Shown: one piece after another, positions 1 through 64,000 of the stretch
Position numbering within the stretch: position 1 is the first letter of the stretch
Layout of the letters: each line of letters begins with the position of its first letter
NCBI RefSeq assembly: GCF_018143015.1
Contig: NC_054756.1
Location: 13,610,402 to 13,674,401 of the forward strand
Direction of reading: 5' to 3'
Source of the DNA: Lytechinus variegatus
Lineage: Eukaryota > Echinodermata > Echinoidea > Temnopleuroida > Toxopneustidae
DNA: 64,000 bases
Program-made: the position numbers and the translations under genes
Notes under the pieces: generated by a model
Databases searched by the model: none
Seen by the model: only the letters and a program-made list of their open reading frames with translations
Told to the model about the DNA's origin: nothing

Positions 1-1305
1 TGCCTACTCATAAATCATTTTCATTTAGGGAAGTGCATCCTTTGCAACAAGTGGGCTTGTGTGGAAAGAGAAAATCAAAGAATAAGATCTAAGAAAGTTT
101 GAGAAAGTTGTGAGCATAGGAATATTGCAATCACTAATGCTATGGAGATCCTCCATTGGCAGTGAGAAAAAGATGTGTAATGTCACATGTGAATAACTTT
201 CCCTGTGGGGGACTATAATATACCCCTAAATTGTCCTCTTTTTTTGCTCATTCTTATCCAAAATGACTGTATTCTTGAAAATTCTGTATGACGTGCCCTC
301 CGAGAGGTATTTTAAGTGAATATATGTAATGCCGAAGTTGTTTACATGTGACATGACACATCTTTGTCGCATTTCCGACCGGAGGATCTACATTATGATA
401 ACTTTGTTATTATTTATTCAAATTTTCTTAAATTTTTGTTGATATTTTTCTTTGATTTTTCTGTTTTACTGGTTCTCAAGTGAGTAAAAACATGCCCGGG
501 GTACATGCACATGAAGCCTTCAGCATATTACTCAATTTTTGCAAACTTTATCATGGCTTAATGTTTGTATTTGTGCTAATTCATGAGTCGTGACCTCCCC
601 CCCCCCCCGTCTCCTACGCGGGGCTAGCTGGAGCTATATTATGGCGTGCGTATGAGCTTTAGGTGCCCCTTGCTTGCAGCAGCATGCTGCATGCATGCGC
701 TATTGCATGCATGATAAACAATCACTGCGCGCACGGAACACTTCATTTATGACAACATAATAAAACGGGAAAGAAGTCTCTGCAATAGAAATACGTTCCA
801 GTTATTTTCAGTAAAAATTGTGATCTATTCATTTGTATTTATCCAATTTTTCCTTTCCATCGCGAGCAAGGAATAGTGTTTCCGATCGTGGAGACCATAT
901 TTCTGCTTATAGTGTGAATTTTCAGCAATAATCATGAGAACAAGGTGGGGATCGCCGAATGCTCCGGCATGTTGTTTGTGTTTGGACGTGAGAACAGGAT
1001 CTATCCTCATCGGATTATGGCATTTGGTAAGTCGTATTTCATAATAATATCCCATAGGCCTACATGAAATCACAAAAGATTATTTAGGTACGGTCGATCA
1101 ATTTTACTTTGGTGTAAAAACTTTGCTATACTATCTTGAAATTGGATGCGGGTGGTGGGGGGGGGGGGGGGGGGGGACAGGAGGCTGATATCGTGCCATG
1201 GCATGGCTGGGCATGATGAGCGCATGCAATAATTGGCCACACAATTCTAATGGGGATGCGCACAGTTTCGTGTATCATGGTCATTTGAATTGCACAGGAA
1301 TAAAT

Positions 1306-1660
1306 CGGGGGGGGGGGGGGGGCAGTCAAATATATTGCTGTACACACGCGTGATAAAAAAAACACATTGAAAGAATAAAGCTAAAGGGGTGTTTTTTTTC
1401 AGTTTTGGGCGCAGTCCGCGCGTGGCCCTCGTCATGCTCGTAAAATTAAAAGGGTATGGTACTGCCTGGTAGTGGTATCAAAAACAGATTTTCAAGAAAA
1501 AGGGGTGTTTTTTTTCCTGAAAGACTGGTCAATGGTCGCTGGGTCAAATGCACTCATGGTTTCAATCGTCTCGTGTGTGAAGGATTCATATGCATCTGGT
1601 GCACGCGAATCTTTCACACCCTTTTTACTAAAATAACTATGACTTTACATCGTAGCTAAG
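1306..1660. repeat. Poly-G-bounded repeat family, copy 1 (partial)
   Basis: A G tract is followed by GCAGTCAAATATATTGCTGT, a CACGCGTGA-type motif and an interior with GGGGTGTTTTTTTT and GACTGGTCAATGGTC. The same parts recur in the same order at 5846-6316 and 44414-44847, where both inverted ends are present. Here the right end is not clear. A second pure G tract lies at about 1157-1177. Confidence 0.6.
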
Positions 1661-1832
1661 CATTATATTTATTCTATGACACTTACCGAACCATATGGAT
1701 CGTTTGTTGAATTCTGTTTGGTGTTGTTTTTAATAAAATAAGAGCATTTTTCGTGATCTTCACGTAGATGCCTCTTGATCAGCGTTGATATCAACTTTTG
1801 CCTAAAGAGGGCGCGCGATATTATTTCAAAGT

Positions 1833-2057
1833 CGGTAGGCACTTAAGAACCAAGTTTGAAAGGATACTCGTAAAATTATGTCACTCTTGCCGATGAATAT
1901 TCATTAGATCGTGGTCGTGCGTGTTCAATACACACTGAGTGCATGCATGCAGAGAGTTTTTATTGAACACGCACGACCACGATCTAATGATTATTCATCG
2001 CGAGAGTGACGTAATTTTACGAGTGTCCTTTCAAACTTGGTTCTTAAGTGCCTACCG
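1833..2057. repeat. 225-bp palindromic MITE
   Basis: The left arm starts CGGTAGGCACTTAAGAACC and the right arm ends with its complement. The arms are about 100 bp and nearly perfect, around a loop of about 25 bp containing GCATGCATGC. No protein is encoded. The structure is that of a foldback MITE; no convincing target-site duplication was found. Confidence 0.75.
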
Positions 2058-2684
2058 TACCTTTTGTTTACGGCGTTGCAAGCTAGCTGCATTCTAGGCG
2101 ATCAACATTATTTTCTTGCTCGTTCAATCCACTTTCATCATCATCTTGTCAAAAGATGGCGTACTTTACCAATAAGTATATACATGAGATGCAACCTGTT
2201 GATTTTTGGTACAATTTCCTATTATGCGCTGACGACTTGAATTGAGAATGTTCGATACGAAAAATTGCTTTTCGATTGTTGTTTGCGTACTTTCCACCGC
2301 AGTATTAAGGACGGATCGAACGGAGTATCCTGGTTGAGACTTGGAGGTAAGCGATAAAAACACTTTTATAAATAATTTCCAATTCATTGAAAAAAAAAGT
2401 TAAATCATAAAAACAAATTTCCATTAGTGGAGAAATACTCAAATGTTTGGCGCTTTTCATTCCCTCACATTCGTGTGATGAATGAAAACGTCAAAGTCCA
2501 CTATGAAACCACATGCGTGGTTAATACGCATATTTATGCTAATACGCATATTTATGCTAATTTGGGGCACCTAATTTGCATAATTTGTAAAATGGGTGTT
2601 ACGTAAGAGACAATTATAAAAGCTCATAGAAAATGAAAACAAAACTTTAGACATAGGTGGGACATGGACCCCCAACATTTTATT

Positions 2685-3291
2685 AAAGGACAAGTCCACC
2701 CCAACAAAAACTTGATTTGAATGAAAAGAGAGAAATTCAACAAGCATAACACTGAAAATTTCATCAAAATTGGATGTAAAATAAGAAAGTTATTGCATTT
2801 CAAAGTTTCGCTTCATTTCACAAAACAGTTACATGTATATGCACATCTCAGTCGGTATGTAAATGAGGAACTGATGACATCACTCACTCACTAATTCTTT
2901 TGTATTTTATTATATGAAATATTTTTATTTTCTCGTCATTGTCATGTGAAATGAAGTTTCATTCCTCCCTGAACCCGTGGAATTCCATTATTTTAACATT
3001 TTGTGCTTCAGGCAAGGAGGTCCTAATTGTCAAATTCGTAAAAATTGAAATATTGTATAATTCAAACAATCAATAACAAAAGAAATAGTGAGTGAGTGAC
3101 ATCATCGACTCTCTCATTTGGATGTAACTGGCTCGTTCATATAACTATTTTGTTAAAAATAAGCGAAACTTTGAACTGTCATAACTTTAAAATATTTTAC
3201 ATCTGATTTTGATGAAATTTTCAGCATTGTGCTTGTCTGATTTTTGTCTGTTGATTCAAATCAACATTTTTCTGAGGTGGACTTGACCTTT
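2685..3291 (+). repeat. 607-bp inverted-repeat MITE, family B copy 1
   Basis: The ends AAAGGACAAGTCCACC and GGTGGACTTGACCTTT are inverted copies. Subterminal parts (TTTCATCAAAATTGGATG and its counterpart) are also inverted across the element. A second, opposite-orientation copy lies at 21597-22203, on the far side of the foldback element in the same gene. Typical non-autonomous DNA transposon; no ORF. Confidence 0.75.
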
Positions 3292-3626
3292 GATTTTTTG
3301 GGAAAAAGTGGTGTCATCTAATTAATTATGCATATTAGGTCTTGTCCAAGGATGGAATGTCCCACGTAACATTTTGAGGATGTTTTTTAAGTTATTTCTC
3401 ATAATACAATACTTGTATTGTTGCATCTCTGGGAAGTTCTAATTTATTAAACTTGTATGAAAATGTGATACCACAAAAAGTTTCAAATTAGAGTGTACTT
3501 TTTAATTAAAAGTTCATTACAAAATTGTTACGTATGGGACAACATGTTACGTATGGGACATTTACACACAATGTCAATGGGGAGATTTTTATACAAAATA
3601 AATGGGGAAAAAACTAATTTCAAGAG

Positions 3627-4463
3627 TAGGCCCGTTTTGAAAGTCCATTTTTGATGCACGTGTACACGGCATGTTTTTCGGTCGTGTACATGTTGTAAAC
3701 ACTGTGAGAGCAAGTTATGTTTTCATGTCGACACGGACCCGCATCAACATGTCATAAAAAGGGGTCTATATAGCCTAAGTCACGGTTTTAAAGCTTACCT
3801 GAGAAGTTTGAAGTATCAATCCACAAACATTTGTGCAAATTAAAAAGTTTACTCGACTTAGCAGCGCATTAAATTAACAAAGAATGCAAAAGAAAATCAG
3901 TGCAGAGCCCTAGCTAGCGCCGACGCTCGTTGGATTTTGTATACTGTACCGTACGTGCATGCACAGATCGCTGCAGAATTAAGTGTAACTGAAGTTATCG
4001 ATTGATTTTCATTATTTTATTGCCAATTTGAGGAGCGTTTGTCACAGGCTTGTAGCACATGTGTACGAGCGTATAACATGTAAGTTGTATGTAGCAATGA
4101 TCGCTGTCACAATTGGTGATTCTCAAATTGGCTCTGAGTGTGAGAGCAATGCTTTCGAGACCGGAGCAGACCCATTTCGTGGTACAAAAACTTGAGTCTC
4201 CAGAATGAATGTGGATTAAATCGGCGATTTTGGAAGTGAACTCACTCTAGATTAATTGAAATATATTGACATATTAGTAATTAAAACATGTGCAGTGTCT
4301 GAGAACTAAGATTTAATGTGAGGCTGTGAGCTTGTTCACTGACTTTGTAGTCCCATGCAAGCTTTATGCAGATGCTACCGTGTACACGGTGATGGAATTT
4401 AGTGCACGTGCACTGACTTGACCGTGCGTGTACACGTGTACCCGTGTACCCGAAACGGGCCTA
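3627..4463. mobile_element. Possible non-autonomous DNA element with TAGGCCCGTTT ends
   Basis: The segment is bounded by TAGGCCCGTTTTG on the left and CGAAACGGGCCTA on the right, an inverted repeat of about 11 bp with TA at the outer edge, as in Tc1/mariner-type insertions. Both subterminal regions are rich in GTACACG-type motifs. No transposase frame is visible. The boundaries rest only on the inverted repeat. Confidence 0.45.
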
Positions 4464-5649
4464 TTTATTTGCCTTTTCTTTTATAGTTTTTAAAGACTGA
4501 TTTGTTATGAATACTGATTAATGGAAACAATTGAAGTGAAAAAATTGTGAAAATGGAAAAATATGAAAAAAATTGAATAGAAATATATAAATTCATGAAA
4601 CCATGAAAAATAATGAAAAAAATGTAAAAATGGCTAATTTCCTTTTCAGTCATATCAAATACAATGTATGTCTCAATAGAACATTTTAAAAGAAATAAAC
4701 TTTTTTTATTTCCATATTTTGAATTATTTCATTTTTTTAAATATGGGGAAAATTGTGTACGTTTTCTATGGGTACGAAATGTCCAATAAGTAACATGTCA
4801 TTAATTTGTTTAATTAGAGTCTGTAATTAGAGGGATTTGGCTTATGACATGAAACGCCTTAGATGTACATGTACATGTACGAGAGTATTGGGACTTCTGA
4901 ACACTAAGTTACAAGTTGTCAAATGAAATACTTTCAGAGAATTCTCAACTTGAAAAAAATGTTTTAAAAATTGTCTTTTTTCTGCGTCCCATACATTGTA
5001 CGTAACGGCACATCTTTTCTCTCTAAAAGATCAAGGTCATATGTCACTATTTTGTGCATGATTGTTCTTCTGCTAGATATCTACCATCATGAGGGTATTC
5101 AATCTGATCAAAGTTATTTAACACTCTATTTTTTCAGGTCATTTAAGCCTCTGAAATGTCCCATGTACATGTATGTAACGTGCACAAATTCTTGGACTTG
5201 CCCTCAAGCAGAAATATTTTTCGACAGTTATATCGTCATTTGCTTAAAGATCTGTACCAATGTTAAAATGTGGAAAAATCTTCAGGATATTACAAATCTA
5301 TAATTTTACAGGATTTTTTTGTTAAGTGTTAACTTTGTTTTTTTGATATACACTGTAGATCTAGGTACATGTATCATGCCATACATGTAGGCTATATGAA
5401 GCATTATTAAAATGTTGCTATGTCGGGTGATGTTCATCTTCCTCCAATCCTTTCCCTGAACTATTCTTTATTTTGCCTGACAATAACCAAAAGTAGGGGT
5501 TGGATATATGTAAGTACTGTAAGTAGCAGTGACAATGTTGAGTTTTATCCTGGTTAGCTGACCAGCATTCTTTCCAAGAATCTTTGATGTGGCATTAATC
5601 GTGTTTATGACAAATCCCCATATCTTCTTTCTCTCTTCATGTTATTCAG

Positions 5650-5779
5650 ATGGGTCAGATGTTTGCCATGCTGCTGATCGCTTCCATGATCATGAGAGGA
5701 GGTGACAATGCTGTGATGAACATGGATTTAGATGACCCACCACAGGTTCCATTCAGTGCAAACAGTCAACATGATGCAT
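5650..5779 (+). CDS. LAPTM4: LAPTM4 exon A (TM1 end and luminal loop)
   Basis: Acceptor TTATTCAG precedes ATGGGTCAG; donor is T|GTAAGT. It encodes MGQMFAMLLIAS (end of TM1) and an acidic luminal loop ending in SQHDA. The leading ATG is probably not the initiator, because a membrane segment starts upstream in the family. The exon is 130 bp, entering in phase 0 and leaving in phase 1. Confidence 0.85.
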
Positions 5780-8700
5780 GTAAGTTTGACAAATGATGAT
5801 GATGGTGATGACAGTGATGATGATGTTGATGATGCTGATGATGCCGGGGGGGGGGGTGCAGTCAATTATATTGCTGTACACACGTGTGACCAAAAAAAAT
5901 GCGTTTAAAGGGGTGTTTTTTCAGTTATGGACATGGGCCGTGCACTCGTTAAGGTTACCTCAAAACTGATTCCTTTTTTTTTAAAGGGGTAGTTTTGAAA
6001 GACTGGTCAATGGTCAATCGCAGGGTCAAACATATTTAGGGTATGTTTTTTTCCAAATGTTTTTTAAGACTAGCCAAACATGTTTAGGGTATTTTTTTCC
6101 CCCAAGCTTTTTCCAAGGGGTCATATTCTGGCAAAAACTTGTTCAGGGGCCAAAATGTGTAAATTAAACCTGCGAAAAACTTGTTTAGGGGGTTCTTTTG
6201 CACACAGAGAAAAACTCGTTTTTAATAGCCCATGTTTGGAAATAATTTAGCCACGTGTGTGTACAGCAATACATTTGACTGCCTCCCCCTCCCCCCCCCC
6301 CCCCCCCCCCCCCCCCGGGTGATGTTGATAATAATGATGATGATGATGAATTGATCGTTTAAAGCTGTATGATCAATGGACTGAATGATAATAGACTGAC
6401 TGTGGTGCATGAGACTTTATTAGTCAAATTGGTAATTGGACTACTGGTTAACGGTTATTACCAAGATCTGTGGATAATTGAGCAGGTGGTATTTTGTCCA
6501 AATTGATGTACATGTAAACAATGAAGCCGTTTATTGGAACAGGTTCTATCCTCAATTCAATACCTGACTGCTATTTCATTAAAAGTACATGTATATGTTG
6601 CACGGATCAGTGAGTGGTGGTGTTCACAGCTTAACATCTTCAAACGCTCCCCTGCCCCTATGAAAGGAAAGGAAATCTTGATGGTGGCTTAGTGCAATTT
6701 AAGAGATAGAGAATGGCCTCTGTTACATGCACAGAATAACCAAATTTAATACCAATGTCGGATTGCATTCAACACCAAAAGCTATTGAAATTTGTAATGA
6801 ACAGGGCTCACTGCTCAGTATTTCGAATTTGCAATCAATTGCTATTAAAATACAATTTAGCAATCATTACGGATATCAACTAATGGCCAATCAAGATCAT
6901 TGGTGCATGCTTTATTTTATTCAAACACTATTAAGAGTCGATCAGTATTGCCCTTGCATAAATGGAATCCATTGCAAACCTGCAACCAGATACTCTCATT
7001 CATTCCATATTACAACATGTTTTGTTTACAGTAAAGTTCTGTACATGCACACCATCTGTGCAGTAATTTTACAGGGATAAATGAAAAATCAATTTTTTGA
7101 AGTGCAGACTTAGAGGTGTTCGTTAATCATTGCTATGATTTCTTTTTTCTTAGGGATCTACTGAGCTAAAAAAAGCAAATAAAGTTTTGGTTTGCTGTAT
7201 ATTATCGTTCATTCGTTCTAAATTTTTTGCGTTGTTGGCTTAATGTTTGATGAACATCAATGGTATATGTAGGGGAAGGCGGGGTAAGTTGAGCATAGGG
7301 GCAAGTTGAGCCACCAGCCCCAGGCCAATAATGAATGAGTCAGACATTGTGGTGGTGTCATGTATTGATGACCCATAGCATAACCCCTAACCCCACCACA
7401 TTGTTTTCAACTTTGAAACAAAAAGTAGTTTTTTAGAGGGAAAAATATGAATTTCAGCCAAAAAAGTAAAAAAGAGTGTGAAATAGATAAGTGCTTTATA
7501 AATACACACGTCTTTAAATATAATAAAGACATATAACAACATTATTAATCAAGGTATGGATCCTCATTCTTGTCATAGTCTTTTATATGATGGATGCATA
7601 ATAAATGTGTGAATACAAAATTATCGCACTAAGTTCGGACTGGGGTAAGTTGAGCCAAACAGCATGGGGCAAGTTGAGCCATGGTAATTCCTATGGTAAT
7701 GTATCTTAAAAAACAAACCATAAAAATTGATTGAAATGCTTGCTGAAAGGAGCAAATTTACATGACTGCTCTTTTCCTTTTAAAGGATGTTAGTATTTAT
7801 AGAGAATTAGCAAGTGAAAAAACTATAAACAAAAATTGACATTATTAATCTCCCCTCATACATTTTGTACATAGTTTTTGTGGCTCAACTTACCCCAGAA
7901 GGTGGCTCAAACTTACCCCATATATGGGGCAAGTTGAGCCATTTGACATCGTTTTTTTCAAAGGTCACGGTGACTTTCAGTGTGGGGATAGAAAGTTATA
8001 TATAGGTGGAAAATATTTCAGAAGAATTAAATTTCAAGGCAAGGTACTTATTTCGACAAGATTATTAATCATATCAATTCTAACATGCAAAAAGCAAAAA
8101 CTGTCACAACTTACCCCGCCTTCCCCTACACATATTCAAATCATGCCAAATTTATTTCAGTCATTGAAATATTAATTGTGCAGGGTATACAGGATTAGGC
8201 GGGGTCCACCCGCCAGTCATAAGGACCACTGGTCATAATACCCGCTAGTTATAAGGACCGCTAGTCATAATAGTCATAAGGGTCGCTATTCATAAGGGGC
8301 TTTGTTCATAGAGGTCGCAAGTCATAATCAACGATGGGGTTCGCCATTCATAATCAAACAAGAGGGTCGCTAGTCATAATAAAGGAAGAGGGTCGCCAGT
8401 CATAAGGAGGAAAAGGGTTCGTTGATCATAAGGGTCGCCATTCATAATAGTGGATGAGGGTCGCCAGTCATAATAGTAGAAGGGGTTCGCCAGTCATAAT
8501 GGTAGATGAGGGTCGCTATTCATAATAGTAGAAAGGGTTCGCCAATCATAATAATGGATGAGGGTCGCCAGTCATAATAGTAGAAGGGGTTCGCCAGTCA
8601 TAATGGTAGATGAGGGTCGTTAGTCATAATAGTAGATGGGGTTCGCCAGTCATAATAATGGATGAGGGTCGCCAGTCATAATATTAGAAGGGGTTCGCCA

Positions 8701-11700
8701 GTCATAATGGCAGATGAGGGTCGCTAGTTATAATAGTAGATGGGGTTCGCCAGTCATAATAATAGATGAGGGTCGCCAGTCATAATATTAGAAGGGGTTC
8801 GCCAGTCATAATGGCAGATGAGGGTCGCTAGTCATAACAGTAGATGGGGTTCGCCAGTCATAATGGTAGATGAGGGTCGCTATTCATAATAGTAGAAAGG
8901 GTTCGCCAATTATAATAATGGATGAGGGTTGCCAGTCATAATAGTAGAAGGGGTTCGCCAGTCATAATGGTAGAGGAGGGTCGCTATTCATAATAGTAGA
9001 AAGGGTTCGCCAATCATAATAATGGATGAGGGTCGCCAGTCATAATAGTAGAAGGGGTTCGCCAGTCATAATGGTAGATGAGGGTCGTTAGTCATAATAG
9101 TAGATGGGGTTCGCCAGTCATAATAATGGATGAGGGTCGCCAGTCATAATATTAGAAGGGGTTCGCCAGTCATAATGGCAGATGAGGGTCGCTAGTTATA
9201 ATAGTAGATGGGGTTCGCCAGTCATAATAATAGATGAGGGTCGCCAGTCATAATATTAGAAGGGGTTCGCCAGTCATAATGGCAGATGAGGGTCGCTAGT
9301 CATAACAGTAGATGGGGTTCGCCAGTCATAATGGTAGATGAGGGTCGCTATTCATAATAGTAGAAAGGGTTCGCCAATTATAATAATGGATGAGGGTCGC
9401 CAGTCATAATAGTACAAGGGGTTCGCCAGTCATAATGGTAGATGAGGGTCGTTAGTCATAATAGTAGATGGGGTTCGCCAGTCATAATAATGGATGAGGG
9501 TCGCCAGTCATAATACTAGAAGGGGTTCGCCAGTCATAATGGCAGATGAGGGTCGCTAGTCATAATAGTAGATGGGGTTCGCCAGTCATAATAATAGATG
9601 AGGGTCGCCAGTCATAATATTAGAAGGGGTTCGCCAGTCATAATGGCAGATGAGGGTCGCTAGTCATAATAGTAGATGGGGTTCGCCAGTCATAATAGTG
9701 GATGAGGGTCGCTATTCATAATAGTAGAAAGGGTTCGCTAGTCATAATAATGGATGAGGGTCGCCAGTCATAATATTAAAAGGGGTTCGCCAGTCATAAT
9801 GGCAGATGAGGGTCGCCAGTCATAATAGTAGAAGGGGTTCGCCAGTCATAATGGTTGATGAGGGTCGCTATTCATAATAGTAGAAAGGGTTCGCCAGTCA
9901 TAATAATGGATGAGGGTCGCCAGTCATAATAGTAGAAGGGGTTCGCCAGTCATAATGGTAGATGAGGGTCGTTAGTCATAATAGTAGATGGGGTTCGCCA
10001 GTCATAATAATGGATGAGGGTCGCCAGTCATAATATTAGAAGGGGTTCGCCAGTCATAATGGCAGATGAGGGTCGCTAGTCATAATAGTAGATGGGGTTC
10101 GCCAGTCATAATAATAGATGAGGGTCGCCAGTCATAATATTAGAAGGGGTTCGCCAGTCATAATGGCTGATGAGGGTCGCTAGTCGTAATAGTAGATGGG
10201 GTTCGCAAGTCATAATAATAGATGAGGGTCGCCAGTCATAATATTAGAAGGGGTTCGCCTGACATAATGGCAGATGAGGGTCGCTAGTCATAACAGTAGA
10301 TGGGGTTCGCCAGTCATAATAGTGGATGAGGGTCGCTGTTCATAATAGTAGAAAGGGTTCGCCAGTCATAATAATGGATGAGGGTCGCCAGTCATAATAG
10401 TAAAAGGGGTTCGCCAGTCATAATGGTAGATGAGGGTCGCTCGTCATAATAGTAGCTGGGGTTCGCCAGTCATAATGGTAGATGAGGGTCGCTATTCATA
10501 ATAGTAGAAAGGGTTCGCCAATCATAATAATGGATGAGGGTCGCCAGTCATAATAGTAGATGGGGTTCGCCAGTCATAATGGTAGATAAGGGTCGCTATT
10601 CATAATAGTAGAAAGGGTTCGCTAGTCATAATAATAGATGAGGGTCGCCAGTCATAATAGTTGAAGGGGTACGCCAGTCATAATGGTAGATGAGGGTCGC
10701 TATTCATAATAGTAGAAGGGGTTCGCCAGTCATAATAGTGGATGAGGGTCGCTATTCATAATAATAGAAAGGGTTCGCCAGTCATAATAATGGATGAGGG
10801 TCGCCAGTCATAATATTAGAAGGGGTTCGCCAGTCATAATGGCAGATGAGGGTCGGTAGTCATAATAGTAGAAGGGGTTCGCCAGTCATAATGGTAGATG
10901 AGGGTCGTTAGTCATAATAGTAGATGGGGTTCGCCAGTCATAATAATGGATGAGGGTCGCCAGTCATAATAGTAGAAGGGGTTCGCCAGTCATAATGGTA
11001 GATGAGGGTCGTTAGTCATAATAGTAGATGGGGTTCGCCAGTCATAATAATGGATGAGGGTCGCCAGTCATAATATTAGAAGGGGTTCGCCAGTCATAAT
11101 GGCAGATGAGGGTCGCTAGTCATAATAGTAGATGGGGTTCGCCAGTCATAATAATAGATGAGGGTCGCCAGTCATAATATTAGAAGGGGTTCGCCAGTCA
11201 TAATGGCAGATGAGGGTCGCTAGTCATAATAGTAGATGGGGTTCGCCAGTCATAATAGTGGATGAGGGTCGCTATTCTTAATAGTAGAAAGGGTTCGCCA
11301 GTCATAATAATGGATGAGGGTCGCCAGTCATAATATTAAAAGGGGTTCGCCAGTCATAATGGTAGAAGAGGGTCGCTAGTCATAATAGTAGATGGGGTTC
11401 GCCAGTCATAATGGTAGATAAGGGTCGCTATTCATAATAGTAGAAAGGGTTCGCTAGTCATAATAATAGATGAGGGTCGCCAGTCATAATAGTTGAAGGG
11501 GTACGCCAGTCATAATGGTAGATGAGGGTCGCTATTCATAATAATAGAAAGGGTTCGTCAGTCATAATAATGGATGAGGGTCGCCAGTCATAATAGTAGA
11601 AGGGGTTCGCCAGTCATAATGGTAGATGAGGGTCGCTAGTCATAATAGTAGATGGGGTTCGCCAGTCATAATGGTGGATAAGGGTCGCTATTCATAATAG

Positions 11701-14700
11701 TAGAAAGGGTTCGCCAGTCATAATAATGGTCGCCAGTCATAATAGGAGAAAGGGTTCGCCAGTCATAATGGTAGATGAGGGTCGCTAGTCATAATAGTAG
11801 ATGGGGTTCGCCAGTCATAATAATGGATGAGGGTCGCCAGTCATAATAGTACATTGTAAAAAATAAGGTGCTAATTTAGCGCTTACAGTGATTGTATAGT
11901 GATTGCACTGGGAGTGTTGGTTTTCTAGTTTAAATTTGAACTAGAAAATCAGCACTAGTAGTACAGTCACTATACAAGCACTGTAAGTGCTGAATTAGCA
12001 ATTAATTTTTACAGTGTAGTAGGGGTTTGCTAGTCATAATAGTAGATGAGGGTCGCAAGTCTTATTAGTAGAAGAGGGTCGCTAACCATGATAGTGGAAG
12101 GGGTTCGCCTGTCAGTAGAAGGGAACTTTGCTACATAATAGCTGAGGTGGGCGCAAAGCGTGAGAACACAAAAAAATGTGATTTTCAAGCCTAATATGTA
12201 TTATATTGTAGTTCAAAAAGGGTATTTAATTTCGAATAAGAGCACATTTTTATTTTGAAAAATGGGATTTTTTTTAAATCATAACCAGCAGGAGCTATTA
12301 AAAATGACACCCTTTAGAAAGATAAATTATCTCATGTTATTGACATTACTTTTGAAAAAAGAGCACATTTCATTTTGCCAAAAGGCTTTTTCCTTTTGAA
12401 AAAGGGCATTTTTTTTTACCTACGGCGATTTTTTTTTCATCATAACCAGCAGAAGTTGTTAGAAATGACACCCTCCCCTAAAAAAAAATCAAATTATCTT
12501 TAGGCGAAAAGGTGTAGATTGTGAATGATTCCAATAACAAGGAAATCTTCTTTGAATATATGCATTTAAGATAGTGTTGACCTAAACCTGTACCACAGTA
12601 TTTTCTAAAAGCCTTTTTTTTTAATAGAGGTTTTTTTTTAAGAAAAATGTCTTTTCTATCTATATTATACTTTTTTTTAGTTGATGTTGAATATGATATG
12701 AGCATGAAATTATTCCTTCATATTATATATTTCATTTTTTGAAAAGGAAAAAAAACAAATATTCATTGTTTACAGGACACTCATTTTGTAAAGGATTTGG
12801 AAGAAAGCATCTTAAAGGAGTGGGAGGAAGGTTTTTTTCTCATATATATCATCTAATGCAATGCTATATTATTTGATAAAAACATACAACTTGTTATTAA
12901 GAGAGTAAAATGCGACACTGATGGAAAGTATGTTCCTTATTTCATTGATTTCATTGTATGGGCAAAATGACCCTAAATTTTTTAGATGTATTGAAAGTAT
13001 CTTATTGGACTATGATGATCCTCATAAAATCCTATGTGGTGATTGGAACCTGGTCCAAAGTTTTGAGTCAGTGAGTTAATTTAGTTGATCCATGGCGTCA
13101 GTTAAATCCAAATCCAAAATGTTATACTTGGAGACAGCCCACACCATTGAAGCAAAGTAGAAAACATTATTTTTTTGATATCTTCAGATATTATTTCTTT
13201 GGTTAGAAAATGTGATATTTTTATTTATTTATTTTTTTTTTTTTAAACAAGTGCACACCTAGTTACCAATAATGCATACAGCATTTCCATTTATTTGAAA
13301 GCAGGATAAAAGAGCATTGTAGATTAAATGCCTTGCTCACGGGCATAGCTGCTGCGGCCGGGGATCGAACCCCGGACTTTCCATGTATAGCCAGGCGCCT
13401 TAGACCACTCGGCCACGGCACCTCCACGATATCCTAAATATTGATTTAGGATATCGTACCGATCACACAATGATCAGTTTAGAGATTGTGTTAGCTAAAT
13501 GTTTTTACAGTATCTTGATATTGTCTTCATGGTAAAGCTTTTGAAACTGTTAGAAAAGAGAAACTCAGATTTATTATTGATTATCAGTTGTTTTTTTATA
13601 CACTGTTCATAGGCGGATCTAGGGGGTCCGAGGGGCCCACCCCCCCCCCCCCCATTGGCGGAGCAAAAATATTAAAAGGGGGGAAGAAAGAAAGAAAGAA
13701 AGAGAGAAAAAAAAGAAAAAGAAGGGAAAAGAGAGGAGAAAAAAAGAAGGGGAAACACAAGAAGAGGAAGACGAGTGAATAAAATAAGATGAGGGGAAGC
13801 CTAGGAAAATGATTTTTAAAATCCTTAATGTCACTATAAAAAAAAATCTCTTGCGCTTCTCGCTTGCATTGCATGTAAGGTGATTTACATATCAATATGG
13901 AGATTGAAATATTAAAATTTGAAGTCAACATAGAAAACATATTTCAGCTCAGAAATCGTACTTTCATTATTTTGTTTGATTTACAAAGTGATTTTTAAAA
14001 AGTGCTCAGCAAAACTTTTTGTTTTATGGTCTGAATTTTTAAAAATTTCGGCTCGCGATTATGTAAAATGAGTAAAATGAAAGGATCAATTTAAAAAAAG
14101 TTTCATCAAAATCGGTTATGAAATAAGCAAGTTATGGGAGTTTGAAAACTCTTGTTGTACTTTCTAAGGGCATCCTTAAATTGGCAAACGTGCTTCAATA
14201 TGGCTGATTTTGTGGACAACTCTCCATTTGTTTTGTACACAAATTTTCAGATTTTCCTCATTATCTTTCAAGTTGCATCTTGCCTCCTTCTGAGCACAAC
14301 ATATGTCATGGGAAAATATAATCCACACAATATATGTCAAGGTCAGGAGGTGATAATGTGAAATATGTAAAATAAAGGGGAAAATCTGAAAATATGTGTA
14401 CAAAACAAATGGAGAGTTGTCCACAAAATCAGCCATTCAGTCAATTCTGCTCGCGCTTCACGTTCGTAGTAGTTATTTGCATGCACATCTTTTTCAGAAA
14501 AAATACAAAGGATTTCCAAAAAATTAGCTCGCGCTTCGCGCTCACATTATATAAATAAAGATGATATTGTCTATAAATGTTCATTCATAGGAATAAAGCT
14601 AAGAAGTGAGTATTAGGATTACCCCTTCAAAGAAACCAAAAATTATCTTCGAGTGGCCGATCGGGGAAAATATGTCTGAAAAAAATTCCGCCCCCCCCCC

Positions 14701-17700
14701 TATTCAACATTTGTTGAATTGATTCATGATAATGGTACAGTATTGCAAGAACAAACAGACATCTTAAGAGAAATTGGGTCATATAATGAACAGTTATATA
14801 AATATAAATATCATGGAAATAGTGATGCTGAAGAACTTTTTTTTATCTTATTAGAGAAGAGAGTTTCCATAGTCTTACAGAGGAAAACGATTCTTCTTTA
14901 GGAGAAATATCTTACAGTGAAGTTGATTTTGCATTAAAAAAATATGAAAAATAATAAGCCTCCTGGACGAGATGGATTTACAACTGATTTTTTTAAAGCA
15001 TTCTTTCAGGACTTAGGTATATTCTTGGTACGAAGTATGAATTTTGCTTATATTTCTGGAAAATTATCCATCTCACAAACAATAATGGCTTGATAACATT
15101 AATTCCTTAAGGTGACAAAGTAAGACATTTCATCAAAAATTGGAGATCAGTTTCATTGTTGAATGTTGTTTGTAAACTGTTGTAAAGTTGTATTGCTCAC
15201 AGACTTTAAAAAGTATTACCATATAATTATTCATGTTAATCAATCAGGATTCTTGTCTGGACGATTTATTGGTGAAAATAGGAAAATTTTGTATTATTTA
15301 ATTGTGTATATGGAGAAGAAACATATTCCTGATTTCTGATTTTTCATGATTTTTTGTTTAAAACGCTTTCCATTTTTAAATTTGGCAAATCTTTCATGAC
15401 ATGAATAAAAATACTTGATCAGAATGCATTTTCTAGTGTTATAGTCAATGGGCAAATGACATTAAGATTTGTTTTTGTTAAGCGCTAGAAGTCTTGGGTT
15501 GTTAATTCGAAATTAACACTCTGCCAAACGAATTTATGTTGGCTTAAAAGAATACAAAGTTCTTTAAAATGCGGATGACACAGTTTATTTCTCAATGGTG
15601 CAGCTGCCAGTTTCTGTAATGTACTAAATATTTTGGATTCATTTGCTAAATGTAGTGGGTTGAAGGTCAATACGCAAAATCTACCATATACCTCAGCTAC
15701 CATTTTGACTGGCGAACCCCTTCTACTATTATGAAAATCGACCCCCATCTACTATTATGACTGGCGAACCCTTTCTTCTATTATGACTGGCGACCCCAAT
15801 CCATTATTATGATTGGCGAACCCTTTCTACTATTATGAATAGCGACCCTCATCTACCATTATGACTGGCGAACCCCTTCTACTGTTGACTGGCGAACCCC
15901 TTTTAGTATTATGACTGGTGACCCTCATCCATTATTATGACTGGCGAACCCTTTCTGCTATTATGAATAGCGACCCTCATCTACCATTATGACTGGCGAA
16001 CCCCTTCTACTTTTATGAATAGCGACCCTAATCTACCATTATGACTGGCGAACCCCTTCTACTTTTATGACGGGCGAACCCCTTTTAGTATTTTGACTGG
16101 CGACCCTCATCCATTTTTATGACTGGCGAACCCATTCTCCTATTATGACCGGCGACCCTCATTCATTATTATGACTTCCGAACCCTTTCTACTATTATTA
16201 ATAGCGACTCTCATCTACCATTATGACTGGCGAACCCCTTTTATTATTATGACTGGCGACCCTGATCTATTATTATGACTGGCGAACCCTTTCTACTATT
16301 ATGAATAGCGACCCTCATCTACCATTATGACTGGCGAACCCCTTCTACTGTTATGACTGGCGAACCCCTTTTAGTATTATGACTGGTGACCCTCATCCAT
16401 TATTATGACTGGCGAACCCTTTCTGCTATTATAAATAGCGACAGTCATCTACCATTATGACTGGCGAACCCCTTCTACTTTTATGAATAGCGACCTTAAT
16501 CTACCATTATGACTGGCGAACCCCTTCTACTTTTATGACGGGCGAACCCCTTTTAGTATTTTGACTGGCGACCCTCATCCATTATTATGACTGGCGACCC
16601 TCATCCATTATTATGACTGGCGAACCCTTTCTACTATTATGAATAGCGACCCCTATCTACCATTATGACTTGCGAACCCCTTCTACCATTATGACTGGCG
16701 AACCCCTTCTACTTTTATGACTGGCGAACCCTTTCTACTATTATGAATAGCGACCCCCATCTACCATTATGACTGGCGAACCCCTTCTACTTTTATGACG
16801 GGCGAACCCCTTTTAGTATTTTGACTGGCGACCCTCATCCATTATTATGACTGGCGACCCTCATCCATTATTATGACTGGCGAACCCTTTCTACTATTAT
16901 GAATAGCGACCCCTATCTACCATTATGACTTGCGAACCCCTTCTACTTTTATGACTGGCGAACCCTTTCTACTATTATGAATAGCGACCCCCATCTACCA
17001 TTATGACTTGCGAACCCCTTCTACCATTATGACTGGCGAACCCCTTCTACTTTTATGACTGGCGAACCCTTTTTAGTATTATGACTGGCGACCCTCATCC
17101 ATTATTATGACTGGCGAACCCTTTCTCCTATTATGACTGGCGACCCTCATTCCTTATTATGACTGGCGAACCCTTTCTACTATTATGAATAGCGACCCTC
17201 ATCTACCATTATGACTGGCGAACCCCTTCTACTATTATGAATAGCGACCCTCATCTACCATTATGACTGGCGAACCCCTTCTACTATTATGAATAGCGAC
17301 CCTCATCTACCATTATGACTTGCGAACCCCTTCTACTATTATGACTGGCGAACCCCTTTTAGTATTATAACTGGCGACCCTCATCCATTATTATGACTGG
17401 CGAACCCTTTCTCCTATTATGACTGGCGACCCTCATCCATTATTATGACTGGCGACCCTCATTCCTTATTATGACTGGCGAACCCTTTCTACTATTATGA
17501 ATAGCGACCCTCATCTACCATTATGACTGGCGAACCCCTTCTACTATTATGAATAGCGACCCTCATCTACCATTATGACTGGCGAACCCCTTCTACTATT
17601 ATGAATAGCGACCCTCATCTACCATTATGACTGGCGAACCCCTTCTACTTTTATGTCTGGCGAACCCCTTTTAGTATTATGACTGGCGACCCTCATCCAT

Positions 17701-20700
17701 TATTATGACTGGCGAACCCTTTCTCCTATTATGACTGGCGACCCTCATCCATTATTATGACTGGCGAACCCTTTCTACTATTATGAATAGCGACCCTCAT
17801 CAACCATTATGACTTGCGAACCCCTTCTACTATTATGACTAGCGAACCCCTTTTAGTATTATGACTGGCGACCCTCATCCATTATTATGACTGGCGAACC
17901 CTTTCTCCTATTATGACTGGCGACCCTCATCCATTATTATGACTGGCGACCCTCATCCATTATTATGACTGGCGAACCCTTTCTACTATTATGAATAGCG
18001 ACCCCCATCTACCATTATGACTTGCGAACCCCTTCTACCATTATGACTGGCGAACCCCTTCTACTTTTATGACTGGCGAACCCTTTTTAGTATTATGACT
18101 GGCGACCCTCATCCATTATTATGACTGGCGAACCCTTTCTCCTATTATGACTGGCGACCCTCATTCCTTATTATGACTGGCGAACCCTTTCTACTATTAT
18201 GAATAGCGACCCTCATCTACCATTATGACTGGCGAACCCCTTCTACTATTATGAATAGCGACCCTCATCTACCATTATGACTGGCGAACCCCTTCTACTA
18301 TTATGAATAGCGACCCTCATCTACCATTATGACTTGCGAACCCCTTCTACTATTATGACTGGCAAACCCCTTTTAGTATTATAACTGGCGACCCTCATCC
18401 ATTATTATGACTGGCGAACCCTTTCTCCTATTATGACTGGCGACCCTCATCCATTATTATGACTGGCGACCCTCATTCCTTATTATGACTGGCGAACCCT
18501 TTCTACTATTATGAATAGCGACCCTCATCTACCATTATGACTGGCGAACCCCTTCTACTATTATGAATAGCGACCCTCATCTACCATTATGACTGGCGAA
18601 CCCTTTCTACTATTATGAATAGCAACCCTCATCTACCATTATGACTGGCGAACCCCTTCTACTATTATGAATGGCGACCCTCATCTACCATTATGACTGG
18701 CGAACCCCTTCTACTTTTATGTCTGGCGAACCCCTTTTAGTATTATGACTGGCGACCCTCATCCATTATTATGACTGGCGAACCCTTTCTCCTATTATGA
18801 CTGGCGACCCTCATCCATTATTATGACTGGCGAACCCTTTCTACTATTATGAATAGCGACCCTCATCTACCATTATGACTTGCGAACCCCTTCTACTATT
18901 ATGACTAGCGAACCCCTTTTAGTATTATGACTGGCGACCCTCATCCATTATTATGACTGGCGAACCCTTTCTCCTATTATGACTGGCGACCCTCATCCAT
19001 TATTATGACTGGCGACCCTCATCCATTATTATGACTGGCGAACCCTTTCTACTATTATGAATAGCGACCCCCATCTACCATTATGACTTGCGAACCCCTT
19101 CTACCATTATGACTGGCGAACCCCTTCTACTTTTATGACTGGCGAACCCTTTTTAGTATTATGACTGGCGACCCTCATCCATTATTATGACTGGCGAACC
19201 CTTTCTCCTATTATGACTGGCGACCCTCATTCCTTATTATGACTGGCGAACCCTTTCTACTATTATGAATAGCGACCCTCATCTACCATTATGACTGGCG
19301 AACCCCTTCTACTATTATGAATAGCGACCCTCATCTACCATTATGACTGGCGAACCCCTTCTACTATTATGAATAGCGACCCTCATCTACCATTATGACT
19401 TGCGAACCCCTTCTACTATTATGACTGGCGAACCCCTTCTACTATTATGAATAGCGACTCTCATCTACCATTATGACTGGCGAACCCCTTTTACTATTAT
19501 GACTGGCGACCCTGATCTATTATTATGACTGGCGAACCCTTTCTACTATTATGAATAGCGACCCTCATCTACCATTATGACTGGCGAACCCCTTCTACTA
19601 TTATGAATAGCGACCCTCATCTACCATTATGACTGGCGAACCCCTTCTACTATTATGAATAGCGACCCTCATCTACCATTATGACTGGCGAACCCCTTCT
19701 ACTATTATGAATAGCGACCCTCATCTACCATTATGACTGGCGAACCCCTTCTACTTTTATGATTGGCGAACCCCTTTTAGTATTATGACTGGCGACCCTC
19801 ATCCATTATTATGACTGGCGAACCCTTTCTCCTATTATGACTGGCGACCCTCATCCGTTATTATGACTGGCGACCCTCATCCATTATTATGACTGACGAA
19901 CCCTTTCTCCTATTATGACTGGCGACCCTCATCTACCATTATGACTGGCGAACCCCTTCTACTATTATGAATAGCGACCCTCATCTACCATTATGACTGG
20001 CGAACCCCTTCTACTATTATGAATAGCGACCCTCATCTACCATTATGACTGGCGAACCCCTTCTACTTTTATGACTGGCGAACCCCTTTTATTATTATGA
20101 CTGGCGACCCTCATCCATTATTATGACTGGCGACCCTCATCCATTATTATGACTGGCGAACCCTTTCTACTATTATGAATAGCGACCCTCATCTACCATT
20201 ATGACTTGCGAACCCCTTCTACAATTATGACTGGCGAACCCCTTTTATTATTATGACTGGCGACCCTCATGTATTATTATGACTGACGAACCCCTTCTAC
20301 TATTATGACTGGCGACCCTCATCACCTATTATGACTGGCGACCCTTATGATTAATGTAGCCTCTTCCTTTTTATGACTAGCGACCCTTATCTAGTATTAT
20401 GAATACCGACCCTCGTTGTTGATTATGACTAGCGATCCTTATGATCAATTACCCTTATGGTCCATTATGAATAGCGACCCTTATCTTGCATTATGAAAAT
20501 CGGACCTTATGACCCATGGTCCTTATGACCTTATGACTAGCGACCCCTTTTGCCTATTATGACTAGCGAGCTTTTGGGTATAGGATTTTACACGTTATGA
20601 CTAGCGGTCCTTATGACCAGTCAGTATTATGACTTATGGTCCTTATGACTGACGGGCTTATCCCGATTAGGCGACCCTAAAAAATGTTAAACCTGTATCT

Positions 20701-23700
20701 GGGGAATCTTTATTGGATACATGTAATGGAGAGCAAATGAAAAAGAAATTACCAAATCAAAAATGTATTATTAGGCAAAGCCAATATCCTGTATGGTTTT
20801 ATCATGTTTTACAATACATGTACATGTACTTTATTTTCACTTTTATTTTCTCCAGCTGATTACTGCGTTGGTCTTGTGATTGTGTTCTGTTTCCTGCTAA
20901 TCACCACCATGATGATGAAGGGGATCATTCAGTATCGCTCCGGGTACATCCTACCATTCTTCTGTCTTCAGCTCTTTGATTTCTTCATCACGTTCCTAAC
21001 CTGCATCGGTGTCATGTCCTACTATCCTGACTTTGACTATGAAGACAGCCCTAAATTCCCCTACAACCAGGTACAATGCAATGACGACAAGCAATTACAT
21101 GTACATGTATGCAGTAGAAATTATCAATATTCTGCCATAGTTAGAATAATGATTTTCTAAATAATCTTCAATATTGTTTGCAACAGATCTTTGGGCAACT
21201 CTAGAAAGAATGATTGCCCCAAAGCATGCATTTTGGGGGAAATTTAGGGCAGATCTGTACTGTCATGAGGGCAAAGTTGCCCATCGTGCCCTCGTGTATT
21301 TCCTATGCTGCAGTTGTGTAAGAAATATAAATTTTTAAATTTTCATTCTGATTTTGGGACCTTAACATTGACTTTAAATCCCCTTTTTGATCTTATGTGT
21401 CAGGCCAAGGAACTTCTGTCTTTATGATGTTAGAAAGTGCAAACATGATATGCTATAAGTACATGATGCGAAACAAGCTATTCTTTCTATCACCATCTGT
21501 TACACACTATTGATTTTTAGTCACATTTGGACAATTTGTCATTTTTGTTCATTTTTTAGTAACTCGTATTGCTGGTTTGATCTCATTCAAGTGATTAAAG
21601 GTCAAGTCCTCAGAAAAATGTTGATTTGAATCAATAGAGAAAAATCAGACAAGCACAATGATGAAAATTTCATCAAAATCGGATGTAAAATAAAAAAGTT
21701 ATGACATTTCAAAGTTTCGCTTATTTTTAACAAAATAGTTATATGAATCAGCCAGTTACATCCAATGAGAGAGTCGATGATGTCACTCACTATTTCTTTT
21801 GTTTTTTATTGTTTGAATTATACAATATTTCAATTTTTACGAATTTGATGATTAGGACCTCCATGCCTGAAGCACAAAATGTTAAAATAATGGAATTCCA
21901 CATGTTCAGGGAGGAATGAAACTTCTTTTTACATGACAATGATGAGAAAATAAAAATATTTCATATACCGGTGATAAAATACAAAAGAAATAGTGACTGA
22001 GGGATGTCATCAGATCCTCATTTGCATACCGACCAAGATGTACATATAATGAACAGGTAACTGTTTTGTGAAATGAAGCGAAACTTTAAAATGCCATAAC
22101 TTTCTTATTTTACATTCCAATCTTATTTTACATCCAACTTTCAGTGTTATGCTTGTTGAATTTTTCTTTTTATTTAACTCAAGTTTGCGTTGGGGTGAAC
22201 TATGCATTCTGAGTTATAATTTGTTATATTGCCATTTAACCTTTGACCCTAGGAATTCATGCACTGGAAGGAGAACCTACCTGTTAGCAAGTATGACATT
22301 GAATCACCATGGTTTACATTCATCGCTCTTGCAATTTTCCTCGCAATCATGTTATTTAAGGTAAGTGTTCTATTAACTGCCAGACAGTAGGTCCTACATG
22401 TAAAGGGATAGAAAGATAGGTTGGTTGATAGATAAGACAGTTATGTAAACACAATATTTTTCATAACTGTCTTTCAGATTTTTGATCCCTTAGCAAAGCA
22501 GAAAACATTCTTAAGTTATTATATTGATTGGGAAAAAAAAAGTCATAGATAGATAGATACATGTAGGTAGATGTAGGTTCATGAAGGTGTACATGTACAG
22601 TGTATGCACATTTTCTTTGTGAATAATGTAGGACAATGTATACTTGTGTGATTTACACTGTAATTGTAGCATTGAATTTATACAGAGATATATGTAAGGC
22701 AATAGCTTCTTGGAAATATTACCTTCGCAGATGTTATCATATCCTTCACTACGTCAAAGGTTTTGTAACTGGAGAGAAACGTGCATAGTTTACACTAATT
22801 CTTAGACTTGGTATGTGTTCACTGTTTCATCATACATGTACATTGTACTTAAAACCCATTCATGCCAGATGTATAGTTTACCAGTTGAAGAAAAGATTTG
22901 AGTGTTTACATGCATTTGGAATGATAGATGATGACAGTGTACTAGTACATGTAAATTACATTATTGACCTTTATGAAAGTTTGAATCAGGCTTGAAATAT
23001 ATACATACAACACTGTAGTACTACCCCGATGGGGTCACTCACCAGCAGAGGGGGACGCGTATGACCGTTACCATAAATGCAAGTAACCCCCTATTGCAGT
23101 CAATTTCAAGGACATTTCGTGAAATTTACCCCCCTATTTTCACGCAAAACAAGGACAAAATTGCGGTAAAATGGTACCTTGAAACACCCCTAATTATAAG
23201 ATTGTAAGGACACTTTTGCCCATTTCGCAAACTTACCCCTATTTACCATATTTCAAGGACAGGGCATTTATACCCTTTCCTCATTAGAGGAAATTGCAAC
23301 ACAGGCGTCAGAGTGCTCAGTCCTTAAAGATAACCAAGAGCCATGTCATACTGATACAATAATCCAAAAGAACTTTATTTTTCTTGAAAAATAAGAAAAG
23401 TAGAATTCTTTGTAAAAATAAATGTAGAGTTGTCCACATAAAGATACAGAGCATGATGAGCGCGCCCTCTGCGGCTGGTGGCTCGGCGACGGATTTTACT
23501 TCCCGTGATCGTACTCCCCCTTTTCCTGACCCCTATTTCTATCAGATCGAGGACGGTAAGCACCCCTATTTTCACTACTTCGAGGAGTGTTCTGTCCACG
23601 GACGTTCCGTGAAATTGACCCCTTTTCCCGCAATTTTGGTAACGGTCATGCGGTCCCCAAGTCATATTGAGTAACCCCTGCGGGAGTACTACAGATACCT

Positions 23701-26700
23701 CTCAGCCCTCAATTTTGTAACATCCATGCATGCAAGAGCCTACATGTACATGTGAATTGTGATACTGATATCAGTTTGAATACAATAATGTACATGTACA
23801 TGTAGAATTTGAGTGACAGGATGTTGATAATTTAATTATCAGATCCTTTATACCCTTTTTAGACAGGCTAAAATTTCCTTAACCCCGTACTATTGGTGGG
23901 GCTAAATGGCAATTTAGCCCCACCTATAGTACGGGGTTAAGCTTAGCCCACTTTCGTTTTACACAGCGTTTTTGCAAAGTGGGCTAACCCCACCTATAGT
24001 ACGGGATTATTTGGCCCTGCAAAAAAGCAGGGTTATCCCACCAATTGCGGTGCTAAGAGCAATAGTACGGGGTTAAGATCGCATGTGTAAAACGAAAGTG
24101 GGCTAAGCTTAACCCCGTACTATAGGTGGGGCTAAATGGCAATTTGGCCCCACCTATAGTACGGGGTTAAGGAAATTGTAGCGTGTGTAAAACGTGTACG
24201 AGTGAAGCACTTGTACTACGAATGATCGACAAAAACCACTAGTCCGGGGTTAGCGAGTTTCGTGTGTAAAAAGCAAGCATTCCTTATCCGGGGTTAGCAA
24301 TAACAATTTGGCATGTGTGAAAAGGAAAAAAAATAGTACGGGGTTAAGGATAGTACGGGGTTAGCGATAGTCCGGGTTAAGAAAATCCTGTGTAAAAAGG
24401 GCAATAGACAGCTTGTGCTTATGAATGGGAGGTACATGTATGGAATTCATAAACTGCTTGCAATGTCTGAATATCACAGATTTGCGAAGTCGTATTTGAA
24501 ATTAGGAACTTTGCCAACTTTGTTGTAGAATAATACTGTTTACACTATTCATTTTCATTTTTGGAATGATGTCTATTGTCATGCAGTGATTTCTTTTTGT
24601 TTCAGTTCTTTCTCTTTCTTGGTATTGCATTTTATTTGCCTTTGATTCCTATTTCCCCATGTATAGTACAGTGTACTAGTATTTAAGTTCTCTTTCTTTT
24701 TTTGTTCGATTCTTGGTTTCTGTCTCCTTATATTTTTCTTCATCCCCTCTTACCAACTTCCATATATCCTTATATCCTCTTCCTTACATTGTAGTACTGA
24801 TTTCTCTCAATATTGTTACATATATGAATAATTGTAGAAGAATTGTGAAAGCAATTACATTCATCTATTAGTTATTTCCCTTTAAGGATAGCCAAGAATT
24901 GTAAAGAACATTCAAGAATGTCTTTTTATTATGCAGGCCTTGCCTATTTAAAGGCCAAGGAGTTGTATTGTTATTTCTGAATAGAGATTAGGAACAATAG
25001 GCTTAGCTATGTTATTGACACTCTTGATTCAAGGAGGTCATTCAAGATTCAAGAGTGTTCTGGATTTTGACTGCTCCTGAAAGAAGAAAGTTTTTTTAAA
25101 GAAAATGCTAGAACCTTCCTTAATAGTGAGTTCTAGAAGAATAGCTGCAAACTATATAAAGCTGGTGGATTCTTCAAGATTATCATCACATCATATTAGA
25201 TCACTTGACCACACCATCACATCATATGAGAGCAGGAGATCACATCACATCATATGAGATCACTTCACCAGATCAGATCAGAGCAGTTTATGCATCAATG
25301 AACTGTTTGCAGTTATTTTGAGAAATTATCAGTTCTCATCGAGATCATCAACATCATCAACCTGTTCAATGAACACGCTTCAACCCATGGATTACTGAAA
25401 TTGACTGTTAATCATCATCAACATCGTCTTCACGGACATTTCAACTCGTAGCAGTGACTCTTATTATTCATCGGACTTCAACATCAGTTTCATCATCGCC
25501 ATCATTGTGAATTTTCGCCAGTCAACTGGGATTTTTATCATTTGGATTATTACTTGGATATAGCATCATCACTTCGGGATTTTACATCGGACACTTCAAG
25601 AGATTTATGTAAGATCATTATTTGTTTTATTTTATGTATAATTATTTCCTGTAATAAAAAAAGGAAAATTCAAACTTTATATTTAAAAATCTTCTTTGTT
25701 ATTTGTTGCAGTATCGTAACAAATAATTTTGGGGGCTTGTCCGGGAAACGAAAACCAAATTTGTACAAGCCAAGGCAATTTGAAACGAAAACCAAATTTG
25801 TACAAGCCAATTTGAAACTAAAAAAAAACCAGTTTTTCAGGAAGCGAAAGCCAATTGTGAGACGAAAGTCAGTTTGAAACAAAAACCAATTTGAATTGAA
25901 AACATTTTGGAAATTTTTGGAAAGTTCTAGAATATACTGTACTGTGTTATTACTTGGTTGTATTTGTGTATATTCACTATGGCTACATTTGATGTTGAAG
26001 AATTTCTTGCAATGACAGAATTGTCATATGATCATTTGAAGTCACTGAAGAAGGATGATTTGATAACAGTTTGTGATCGTTTGGGTGTATCTCTAGCCCC
26101 AGGTTTAAAGAAGGCAGAGATAATTGACTTGTTAGCTAGTCACATGAAGCTTACAGAGGAGTCTGAAACTTCTATCAATATTTCAGACGATGCTCAGATA
26201 CAACTGGCAAACATTGAATTGGAAAAGGAAAGAATCAAAGAAAACCTTGAGAAGGAAAGAATCAAAGAAAACCTTCAAAAGGAAAGAATCAGAGAAAACA
26301 TTGAAATGGAGAAAATGAGATTGGAGTACCAGTTAAAGTTGAAAGAAATGGAGTTAGCTCATGCAAATACTAATACTAACTCTGTTAAAGATAAATCTCC
26401 CCAAGGCTTTGATGTGGCGAAAAATATTCGCCTTGTGCCAAAATTTGATGAAGAGGGAGTTGATACATATTTTGTGTCATTTGAAAAAGTGGCCAAGAGA
26501 CTAAATTGGCCCGAGGAATACTGGACTCTTCTCCTCCAAAGCGTTTTTGTTGGAAAGGCTGCAAAAGTCTATTCTTCACTCTCTGAAACGCAATCATGTG
26601 ACTATGCTACAGTAAAAGAAACAATTCTCAATGCATATGAGTTGGTACCAGAAGCGTACAGACATAAATTTAGGAACATGCAAAGACAAACAGGCCAGAC

Positions 26701-29700
26701 GTATGTTGAATTTGCTAGGGAACAAGAAATGATGTTCGATAAGTGGTACAGATCACTGAAAGTTGACAAAGATTTTGTTCACCTTAGGGAAGTTGTCCTC
26801 CTAGAAGAATTCAAAAAGAGTCTTCCTTTTGGCATTAAATCTCACTTAGATGACCATAGAGTTACTGAAGTCAGTAAAGCAGCCATAGTAGCTGATGAAT
26901 TTGAGGTCACACATAAGGGTAGTGGAGATAGGCCTCCTTTCAAGAATTATTGGAAAAAGAAAGGTAAAGGGTCATTTGAATCCCACAATAAACCTAGTGA
27001 GGGAAAATATGCAAGCAAGGACAAAGACGCTAATAAGGATCAGGCTAGTGGGGGCACAGAATCAACCAAACGGTCTGAGAGTCGTAGTTCCAAAATTTGT
27101 ACTCATTGTCATAAATCGGGACATTTGAAAGAATCATGTTGGAAATTGGTTGGAATGCCAACCAAAACTAAGAAAGACATGGGTTTTGTCAAGCAAACAA
27201 GTGTTCCCTCGATGGAGTTTGTTCCATCAGAGCCCAATCAAGATGTTGAGAGTGTTTCTCTGGTATTTGCTGATAAAGTTAAACAGGTTGATGAAACTTT
27301 TAGAAGTTTTTTTGCATGATGGTGAAGTATCCCCTTGTTCGACTGGTGCTGCTGGTAGGTCAGTGGTGATCCTTAGGGATACAGGGGCTGCACAGTCCCT
27401 GATGGTGCCAGGTGATTCGGCTCTTCCTCCGGAGAGTTCAGAGAATGCCAACGTCTTAGTTCAAGGTATTGGCCCAAATTTCATGTCGGTTCCTTTGCAT
27501 AAGGTCGACTTAAAGTGTGACCTAGTTAGTGGTCCTGTGACTGTTGGTGTCGTTCCAGAATTACCCATGAAAGGTGTTGATTTCTTGTTAGGTAACGACT
27601 TGGCTGGAGATAAAGTTGTTGCATCTCCAGTGGTTTCGGAAAAGCCCGTTGAGGTAGCTGAAACTGAATTGTTGCAGGAAGATTTTCCAGGGATTTTCCC
27701 GGATTGTGTTGTTACTAGGTCTCAGACTCGTAGAGCTGAAAAGGATGATGCGGAATCTGCTGATGTAGAGGAGAGTACTGATGTCTGGTTAGCTGAAACC
27801 TTTTTCAAGGATTTGAATGGGGATAGTGTTGAAGGCTCTGTTGCTAACAATGATAGTTTGTTTAGTAAATCCTCCCTTGTACAGGCACAACAGGCAGACC
27901 CAGAATTAAAAAGCTTGTCACAAAAAGCATGTTCTGAGGCTGAGGCTGATAAGGTTCCTGAGTGCTTTTATGTCAAAGATGACATTTTGATGAGGAAATG
28001 GAGACCTCCCCGGAGACCAGCTGATGAAGATTGGTGTATAATTCACCAGGTTGTAGTTCCTCCTTGTTACCGCACAGATATTCTGAAAATGGCTCATGAG
28101 TTACCTATGGCAGGTCATGTCGGTATTCGGAAGACAGAAGATAGAATTATGAGGCATTTCTATTGGCCTAAGATGCACAAAGATGTTGTGCATTTCTGTA
28201 AGACATGTCACACATGTCAGATTATTGGTAAGGCACAGCCTTCTATCAAGCCTGCTCCATTGATACCCATTCCTGCATTTGATGAACCTTTTACTAGGGT
28301 TCTTGTTGATTGTGTCGGACCCTTACCCAGAACGAGGTCGGGTCACAGATTTCTCCTGACAATTATGGACTTGTCTACACGGTTTCCAGAGGCGATACAT
28401 GTACCTTTGAGAAGTATCACTGCAAAGACAGTGGTGCAGGCGTTAGTGCAGTTTTTCACTAGGTACGGTCTGCCAAAGGAAATTCAATCTGATCAAGGGT
28501 CAAATTTCATGTCAGGAATATTTCAGCAAGTTATGAAGGAGTTGGGAATAAAGCAGATTAAGTCTTCTGCTTATCACCCACAGTCCCAAGGAGCGTTAGA
28601 ACGCTATCATCAGACTTTGAAGACCATGATTAGGGCTTATTGTGAAGACTATCCCGATGACTGGGATAAAGGGATCTCATTCCTACTGTTTGCAACCAGG
28701 GATTCCCCGAATGAGTCCACAGGTTTCAGTCCATTTGAATTGGTCTATGGTCATGAGGTTAGGGGTCCTCTAAAGCTTATCAAAGAGAGGTTTATGGTTC
28801 AGGATGATTTATTTATTTATTTATTTATTTCACATCTTTATCCAGAGTAGCCTGTTCAGCTTCATACAAACAAATATGCAAAATTACACAATATATACAA
28901 TTAAAATATTCATTAAAAATCGCTGGTCTTCCACAGGGCTCTGCATAAATACCAAAAAACATATATTTCATAACATAAAGAAAACATAAGTAAAGAAAAT
29001 ATATATACACATCAGAATAAGATTTGGAATGAGAAAGTAAAAGGACATGGTAAGATAGGAAGAAAGAGATAGAGAGAGAGAAAGGGCCAGAGGTAAACAG
29101 AGAGAGAGTTCAGGAGCAAAGGTAATTATGTAATATTTGACCAGTCAGGCATATTCTTAAGAATAGCATAAGATAGCATAGGATAAAAACCAAATCGAGG
29201 AAGTGATCATACATTTCTAATAAAACACAATACATGTAGCATGTGCTGTAAGTATGAGAAGTGATGTCATATTCTTATCTGTGATTATATCATTTTAGGA
29301 GTAATTTAAAGGAGGCTGGCCGCTTTTCTAGTCGCGTAGCGTCCGGAAGGTTGTTCCACTTTGTGGCACCTGAATAAAGGAAAGAATTTTGATAAAAAGA
29401 GGTGGAACATTTTGGGAGTCTCAAAATCAGTTTATTTGATCGTCTAGAGTTCCTCATTAGTACGGTGTCTAGAAGTACAATTCTACGTGAAAGTATAGGT
29501 GGGGCAAGTTCATGAATTATTTTAAACATTGTGCAGCAGGCAGATTTCCAAAAAAGTTTGTCCAATGTTGGCCAAGATAATTTATTAAATACTTCATTGG
29601 ACGGGGTTTCCCAAGTTAAGTGTGAAATTAAGTATGCTGCCCTTTTATGTAGGCGATTAAGGATATCGTAATTGACATCACTTCTCCCTGTCCACACATT

Positions 29701-32700
29701 GCAACAATAGAGAATATGGGGCACTATATACCCCCAGTAAATCTGTGACAATTGTTCAGCGGAGAAGGTAGATCTCAGTCTCCTCAAAATACCCAACTTT
29801 TGCTTAACATCTTTTGCAACTTTGTTTGTATGACTCCTAAAGTCTAGATATGAGTCAATGATAACACCAAGGCATTTATATTCATTTACACATGCTATGG
29901 ATTTTCCGTCTATAATAATATCTAAGTTTTTATTTTGTAATGTGCAAACTCTTTGACGTGAACCAAGTAGCATTGTCTTAGTCTTATCGACATTGAGAAT
30001 AAGCTTGTTTCGAATTAACCATTCATGTGTTCGCTTCATTACTTCATTAAGCTGTGTTTCAATGTCGTGTTTAGATGTGCCTGATACAGATATGGTCGTA
30101 TCATCGGCATACATGAACACAGATCCAGATGATGATGTAAACCTTCTAGACTATGTGTCAAAGTTTAGAGAAAGGCTCTCAAAAGCTTGTGATGTGGCTA
30201 AGGAACACTTGAAAGAGTCGCAGGGAAAAATGAAAGCTCATGCTGACAAAAATGCAAAAGAGCGAAGTTTCAAGCCTGGAGACAAAGTATTAGTGTTGTT
30301 GCCTTTGCAAGGTGAGCCCTTGAAAGCTAGGTTTAGTGGTCCCTACATAGTGAAAAAGAAATTGAATGATGTCAACTATGTGATCAGTACCCCTGATCGA
30401 AGAAAGTCTCAAAGAGTTTGTCATGTAAACATGTTGAAAGAATACTTTGAGCGAGAGGCTAGTCAGCCAATAGGTACAACACAGGTCAAAGAAGAAGAAA
30501 AACATGTAGATGTACATGAAGAAGAATGTTATGGAAAGACAGATAATGAATTGTCTTATACAGATGTATCTAAGAACGAACCATGTGGTATAAAGTTGTC
30601 TAACTCAGAGATGTTAAGAAACATGGATGAGGCATTAAAACACCTGCCTGAAGATCAAAGAAATGATATATCTGGCCTGTTAAGAGAATATGAGAATGTA
30701 TGTAAAGACAAACCAGGTCGTACACCTTTAACTGTACATGATGTAGACGTAGGTGATGTAAGATCTATCAAACAGAATCCTTATAGGCTCAATCCAAGCA
30801 AGTTGGAAATGGTGAATAAGGAAATACAGTTTATGTTAGATAATGACATAATCGAACCGAGTCAGAGTAGTTGGAGTTCTCCCATTGTAATGGTTCCAAA
30901 GCCAGACGGCTCTCAGAGATTTTGCATTGATTACCGAAAGGTAAATGCAGTAACTAAGACTGACTCGTATCCAATTCCTAGGTTAGAAGATTGTATTGAT
31001 AGGGTTGGAAATTCTGCCTATATCACAAAGATAGACTTGCTTAAAGGATATTGGCAAGTGCCACTGACTGACCGAGCCAAAGAGATATCAGCCTTTGTTA
31101 CACCTGAAGGCTTGTTTCAATGCAAAGTCATGCCTTTTGGAATGAAAAATGCACCAGCAACCTTCCAAAGGTTGACAAATCAAGTGATTGCCGGACTTGA
31201 CAATTGTGTCGTATACATTGACGACATCCTAGTATACAGTGATACTTGGAATGATCATCTGAATCATTTGCGAGCACTGTTTGACAGGCTGGACAAAGCC
31301 AATCTAGTAGTGAATCTGATGAAGAGTGAATTTGCCAAGGCAAAAGTCACATATCTTGGTCATGTGGTTGGTCAAGGGCAAGTGCTACCAAGAGAAGCCA
31401 AGATACAAGCTATCTTAGACTTCCCAATTCCCACAACTAAGAAAGAATTGCTCAGATTCTTAGGTATGAGTGGCTTCTACAGGAAATTTGTTCCAAATTT
31501 CAGTACAGTGGTTAGTCCTCTGACAAACCTGCTGAAGGCAAAAGTGAAGTATGTTTGGTCTGACGAATGTCAAAGATCATTTGAGAAATTAAAGGCCATT
31601 TTGGTGAATGAGCCTGTTTTGGCAGCTCCAAACTTCACAAAGCCATTCAAAGTAGCTATTGATGCATGTGATGTTGGAGTAGGAGCAGTATTGCTCCAAG
31701 AAGATGAAGAAGGCATCGAAAAACCAGTGTGCTACTTCTCTAAGAAACTCAATAGATTTCAGAAGAAGTACTCAACTATTGAAAAAGAGGCCCTGAGTCT
31801 CGTACTAGCCCTTCAGCAGTTTGAGGTGTATCTAACCAATGGAGAGATTACAGTCTATACAGATCACAATCCTCTTGTGTTTTTGGAGAAATTCAAAACA
31901 AAGAATCAAAGACTGTACAGATGGAGCCTAATGCTCCAACCATTCCCTTTGAAAATTGTACACATAAAGGGAAAGAATAATGTAATTGCTGATGCTCTAT
32001 CAAGAGTATAAAAAGTGAAATTATTCATGATTTTGACCAAGTGTGTCATTTGAAGAAAACATCTTTGATGTTCATTTATTTTAACATGTTCGTTAAGTAC
32101 TATATCTTTGTACACGATAACTGTAAATGATTTATCAAGATGACTTTGAACAGTTAAAAGAAAAAATAATCATAAAGAAACCTTTACTACGGTAAAGCTT
32201 TCTTTTCCCTGGTGGGGGAGGTGTTACATATATGAATAATTGTAGAAGAATTGTGAAAGCAATTACATTCATCTATTAGTTATTTCCCTTTAAGGATAGC
32301 CAAGAATTGTAAAGAACATCACATCATATGAGAGCAGGAGATCACATCACATCATATGAGATCACTTCACCAGATCAGATCAGAGCAGTTTATGCATCAA
32401 TGAACTGTTTGCAGTTATTTTGAGAAATTATCAGTTCTCATCGAGATCATCAACATCATCAACCTGTTCAATGAACACGCTTCAACCCATGGATTACTGA
32501 AATTGACTGTTAATCATCATCAACATCGTCTTCACGGACATTTCAACTCGTAGCAGTGACTCTTATTATTCATCGGACTTCAACATCAGTTTCATCATCG
32601 CCATCATTGTGAATTTTCGCCAGTCAACTGGGATTTTTATCATTTGGATTATTACTTGGATATAGCATCATCACTTCGGGATTTTACATCGGACACTTCA

Positions 32701-34183
32701 AGAGATTTATGTAAGATCATTATTTGTTTTATTTTATGTATAATTATTTCCTGTAATAAAAAAAGGAAAATTCAAACTTTATATTTAAAAATCTTCTTTG
32801 TTATTTGTTGCAGTATCGTAACAATATTTTATGCCCCCATGTTATCTCTCTCTTTCTTGTTTTATCTATTTGATTCTTTTATAATCTGATCGCTCTGTCT
32901 CCCTCTTCTGTTTCCTTTCTATTAATCCCTGCCCCTTCGTACCCCTGTCTTTCTATTCAACCTTCCTACAGTGTAAAGTCTGTTATCTACCACCATGCTC
33001 TGCCTCTAAATGTACACATGTGCCCCCTCTTTCCTTCTTTTATCCTCTGTTTCCTTTCCATGTCTTTCTGTTCAATCATTCTAAATGTACATGTATCCTC
33101 CCCTTCTGTCTCCCCCTCTTTCATTCTTTTTTCCAAGGTGTTGACCAACATTTGCCACTCTCCACCAGTTGTAGTAAAATGGGTACCTGGTACATGTAGG
33201 AATAAATCATTCAATGCTTGAGTACCTGGGGGCCACTTTACAAAGCTGTTCGTAACATATGAGTAACTTTAGGAACGACTGGTGAACCTTTTACACGTGC
33301 TTAACCATCGCCAATGAATGTACCATTTGCCACTAGAAAGGATCACCAGTCATTCTTAAAGTTGCTCTTAACTTACAAAAAGCTTTATGAAACACACACT
33401 AGGTTGGTGTTTCATATTAAGCTGTTCGTAAAATACGCATGACTGGTGATCCTCTCTTGTGCTATGGGACATCCCTATGTAATTGGTATACATGTACATG
33501 GTTGACCTATTACATGTTCCAGTCGTGCGTAACTTTACGTAACTTTATGAAACACCCACCTGATCCTGGTAGCCATATAACATGGGGTAATTGCAAGCAG
33601 CATTCAAATATTGTATTAAGTTCGTTATTAATGATTTATTGTTATTATTGTCTCCCACTCTGTAGTTCTACTGCATTGCCTGTATCTGGGCCTGCTACAA
33701 ACACACCGCCAGTGTGGAGCTGAGAGAGATCGAGCAATGTCCTGACACAGAGGTAAATATCCTGCAAACATTTGAATTGCTTGTTCTTGCTAAAGGCTAA
33801 AGTACCTATGTAACTTCTGAAGGTTTCCATGGCAAAGAAGAATAGTGTAGTAGGTTTCACAGTAGACCATGGACATGTATCTTTCTTGGGCAAAATTTCA
33901 GAGATTGGGTAGTCCTTTTTATGACCAACATTTACCTAAGATACATGGTGTAGGTACCGTGAAACCTACTACAATAAAGTACAGTACCTAATTGAACAAA
34001 TTCATTTCCAACTTGTACAGTGTACAGTACAGAGGAGGGGGTAGATGAATACATGTAGATTATAGGAAGAATAGCTGAAGGAAGTGGATGGGGATAGGAG
34101 AAAGATTTGATTAACAGATCAACTAGATATATGGATATTATGTAGGAGAAGTAACAGTGGTAGTAGTAGAAGTAGTAGTAGTA

Positions 34184-34251
<68 letters not shown>

Positions 34252-34564
34252 AGAGGTGGTAGTAGTAGTAGTAGCAGTAGCAGTAGCATAGATCATCAAA
34301 ATACAATATTTCAGTTACCCCAAAGGAAATTCAGGGAATCCTGAATTATGAAAAGAGGGCAAGAAATAATTTTAGAAGATATGTGGGAATCGTTTTGGCA
34401 TTAATATTTTAATCATTTATTTTGCAATACATGTCAAAATGTTGTATGTATACTTAATGATTTGACCTTTTTTATTTCAATTTCAGGCTCTCCTGCCTTC
34501 TTATGATGAAGCAATCAAAATCAAGATAGACAAGCCCCCTCCACCACCAGCCTACCAGGAATAG
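5650..34564 (+). CDS. LAPTM4: Lysosomal-associated transmembrane protein 4 (LAPTM4A/B-type), 3' five exons
   Basis: Five exons (5650-5779, 20856-21070, 22253-22360, 33666-33752, 34487-34564) with consistent phases and GT-AG borders encode 205 residues; vertebrate LAPTM4A has about 233, so only the cytosolic N-terminus and the start of TM1 are missing, on an exon upstream of the window. Visible parts are the end of TM1, TM2 and TM3 in the second exon with the family motif GYILPFFCLQLFDF, TM4 across exons three and four, and a cytosolic tail with LPSY and PPAY, matching the PY motifs by which LAPTM4/5 bind Nedd4-type ubiquitin ligases. LAPTM4 proteins are four-pass late endosome/lysosome proteins linked to sphingolipid, cation and receptor traffic. 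The 15.1-kb and 11.3-kb introns are swollen by a foldback element and an LTR element. A and B paralogues cannot be separated from this sequence. Confidence 0.9.
5846..6316. repeat. Poly-G-bounded repeat family, copy 2 (complete)
   Basis: It starts with a G tract and GTGCAGTCAATTATATTGCT, and ends with the inverted counterpart (GCAATACATTTGACTGCC) and a long C tract. The interior has GACTGGTCAATGGTC and repeated CATGTTTAGGGTA-like motifs. It is inserted in a GATGAT-type microsatellite (about 5792-5845 and 6319-6350). No ORF; probable non-autonomous DNA element. Confidence 0.65.
6317..7267. other. LAPTM4 intron, no recognised element
   Basis: After the residual ATG-type microsatellite, this AT-rich stretch shows no exon and no repeat structure that I recognise. 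The open frame at 6727-7080 has no recognisable domain and is treated as chance. Confidence 0.5.
7268..8130. mobile_element. Non-autonomous inverted-repeat element with GGGGTAAGTTGAGC modules
   Basis: The ends TGTAGGGGAAGGCGGGGTAA and its exact complement bound 863 bp. The module GGGGTAAGTTGAGCC or GGGGCAAGTTGAGCC recurs at about 7282, 7299, 7644, 7666, 7880 and 7925, in both orientations. No transposase is present. It ends 62 bp before the target duplication of the large foldback element. Confidence 0.7.
8193..8201. repeat. Left copy of a 9-bp target-site duplication
   Basis: GATTAGGCG immediately precedes the left terminus (GGGTCCACCCG) of the foldback element and is repeated exactly, in direct orientation, at 20665-20673. 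Confidence 0.8.
8202..12122 (+). repeat. Left arm of the foldback element: about 26-bp tandem array
   Basis: The first 270 bp or so form an outer domain of shorter, diverged units (GCTAGTCATAAGG-like). The inner domain alternates 26- and 27-bp units, GGGTCGC(C/T)AGTCATAAT plus a spacer and GGGTTCGCCAGTCATAAT plus a spacer. Higher-order blocks are clear: the rare variant GCTAGTTATAATAG occurs at 8723 and 9191, a 468-bp period, with long flanking identity. All frames contain stops, so the array is not coding. The last units (12017-12122) are degraded. Confidence 0.9.
11852..12016. repeat. 165-bp Tc1/mariner-type MITE inserted in the left arm
   Basis: The ends CATTGTAAAAAAT and ATTTTTACAGTG are inverted, with TA on both sides (11850-11851 and 12017-12018). 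The interior is a near-palindrome: GTGATTGTATAGTGA opposite TCACTATACAAGCAC, with CTAGTTTAAATTTGAACTAG at the centre. It interrupts the satellite and so is younger than that part of the array. Confidence 0.8.
13215..13432 (-). mobile_element. tRNA-derived SINE
   Basis: On the - strand the head looks like a Leu/Ser-type tRNA, with an A box (TGGCCGAGTGG, 13405-13415) and a B box (GGTTCGATCCC, 13361-13371). An unrelated body of about 120 bp follows, and an A-rich tail that appears on the + strand as the T tract at about 13218-13245. The acceptor stem does not pair well, so it is a SINE and not a tRNA gene. GATAT on both sides may be a short target duplication. Confidence 0.7.
13610..14704. repeat. 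Composite GGCGGATC/poly-C bounded repeat
   Basis: It opens with AGGCGGATCTAGGGGGTCC and a C tract and closes with TCCGCCCCCCCCCCTA, an inverted arrangement seen also at 58029-58686. The interior has GCTCGCGCTTCGCGCTC-like words that are shared with the other copy. It contains a purine-rich tract (about 13680-13765) and a palindromic insertion (14199-14435). Boundaries are approximate. Confidence 0.5.
14199..14435. repeat. 237-bp palindromic MITE
   Basis: Arms of about 60 bp are almost exact inverted copies: ATGGCTGATTTTGTGGACAA at the left and TTGTCCACAAAATCAGCCAT at the right. Between them lies about 115 bp without coding potential. Confidence 0.75.
15703..20664 (-). repeat. Right arm of the foldback element: inverted about 26-bp tandem array
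   Basis: Same unit as the left arm in opposite orientation (ATTATGACTGGCGAACCC alternating with ATTATGA(A/C)TRGCGACCC). Higher-order repeats are longer than on the left: the variant CATTCCTTATTATGACTGG recurs near 17149, 18162 and 19229, and again near 17460 and 18475, a period of about 1.01-1.07 kb. The last 330 bp (20330-20664) form a diverged outer domain that mirrors the left tip, with units such as ATGACTAGCGGTCCTTATGA. No open frame. Confidence 0.9.
20665..20673. repeat. Right copy of the 9-bp target-site duplication
   Basis: GATTAGGCG directly follows the terminal TTATCCC of the foldback element and equals 8193-8201. Confidence 0.8.
20856..21070 (+). CDS. LAPTM4: LAPTM4 exon B (TM2, TM3)
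   Basis: Acceptor TTTTCTCCAG and donor CAG|GTACAA bound 215 bp, entering in phase 1 and leaving in phase 0. It encodes TM2 (VGLVIVFCFLLITTM), a short basic loop, TM3 with the family signature GYILPFFCLQLFDF, and a luminal acidic segment ending SPKFPYNQ, close to the LPDFPY of vertebrate LAPTM4A. The exon starts 182 bp after the foldback element's right duplication. Confidence 0.9.
21597..22203 (-). repeat. 607-bp inverted-repeat MITE, family B copy 2
   Basis: It begins AAAGGTCAAGTCCTC, the complement of the end of copy 1 (2685-3291), and runs through the same landmarks in reverse, including the GGAATTCCAC segment. The far end is decayed at about 22203. It lies in the intron between exons B and C. 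Confidence 0.75.
22253..22360 (+). CDS. LAPTM4: LAPTM4 exon C (luminal loop, start of TM4)
   Basis: Acceptor TTGACCCTAG and donor AAG|GTAAGT bound 36 codons in phase 0. It encodes EFMHWKENLPVSKYD, a luminal segment, and then the hydrophobic FTFIALAIFLAIMLFK that opens TM4. Confidence 0.88.
23013..23694. repeat. 682-bp MITE with CTGTAGTACT ends
   Basis: CTGTAGTACTACCCCGATGG at the left is mirrored by CGGGAGTACTACAG at the right. Inner inverted words (GACCGTTACCA and TGGTAACGGTC) support one element. The interior repeats CCCCTATTTTCAC-type words. The two overlapping open frames at 23375-23674 read through a repeat and are not genes. Confidence 0.65.
23863..24401. repeat. 539-bp MITE made of nested palindromes
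   Basis: Outer ends CCCTTTTTAGACAGG and CCTGTGTAAAAAGGG are inverted. Inside lie two nearly identical 62-bp near-perfect palindromes (23879-23940 and 24109-24170) with arms TTAACCCCGTACTAT and AGGTGGGGCTAAATGG. They flank an inverted pair GCTTAGCCCACTTTCGTTTT and its complement, so 23879-24170 is also a larger palindrome. The word AGTACGGGGTTA recurs further right. No ORF. Confidence 0.8.
24402..24813. other. LAPTM4 intron, no recognised element
   Basis: T/C-rich and AT-rich intron between the nested-palindrome MITE and the LTR element. Nothing specific is seen except the AATAT next to the LTR, which matches the far flank. Confidence 0.5.
24814..25721 (+). repeat. 5' LTR (908 bp) of the Gmr1-like element
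   Basis: Begins TGTTACATATATGAATAA and ends CAGTATCGTAACA. It is about 300 bp longer than the 3' LTR because it contains an internal segment that the other lacks; the shared parts look identical. It includes repeated ATCACATCATATGAGA-like words. Confidence 0.88.
25730..25747 (+). promoter_or_regulatory. Primer binding site, tRNA-Pro type
   Basis: TGGGGGCTTGTCCGGGAA lies eight bases after the 5' LTR. It matches the well-known tRNA-Pro primer site TGGGGGCTCGTCCGGGAT at 16 of 18 positions. Confidence 0.8.
25979..27319 (+). CDS. gag of the Gmr1-like element (fossil)
   Basis: An open frame of about 446 codons; the ATG at 25979 is preferred over an in-frame one at 25958 because the product then starts MATFDVEEF. 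Visible parts are an N-terminal SAP-like helical segment, a charged coiled coil with repeated KERIKENL units, a capsid C-terminal segment resembling the SCAN fold (LLEEFKKSLPFGIKSHL), and a CCHC zinc knuckle (CTHCHKSGHLKESC) near the end. SCAN domains are known to derive from Gmr1-like gag. The end overlaps the following pol frame, in the arrangement for which this class uses frameshift expression. Confidence 0.85.
   Translation: MATFDVEEFLAMTELSYDHLKSLKKDDLITVCDRLGVSLAPGLKKAEIIDLLASHMKLTEESETSINISDDAQIQLANIELEKERIKENLEKERIKENLQKERIRENIEMEKMRLEYQLKLKEMELAHANTNTNSVKDKSPQGFDVAKNIRLVPKFDEEGVDTYFVSFEKVAKRLNWPEEYWTLLLQSVFVGKAAKVYSSLSETQSCDYATVKETILNAYELVPEAYRHKFRNMQRQTGQTYVEFAREQEMMFDKWYRSLKVDKDFVHLREVVLLEEFKKSLPFGIKSHLDDHRVTEVSKAAIVADEFEVTHKGSGDRPPFKNYWKKKGKGSFESHNKPSEGKYASKDKDANKDQASGGTESTKRSESRSSKICTHCHKSGHLKESCWKLVGMPTKTKKDMGFVKQTSVPSMEFVPSEPNQDVESVSLVFADKVKQVDETFRSFFA
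27320..28805 (+). mobile_element. Protease and integrase part of the Gmr1-like pol (fossil)
   Basis: The frame overlaps the end of gag. A retropepsin-type protease shows RDTGA near 27370 and LLGNDL near 27583. The integrase has an HHCC zinc region (HELPMAGHVG ... CKTCHTC, about 28095-28220) and a catalytic core with Asp in VDCVGP, Asp in SDQGSNF and Glu in ALERYH. The nested LINE begins after the core. Confidence 0.85.
28806..30122 (-). mobile_element. 5'-truncated LINE nested in the LTR element
   Basis: On the - strand a 276-codon frame (30120-29290) holds the C-terminal half of a non-LTR reverse transcriptase: the catalytic box FMYADDTTI at its start, then LNVDKTKTMLLG, YKCLGVIID and the terminal WNNLPDA motif common to CR1/Jockey/Rex-type elements. 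A 3' UTR of about 480 bp ends in a tandem AAATA/TAAA-like tail, seen on the + strand as TTTATTTATTTATTTATTT at 28806-28830. The N-terminal RT, endonuclease and ORF1 are absent, the usual 5' truncation. The copy is open and fairly young. GATGAT-like sequence on both sides may be its target duplication. The exact clade is not settled. Confidence 0.85.
30123..32011 (+). mobile_element. Integrase tail, RT and RNase H part of the Gmr1-like pol (fossil)
   Basis: After the nested LINE, the frame encodes the integrase C-terminal region (FKPGDKVLVLLP), then a reverse transcriptase with WSSPIVMVPKPDGS, FCIDYRKVN, FGMKNAPATFQ and the catalytic YIDD (31214-31225), then RNase H with AIDACDVGVGAVL, IEKEALSLVLALQQF and YTDHNPL, ending at ADALSRV. 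RT following integrase is the diagnostic order. Confidence 0.88.
32211..32221 (+). promoter_or_regulatory. Polypurine tract
   Basis: GGTGGGGGAGG directly abuts the 3' LTR, the expected place and composition for the plus-strand primer of an LTR element. Confidence 0.75.
32222..32823 (+). repeat. 3' LTR (602 bp) of the Gmr1-like element
   Basis: Same termini as the 5' LTR (TGTTAC and GTAACA). ATAT follows, matching the left flank. Shorter than the 5' LTR by about 300 bp. Confidence 0.88.
33226..33562. repeat. Two adjacent MITEs with TTTCATAAAGCTGTTCGTAA-like ends
   Basis: The first copy (about 33226-33402) starts ACTTTACAAAGCTGTTCGTA and ends AAAGCTTTATGAAACAC. The second (about 33402-33562) starts GTGTTTCATATTAAGCTGTT and ends AACTTTATGAAACACC. 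Both carry GACTGGTGA-type words near each end. They are paired head to tail in the intron just before exon D. Confidence 0.65.
33666..33752 (+). CDS. LAPTM4: LAPTM4 exon D (end of TM4, start of tail)
   Basis: Acceptor CTCTGTAG and donor GAG|GTAAAT bound 29 codons in phase 0. It encodes FYCIACIWACYKH, matching the end of TM4 and the CVWNCYKY of vertebrate LAPTM4A, followed by an acidic cytosolic segment. Confidence 0.88.
34158..34285. repeat. (AGT)n microsatellite
   Basis: A near-pure trinucleotide tract of more than 30 units, with interruptions at both edges, in the intron between LAPTM4 exons D and E. The long Leu-rich open frame on the other strand is this repeat and not a gene. Confidence 0.95.
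34487..34564 (+). CDS. LAPTM4: LAPTM4 exon E (C-terminal tail with PY motifs, stop)
   Basis: Acceptor ATTTCAATTTCAG; 25 codons and TAG. It encodes ALLPSYDEAIKIKIDK followed by a proline run and AYQE. LPSY and PPAY are L/PPxY motifs that bind WW domains of Nedd4-family ligases; LPTY and PPPY sit at the same places in vertebrate LAPTM4A. Confidence 0.9.
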   Translation, partial: ALLPSYDEAIKIKIDKPPPPPAYQE

Positions 34565-37548
34565 GCAACATCAGCAACAAGAGTTACAACATTGTCAACA
34601 AGAGCTACAACAAATTAAACGCTTTAAGTCTTGAATGACAAAAAAATATTTGCAATAGTATTATTTATGATTAAAGAATCTAAGAATAAAAAAAAATAAC
34701 TTTGGTGGGGCTAATAAGCATTTCTTTCATGCATCATATGATGTTGACATTAAATCAACACAATCATGCAATGTTTCAATCCCAAAATGAAACGTTTCCC
34801 TTTTACAAGGTTAGGAGGAGACTTTGTAACATACATATAGTCATAGGCTTCAGTCTTATGTCATGGTAATGGGAATATTTCTTCATCCATTCATTGACTT
34901 CTAGGGACTTAATTAGAACCTAAGGTAAATGTATATATACCATATATTATACATTGGTTAAGAGCTGTATAATGATACGTATTCCTTACGTAAGTCCTAA
35001 AAATATTGAAAATTTTAAGTGCTATGGTGTTTGAGATGAGGGAGGATAGTGTTGCGTAAGAAGAAATTTATCAGTGACATAAAAGAAGAGAAATATTTCT
35101 TTGATTCGTCACTTTTAGTTGAATATTTATGTTCTATTAATAATAATCATTGCATACTTGACACCATCAGAAAGGATATTTGATTTTTGTATGATATCTG
35201 CACAGTACCTCTTACAATTGCTTGAGATTGTGAACGAAGTCGGCATTGAAAAGTTTCGAAATGTTCTTTCAAAAGAAGTAAATATCACTCATTTTGATGA
35301 TATCAAGCATGTATATGTATTATCAGATTTGAGAGAATAATATCAAACTTTGATATTTTTTTTATTTTAGATAGTGAAATTTGAGGAGTTTGATGCTTAT
35401 AAATATGTATCATATACTACATGTGATTATATTTACAGAAAATGCATAAAAGTTGAACAACAATTTGCATTATAATCTCTTAATTTTCACTTCTTTAGTA
35501 TTTCTTTTCTCTCAGCTTTAGTCTTTTTTCATTTTCTCAATTTTTGTTCCATTTGTTTTCCCCTGCATATTCGCATTCCTCCTCGTACATTAATTTTCAC
35601 CAGATTCTCTTGTATTCATTTCCAACCAATTCATCATATTTACATGTTCCTATATGTACTCCGCTGTGTAGCTGTGAAAATCACAACAAATCAGAGATCT
35701 CTGCAGAGGGGAAGAGGCAAAGCGCCCTCTTGCAACAGTTTGTATATTTTGAGTGTTTTCCATTTTTTTAAAGCTCCACTATTGAACAGTTTAAGAAATG
35801 TCACAGCAAGAATTCCTCTGCACAGCTACATAAAACAGTAGACACTTCATGCCAAGTTTATTGCACCAATCATAAGGAGTAGTGGTTCTGATGATTATTT
35901 TGTAATCAATTTTGGTTAATTAGCAATTCGTAGTGATAGTGAATTGCATGTGTCTAAAAATGCCATGGAGTTGAACATACTGTGATGAAGTGATTTAATG
36001 ATTTCCACAAAAAATAAGGTCTTTCAGCTTTCTGTGGGCTACAATATAAGTTATTGTTGGTATGCCTGGTTTCAGTTTTGGCTAAATACACAATCTCAGT
36101 ATCTGAATTATCATATTAAGACTTATAAGAGCTGATTTCTAAGTTTGATTGCATTGTATATTACATATTGTCAGTCTTAAAAATCAACCACACAAAAAAT
36201 CGCTAAGCTTTATAATACATGAGTAAACCTGAAAAGGCTAGTGAATGATGTGTATATCTAGAATACAATCATTTATTTGTCTCATCAAACTGGTCAGACT
36301 TGAGCCATTTGTGGTAATCATTGTCAAAAATATACTTTGAAACATGGGCTAAACAATTTTTAAAAATTTAGAAGAAAAAAAAAGATTGCCTGTAAATTAA
36401 TTACCAATTTATGTGTGAAAAAAAATGCTTTTAGAAGCAAAGCACACATGCTGAAACTGTGTTGTATGATAAATGGAAATGGGCAATTTAAATATGAGGA
36501 CTAGTCCTTTGTGCAAAAGGAATAACTGAAGCAAAGAAATTGAGATAGTGTGCCAGGGGGTGGGAATATCACTTGAAACCATAGACTTTATCTAATGTAA
36601 AATGAATTGCAACAACAGAGAAAGAATGCGCTAGGAAATATCCATGTGTTTGTGAGTGATTTTCATTGTTAGGCATCGCACAGATTTTATTGTCACTTAA
36701 TAAACGATTATCAATAATAAACGTACATTCATCCTTGGATAAACACTGTTTTATTTTTGAGTTTTGACAAAATTTTTGACATATCCGTGTGATGGTTAGA
36801 AAATTTATGTACATAGGGGTGAGTCTATAAAATAACTATGTCCGACTCCCTGTTTGTAGGTACTTTCTGAAATGATTTCTCTGTTTCTACATCACCTCAA
36901 TTATTGTACTGCTCTCAAATGTTACTGATGTAGATAAGATGTGGTGAAATATTGGAGAGAAATATGGGTCTTTTGAACAAAAAGGTTATTTTAGAGAATA
37001 CCCATCTTTTTCTTTTCTCAATTTATAAAGAGTCTAACAGTGGACCCCCTTTCCCACCCCCCCCAAAAAAAAGAGACGCATGCAATGATGTGAATGATGG
37101 TTGATATTGGATGCTGTTCACACTCAAACTCCTATCAGTTGGAACTGGTTATTGGGCGAGCATGGATGGTGTGACTGAATAGCAATCTTAGGATGCAAAA
37201 ATTCTAAAGGTGAATGTGCCTCCACAGAATCTCTTGTCTTAAGTTTAACCAAGTAAATCTGAATGAGCTAATTGACTAGGAGAGTGTATGCTGCATGCAT
37301 TGCATGGTGTGGTCACAAAATGAAGAGAAAAGATGCAGATTTAGTTTGATATGCACAGAGAAATAATGGATGTTACATTTCCTGAATGATGCTGTGCTGT
37401 AAATTGAAGTAAAATTAAACTTAAAAAAAATCAACTCTAGGTCTCCAGTTATACACATCCTTTTACAGACCTGTGTAAAAACAATAATACCTAGGATTAT
37501 GTCTGCTCATGTTTTCAAGTTTGCTTTATTGTAATAATGGAACCTATT
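34565..37548 (+). other. LAPTM4 3' UTR and downstream AT-rich sequence
   Basis: AATAAA occurs at 34685-34690, 121 bp after the stop, and again near 36699, so the 3' UTR end is uncertain. No exon, RNA gene or clear repeat was recognised in the rest. The open frames here are short and AT-driven. Confidence 0.45.
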
Positions 37549-38068
37549 TAAAAGGGTTACTCCAGGCTGAAAATTTGATCAAAATATGCCAAGGAATAAT
37601 CATGTCAAATATTTGCTTTATTCCGGTGAAACAGTTCTAGGTCAGTTTTCATGAATATTCATGAAGCAAACTGATGTCATATCCCCACTTATTATTTTGT
37701 ATTTTATAATATGAAATTAGGTTTATTCAAAAAATTTCCTCCAAGAACTAAAAGATTGGATTGACAATTTAGTGCATTAGATATTCTTTGCTGCAATTTA
37801 TTTCATTATAAGAGAGACATATCATTCAAACATGTATGAAAAAAATGTAAACAATTGGGATTTCATGTAATAAAATTAAAGAAAACAGAAAGTGGGGATG
37901 TGATCATCAACCCAAATGATGAATATTCATGATGGTGTGCATAACTGGTTTTACAATATATTGCTAAAACTTTAAAATGCAAGAACTTGCTATAGTATTT
38001 TCCTCTGATTTTTAATCTTTTTTTTTTCATTTATATATTAATATTTTCAGCACAGAGTACCCCTTTAA
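37549..38068. repeat. About 520-bp MITE, family C copy 1
   Basis: Ends are TTAAAAGGGTTACTCCAG and GAGTACCCCTTTAA. Inside, ATGAATATTCATGA with CCCCACTTATT is mirrored by AAGTGGGGATGTGATCATC with ATGAATATTCATGA. The same layout is seen at 54284-54877. Confidence 0.7.
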
Positions 38069-39028
38069 TCTACAGTAGGCTTTTGTCAGGGATCGGCCCA
38101 CAACGCCATGGATTACATTCATGTACATGAACATTTTTTTGTTCTGCTTAACCTAATAATTATATAAATTTGCTTTTGATCTAAAAACATACCCCGAAAG
38201 TGCATAGTTGACTTCTGCATTGTTCTATTGACTTTTATTATCATTTAAACAATTTTTTTATTTCAGTTGAAAATCAATAATTGATGAAAATTTTGTTTTG
38301 ATCTAGATCTATACAAAACATACATGTACATAATGGGTTGCTGTGTGCAACTAGAACGAATATAGACTTACAAATAGAACAAAGATTTGTGATACTAGGG
38401 GCCTGGGAATGATTTCTTAAAGAGGCCTGGGCTGAAGGTTTTTTTTTTTAAGTTTGACAGATTTAGACAAGCAAAAAACAATTTCCACTCAGGAATGAAG
38501 CCAATTGTAATCAGAAATTGACACACCCATTAAAAAAGGGGGGGTGCTTGCAGACGGAAGGGGATTTGGGTAAAACCTGTTAGGGCCTACTAGCACACAA
38601 ACCAAATTTCCAGAACACCCCTACTTCCTAGGTCATGGTTTTGGAGTTTTTTTCCTCATGTCCTATTTCAAATTATCGTTTTAATTCCCTGAAAAAAAAT
38701 CCTAAACTGAGCACAAATTAAGACAAGGCAAAATGAAGTTTCAATTTTACTTTTATGGTAGGCCTAGTCCTAGTCTGATTTTGCAAACATTATCTGGAAA
38801 TATGATCGAGATTTATCCTAGAGTAGACCTCTGTCTATTTCACAAATTCTTCTCTAGAACTATTTTTATTTTTCATAAGTTATTTTTCATTTTAAAATCG
38901 TTGGCTTTTCAATAAAGTTTCACCAAGGTCAAGGACCCTCAAGCACCACGTCCCAGACCCAGACTGTTAATAAGTGTTATTTTCGTTTCTTAGGTTACAA
39001 TGGATAAGGGGCGAGATGACCTTTTGAT

Positions 39029-39063
39029 TCTTTCTTGAATATGTGGTGGCTCTGATAAGAGCC
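39029..39063 (-). terminator. Histone mRNA 3'-end signals: stem-loop and downstream element
   Basis: On the - strand GGCTCTTATCAGAGCC (39063-39048) forms the conserved six-pair stem with a four-base loop, followed by ACCA. It starts 38 nt after the H2B stop. CAAGAAAGA (39037-39029) is the purine-rich U7 snRNA-binding element. These are the processing signals of replication-type, non-polyadenylated histone mRNAs. Confidence 0.95.
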
Positions 39064-39101
39064 GTTTGGTTATTTCCCAGCTAAACGAAAGCTGGTGAAA
39101 T

Positions 39102-39533
39102 TTAGCGGGAGGTGGTATATTTGGTCACAGCCTTCGTTCCCTCAGATACAGCATGCTTGGCCAGTTCTCCTGGGAGAAGTAGGCGAACGGCAGTCTGGAT
39201 CTCCCGGCTGGAGATGGTGCGACGTCGGTTGGCTTGACACAAGCGAGAAGCCTCCCCAGCGATCCGCTCGAAGACATCGTTGACGAAGCTGTTCATCACA
39301 GACATTCCGCGGCTCGAGATGCCAGTGTCTGGGTGGACTTGCTTCAGCACCCTGTAAATGTAGCTGCCGTAGCTCTCTCGTCGACGGCGGCGACGCTTGA
39401 CGACGTTCCTACGGCGACCTCCTTTTCCAGCTCGCTTTGCTCCCTTTCCACCACGCTTCGGGCTGCCTTTGCGAGGACTCCCCTTACGAGGACTGCCCTT
39501 CCTTGGGCTACTCTTCGATGGACTTCTTGGCAT
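39102..39533 (-). CDS. Sperm-type histone H2B
   Basis: An intronless 143-codon gene. The N-terminal tail has five SPKK-type motifs (SPSK at residue 4, SPRK at 9, 14 and 19, SPKR at 24), then Gly/Lys/Arg runs including [10 protein letters not shown], and the canonical H2B fold from about residue 54 ([20 protein letters not shown] ... [26 protein letters not shown] class). Canonical H2B is about 122-125 residues, the excess being the SPKK tail. Such tails bind linker DNA and are phosphorylated in spermatids and dephosphorylated as sperm chromatin condenses; this form is restricted to sea urchin sperm. The gene stands alone and faces the LAPTM4 3' end about 4.5 kb away. The stem-loop and octamer promoter fit testis S-phase expression. 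Confidence 0.95.
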
Positions 39534-39597
39534 CTTTCAGTAGTTCGTAATTCGATTGAAGTTAATCGGAAAACTATGCAAGTCACTTGAAACGATT

Positions 39598-39700
39598 TCC
39601 TATTTATTGGATATGTTATGCAAATTAGGGACCGTTCAAGGGAGGTGAACTGGCCAATCATACCACGCACAATAATGTAATGGAACTTTTGACCAATCAC
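39598..39700 (-). promoter_or_regulatory. H2B promoter: TATA-like, octamer, CCAAT
   Basis: Read toward the gene, ATTTGCAT (39625-39618) lies 85 bp before the ATG and CCAATAAATAGG (TATA-like, about 39610-39599) follows it. Two CCAAT boxes (39654-39658 and 39693-39697) lie further upstream in the opposite orientation. Octamer plus CCAAT elements are the known control elements of sea urchin testis H2B genes. Confidence 0.75.
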
Positions 39701-39890
39701 CGCATCGGATCCTAACACAAACGAGAGCCAAGCGGTCCAGTGCGCGTGTTCAAGCCACGCCCAGATTGTGCAATGAACACCTTATTTGCATGAGAGTGCA
39801 AGCAGAGCGGTGAATTTGCATAAACGCATTTTGCATGCGGTCTAGTAACAACTCCCCCCCGACATCGACATACCGCTGTACAAATAAATA
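39701..39890 (+). promoter_or_regulatory. Divergent histone-like promoter half without a gene
   Basis: On the + strand the CCAAT boxes above are followed by two perfect ATTTGCAT octamers (39784-39791 and 39814-39821), a TTTTGCATGC near-octamer and CAAATAAATA (39881-39890, TATA-like). This order points away from H2B, yet no histone frame follows to the right. It may be half of an H2A-H2B bidirectional promoter that lost its partner, or distal elements of H2B. Confidence 0.5.
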
Positions 39891-40160
39891 TCACGATGCT
39901 ATGCACATTTTGACCACATTCGTCGACCCCATCTTTCCAGTTTTCTTTTTAATTTCAGCAGGAACTACCGCTTTTATCTAACATTTACTTATTTCCCCTT
40001 CTCATTTCATTTTTAGGCCTATTGTTATTACAAACAAATGAACAACAGAAGAAAGGAAAATCCTTTTTTTTCTTGCATCAACCCAAACTTCCAAGTTCCA
40101 GACCCTCACCCCCAAAATTAAAAGATTCAAACAGAACAAAAGTAAAGATATAAATGAAGA

Positions 40161-40495
40161 ATGAAAGAAAAGAAGAAAGACAGACAGATAGGAAGAAAGA
40201 CAGACAGAAAGGAAGAAAGACAAACAGAAAGAAAGAAAGACAGAGAGATAGAAAGGGAGAAAGACAGAGAGATAGAAAGGGAGAAAGACAGACAGATAGA
40301 AAGGAAGAAAGACAGACAGATAGAGAGGAAGAAAGACAGACAGATAGAAAGGAAGAAAGACAGACAGATAGAAAGGACAAAAGACAGACAGATAGAAAGG
40401 AAAAAAGACAGACAGATAGAAAGGAAGAAAGACAGACAGATAGAAAAGACAGGCAGATAGAAAGGTAGAAATACAGACAGATAGAAAGGAATAAA
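40161..40495. repeat. GA-rich tandem repeat
   Basis: Imperfect tandem copies of about 20-24 bp built from GAAAGACAGACAGATAGAAAG. Six long open frames cross it on both strands, giving RKKDRQ or FLSVCLS repeats; this is caused by repeat periodicity and they are not genes. Confidence 0.92.
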
Positions 40496-40639
40496 AAATG
40501 GAAAAGAAAGAAGGGATAGAAAAAAGAGACGGGCAAAATAAAGGATGAATGAAATAAATGGTGGGAGGAATACTTGTGGGTACTTGTTACTACTAGAGGC
40601 CATCGATTTTGAGAAAGAAAAAACGCGGACATCGTGAGA

Positions 40640-40945
40640 TGTGATAACCCTCTAGCTATCTTAAATATTATCTTAAATATCGTGAAAGATAAGAAGGAAA
40701 AAAGATAAGAACGTTTTCAGAATACCACTTATCTACATTCTGTTCTTATCTTTTAGCGCGCTTTGGTATTATATGCGCGAGTTGTAAATTTACGCGCTCA
40801 GCATTGGGTGGAGAGCAAGATAAGAACAAAGATAAGAACAAAAGATAAGAAAAAGATAAGAACGTTTTCAGAATACCAATTTAAGAAAGTGACGTAGATA
40901 AGAACAAAATTAAGATAAGAACGTTTTCAGAATACCGCCCTTGGT
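40640..40945. repeat. Repeat with GATAAGAACGTTTTCAGAAT modules
   Basis: AAGATAAGAACGTTTTCAGA followed by ATACC occurs three times (about 40701, 40855 and 40914), with further GATAAGAACAAA words between and one inverted copy (GTTCTTATCTTTTAGCGC). Probably a composite MITE; boundaries uncertain. Confidence 0.55.
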
Positions 40946-41317
40946 CATTTACAAAACCGTATTGCCCTACATTTTCTGAATATCGGGAAGGGTAGGTATA
41001 TTGTTTGTATTTTCCTCGGTCTCAATGCGCGTATTTACTTTGCATGCAGCGCAGAGACGACGCAAAATATACCTTTGTATTTTATATTTTCCCTGGTCTC
41101 ACATCCGGGCATTTGTGGATGCGTATAAAGAGATACGCTTAATAAGGATCCGCCCACCAACAATATACGTCATAATAAAGACAACGCTGGATCAGAGCGC
41201 TTGCAAGTACGTCATAATGGTAAAGTGCAGAGCTTAGACAATAGAACTCTATTTTTAAAAGAAATATCCACATTATCATGATTTTTGCTCTAGATATCTG
41301 ATTTGGATGATAATAAA

Positions 41318-41458
41318 AATATTGACTGGCTCTTCTTTCGGGGAACATCAAATATATTGCCCTTAAAAGACCCATATTGCCCTCGTCTAAAGACTCGGGC
41401 CAATATGATTCTTTTGCTGGCAATATATTTGATGTTCCCCTCAAGGCCAGTCAATATT
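41318..41458. repeat. 141-bp palindromic MITE
   Basis: AATATTGACTGGC and GCCAGTCAATATT are the ends, with GGGGAACATCAAATATATTG and its complement inside. Arms of about 60 bp surround a short loop near 41390. Confidence 0.7.
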
Positions 41459-42901
41459 ATATAAATAATCACCTGACCTCAATACACAGTCAAATATCTA
41501 AAACATGGCAAAACTTGATTTTCTGGTGGGGCTCACTAACTTCGAGCACCACTGTACAATGTAAAATGTACATCAAACTCAACAGGAGGGGGGGGGGGGG
41601 GTCAATGCAGCAGCAGCAAGGCTAATTCAGTATACAATTCATTTAAACGGGTTGCATTATATTAAAAGAAAACCATGATCACTTTTTCAAGTGGCTTGAT
41701 AATTTGCATCTCTGGGGGCAGAAAATATTAAGATTTCCTTTCGCGAGAGTATTCTTAAACGTCTTTCCTAAAGACTTTTAAACCGAATTAGTTAGATCCA
41801 TGGATCTGTTTGATACAGAAGATTTTCAGTCATCAGCTCAGTACGGTATACAACCGATACATTAAGTAAATTACCCCTGCCTAAACACACCTTTCTCCAA
41901 TTCTTTAACTATTTTGGTTTTTCACCCCCCCCCCCTTCTCGCTTCCGGATCTCGATCTGTAAACTTCAAGAATCAAATCCACTATTACTTCATAATATAA
42001 AGACCATGGTAAGACACGAGTTTGTTGATTTTTTTCTTTAATGCCATATAAAATCTATATAAGTTATTGCCCGTCATCATGATACGAGTACACATTATAA
42101 AATGGCACCAGGGTACTTTGATGGGGCGGGAGCAAGACAGCCTAAATACAACTTTTTTTTTACAAACGAATGATAGGGGTATAATATTCGTTACCCCACT
42201 CAGGCCTCTCTTGTAACACTTTTTTTTAAACTGTTTCTTCTTCTTTTATTATTGTTTTTTTTCATTTCCCCCTCTTTTCCCCTTTTTCACTACTAAAAAA
42301 TCAACTAAGGGCGGCGGTCGCCCCTGCCCCTTTCTGTTGGCGCAGTCCCTGGCTGTAAACATGACAACCAGCACATGTTAGAGGGCCTATTAATCAATTC
42401 TCAACCTCTAAAATATATAATAAAGATAATGACCTAAGGTTCTACTGAGTCCATCATGTGACTCCTATTTTATAGTTGCGCAGAGCGCATTAAGGACGAG
42501 TTAAGCCGCTATTTCCCAAACCATTTTATAAATTATTGAGAAAACACCAGATGGCAGGATGCAGGGGCACTTTATCCCCAAAGTTTCACGACCAAGAAAA
42601 AAAGAGTATAGGGTATTACTTCTTACTTAAATATTGATTTTTTTTTAATCAAAATTAATCACAAAATTTAGAAATTAATTTCAAACTTTAAAATCGTCTA
42701 TGTTGCTCCACACACACAACCAACCTGGAGTGTCCCTCCCCCATTTCGTCCTCCTTTTTTTAGGGTGGGGTAATTACGCAAACAATAATATGCGCGTAAT
42801 TATAGGCGAGAAATTAAAAGCTCATAAAATCAGCATCATAATGTTCATTCACGAAGTCTACACCTCTATTGTGCATAATGTTGTGCGATAATGAAGGAGG
42901 A

Positions 42902-42978
42902 TCATGATCCAACTAGCTGTATTGCTGCGAGTACACATGATGATAGAACAAGGAGGACCGATGAGCCACAGACAGCAT
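42902..42978 (-). CDS. Reeler gene last exon (GPI-signal-like C-terminus)
   Basis: A strong pyrimidine tract and acceptor (TTTTTCTTTTCATAG) precedes 77 bp which, in the required phase 1, reads NAVCGSSVLLVLSSCVLAAI and ends QLVGS and TGA. The hydrophobic stretch of about 17 residues with no cytosolic residues after it fits a GPI-attachment signal. It is too short to appear as a free-standing ORF. Confidence 0.65.
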
Positions 42979-45900
42979 CTATGAAAAGAAAAACATAAAT
43001 AATTGTTTAAAATAAAAATGTTATTGATATATCGATGGATATGTTGGTCCTCGGATATCCGTCTGTTTTAAACTGAGGAAAACTCGAAAAGCCATCCATT
43101 TTAATTACAGTTGAGTCTGAGATGGAGGGGAGGGGGCGGGGTGAGAGCGTTTTGAAATAGGGTCAGTGGAATGAGGTAACAATCATGGGTTTCAAATAAC
43201 ACTGAAGATGAGGGGTTTTCGTGCATGGTCAATGATGTCAAGACTCCTTTTTTAGTATGAACTAATAGGCCTATACATCATTTTGCATAAAAAGCAAAAC
43301 AAAAAAGAACCCTGAAAATAAATAAATAAAAGATTAAAACATAATGCGCACCAGGCCTATACATTAAACCTTTTGCAGCTCAGCATCGTTATTATTTAAG
43401 ATGAAAAACATGCATAAGAAACTTAAAATTTAAAAGGACTGGGCTATTGAGATGTACTGAGGACGGGGGAGGGGGGGCATGATGCCCCCCCCCCTCCTGA
43501 TCTCGGCCGCCGTATACGCGCGATCGCGCCGAATTTTGGCACGCATGCACATTCTTTACCAAATGCGAGCCAGTATATAGAAAATTCTGAAAATAATGAT
43601 TTTTAATTTATTATGAATGATACATTATATGCAAATTTATTCGTGAAAATTTTAAGCATTGTTTGCATATTCAACTTCCAATTTCATTTCAAATTTTCAA
43701 CTTTTTTCCAGATGTCATCTTCGTAATCTAATTTGAAGATTTCAAAATAACGAAAAATTGCGAAAGCCAATTTTTTCTATAATGTAGGCCTATTTCTTTG
43801 TTTTTAGAATTTCTTATGTATTTCTGTTTTTTTTTCATCTTTTGGTTTTTCGTCGTTTATTTTCAATGGAAATTAACCCCAACCAATTGGAACAAAACGT
43901 AATCGCCCATTATGAATTTTATCTCATATACTGTTCACAAAGTATAAAAATGAGCCATTTTCGGCATGATATTCAGGGCCGTCACCAGCTTTTTTCTAGG
44001 GGGGTGCTTTTTATGAAAAAAAAACACAAAAACACAAAAAACAACGTATTAACTCAATTTCATGCAGTTATATAGCCCGCCGGCCAGAATGGATATAGAA
44101 AGTACACACTGGTTTTTTTAATTTTTTTTTTTGGTTCTGAAGAGGGGTGCGTTCGCACCCTCCGCACCCCCCCTGGCGACGGCCCCGATATTGTCTCGTA
44201 AAAAGTCATGTGGCGTCGCCTACCCGTATTATCGCGAATTTGGTCTCAAAATTTGTGCGAAACTTTAAAGAAAAGGGTCAAACATTTTGCGGCGCTAACT
44301 TTTGGGGTTTTAGAAATCAGTATATCGCGCAAAGAGTTGACGGGGGGGGGAGGGAGACGCAAACCTTTGTCCCATCCTTGCGTTGGAAAGAACACTGTAA
44401 AAATTATTGTAACCCGGGGGGGGAGAGGGGCAGTCAAATATTTTGCTGTATACATGCGTGACCAAAGGCACCCCTGAACGATTTTTTTCTCTGTGTTCCA
44501 AATACCCCCTATAAAGGCCTAAACAAGTGTTTTTCATGCGCTTTATCAATTTTGGTTCCTAAACAAGTTGTCGTCAGAATAATGACCTCGGGGAAACTTG
44601 GGGGAAAAACTTACCTATATAAACAAGTTTGGCTTGTCTAAAAAAATAAGCTTTGGGGGAAAAATACCCAAAATACGTTTGACCTTGCGACTGACCATTG
44701 ACCAGTCTTTCAAAACCATGCTTTTTCTTGAAAATCGGTGTTTTTTATGCCCTTAACATGTGCATGCGCGTCCAGCGTCCAAACCTGAAAAACACCCCTT
44801 AAACACGTTTTGGGGTCACGCATGAAATATATTTGACTGCCCCCCTCCGAATGTAAGTGGCAATGTTATAAACCGCCTTAATAATGAGCTTAGCCAACCA
44901 CCATGGACACTATAATGTTTTTCCACTGAACCCTAAATAATGTCTATATACATCTCATCTACGACTGATTCACAGTAAAAAAAATATGATTATACAACGC
45001 TGTTTACTGTAACCTTACAGTAATTGTTTAAACACTTTAAACAACAAAGTTTAATTTTCAATATCTAATCTTCAATAAATTAAACATGATTGTTTAAACG
45101 GTTAAACAAATACTGTAAGGTTCATATATAGTAAACAGCGTTGTATAAAATCTTAAACAACGTTTTTACTGTGTGTCGACTGGTCTGCCAGACATGTTGT
45201 GACTGAGTATTGAGAGAAGGAATCAGAGTATAGAGGCAATGAATCGCAAAGATGGTGAATCTTTTTCACTAATGAATGATACCAAGATAAAGCAGCTATA
45301 GGGGTTTTCTTCGAAAGAAATGTGTTTTCATCCCCAAACTCACTTGCATTATTTCCATCATCGGTAGTCATAGTAATATCTCCTGCATAAATACAAAAGA
45401 AGTATGATCAAAATAATAGAAACAATCCGATTGATTAATTTTGAGGTTTCGTAGTCAAGTTACTTCGGCGCGACTGCGCGCGGTCAAAGACTGAGTTGCT
45501 GAGCCCTGAGACCACCCCCCCCCTGTATACGTAAAAGCAAAACAGAGGGGATAGTAGTACTCATACAACTCAAATCTATTATTCTTTTATTCCCATGAAT
45601 TATACTCACTCGATCCGTTCCCGTTATCGGTAGTCGTACCTCCTGCATAAAGGATGATCAAATTGATATTAACAACCTTTTAATTTTGACACAACACACT
45701 CGAAAATTCAGATTTTCAGTTAATGGACGATATCATAATACTATAAAACGACTACTTAATTAAATAAAAATCGAATATCTGCATGCAGTACAGGTTAAAA
45801 TGTTCTCATTTCAAACAGTCAAGGGTATAACAGAATCATTTTTATTGCAGTTCATTACAATATTATTGTTACTTTTAAAAAGAAATGGTACGTTTACGGG

Positions 45901-48900
45901 TAGGAAGGGTTTCACTTGGGGAGGAAGGCCTAATAGCAATAGAAAGAGTGATAAAGAGATAGAGAAATTGGGAAAGAGATAAAGAGAGCTAGGGAGGGGA
46001 GAAAGTAAGATGGAGAACTCTAAAAATAAAAGAGAACAAGTTTGTTTTAAGTAAAGAAAATGAAAGAATTATTCAACAGACCACAAAAGGAGAATTGACG
46101 GTGGGCCCTATACTTCTCCCAAACTTTTTTTTCTTCAAGGAGTGATATGGCATATTAGACCATTACTTACCCCCTGAACTGGTAGGACTTGCTGGAGCCC
46201 CAAAGGGTAGATTAGCAGAATACACATCAGTCCAATACCGATCACTACTAGGTCCTTGTACAATAGTTGCCCTGATATGCATAAAAAAGTCAAGGGTAAT
46301 TATTTGAGATTTCACAGTGGACCACATACGCATTATTTATAATTCAACGCCCTATACTGCAAATTTCAGGGCCGAAAATAGAGCGTGTTCCCCCCCCCCC
46401 CATGATCTACGATATAAATTATCCAGATGTATTAGCCTCAGTACCGTTTTGGAGTCGATATCCATTTTTGTATGACCCCCCCCAAAAAAAAAATAATGAT
46501 AATAATAAATATAAATAAATAAAAAGGCGCGCTTGCTTCTGTTATTGGGTAACAAATTCATTTCGACAAAAGGTGACATAAAGTCATTACCCACCAAGGA
46601 CACAAAATAACACTCATATTTGTATGCAACTTAACTACATAGAGCCTATACCCCCCCCCCCCCCTTCGCACAATCTCGGGATAGATTGTAGCCAACGAAA
46701 ATACCTGAAAGCTATCGTCCCTTTGTCCTCAGATGGCGCTGTCCAAATTGCCGATTCGCTTGTCTTCGGAGCATTTGTCTTGTGCGACCAGGCATTCTGG
46801 TAAAACAATAAAAATAAAACATAATCCAAGATAAATAGCGACTTGAACAACATCTTATAGTGATCCGAGTTAAGTGACAAGATATTATTAAGTACAGGAT
46901 GATAGAATACTGATGATAATAGAGAAGGAACCATAATAGCAAACTTTACCCTTGTCAAACTTTTTTTTTTACCCGCCCCTCATTAATCAGTCTTTCAACC
47001 TTTGGCAACCCCCCTCGATCCGTGTAATCGATACGAGAGTAGAAAGGGGAATCCCCGTATTTTAATCTCTATGGATGAATACGTCACGACGCGCGCCGTC
47101 CCACATTTTAGTGACGTCATAATACCGAGCGTACGACTACTGAGTTATAGCCGGTTGAACGAACTTTCCTCAAAATGTAAACAAAGGTGCCAAGTGCAAA
47201 AAGGCATTCTCGGGTACTAGTACTAAAAAAAAAAGAAATTAAGACCGGAGCTGAGCCAAACATTGTTGGCTGAAACACATATAAAACATCAAACCCATAC
47301 GATCGATGGAAATATAAAATGCATATATAGATGGAGATAAAAAAGTAATATATGCATGGCTTTCAATGATATTAGAAAGCCATGCAGATATTATTTTCAT
47401 CTCCATCTATATTAATATATATATATATTTCATGACCATTGGTTATAATAAGAACTATGGTGAATTCCACTCACGTCTGTACCTCCAGTGCAGTCTAGTG
47501 TCTTTCCAATGTTGGTATTACCCGGTGTAATGGTCCCTTCTGCAGTGTTCATGTCACTCCCAGCATCCCGCCGCCTTGCTTGAACGAAGAATCCAATGAA
47601 CTGGGCGCCAGATATGGTCACTGTGTGAAATAAGACAACCTTTAGCAATAAAAATAATCCAAAAAAATAATATTCATTGCAGCTATTATTGTTCAATATT
47701 ATGTCCATGAACATTTTTTTTTCTTCTCATTCCTCTTTCAAACTCTGTTTTATAAAACCTTTATAAGAAGTTAATGCATGCTAGCTGTCCCATTGTTAAT
47801 AAGTGTGTTTTTAGGTGTGGTTTACCATTAAAAGATACCATTATTTCGCTCAAAATAGTCATACTGATACACTTCCCGTCATTTATAATTCTATTGCACG
47901 TAACACTTTCCCCTCAATCTGCTAGCACTCCTAAAATTTTGAGATCATTGAAAATACCTTACTTCATCGATAACAATTATTATGCGCTAAATAAATACCA
48001 TCTATTATAATGTTTATTGCATATTCACGAAAGGGGGGGGGTGCAGTAACTCTAATCTAACTGTCCAACCAGAAAATTGGTAAGAAGACAGAGCACGGTA
48101 CCCGCGCCCATAACCAGAACCCCTCCCCTATCACTTACATACGGCAGGCCCGGGCGGTGTCACGGGGGGGGGGGAGAGGGGAGACCTATATATGCTTTTT
48201 TCCCCCTGTAGTATAACAAAAACAAAAAAGGGGAGAAAAGGGGAGGAAATACTAAAGGAAGAAAAATTCAGAGCAGACGAGTGGACATGTATTTATGATA
48301 AAAGATGTGACGTCAGATAATGGGTCATCCCCCCATGCACCCCCTATTGAAAAATTGCTTGCGCTTCCCCTGATGTGTACACACGTTGCTTAATAGCTTG
48401 GCAGTAGATTTGAAGGGGATGGGTGAAATCATATAGATTCTTACTGAGAGGATGTCGGCTGATAAACACCCGTCAATTATTAAATTACTCTGACAAACTC
48501 GATTTGCGATCCGCGACAGGAGAGCAATTCTTAGGCGTTAAGTCACTTTATACCCCATCTCTTTTAAAGCGTTATTCCAGGCTCTTACTTCATCACGTTC
48601 GTTCGCATGATTATGCGCGTCATGACTGCGTCTGTCCTGCGGATGATATGAGATAAAAAGTTGTTTGTATTTTGCGCCATGGACATAGCCACAAATAAAT
48701 AACCATAAAATTCCATCTTTGTCCGCAGATTGAGACATAAAATCATTAAACATGTAAAAAAATGCTCTATAACGAATAATACAATCATTACCGAAATGGG
48801 AGTTATAAATCTTCAGATTTATATCCAAATCATTACAAGGACTAATTCACCTGAAAAAAAATAATGGAAATAACATATTTTCGGAATTTGGATTCAGCCC

Positions 48901-51900
48901 ATGCAATTCACATTATACATTAATATTGTCACAATTCATGTACCCAAATTATTGTACTAGTAAAGTATATACATGTAGTAGATACTTCTGAGTCACTTTT
49001 ATAAGAAATTCTTGCCGGTTTGAAAATTGGTTGAAATGATTGAAATAAAATGCTATAATAGGGGAAATGATATTTGCTCGCCTTGTTTAGAACAAGATAT
49101 TAAGCAATAATCTGGTCTAATACCGGTATCATGTTGGATGAAAACTTTTCGAATGATTGATCACTAGTTCTTTTGTACTCGAAAATGACAAGCGATCCAC
49201 CATGCCCATGAGTATGTCACTGTCAACATTGTCTTTTCATAGTAAATGAAGCGTGACATATTGAAATTGCGGAATCTAAAAATACATGCATGAAAGCATA
49301 GAACAAGTCGACCGTGCACGATATATGAAGTCTCAATGATATTCTGCACAAATTATTTGCAACATACAATATATAGAAATACTGTTTGTTGTGTAACTCG
49401 ATCAGCACGTGAAATACAAAACAAGCGCCGCGTTTAAAATGTGCGGGTTCTGATTATATTTTTCTTTTTTATTTCCTAGTAGAATCTAAGTTTACATCAT
49501 GAACTGATAAATATAGACAAAGAAGGAAATGAAGAAAGAAAGAATGGAAGAATAGAGGAAAGAAAGTGAAAAAAGGACGGAAGGAAGGAAGGAAGGAAGG
49601 AAAGGGGCAAGGTACATGAGGTAGAAAAAGGAATTAATGGATGCTGTTTTCTCAATAACTTTTGTCTATACATGCCGAGTCAGATTTCCATGCAATTTGT
49701 AATAATGCCGATACACATGGGATGAAGAAACGATGCAGTGAAAATAATTTTAATAATCATTATTCTTGTGGTTTGATGGTCAGAATAAGCAACAAAGCTT
49801 GATTTCCTTTCTTTCTTGTTTATGCTTTTAGAAGCGGTAAAACAAATAAAGAAAAACATACGAAAGAGACAAAAAGACTGTTGAGCAAGCGTTGTATACT
49901 GGAAAAAAGAGTGTACTGAAAAAAAGTATACTAGAAAAGTGGAAGTAGATGTAGGAAAGGATGCATGGAGCAGAGGAAGAAAGGGGAAAGGAGATGAAGA
50001 AATAGAAGAAGAAAGAAGGAGAAGGAGAGAAGCAGGTTTGAAATTCAGGAAATTGACATTCCATGCAGTGTTAAGTCTAATTGGTATTGGGTGATTCATA
50101 AAAATTATTAAGGTCACGTAGTAAAAAAAAAGCATTATAAACTGCTAAAAATGTATAATTACCAAAATTTGATTATACTGTAAACTGTAAAAAGTTTTTT
50201 TATGAGAGTCGCGCACAAGTTTTAAGAGGTACTTTGTGTAACCATGATAACATCTGATTTAATAACAAGCCATCAACCTATGACAGATGATGCCCATGTA
50301 AATGGAAAATTCGATAAATATTATAGGTTGTTCCATTGGTGAGACCAAGGTGCTCTTTGGTGATCAAAATTTATGTCAATCAGTGGCGTAATGGGCCAAA
50401 AGTTGTAAGGGGGCTCAAATTGGCGTACCACGTAAAATCAATTAGTTACAAAAATCAAATTAGTTTGTGATAGATTTGGACATATTCGGAAATAATATAT
50501 TTAACCCTTATCCCTTTTCTATTATTTACTATATTTTTTTTCTTGGTCGTGAAAGATTTTGGGGAGTTGGGGGGGGGGCTCCAAGCCCCCATCAGTACGC
50601 CCGTGATATCAGTGCAAAACCCCAAAGCATCATCATTCAATGATTATTTAGTCATTTTGTAACGAGGCTTTTCAGAAAGACTTATCAATGATATCAGTTG
50701 AAAACATTTAGGTAAAATAGTCATGCTTAAAGCAAACGGGTGGAGGATTGTTACGACTTTCCTTTTGGAAATATTTACTATGATTCCGATTACAGTCATG
50801 ATGTTTGTGATAATTCCTGTCTTACTTTCGCATGCATTCAATTATTAAGGTCTTTGGATATGATAATCATGAACCACTGGTAAATAAAAAAAAAAGATGT
50901 AAGCAGACGGCATCAGAATCATCGTTCATTGCATATTCATGGTGACATAATGACGACACGTGCAGCACTCTCAAACAAATTCAATCTTGAGAATACTACA
51001 AGTGCCATTAATTATAATTATTTCGATTTTTCTTAATGCGATTTTTAAATTGTTTATGAGTACATAGCTAATTTTCTCTCATTATTCAAATCATAATTTC
51101 GAGTCATGGAGTATACGCCTTTAACAAATTCGTCTTCACGCCCCCCCCCCCCCCCGCCGATCACATCGCCTACTGTGAGACGAACGCTTGTATTGAAGCA
51201 ACTGTCTTGGCGTATTAGAAACAGTTGTTATGAAACATTTCCGATCAACTATTATACACCAGCATGGTACCAGTGAAAATGGAAAGTCCTCCCACCCCCA
51301 CCTCCCCTCGACACCTGGATTCCAAAATGATTCGCATGCGCCATTATGAAACAGGAGGAAACTTCAACAACATTTCCATCGGTATTTCACTTAAAAAGAA
51401 AGATAACATTTACAGCTTTATTAACTAGAACGAGTGCGATTAACACTGATATTCATCCAATAGTTAATGCACTTTTCTTTTGTTTTGTATTTTTTCAAAG
51501 AAGACAAATATTCGAGGGGCTTCTTTGCATAAGGTTGATTGTTATGATAACTTTTCCATCCAATGCTTATACTATCATGGTAACGAGGCAGCCAGTATAA
51601 ACAGATTCAGAGTCAGTAAAATTGATAAAAGGAAACATTGGCAAAGGGCACCCCCTCCCCCCTCAAAAAAAAACAGCGATGCGCATATTAATTATACTTT
51701 AGAGTAATCAAGGCATACTTTATCTCACTCCTCTCTCTCTCCCTCTTTCTAATTCCTCTTTTTTTCCATAATCCCCCTTCCTCTCAAACATAGTGCAGGG
51801 CCCCTTGGTAGAGCAGTTTTGTAACTGAAAGGGCTACCCTGCTGAAATAAAACGGAAATAAATAAGCTGTTGTACATGTGTAATTCCTGACACTCATTAT

Positions 51901-52221
51901 ACAAGTACCTCTCTCTATCTGTAACTTACGTCTCGTGCACTCTCTTAAATAATCATGCTATAGGCTAAGAGTCTATCACGTATATCTACTGAAAATGTTT
52001 GAGATGATCGCCTCACCTTCAATATTTTCTCCAGGGTTATAGAAGGTAGTATTGGCTGTGATGGAGAAGGGCGTGGTCCCGGTGAGTGTACTGGTACCGT
52101 GGCCAGTGGGTCTCATGTCCCTACAAGCCGAGAGGGGTGGTCCACTGGGGTACGCATCTACCAGGAGCATCCCTGCGGCCAACATCGCGACCACTAAAAC
52201 AAACGGCGCCACGGATCGCAT
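42902..52221 (-). CDS. Reeler-domain secreted or GPI-anchored protein, seven exons
   Basis: Exons 52221-52017, 47620-47475, 46796-46705, 46271-46171, 45642-45610, 45382-45344 and 42978-42902 join in phase to 231 codons including TGA. Order of parts: signal peptide (MRSVAPFVLVVAML to VDA), then a Reeler domain starting YPSGPPLSACRDM, with FYNPGENIE, SGAQFIGFFVQAR, LDCTGG and IWTAPSEDKGTIAFRATIVQ, then YWTDVYSA, a Pro/Ser linker, two small Thr/Asn/Gly-rich exons, and a hydrophobic end (VLLVLSSCVLAAIQLVG) with no basic tail, as in GPI signals. Reeler domains occur in reelin, in FRRS1-like proteins and in secreted arthropod immune proteins such as Noduler. No DOMON or cytochrome b561 part follows. 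Role unknown; an extracellular binding or defence role is only inference. The last exon is predicted from splice sites and phase and is less sure. Confidence 0.82.
43976..44186. repeat. GGGCCGTC-ended repeat
   Basis: CAGGGCCGTCACCAGC with GGGGGGTGC at the left is mirrored by GCACCCCCCCTGGCGACGGC at the right, about 211 bp in the Reeler gene's last intron. Confidence 0.6.
44414..44847. repeat. Poly-G-bounded repeat family, copy 3 (complete)
   Basis: Starts CCCGGGGGGGGAGAGG and GCAGTCAAATATTTTGCTGT; ends AAATATATTTGACTGCCCCC. The interior carries GACCATTGACCAGTC, as in the other two copies. Confidence 0.65.
44971..45173. repeat. 203-bp palindromic MITE with CACAGTAAAAA ends
   Basis: CACAGTAAAAA and TTTTTACTGTG are the ends. 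The interior pairs TTATACAACGCTGTTTACTG with CAGTAAACAGCG-like sequence opposite, plus GTTTAAAC arms. It lies in the intron next to micro-exon 6. Confidence 0.7.
45344..45382 (-). CDS. Reeler gene micro-exon 6 (39 bp)
   Basis: Acceptor TTTATGCAG and donor A|GTGAGT, phase 1 to 1, encoding DITMTTDDGNNA. Because it is symmetric it can be skipped or included without changing the frame. Confidence 0.72.
45610..45642 (-). CDS. Reeler gene micro-exon 5 (33 bp)
   Basis: Acceptor TTTATGCAG and donor A|GTGAGT, phase 1 to 1, encoding GTTTDNGNGS. It resembles exon 6 in sequence and in both splice sites, which suggests tandem duplication. Confidence 0.72.
46171..46271 (-). CDS. Reeler gene exon 4
   Basis: Acceptor GCATATCAG and donor G|GTAAGT; 101 bp entering in phase 2 and leaving in phase 1. 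It encodes ATIVQGPSSDRYWTDVYSAN, the end of the domain, then a Pro/Ser/Ala linker. Confidence 0.87.
46705..46796 (-). CDS. Reeler gene exon 3
   Basis: Acceptor GTTTTACCAG and donor AG|GTATTT; 92 bp entering in phase 0 and leaving in phase 2. It encodes NAWSHKTNAPKT and IWTAPSEDKGTIAFR; the W-x-AP motif is typical of Reeler domains. Confidence 0.88.
47325..47412. other. 88-nt hairpin in Reeler intron 2
   Basis: ATATAGATGGAGAT pairs perfectly with ATCTCCATCTATAT and GCATGGCTTTC with GAAAGCCATGC, separated by a loosely paired A/T section and closed by a loop of about 10 nt. The stem is about 38-40 bp, in the size range of a microRNA precursor, and starts 63 nt inside the intron after exon 2. 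It may be a very short MITE. It is symmetric, so the strand is open. Confidence 0.5.
47475..47620 (-). CDS. Reeler gene exon 2
   Basis: Acceptor TTTCACACAG and donor GAC|GTGAGT; 146 bp entering in phase 1 and leaving in phase 0. It encodes VTISGAQFIGFFVQARR, the most conserved Reeler core, and ends at LDCTGGTD. Confidence 0.9.
50386..50607. repeat. 222-bp inverted-end repeat with 7-bp target duplication
   Basis: The direct repeat ATCAGTG flanks it (50379-50385 and 50608-50614). Subterminal GCGTAATGGG and its diverged complement near CAGTACGCCC, plus GGGGGCTC and GAGCC-type words, are inverted. Confidence 0.55.
51796..51862 (+). mobile_element. 3' fragment of a tRNA-derived SINE
   Basis: GCAGGGCCCCTTGGTAGAGC, then AACTGAAAGGGCTACCCTG and an AAATAAATAA tail match the 3' part of the full SINE at 62938-63237. 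The tRNA head is missing. Confidence 0.55.
52017..52221 (-). CDS. Reeler gene exon 1 (signal peptide, N-terminal Reeler)
   Basis: The ATG at 52221 opens a classic signal peptide of about 23 residues with predicted cleavage before YPSG. The exon ends at E|GTGAGG in phase 1. The start is chosen because it gives the signal peptide directly before the conserved Reeler N-terminus. Confidence 0.88.
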
Positions 52222-54283
52222 CTTCGGAATTAGAGATGGGTGAAAAGTTTGCCCGACGACGAGATAAGTAACTTCCTTGGGAGATCAGCCCCTCAACGAA
52301 TCCGAGAGTAGAAGAGGAATTTCAGTTCGACCCACCTGGCTTTAAGGCATTGGTAAGTTGACTCTTGACCGGTATGAAATTTTATGGTAGATAATCTCGA
52401 CTTTTAATAGGTCCTAACCGTCGGTTTATGAGTCGTGTTCGTTAATAGATCATGAAATGTGGAATCCAATAACTATCAGTAAACAGCAATGAACTGTCAT
52501 GTAAACACCAATTATGAAATGGTATTTTGGAAGACGGCTACAGTTCCTGCACAAACACAACACCAGTGAACGCACGATTTACGGAGAGCACGATTGCTAT
52601 AAAAAAAAACCGATCGTCATAAACTGCGTTAGGTCTTGTAAGAGCTGGTGGGGCCAACACTCATCTCAGAACAAAAAAAATACAGGCCAAGGATTTCCGA
52701 TGACAACTGTCCAACCCATCATCATCAGCTAATGAAGATAGAGCCTTGTTTCCCTTCATCTCATCAGGCACGCATCGAGACGTCTGCAGCTGTTTACTTG
52801 CAACACTAAATACGCCGGATACCTGTACAATAAACTCACGTTTTGTTCGTGCAGTGAAGACGCACGCCGGGTTTAATATACAAAGAAGTTGAGCTTTAGA
52901 AATTCGTGTTTTTGTTTTCCTACCACTTCGCCTATACACCACACGCTAAAGAATGCCTCTTATTACTGTACCTATACCTTGTGTTGTTGAGCAAGTGCAA
53001 TTATTCCGTAGGGTGATCGCGACGTTGTTCTGGAGAATTGCTGTCAAGTTAAATCAGCCGATTTTCCGGGTTTCCTTATTCAGACCATGTAGGTCCATAT
53101 TCAGACCAATGCATGTTATGCAATACTATAAGTGTAGAGGTACATATAGCATGTAGTGTTATACAAAAGACTACACATTGCAAGTTATTATGTGAGCACC
53201 GGGGTGGGCACTCAGGCATTCATTTATATTCTTTGTAATTTCGATTGGGATTCTGATATTCAGAAGGCCTACAGTCGAGTCTGACAGGAAAACAGGAAGT
53301 GTGACTTTCGGGGTTTTACCTTACCATGCTTATACCATGAACAATGTCGGAAGTGACGATATTGCTGTCATGCAGTGAAAGCCCCCCCCCCCCCTCCATC
53401 CCGCATAACTAGATGTTGCCGCATGCAATGGAATAAAAAATATAGCTTGCCAAGAATTTCCGTTTTCCATTTTCCAGGGCGCGTTTATCTCTAAGGTATT
53501 ATTTTCAATTCGAACCATTAAGATTAAAGGAAGCATGCAGAAGAAGATGATAAAAAAAATAAAAAAGACGGAAAACTGAAGAGAGAAAGAAAGAAGAAGA
53601 CAAAAAAGGAGAAGCAGGAAATGGAGGAGAAGAAGAAGAAACTAGCCCCCCCCCCGGCATAAAAAAATTACCTTCAGTGTCTGTAAACTAAAAAGAATGC
53701 CCATTTTGTTTAAGATTGTTTAAGATATCAGTTAAAAATGTTTGGCCAATCATCGCGTGAACTGGCGTATTGTATACAAACTTCCACACTGGCAATTTCT
53801 TAAAATAATCCACCATTTTGTTAATCCTATACCCAATATTTTTTTTCGCTTCATGAATTGCTCAAGCCAGGGGCCGGTTCAGCATTTTTCAAAAAGAGGG
53901 AAAAAATTGACAAAAAAGCTCCACACACAAAAAGGGGGTGGGTACACTTTGTTTTATATGTCTCTCAAACTGTGGGGGGGGGGCATGGGCCGGCTGTGCC
54001 CCCCGGACCCGCCAGTGGCTCAAGCCATATGGTATTTTAAAAGCAATTCACTTTTTTTTAAAGAAAAGAGAGAGACGAGAGGGGGGGGGGTGTCGAATCA
54101 ATTCAGGAAAAACCCATTTTACAGGGGGTTGGACGAGTAAGTTTGTTTTGGTTTCACATCGCTTTATTCTGCCCTAGGCTAGAACAAAAAGAAAAATATA
54201 GGAGCATGTGTGTATCAGAAATAATCATATAAATATAACATTTTCCAAATTATAGTAATTATTTTAAGTTGTAAATGTAATTC

Positions 54284-54877
54284 TTAAAGGGATACTCGGA
54301 GCTAAAGATATTTATATAGAGAGTAAAATTCATAAAGCAAAATGCTGAAAATTTCATCAAAATCGGAAAACAAAATAAAATTTAGCAATATTTTTGTGAA
54401 AACAGTTTTTTGTGTGAAAATGCTCGTCATTGTGAATATTCATCAGGTGGGCTGATGATGTCACATCCCCACTTTCTTTTTTTATTATGTTATTATATGA
54501 AATCATGACTGTTTCATTTTTTCTTACATGATTGTGGATATGATGTGCCATCATTATAATGAAATAAGTTTCAGCAATAAATAACTAATGCACTTAATCT
54601 GTGGTCAATCCAATTGTTCTTGGGTGAAAAATGTGAATGAACCTCATTTTATATAATAAAATACAAAATAACTATTGGCGATATGGCATCATCAGTTTGC
54701 TCATTGAATATTCATGAAGATATGCTAAGAACTGTTTCACCGGAATAATGCAAATCTTTAAAATTCAATAACTTTGCTATTTTTTATCTGGTTTTGATAA
54801 GATTGTCAGCATTTTGCTATGTGAATTTTACTCTATTTATTGAGATATGAATGTATTCAGCCTGGAGTATCCCTTTA
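54284..54877. repeat. About 594-bp MITE, family C copy 2
   Basis: Ends TTAAAGGGATACTCGGAGC and GGAGTATCCCTTTA. TTTCATCAAAATCGG, GAATATTCATCA and CATCCCCACTTTC at the left have inverted counterparts at the right. Same layout as 37549-38068, and the same TTTCATCAAAATCGG word as family B. Confidence 0.7.
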
Positions 54878-55888
54878 TTCAGGGGACTTGGAAAGCATCT
54901 AAACCCAGCTCCTTTTCAAAGAACATGCAGACATTAAACTCTCATAAACACGATAAAGACTGAAGTTAAAGTTCAAGCTTATATAGTTTAAGTTTGTGGA
55001 AAGGGGGCTTTTCATATTTGATCAATTTCCAATTTAAAAACAAAAAAAAAATTACTACTTTGTGAATTAGAGAACTTGTTACTTAGCTATTATTACAAAA
55101 AAAATCCAACATGATCTTGTGACCTGAATCCAGCAGCTTTATTAGACAAAAACAAACAAATTTAAACGGTTTTATTATCATTATCACTTTATTCGGAAAA
55201 AATCACAGAGAAAAATTCATGCCAAGCAAAATAAGAGAAGTATTTGAAAAAAATCTACCTTTAGCCTTTATGATAGTTTGTAAGCAATGGGGTGATTAAA
55301 CTAAAACAACAAAACCATACAAGTCACCACACTGAAAATGAATATTTGATTATCCCAATTAATAAACGTGATAAAGCAAAATGGTGAGCATTCCTTGACG
55401 TTTAAGATGAATTTTAAAATTTAGCAACAATGCAAAGTTATAAATTAGAAATATCACGCCGGTTATTTTACTTCGTATAATCTGGCAATAAATATGACAA
55501 GATTATTTTTTCAAATAAGACAACTTTTTGACTAATCATTTTTTCCGTCTAATATACTCATGTGATAGATACAGAAAATAAAAGATCAAATCCAACTTAC
55601 TTAAAATATTATGACAACGCAAGAATGCTACATAGACCTAATCGTGCTAATCAACTACTTAACCAAATTGTGTAATATATATTACCTCATTTATTTAAAA
55701 GAAATTATTAAACATGTTTCAAGAAACGACACCTATATACCGTATCGCACAGGTTTCCTTCTACATTTATATGTACCGCATGACACTTTCTTACTTGTGA
55801 AACCGACCCCAAACAGACCAAGCCATATTACGTTATTTCCAATGGCATACCATCAGTCGGTTCGGGATCAGTTTCTTTGGTGCAAATG

Positions 55889-56195
55889 TTCTAAGACCCA
55901 TTACCGTGTTGCTCCGGGAAAGAGGGGGGGGGGGGGGGTGCATGTAATGTGCGCGTGTCGAAGGAGGGAAGGGGAACAATATTTTAACAAATCATAATTC
56001 TTTTTCTTTTCCTCATTTCTTTCTAAAAATAGCACACATGCAGTTCTAAGACCCATTACCGTGTTGCTCCGGGAAGGGGGGGGGGGGGATGGTGCATGTC
56101 ATATTTCTGTGCGCGTGTCAGGAAGGGGGAACACTGTTTAAACAAATCACATTTCTTTTTCTTTTCCTAATTTCTTTCTAATAATAGCACACTAT
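55889..56195. repeat. Tandem duplication, two copies of about 155 bp
   Basis: TTCTAAGACCCATTACCGTG starts at 55889 and again at 56044. Each copy continues with a G tract, GTGCATGT, GCGCGTGTC, a TTCTTTTTCTTTTCCT run and AATAGCACAC. The copies differ mainly in G-tract length. Confidence 0.85.
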
Positions 56196-57237
56196 TGTTA
56201 CAGGTGTCTGATACCCTCTAAACGAAATCTGTGTAAATACTTCTCTTGAGGTTCTTCCAACTTAATTATGCATGATTGTCTGATTTTCACAGTGCACGTT
56301 TCTCTAATATATTTTAATCTCGCCTGGGCCTACTCGATCTAAAAAAAAACACTGAATTATTATGAATGTAATTTTAAATTAAAACTCCACTTCAGAAGTA
56401 GAAATAAATTCTATATTCTTTGCGTGTTTTATATAAAAATAAAACACAATTAAAATAAACACATGCATAGGGCCTATGTGCTCTAGACTTGCAAATGGGT
56501 GCTAACAACAATTAGTGTTTCTCAAATGTACAATTTTCAAGATAGTATCCGATAATACAACCACAAAATAGCTCAATTGGGTTTCTTTCAATTGTTAATG
56601 AAACTTGTTTCATGAAATCTAACTTCCTACAAACATGGACCTATTACAAGTGTTTTACGCAATAAGGAAATAAATGACTCTCAATGTTTTCCTTCAAGAT
56701 TCGTCGTAGATGGCGTAGTTGCTGCTGCGTCACGACGAAGTGATCAAAAAATCAATGTGGAAGATTTTGGATAGGCTCCCTTTAATGCAAACCTATTCAT
56801 CTTGAAGAATTGACTCTGGAACGCACGATACTTTTCTTTCATTGGATGTTGTCTCGTAGAAGCCAGCGATGACGCTTGGCACCACCCTTTCCCATGCAGA
56901 TGGAGTAGTGGCAATATGACTACTGATGACCCCCGATGACAGACTCTCTCGTCAGGGAAGTCACCTGTTGGTAATAGATGGTAACCACCTTCTCGACTTT
57001 CTTTGGATCACATGATCGCAAACTTCCTCCCTGACTCAGCAATATAATTTTTTTTCAATCAATGTATGACCCCCCTTTTAGCAATTCGCCGTGCATTCAT
57101 CAGCAACAACTCCCCCCATAAAATAAGAATAATTGATTATCTATATCATAGAGTGCATTATGACCATTACAAGTGTACATTATGATTCGAATTTGATGGC
57201 AAACCGAAACAGGTTAACTATCATTCGTTTCAAAAGC

Positions 57238-57571
57238 CTAGCGACTTAACTTAAGCTTGTCAACAAGAGAAGTCAGCATCCCCTTCTTTGAGTCATTAAC
57301 TACTACTACAACTGGTTTATCGGGTCCAGAACCCTTAGACCCTTTCCCATCATTTGGCTTGACCTTTCCCTTACTTCCAGTCTTTCCTTTCTCATTTTCC
57401 TTCACAGTTCCTTTGCCAGGTGACGCCTTAATGATGGAGAGACTTGGGTACAGTCCCGCAGGAGTCTTGGCTGGCTGGGCGTAGCTCCCGTAGTGGTTGG
57501 TCTTCAACACATGACTTGCTGGACGAGGTTGGACAGGACGCCAACGTTGAGGGCGTCGTAAGGACTTGTCC
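57238..57571 (-). CDS. SRCR gene last exon: cytoplasmic tail
   Basis: Acceptor CCTACTATGGCAG; 334 bp, entering in phase 2 and ending in TAG. It encodes DKSLRRPQRWRPVQPRPA, then NHYGSYAQPAKTPAGLYPSL, a Lys/Gly-rich segment and PVVVVVNDSKKGM. The reading continues upstream of the internal Met at 57510, which is therefore not the start of a separate gene. Confidence 0.82.
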
Positions 57572-58511
57572 CTGCCATAGTAGGATAAGATTGTAAAGGC
57601 GTGGTCTTATTCAGATCTCATTCTGTATGCTACAGTCATAACGGCGAAAGCTACTCCAGACCAACAAAATCTCTTGTTTCCAATGACATCATGGGTCGGT
57701 TTGAAGTTGGCTTTCGTTGACTGACTGCAGCATAAATCATAGGTGTAGGATCGAGATCTGTATACATAACATCTGAATGCTAAAGAGCTAATCTTTAAAG
57801 GTCCCTAATAACGCTCGACCTCACCGAGTGAGACGAGGGACCAGTCACTTTGGAGTGCTATATAGTTTAAGTAGGGTGAGGATGGTGGGGAAGAAAATGA
57901 TTGGTGATCCGTTTGTTATCCAGTTCGCAAATTACGCATTTACTCGTTTAATCTTACTGAAGACGCTCTAAGTAGTATTTTAGAAGAAATGTCCATCGAG
58001 ACTCGATTCCCAATCATAATGCGATATCAGAGGCGTCGATCCGGGGGGGGGGCTGGCGAGCGCCCCACCAATGAAAATATTGGGGGGGGGGGCAAACTTA
58101 TCGTTTTGCCCCATTCCCCAATAAATCCGGATGTGCAAAATTAAAATAAGATTGGAATGTTCAGCAAGCTAGATTGAGATACACAACTCGTTCTTTATTT
58201 TAAATCGTGCTCAAAATGTCCGCTTTTCAGATTGGAATATAAAAAATTTCAGCGCGCGCTTGGCGCTCGCATCATTTCTGTAGCAAAACCCATACTTTCA
58301 CGATTAATATGTGAATAGAATGTCCCGTTTTCAATCCTAAACCTCAAAAAAACTCCCGCTTCGATTTTCAATAATCTTTTGTTGGATATATATCTTGTTC
58401 TTTATTAAAAACGTCCATTAAACTGTCTTTTTTTTCAGATCGAACTATCAAAATTTTCAGCTCGCACTTCGCACTCGCATTAATTTGTTGGTGAGATACG
58501 TGTCTTTATCT

Positions 58512-58576
<65 letters not shown>

Positions 58577-61500
58577 TATATGTGTGTGTGTGTGTGTATA
58601 AATATATACATGCCTGTGTGTATGGGTATTTTGTTGATTCATGATTTTGCCCCACCCCCCATTTGAAAAATAGATCGACGCCCCTGTGCGATAGACCCTC
58701 ACCTTACATTCCAATTTCACCTCTACATTCATAATTGTTATTAAAAAAGGCGTACAAACATAATCGACAAGTTCATGTTTGATATTAAAGTAAGACTAGG
58801 ACCACTGTTTCACCAGTCAAATTGAATTTCGGTTCTCAGTGTTTTATATCTTGAAACATCCCCAAACACTATAGGTTCAAATGCGATCATGTCCTTTTTT
58901 TCTACGAAATATAAAGCAGCTTTTTGGGAAAGTTATTATTCTTGTAACGAAATACAGTAATAATTGAATTGCGTAGCATGCTATATCCAAAGAAACTTTA
59001 GATGCTACATCCTGGCCCTATGAATCTTCATTATAACATCTTTGACAAAACATCCTGAAAGTATCAATTCTTCATCTTCTTGAAATAATGATTATTATCA
59101 TTTCTCTTGGATACTACTTGAAATAATCAGTTTCATATTAAACTGAAATGGTGTTAGTTCCTGGATAAGATATACCGCAACAAGGAAATAATAAATATAT
59201 TAATTCTTTCTTCGAATTGTATAGGTCATAAGTACTTTTTGTTCTTGTGAACCCTTAAAGATACCAGATATCGTAATTATTTTATTTATTTTTTTTTTAA
59301 ATCAGATGTGAATGGAACATTTCATTGGAATATCTTTTTTCACAAAAAGTAAACGAATGTATTAATGCTATTTAACAAGAGCAGGAATATCTAAGTATAG
59401 GCAGAAAGATGGAGAGCGAAAGAGATAGCGAGGCCAGTGGGAGGGGGGGGGGGGGGGGAGGGTGGGGGTGACCTTTAGGATGCCTTGTTTTATGTAATAT
59501 CGCGATGAATTCGTTCTTTAATAGCCCTATCGAATCATTGTATCACCCTGGATCTTTCCTAGTGTTTTACGCCATTGGAACCTGCTCCCTGCCAGTGTAA
59601 CATCTGCTCCTTCTCTGGAACAGTTTAAGAGGCAGCTGGACGGGATAACGCTGCGCCAGGCTTAGATGGAAAAGGAGTTAGTTTTTACTTGCACAAGGAG
59701 CACTTTTACCTAATATGTACATACACCTTTAACCTCATAAGCATATTACTGAGGTTTGGCAATGCAGCATGGCACACTAGTTTTTCAGCACTGCATAAAG
59801 TACGAAAATACTCTACCTAGAGGTCTGTACTACATCCGGAAGAAGAAGATGTAGACAAAATTTTTCATGAAATCAAAATAATGTTAAACTTTCTTTCAGT
59901 CTGTTTCCCCGGGGGTAAAAATGAAAAAAGTTAATGAAAAAGTCATAGTTTTTCAAAATCTTGTATATTACTTATGACCCCCTCCATGTTGGTAATTTGA
60001 TTCCTTCAATTTAGTGTAAAAGGGGTAAAGAACCCGGCAAATAATAATTGTCTCCACAATCTGTTAGTCAAGGGTTTTTTAACAAGGCTACGAGGAAAAA
60101 AAATAAAGGCTTCAAGTTTCAATATATTCATGTCCTCCAAACTATAAAAGAAAAAAAAAATCAGCATTTCTGACATTTTACAAAATGGACATTTCTGGTT
60201 GAGTAATTGATAAAACAATAAAAAAGAATAAATGGAGGTTACCTACATCTTTTTCATTAAAATAAGAGTGCATTATAGCAAATATAAAAAAAGTGCCAGA
60301 AAACATTCAATCAACATAAAGTTATCATGATCACGACAATCGGCTGTTCACAATCTGGAATATATTTTCAAAAGAAAATGTGACGTATAATAATCTAATT
60401 AAGGTATATAAAGAAAACAAAAATATATATTTTTATGCATTGAAACTTCAGAATGAATGGCACAGTGTTATCATAGTGATCATTGTGATACACGAGGTTT
60501 CGTTCTTACTTCTGTACTTGTAGTTAGATTAGTTTTGGTCAGTGATCCCGGGTATCGTTCTTTACTTGCCTGTCTTATCGGAGTTTTTGTTACATGATGC
60601 TTCGTATTTCCCCCCTGTAACTGCCTGGCCTGCAATAAAATTGTCTGTTGCATGATGCTTTGTTATTACCTGTCACTGCCTGACCAATCAGATTATTTGT
60701 TACATGATGATTGATAGTGTTTACCTACCTGTAAACTTTCACCTTATTGACCAGGAAAGTGGACACCAGGAGGAAGATGACCAACAGAATACTCAGGCCT
60801 CCTAGCATACCTACAACGTGATGAGAGGTTAATTGTCATGTGACTATGATACAAGCTACCGAAATCCTGCCTGGCAGGGGTATACTACACGAAAAGACTA
60901 TTATATAACGACATGCTTTCTAAACGAATCGTACTTTGATTTGAACATGACAGCTCAAAGAAGTAAAATCATTTCATTTGAATTTCCGCAAAATGCTAGG
61001 AACACTAACATCAGAAATGTACGTGGCTGCCATTTAGCCTCTTGCTCGGAGAAAAGGTGACAGCCAATGCTGACGTCATTACGATTTGTAACAGACTGGA
61101 ATTTCATAATGCTAATTATTATTTCTTCGAAAATCGGATTGCATAATGTATATTATTATTTCTTTGAAAATGGGGTTTCAAAGATATTAATGCATATTGG
61201 TCATCCTGATAATTATAACAACAACAGATACACTAACGCATGTGCTGACTATACTTATTGCACCTTTTCACAAAATATAAATACTGAACAATGCTGAATT
61301 ATCAGCATTGAATTTTGACATGTCCTTTTTGTTTCATGAATGAAGACCACCAATTATAAAGAGCTAAACAATTACAAGATGCCTACTTCTTGTGTTTCGG
61401 TATTTGCTGAAAAAATTACTCTTTTGCAGTTGGAAGAGATTTTCATTACCGTATGTCAAAGTTGTTTTGAGGGGTATTTCTGATGTGTCACTCTTTAATT

Positions 61501-62627
61501 CCAGCGGTTCTGTGATGGGAAGAATAATAGGATTAAGTATACGTTATTAAAAATTAAGATAGAGAGATATGCATTCGGGAAAGATCAGGTACATATCGGT
61601 ATTCCTTAGAGAATTAAAACAAAGATTCTGGAGTCTTTCAGCACCAAAGCCAGTGGCTCGTTGCTGAAAGAATTGTAATCGAACGCTACTCTCTGAAATT
61701 CATAGTAAACTTGATTTTCAACCAACCAAAATCGCGCATTCTGTACTTGCGCGGTGTTGTCAAAGTTTTGTTTGAGTGTTTTTGCAAGGGGCCCAGATCT
61801 TTTACCCTTCCTGAGCAGGACAGGGACCTTAGAAGAAGAGAAATATCACTCTACAGATAAATGTTTGATGACTTTAAGATGGTTAGATCATTTTACATTG
61901 ATTCTAACGAGGTAGCTACCCTCTTTGCTCTACTTTGACAAAGAGAAGCAATATTTTCAAGTCAATTTCAATTCATTTTATTTATTCAACCATTATCAGG
62001 TACAAACAATAACAGAAATACATACCAATGTAGATAATTATACAAATACTAAATATAACAATAGAATGATGGTTTGACCCCGGAGAAAGCAGAGCTTATA
62101 AGAAGGGGCCACCTTTTACCCCCTTGAAAAAGTCATCAATGTGTTTATATTTAAAAAATATGTCTTCCAAACCAAATTTATTTAAAAAAAAAGAAAAAAA
62201 ATCCAGATCCTGCTGGCTCACTATAGTTCTATTAAAGGCCACATTATTACACTAAACACAAGCAATGTAGCATAATGGGAGATTCTTTTGAAAAGATCTT
62301 CCTTACCCCTTCCGATGCAGGTGACCCCGACATCCTCCGAATGGGTGCAGTCATGCACCCCTAGAACGTTCCTCATGCACTCCCCGAGGTTGGATTCTGT
62401 ACCCTTACAGTCCACCTCATCCAACGCGATGCCACCGGAACCTTGCCCGAAAGCACCGCAGCAGGAGACATTGGTTGCCCTCTGATAGCCTAGCATTCTG
62501 CAGACAACGTTGGCATCGTTCAGGTCGAAGTGGTCGTCGCATACCGTTCCCCAAGAGCTCTGGTACTTCACCTCAACGCGGCCCTCGTTACGAGATTGCG
62601 ATCCAACCAAACGAACCTGGAGAGCAT
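57238..62627 (-). CDS. SRCR-domain type I membrane protein, last three exons
   Basis: Exons 62627-62307, 60810-60729 and 57571-57238 join in phase (1, 1, 2). The first is one whole scavenger receptor cysteine-rich domain (VRLVGSQSRNEGRVEVKY ... GVTCIG) with WGTVCDD, VVCRMLGY, LDEVDC and HDCTHSEDVGV. It has eight cysteines, including an unusual adjacent pair (SCCGAFGQG). The second gives a membrane span (LSILLVIFLLVSTFLV) followed by NKVKVYR. The third is a basic tail of about 110 residues rich in Lys, Gly and Pro, with YPSL, a YxxPhi-type sorting motif, and an amphipathic end LTSLVDKLKLSR. SRCR receptors are greatly expanded in sea urchins and expressed in coelomocytes. More N-terminal exons must lie beyond the window or are unrecognised at 62628-64000. 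Confidence 0.88.
58029..58686. repeat. GGCGTCGATC-ended repeat with internal (TA)n
   Basis: AGGCGTCGATCCGGGGGG at the left and TAGATCGACGCCCCTG at the right are inverted. GCGCGCTTGGCGCTCGC and GCTCGCACTTCGCACTCGC words lie inside. A pure (TA)n tract fills about 58516-58573, followed by (TG)n. Related to 13610-14704. Confidence 0.65.
59540..59860 (+). mobile_element. 3' end of a CR1/Jockey-type LINE
   Basis: One frame (about 59568-59664) reads RHWNLLPASVTSAPSLEQFK and continues RQLDGITLRQA and a stop, the W-N-x-LP end typical of non-LTR ORF2 proteins. A short 3' UTR follows and ends near GAAGAAGAAGATGTAGA. 5' truncated and dead. Confidence 0.65.
60729..60810 (-). CDS. SRCR gene exon: transmembrane segment
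   Basis: Acceptor TCACGTTGTAG and donor AG|GTAGGT; 82 bp entering in phase 1 and leaving in phase 2. It encodes MLGGLSILLVIFLLVSTFLV and a basic stop-transfer NKVKVYR. Too short for an ORF scan; found because the hydrophobic reading fits the phase on both sides. Confidence 0.82.
60811..62306. other. SRCR gene intron (ectodomain side)
   Basis: No exon recognised. Near 61965-62060 an AATAA-rich segment (TTATTTATTCAACCATTATC on the + strand) looks like the 3' end of a LINE on the - strand, but no protein part remains. Confidence 0.45.
62307..62627 (-). CDS. SRCR gene exon: one SRCR domain
   Basis: Acceptor AATATCTTAG and donor G|GTAAGG bound 321 bp, phase 1 to 1, the usual one-domain exon of SRCR genes. 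It starts DALQVRLVG and ends VTCIGRG. Confidence 0.92.
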
Positions 62628-62729
62628 CTAAGATATTATTAGAGAGAACAATATCAACATGATGCAATGATCATTGAAAGAAAAGATACCAAATCATAGC
62701 AAACACAAAGTTCGCTTTTACCATGTCCA

Positions 62730-62876
62730 GGGGCCCGTTGCAGAAAGAGTTGCGTTTAAACGCAAGCCAGAAAATCAACTGAAAGTCCCAAATGCGCGCT
62801 GTTGATTGGTTGAAAATAAAGTTGCGAATGATTTTTAGAGTTCAAATTGATTGCAACTCTTTCTGCAACGGGCCCC
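62730..62876. repeat. 147-bp MITE with GGGGCCCGTTGCAGAAAGAG ends
   Basis: The left end GGGGCCCGTTGCAGAAAGAG, continuing TTGC, is the exact complement of the right end, an inverted repeat of 24 bp. The interior is A/T-rich without an ORF. Confidence 0.8.
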
Positions 62877-62937
62877 GGATGATAACACACAGGGGCGGCG
62901 TGCGAAGTAGCAAGCAGGTCAATTGCCCCAACCAATG

Positions 62938-63237
62938 GAGCGTTGTGGCCCAGTGGATTAGTCTTCGGACTTTGAAACAGAGGGTCGTGGGTTCGAATCC
63001 CAGCCATGGCGCAATTTCCTTCAGCAAGAAATTTATCCACATTGTGCTGCACTCGACCCAGGTGAGGTGAATGGGTACCCGGTATGAAGAAATTCCTCGA
63101 ATGCCCGAGCGGCCGATCAAGGTAGCCGTGCTAAAGCCGGGGTAATAATAGCACGGCCCGCTGGGAGAACAGTTTTCGGAACTGAAGTGGCTACCCTGGG
63201 TAAATATGCCGTTATTATTATTATCATTATTATCCTT
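62938..63237 (+). mobile_element. Full-length tRNA-derived SINE
   Basis: A tRNA-like head with A box TGGCCCAGTGG (62946-62956) and B box GGTTCGAATCC (62990-63000), a body of about 200 bp with GGTAGCCGTGCTAAAGCC and GTGGCTACCCTGGGTAAAT, and a (TTA)n tail at about 63210-63235. The ORFs crossing it on both strands are not genes. Confidence 0.8.
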
Positions 63238-64000
63238 TGGTTTTCAAGTTGTTAAAAAAAAGTAAAAGGAGGAAGAAAGATTAATGATGAATCTCAAAGT
63301 AAGACGGATGTGTTGTGTATATAGCCCAATATCATCTCTTATTAACTAAATGAGATCAACTGGCATTTTAGTTGAATTTCTTCCCCCTTATAAAATAACA
63401 CAACATGTTAACATGACTTCACATCTTCAGTAGATATGAGGCATGCTACATCAATCAAACAGTTTTGAAATCAATAGGCCTATATTGAATTTGAACTTTG
63501 TCTTATTGTATCATGACTCCAATATCAATTGATATCACTCAGTAGACTTCTAAGCGTATGAATATATTTGGTAAAAACAGCAACACTGTGATACCTCATA
63601 AGGATAGGACGTTAAACATGTTAAATGGAGGCCCCGTATAGAGGACTGGAGAGTCACCACCATTAAACGTTAAAAGAACCCACTACACTATTCGTAAAAG
63701 AGTAGGGGAAACCCCGAAGAAGTGGTCTACCTGCTATCCCCTAATCAGTAATATTTGGAGGAGAGACCTGCGGGTCACAGTGATTCGGTTTGCTTTTCGT
63801 CTTCCAGGCACAGGTGACGCCAAAACAAAAATAATGATGAATACTAATCTCGATTTTAAATAAGAATAATAGGTGCATAGGAGTGTTGCTTTCCTGATTA
63901 AAATAACCTACTACGCAAGCCACTGTTCTTTTTAGTATATGAGTCTATCAAGCTGTACTCAATCTTTTTCTGTCAATAGTTACGCGTTTTTAGTGTCTAT
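63238..64000. other. No recognised feature
   Basis: AT-rich sequence upstream of the SRCR exon in the gene's direction. Near 63620-63740, CCCCGTATAGAGGACTGGAG and GTAGGGGAAACCCCG may be parts of a repeat, but no structure was proven. No further SRCR exon is seen. Confidence 0.4.

Follow-up and report, generated by a model that had tools for sequence, protein, structure and literature searches.

A large foldback element with satellite arms in Lytechinus variegatus and its young, dispersed family

In a stretch of 64,000 nucleotides of the Lytechinus variegatus genome (hereafter the window), two long arrays of the same short unit face each other in inverted orientation, with a short direct repeat at their outer edges. 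Is this arrangement a transposable element that moved as one unit, and if so, what could have moved it? A preliminary description had read the locus as a foldback element with tips beginning GGG and a 9-bp target duplication. On re-analysis the inverted arrays, the matching tips and the flanking repeat were all present, with the element extending over 8201-20664 (12,464 bp). Its parts, and one related site further along, are as follows.

8193..8200, + strand: left copy of the target-site duplication, GATTAGGC
8201..8270, + strand: left tip, GGGGTCCACCCGCCAGTCATAAGGACC..., where the 16-bp-spaced repeat starts
8271..12138, + strand: left arm, a mixed 16/26-bp zone followed by the 26-bp array, with one hairpin repeat inserted
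11852..12016, no strand: palindromic MITE-like repeat within the left arm, with TA on either side (11850-11851 and 12017-12018)
12139..12147, + strand: inner edge of the left arm, TAGCTGAGG, an exact match once per arm
12148..15690, no strand: loop, with no recognisable transposase
12731..15677, + strand: decayed non-LTR retrotransposon fragment that stops close to the inner edge of the right arm
14062..14067, no strand: site of about 2.1 kb of extra DNA in sister copies C3_38.09 and C12_5.67
15691..15699, - strand: inner edge of the right arm, CCTCAGCTA
15700..20594, - strand: right arm, a 26-bp array (A/B, interrupted by AA and BB) followed by a mixed 16/26-bp zone
20595..20664, - strand: right tip, GGGATAAGCCCGTCAGTCATAAGGACC... 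as read on the minus strand
20665..20672, + strand: right copy of the target-site duplication (8 bp)
33242..33405, - strand: unoccupied paralogue of the repeat that holds sister copy C12_5.67, with one GTTTCATA

The window copy sits inside a gene.

The edges needed one correction. The left tip starts with GGGG (GGGGTCC) and not with GGG, and the target duplication is therefore 8 bp, GATTAGGC, rather than 9 bp; the ninth matching G beside it is a coincidence. The junctions of other copies led us to drop the 9-bp reading, with the base before GGGTCC being G in 30 out of 30. By inspection, placing the left end at 8201 also removes the single 1-bp gap from the alignment of the two tips, in which 57 of 69 positions match. 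Three 16-bp intervals in the spacing of the anchors open both tips. The 9-mer GATTAGGCG is found twice in the 64-kb window, at 8193 and 20665, and not at all on the opposite strand. When flank positions were drawn at random, a 9-mer match at zero offset came up in 35 of 1,996,211 draws, and a match under a looser test (at least an 8-mer, at most 3 bases from both edges) in 409 of 299,421. These draws, together with the duplications at other copies, rule out a chance match. Folding of the right tip is stronger than that of any of its 200 shuffles (z -2.9), whereas the left tip folds no better than shuffles (z -0.17); since the latter gives no fold signal, hairpin tips are not claimed.

Each arm of the window copy contains well over 100 units. 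Successive anchors lie exactly 26 bp apart in 128 of 140 intervals on the left and in 178 of 190 on the right. The 26-bp array of the left arm is a near-strict alternation of A/B dimers (52 bp), and its MITE-like repeat also occurs in both sister copies that were aligned (C3_38.09 and C12_5.67). The longest exact self-repeats within the arms measure 422 and 561 bp, and the longest exact match between the arms is 89 bp. Private variants showed no bias towards or away from the supposed core of the 26-bp unit (28 of 49 in the core, p=0.56) or across its positions (chi-square p=0.31), so neither selection on the core nor its conservation is claimed. An 18-base piece of the repeat had no match in a scan of viral contigs.

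The window copy belongs to a family that is strikingly large and young. Exact matches to the tips number 335 in the genome (870 Mb), whereas a reversed-pattern control gave 0; halving the 335 gives an estimate of roughly 170 recent copies. Among the first 100 of these tips, 80 fall into 40 inverted pairs and 20 have no exact partner; every one of the 40 pairs joins a left-type to a right-type tip, at a spacing of 8,085-25,714 bp (median 13.6 kb). A right-tip partner was likewise found for 33 of the 40 best left tips, at 10,369-22,204 bp. The tip searches scored the best 40 of 1,885 and the best 40 of 560 candidates, which biases identity upward, and since tips were selected by score we do not claim that they are conserved above the loops. 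The preliminary description had proposed testing other tip copies for a flanking duplication. Many copies exist, and a short exact duplication is present in 27 of the 30 with both flanks read: counted with the fourth G inside the element, it is 8 bp in 19, 9 bp in 6 and 7 bp in 2, with none in 3. Two of the three copies that have none match each other in the 14 bases flanking either end, and probably represent a single duplicated locus. In one arm of the family the 26-bp repeats extend over at least 11.8 kb. Inverted repeats of tandem units around a variable middle, duplications and dispersed copies place the family in the foldback class, as had been proposed from the window.

The loop had been described as lacking a transposase, which holds for an intact gene, as stop-to-stop frames reach at most 115 codons and a Pfam screen of six masked frames returned only a chance-level match (QueF, E 0.77). 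A protein search, however, recovered endonuclease and reverse transcriptase pieces of the retrotransposon fragment, with stops and frameshifts. The Pfam screen had overlooked this decayed reverse transcriptase and could therefore have missed a decayed transposase as well; a decayed or spliced transposase gene may lie in the loop. The extra 2.1 kb of the sister copies was rejected as a transposase gene, the one copy read (C3_38.09) having only short open frames there. The loops of 11 copies contain no open frame above 153 codons in unspliced reading, and on this count, together with the window loop's lack of a domain, the loop was rejected as an autonomous element. One copy carries a loop unrelated to that of the window, and one alternative loop showed neither a Pfam domain nor a frame of 120 codons.

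Ten complete relatives, all sharing the tips, were compared with the window copy. Nine of them keep the left edge of the loop and share the dead loop, and loop divergence among these nine and the window copy is 0.16-1.99%. The copy at C15:20.16M differs from the window copy by 0.2% in the loop and, over the 4,979-bp right arm, by 6 mismatches and one 26-bp indel. It has its own duplication (GTCTAAAG, as compared to GATTAGGC). The presence of a near-identical element elsewhere, flanked by a duplication of its own, shows that elements of such size move as units, in agreement with the preliminary description, and that they did so recently. That description had also called for an empty site. The window does contain one for the sister copy C12_5.67, although not for this allele: the paralogue at 33242..33405 runs continuously over the insertion junction, although the alignment covers only 12 bases on the left side of the duplication. 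Each arm changes length independently, often by 26-bp steps. Left arms measure 2,239-5,109 bp (10 copies) and right arms 3,208-5,005 bp (11 copies); across four close pairs, 19 of 47 alignment gaps are not multiples of 26, and 9 of these 19 are 4 bp or less.

Such turnover raises the question of whether short arms were inserted and later expanded in place into satellites, the large units themselves being immobile. The long exact duplications inside the arms would fit this, as would the big arm-length differences between close relatives, which imply fast growth and loss. But the window copy and C15:20.16M have a 5-kb right arm in common at different sites with different duplications, which contradicts growth in place for the window copy, and the 40 pairs among the first 100 tips are all 8 kb or longer; we thus regard this origin as very improbable. 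Satellite arrays can invert, and an inversion could have brought two arrays together next to a 9-mer that matched by chance, yet tips, pairs and duplications recur genome-wide, which refutes this account and leaves it a negligible probability. Much the same holds for an artefact of assembly or of foldback reads. Long palindromes invite errors of this kind, but here the arms are not mirror copies and differ in array order and length, and ten other complete copies with the same tips, nine with the same loop, stand at other loci. An artefact is hence refuted for the family and scarcely conceivable at this locus.

We therefore favor, with a probability of about 90%, a non-autonomous foldback DNA transposon that is moved whole by a transposase supplied in trans. 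The enzyme would recognize the tips GGGGTCCACCCG and GGGATAAGCCCG, which are asymmetric and both lead into 16-bp repeats of the GTCATAAGGACC type, cut at the outer ends and insert the whole unit of 8-26 kb with a staggered cut of 8 bp (7-9), in a cut-and-paste manner. The loop would be dead cargo copied along with the element. The 26-bp unit can be parsed into the 16-bp unit of the tips and a linker of 10 bp, and unequal exchange or slippage could lengthen and shorten each arm separately, often in 26-bp steps.

Among the closest known systems is one from another sea urchin. TU elements of Strongylocentrotus purpuratus have long inverted repeats whose outer domain consists of tandem repeats, middle segments that are modular and heterogeneous, and an 8-bp duplication, the length seen here in 19 of 30 copies. 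Their outer unit is about 15 bp, whereas the units here are 16 and 26 bp, a comparison made by description only, and the present family could be of the same lineage. Drosophila FB elements also have long, internally repetitive inverted repeats with shorter units outside and longer ones inside, but make 9-bp duplications. In excerpts of its report (PMC3169594), the Mutator/Foldback element Tm1 of root-knot nematodes shares with the present family composite inverted repeats, asymmetric terminal motifs, variable numbers of short tandem units, an inner end marked by a purine-rich motif, target duplications (in Tm1 8-10 bp, mostly 9) and a non-autonomous majority. It differs in size (0.17-2.5 kb and 1-9 units at either end, versus 8-26 kb with well over 100 units per arm in the window copy) and in having a transposase-bearing member, of which none was found here. 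Tetris of Drosophila virilis is likewise described in excerpts (PMC4079207) as a foldback with tandem repeats in its termini, a variable non-coding middle, 8-10 bp duplications and no transposase found, but its unit is 220 bp and its terminal repeats reach 1,735 bp. Rehavkus, per excerpts of PMC6446971 and PMC10218199, carries satellite in its inverted termini (Rehavkus-1_TC, 9.5 kb; a 164-bp satellite in the beetle copy). Its listed hosts are arthropods and annelids; it encodes a PHD-finger transposase and makes a 9-bp duplication, whereas here the modal length is 8 bp and 9 bp occurs in 6 of 30. The Pfam screen of the window loop, the same that overlooked the decayed reverse transcriptase, found no PHD-finger DDE transposase. 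Galileo has long, internally repetitive inverted repeats too, with terminal repeats reaching 1.2 kb and an enzyme of P type (PMC2775673, in part). Titles and abstract openings of the open-licence papers listed contained no description of the present family, which is of a known kind and apparently undescribed, though it may be a TU lineage.

For the mobilising enzyme, a Mutator-like transposase appears most likely. The Mutator-type domain PF10551 has 31 matches in the genome. The 33 tip pairs built from the best left tips enclose none of these and neither, by eye, do the pairs listed from the exact-tip search; the nearest tip among those listed is 60 kb away, and probes beside two of these places found no array. 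Within this coverage none emerged as a partner. Members of the Mutator superfamily make duplications of 8-11 bp, mostly 9, as compared to mostly 8 and a range of 7-9 bp here, and hAT elements make strictly 8. A transposase of another 8-bp class (hAT, P/Galileo-like or Merlin) is a possibility to which we give somewhat less than even odds. It would suit the modal length of 8 bp, the example of Galileo as a foldback-like element of the P superfamily (PMC2775673, in part) and an enrichment of T at symmetrised position 2 of the 8-bp sites (20/38, p=0.004, uncorrected for the choice of position). The variation in duplication length, on the other hand, resembles that of Mutator-type foldbacks such as Tm1 (PMC3169594, in excerpt) and is similar in Tetris, left unclassified in the excerpts of its report (PMC4079207), and Mutator-type domains are present in the genome.

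Tentatively, and with real room for doubt, the copies of this family may represent a giant, non-autonomous foldback class in which size is the rule: units of 8-26 kb that move repeatedly and recently within one genome, with exchangeable loops, the tips and arms being the mobile unit. If so, the sizes would exceed those usually reported for cut-and-paste elements without an enzyme of their own, and mobile satellite DNA would be a continuing process. The family is young and high in copy number, and wherever a copy lands, either arm delivers several kb of satellite; transposition is thereby tied directly to how satellite arrays arise and spread. Some 170 (estimated) close copies with independent arms would make the rate and mechanism of tandem-array growth measurable, and the family tests the size limit of a DNA segment that a transposase can move in animals.

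As the preliminary description had reported for a unit of about this length, the element in the window carries two inverted arrays of a single 26-bp unit, at about 8.3-12.1 kb and 15.7-20.6 kb. The 26-bp spacing is exact in 128 of 140 intervals on the left and 178 of 190 on the right. By inspection, this unit breaks down into a 16-bp unit and a 10-bp linker (GTCATAA + TAGTAGATGA + GGGTCGCTA), and three 16-bp intervals open both element ends. A and B units alternate almost strictly in the left array, forming a 52-bp dimer, and in the right array this order is broken by AA and BB. TAGCTGAGG is the inward terminus of both arms, with one exact occurrence in each. The left and right tips, i.e., the outermost element ends, match at 57 of 69 aligned positions, with a score of 86; the best of 1,000 simple shuffles scored 16. 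GC skew (9001-20000) is about +0.35 in the left arm and about -0.33 in the right, the G-rich strand reading inward from each tip.

In all 30 copies with both flanks read, drawn from 33 paired copies, the base preceding GGGTCC is G, and the corresponding right-side base varies between copies. The target-site duplication of the window copy is therefore GATTAGGC, 8 bp, with an element span of 8201-20664; the 9-bp duplication initially proposed (GATTAGGCG) had included a G that belongs to the element. Counting this G as part of the element gives duplications of 8 bp in 19 of the 30 copies, 9 bp in six and 7 bp in two, and none in three; C11:1.57M, outside this count, has 9 bp. Two of the three copies without duplication, both on contig C9, have identical flanks over 14 bases on either side, as if a single locus had been duplicated:

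C9:25572650-25588321 and C9:25632147-25648365: element copies in inverted order, 44 kb apart, whose outer flanks match over these 14 bases and show no duplication

The probable origin of this pair is a segmental inverted duplication that included the element.

Across the genome (869.6 Mb, 33 contigs, the window being C17:13610402-13674401), an exact 27-base tip pattern has 335 matches, compared to none for the reversed-pattern control. The first 100 of these tips (C1-C3 and part of C4) comprise 48 of left type (one of them differing by a single base), 48 of right type and four of a variant right type, which occurs nine times genome-wide. Eighty of the 100 form 40 inverted pairs, each left plus right, spanning 8,085-25,714 bp (median 13.6 kb); the remaining 20 lack an exact partner within 30 kb. 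Two tip searches, each scoring its best 40 candidates, placed a right-tip partner 10,369-22,204 bp from 33 of the 40 left tips. We estimate about 170 copies, which at the median length amount to about 2.3 Mb, or 0.26% of the genome. The suggested search for further tips and duplications thus yielded 335 exact tips and a 7-9 bp duplication in 27 of 30 copies.

Ten complete copies were compared with the window copy, and nine retain the loop's left edge; pairwise loop substitutions among these nine and the window copy are 0.16-1.99%. The MITE-like hairpin in the window copy's left arm and the retrotransposon fragment in its loop are common to both sister copies with displayed alignments. Most similar to the window copy is C15:20.16M, with 0.2% divergence in the loop and six mismatches and one 26-bp indel over the right arm (4,979 bp), yet it lies on a different contig and has a different duplication. 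Such a near-identical copy at another site with its own duplication is direct evidence for movement of an element of about 12-14 kb, and agrees with the earlier proposal of movement as one unit.

An empty site had also been proposed as a check. The sister copy C12:5.67M sits in a dispersed repeat, near the repeat's edge, and 33242-33405 in the window is another copy of this repeat, which continues ungapped through the junction and carries a single GTTTCATA. The alignment to the C12:5.67M flanks is identical in 129 of 169 columns, with 12 aligned bases, nine identical, left of the duplication. By this alignment, which is short on its left side, 33242-33405 is an unoccupied site for a sister copy, but a paralogous rather than allelic one, and not that of the window copy. 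The remaining ten junctions, compared locally with 361 kb, gave no further unoccupied site; the only other match marked as spanning came from C2:61.66M, a copy without duplication, and was its own right flank.

Assembly artefact is an alternative origin for the inverted arrangement, and the non-mirror arms speak against it. The longest exact repeats in the window copy are 422 bp within the left arm and 561 bp within the right, versus 89 bp between arms, and 208-bp windows are closer to their own arm than to the other in 127 of 144 cases on the left and 168 of 184 on the right. Of 47 arm gaps in four close copy pairs, 28 measure an exact multiple of 26 bp (these are 28 of the 38 gaps >4 bp), gap placement in such repeats being uncertain. 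This within-arm likeness and the 26-bp steps suggest independent turnover of each arm, mostly through in-register unequal exchange or slippage.

In the window loop (3,511 bp), six masked frames yielded Pfam hits at chance level only (best QueF, E 0.77). A protein search detected endonuclease and reverse transcriptase pieces (five of 2,580 candidate proteins at E ≤ 0.001, best 3.5e-24), showing that the Pfam screen has little power for decayed genes:

12731-15677 (approximate): pieces of a non-LTR retrotransposon, ending near the right arm's inner edge
13242-13425, minus strand: tRNA-like SINE identified by eye, with no ARAGORN tRNA in the window and no flanking duplication found

Retrotransposition products are expected to retain the 3' end; since the retrotransposon pieces stop near the right arm, they are more suggestive of captured or truncated DNA than of a simple insertion. 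Eight of nine sister loops are 2.1-2.9 kb longer, and that of C2:44.36M is 3,582 bp; the extra DNA of both displayed sister copies lies at window 14062/14067 and, in the one copy read, contains short open frames only. The loops of 11 copies have no stop-to-stop frame above 153 codons (for C1:60.48M, which keeps the loop's right end only, the last 800 bp). A further element has a different middle:

C1:44545500-44561500 (44.54 Mb): part of a 25.7-kb element, with an array of at least 11.8 kb on one side and a loop of about 3.5 kb

This array would total 16.7 kb if the unread 4.9 kb to the tip were also array. The loop of this element has no main-loop match at E 1e-20, 120-codon frame or Pfam domain; middles thus vary between family members.

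Other members are reduced or diverged:

C3:66227525, minus strand: 56-bp remnant in which a right-type tip abuts a left-type tip (one base changed), between the similar flanks GGAAATAT / GGAAAAATAT; it appears to be what is left of an element reduced to its tips
C3:65421249, minus strand: right-type tip, about 110 bp, then inverted array to about 1.3 kb, with no intact left tip found in this stretch; possibly a nearly loop-less small member
C1:274002 and C1:48709036: two right-type tips of variant sequence, whose arrays are diverged and shorter (21 and 30 anchors), with little or no main-loop match beyond; they are presumably older or different members

The window copy sits between two coding exons of a plus-strand LAPTM4-like gene. 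Splice phases suggest that the interval between the two holds a further, unlocated exon, and the insertion is therefore described by its flanking exons rather than by intron. The window features are:

934-1026, plus strand: exon which we take, from its N-terminus, to be LAPTM4-like; donor GTAAGT
20856-21070, plus strand: LAPTM4-like exon, Mtp family (PF03821, E 4.9e-7), with splice sites
25184-32889: Gypsy-like LTR retrotransposon frames (family by eye) flanked by repeats, with an oppositely oriented reverse-transcriptase fragment inside
39102-39533, minus strand: sperm-type histone H2B, from protein search
39023-39533, minus strand: this gene plus the histone 3' stem-loop (RF00032) just downstream

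Among the named full-length proteins listed, the window's own entry aside, those most identical to this H2B are sea urchin sperm H2B proteins, from Psammechinus miliaris (94%), Strongylocentrotus purpuratus (92%) and Parechinus angulosus (92%), which places the host among sea urchins close to these genera.

For the enzyme source, our best guess, at slightly better than even odds (about 0.55), is a Mutator-like transposase, because the duplication varies from 7 to 9 bp and the structure closely resembles Tm1 (PMC3169594). The genome has 31 Mutator-type transposase matches (60 candidates); none lies inside the 33 tip pairs, the nearest known tip, in a list that omits one tip of some pairs, being 60 kb away, and by eye none lies inside pairs among the tips listed. 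Short probes beside two of these transposase places lacked the array.

By structure and duplications, these are foldback elements. Their closest relatives are probably the sea urchin TU elements. The arms measure 2.2-5.1 kb, and at least 11.8 kb in one case, whereas in the published reports consulted terminal repeats reach 1,735 bp in Tetris (PMC4079207), 1.2 kb in Galileo (PMC2775673) and 1,193 bp in arthropod MULEs, whose longest element is 9,972 bp (PMC13359780); Pack-MULEs in one survey are within 7 kb (PMC6431247). Overall, this is a real, young and high-copy family of very large foldback transposons, of a known kind yet apparently undescribed in the literature searched, and its surprising features are its size and its recency.
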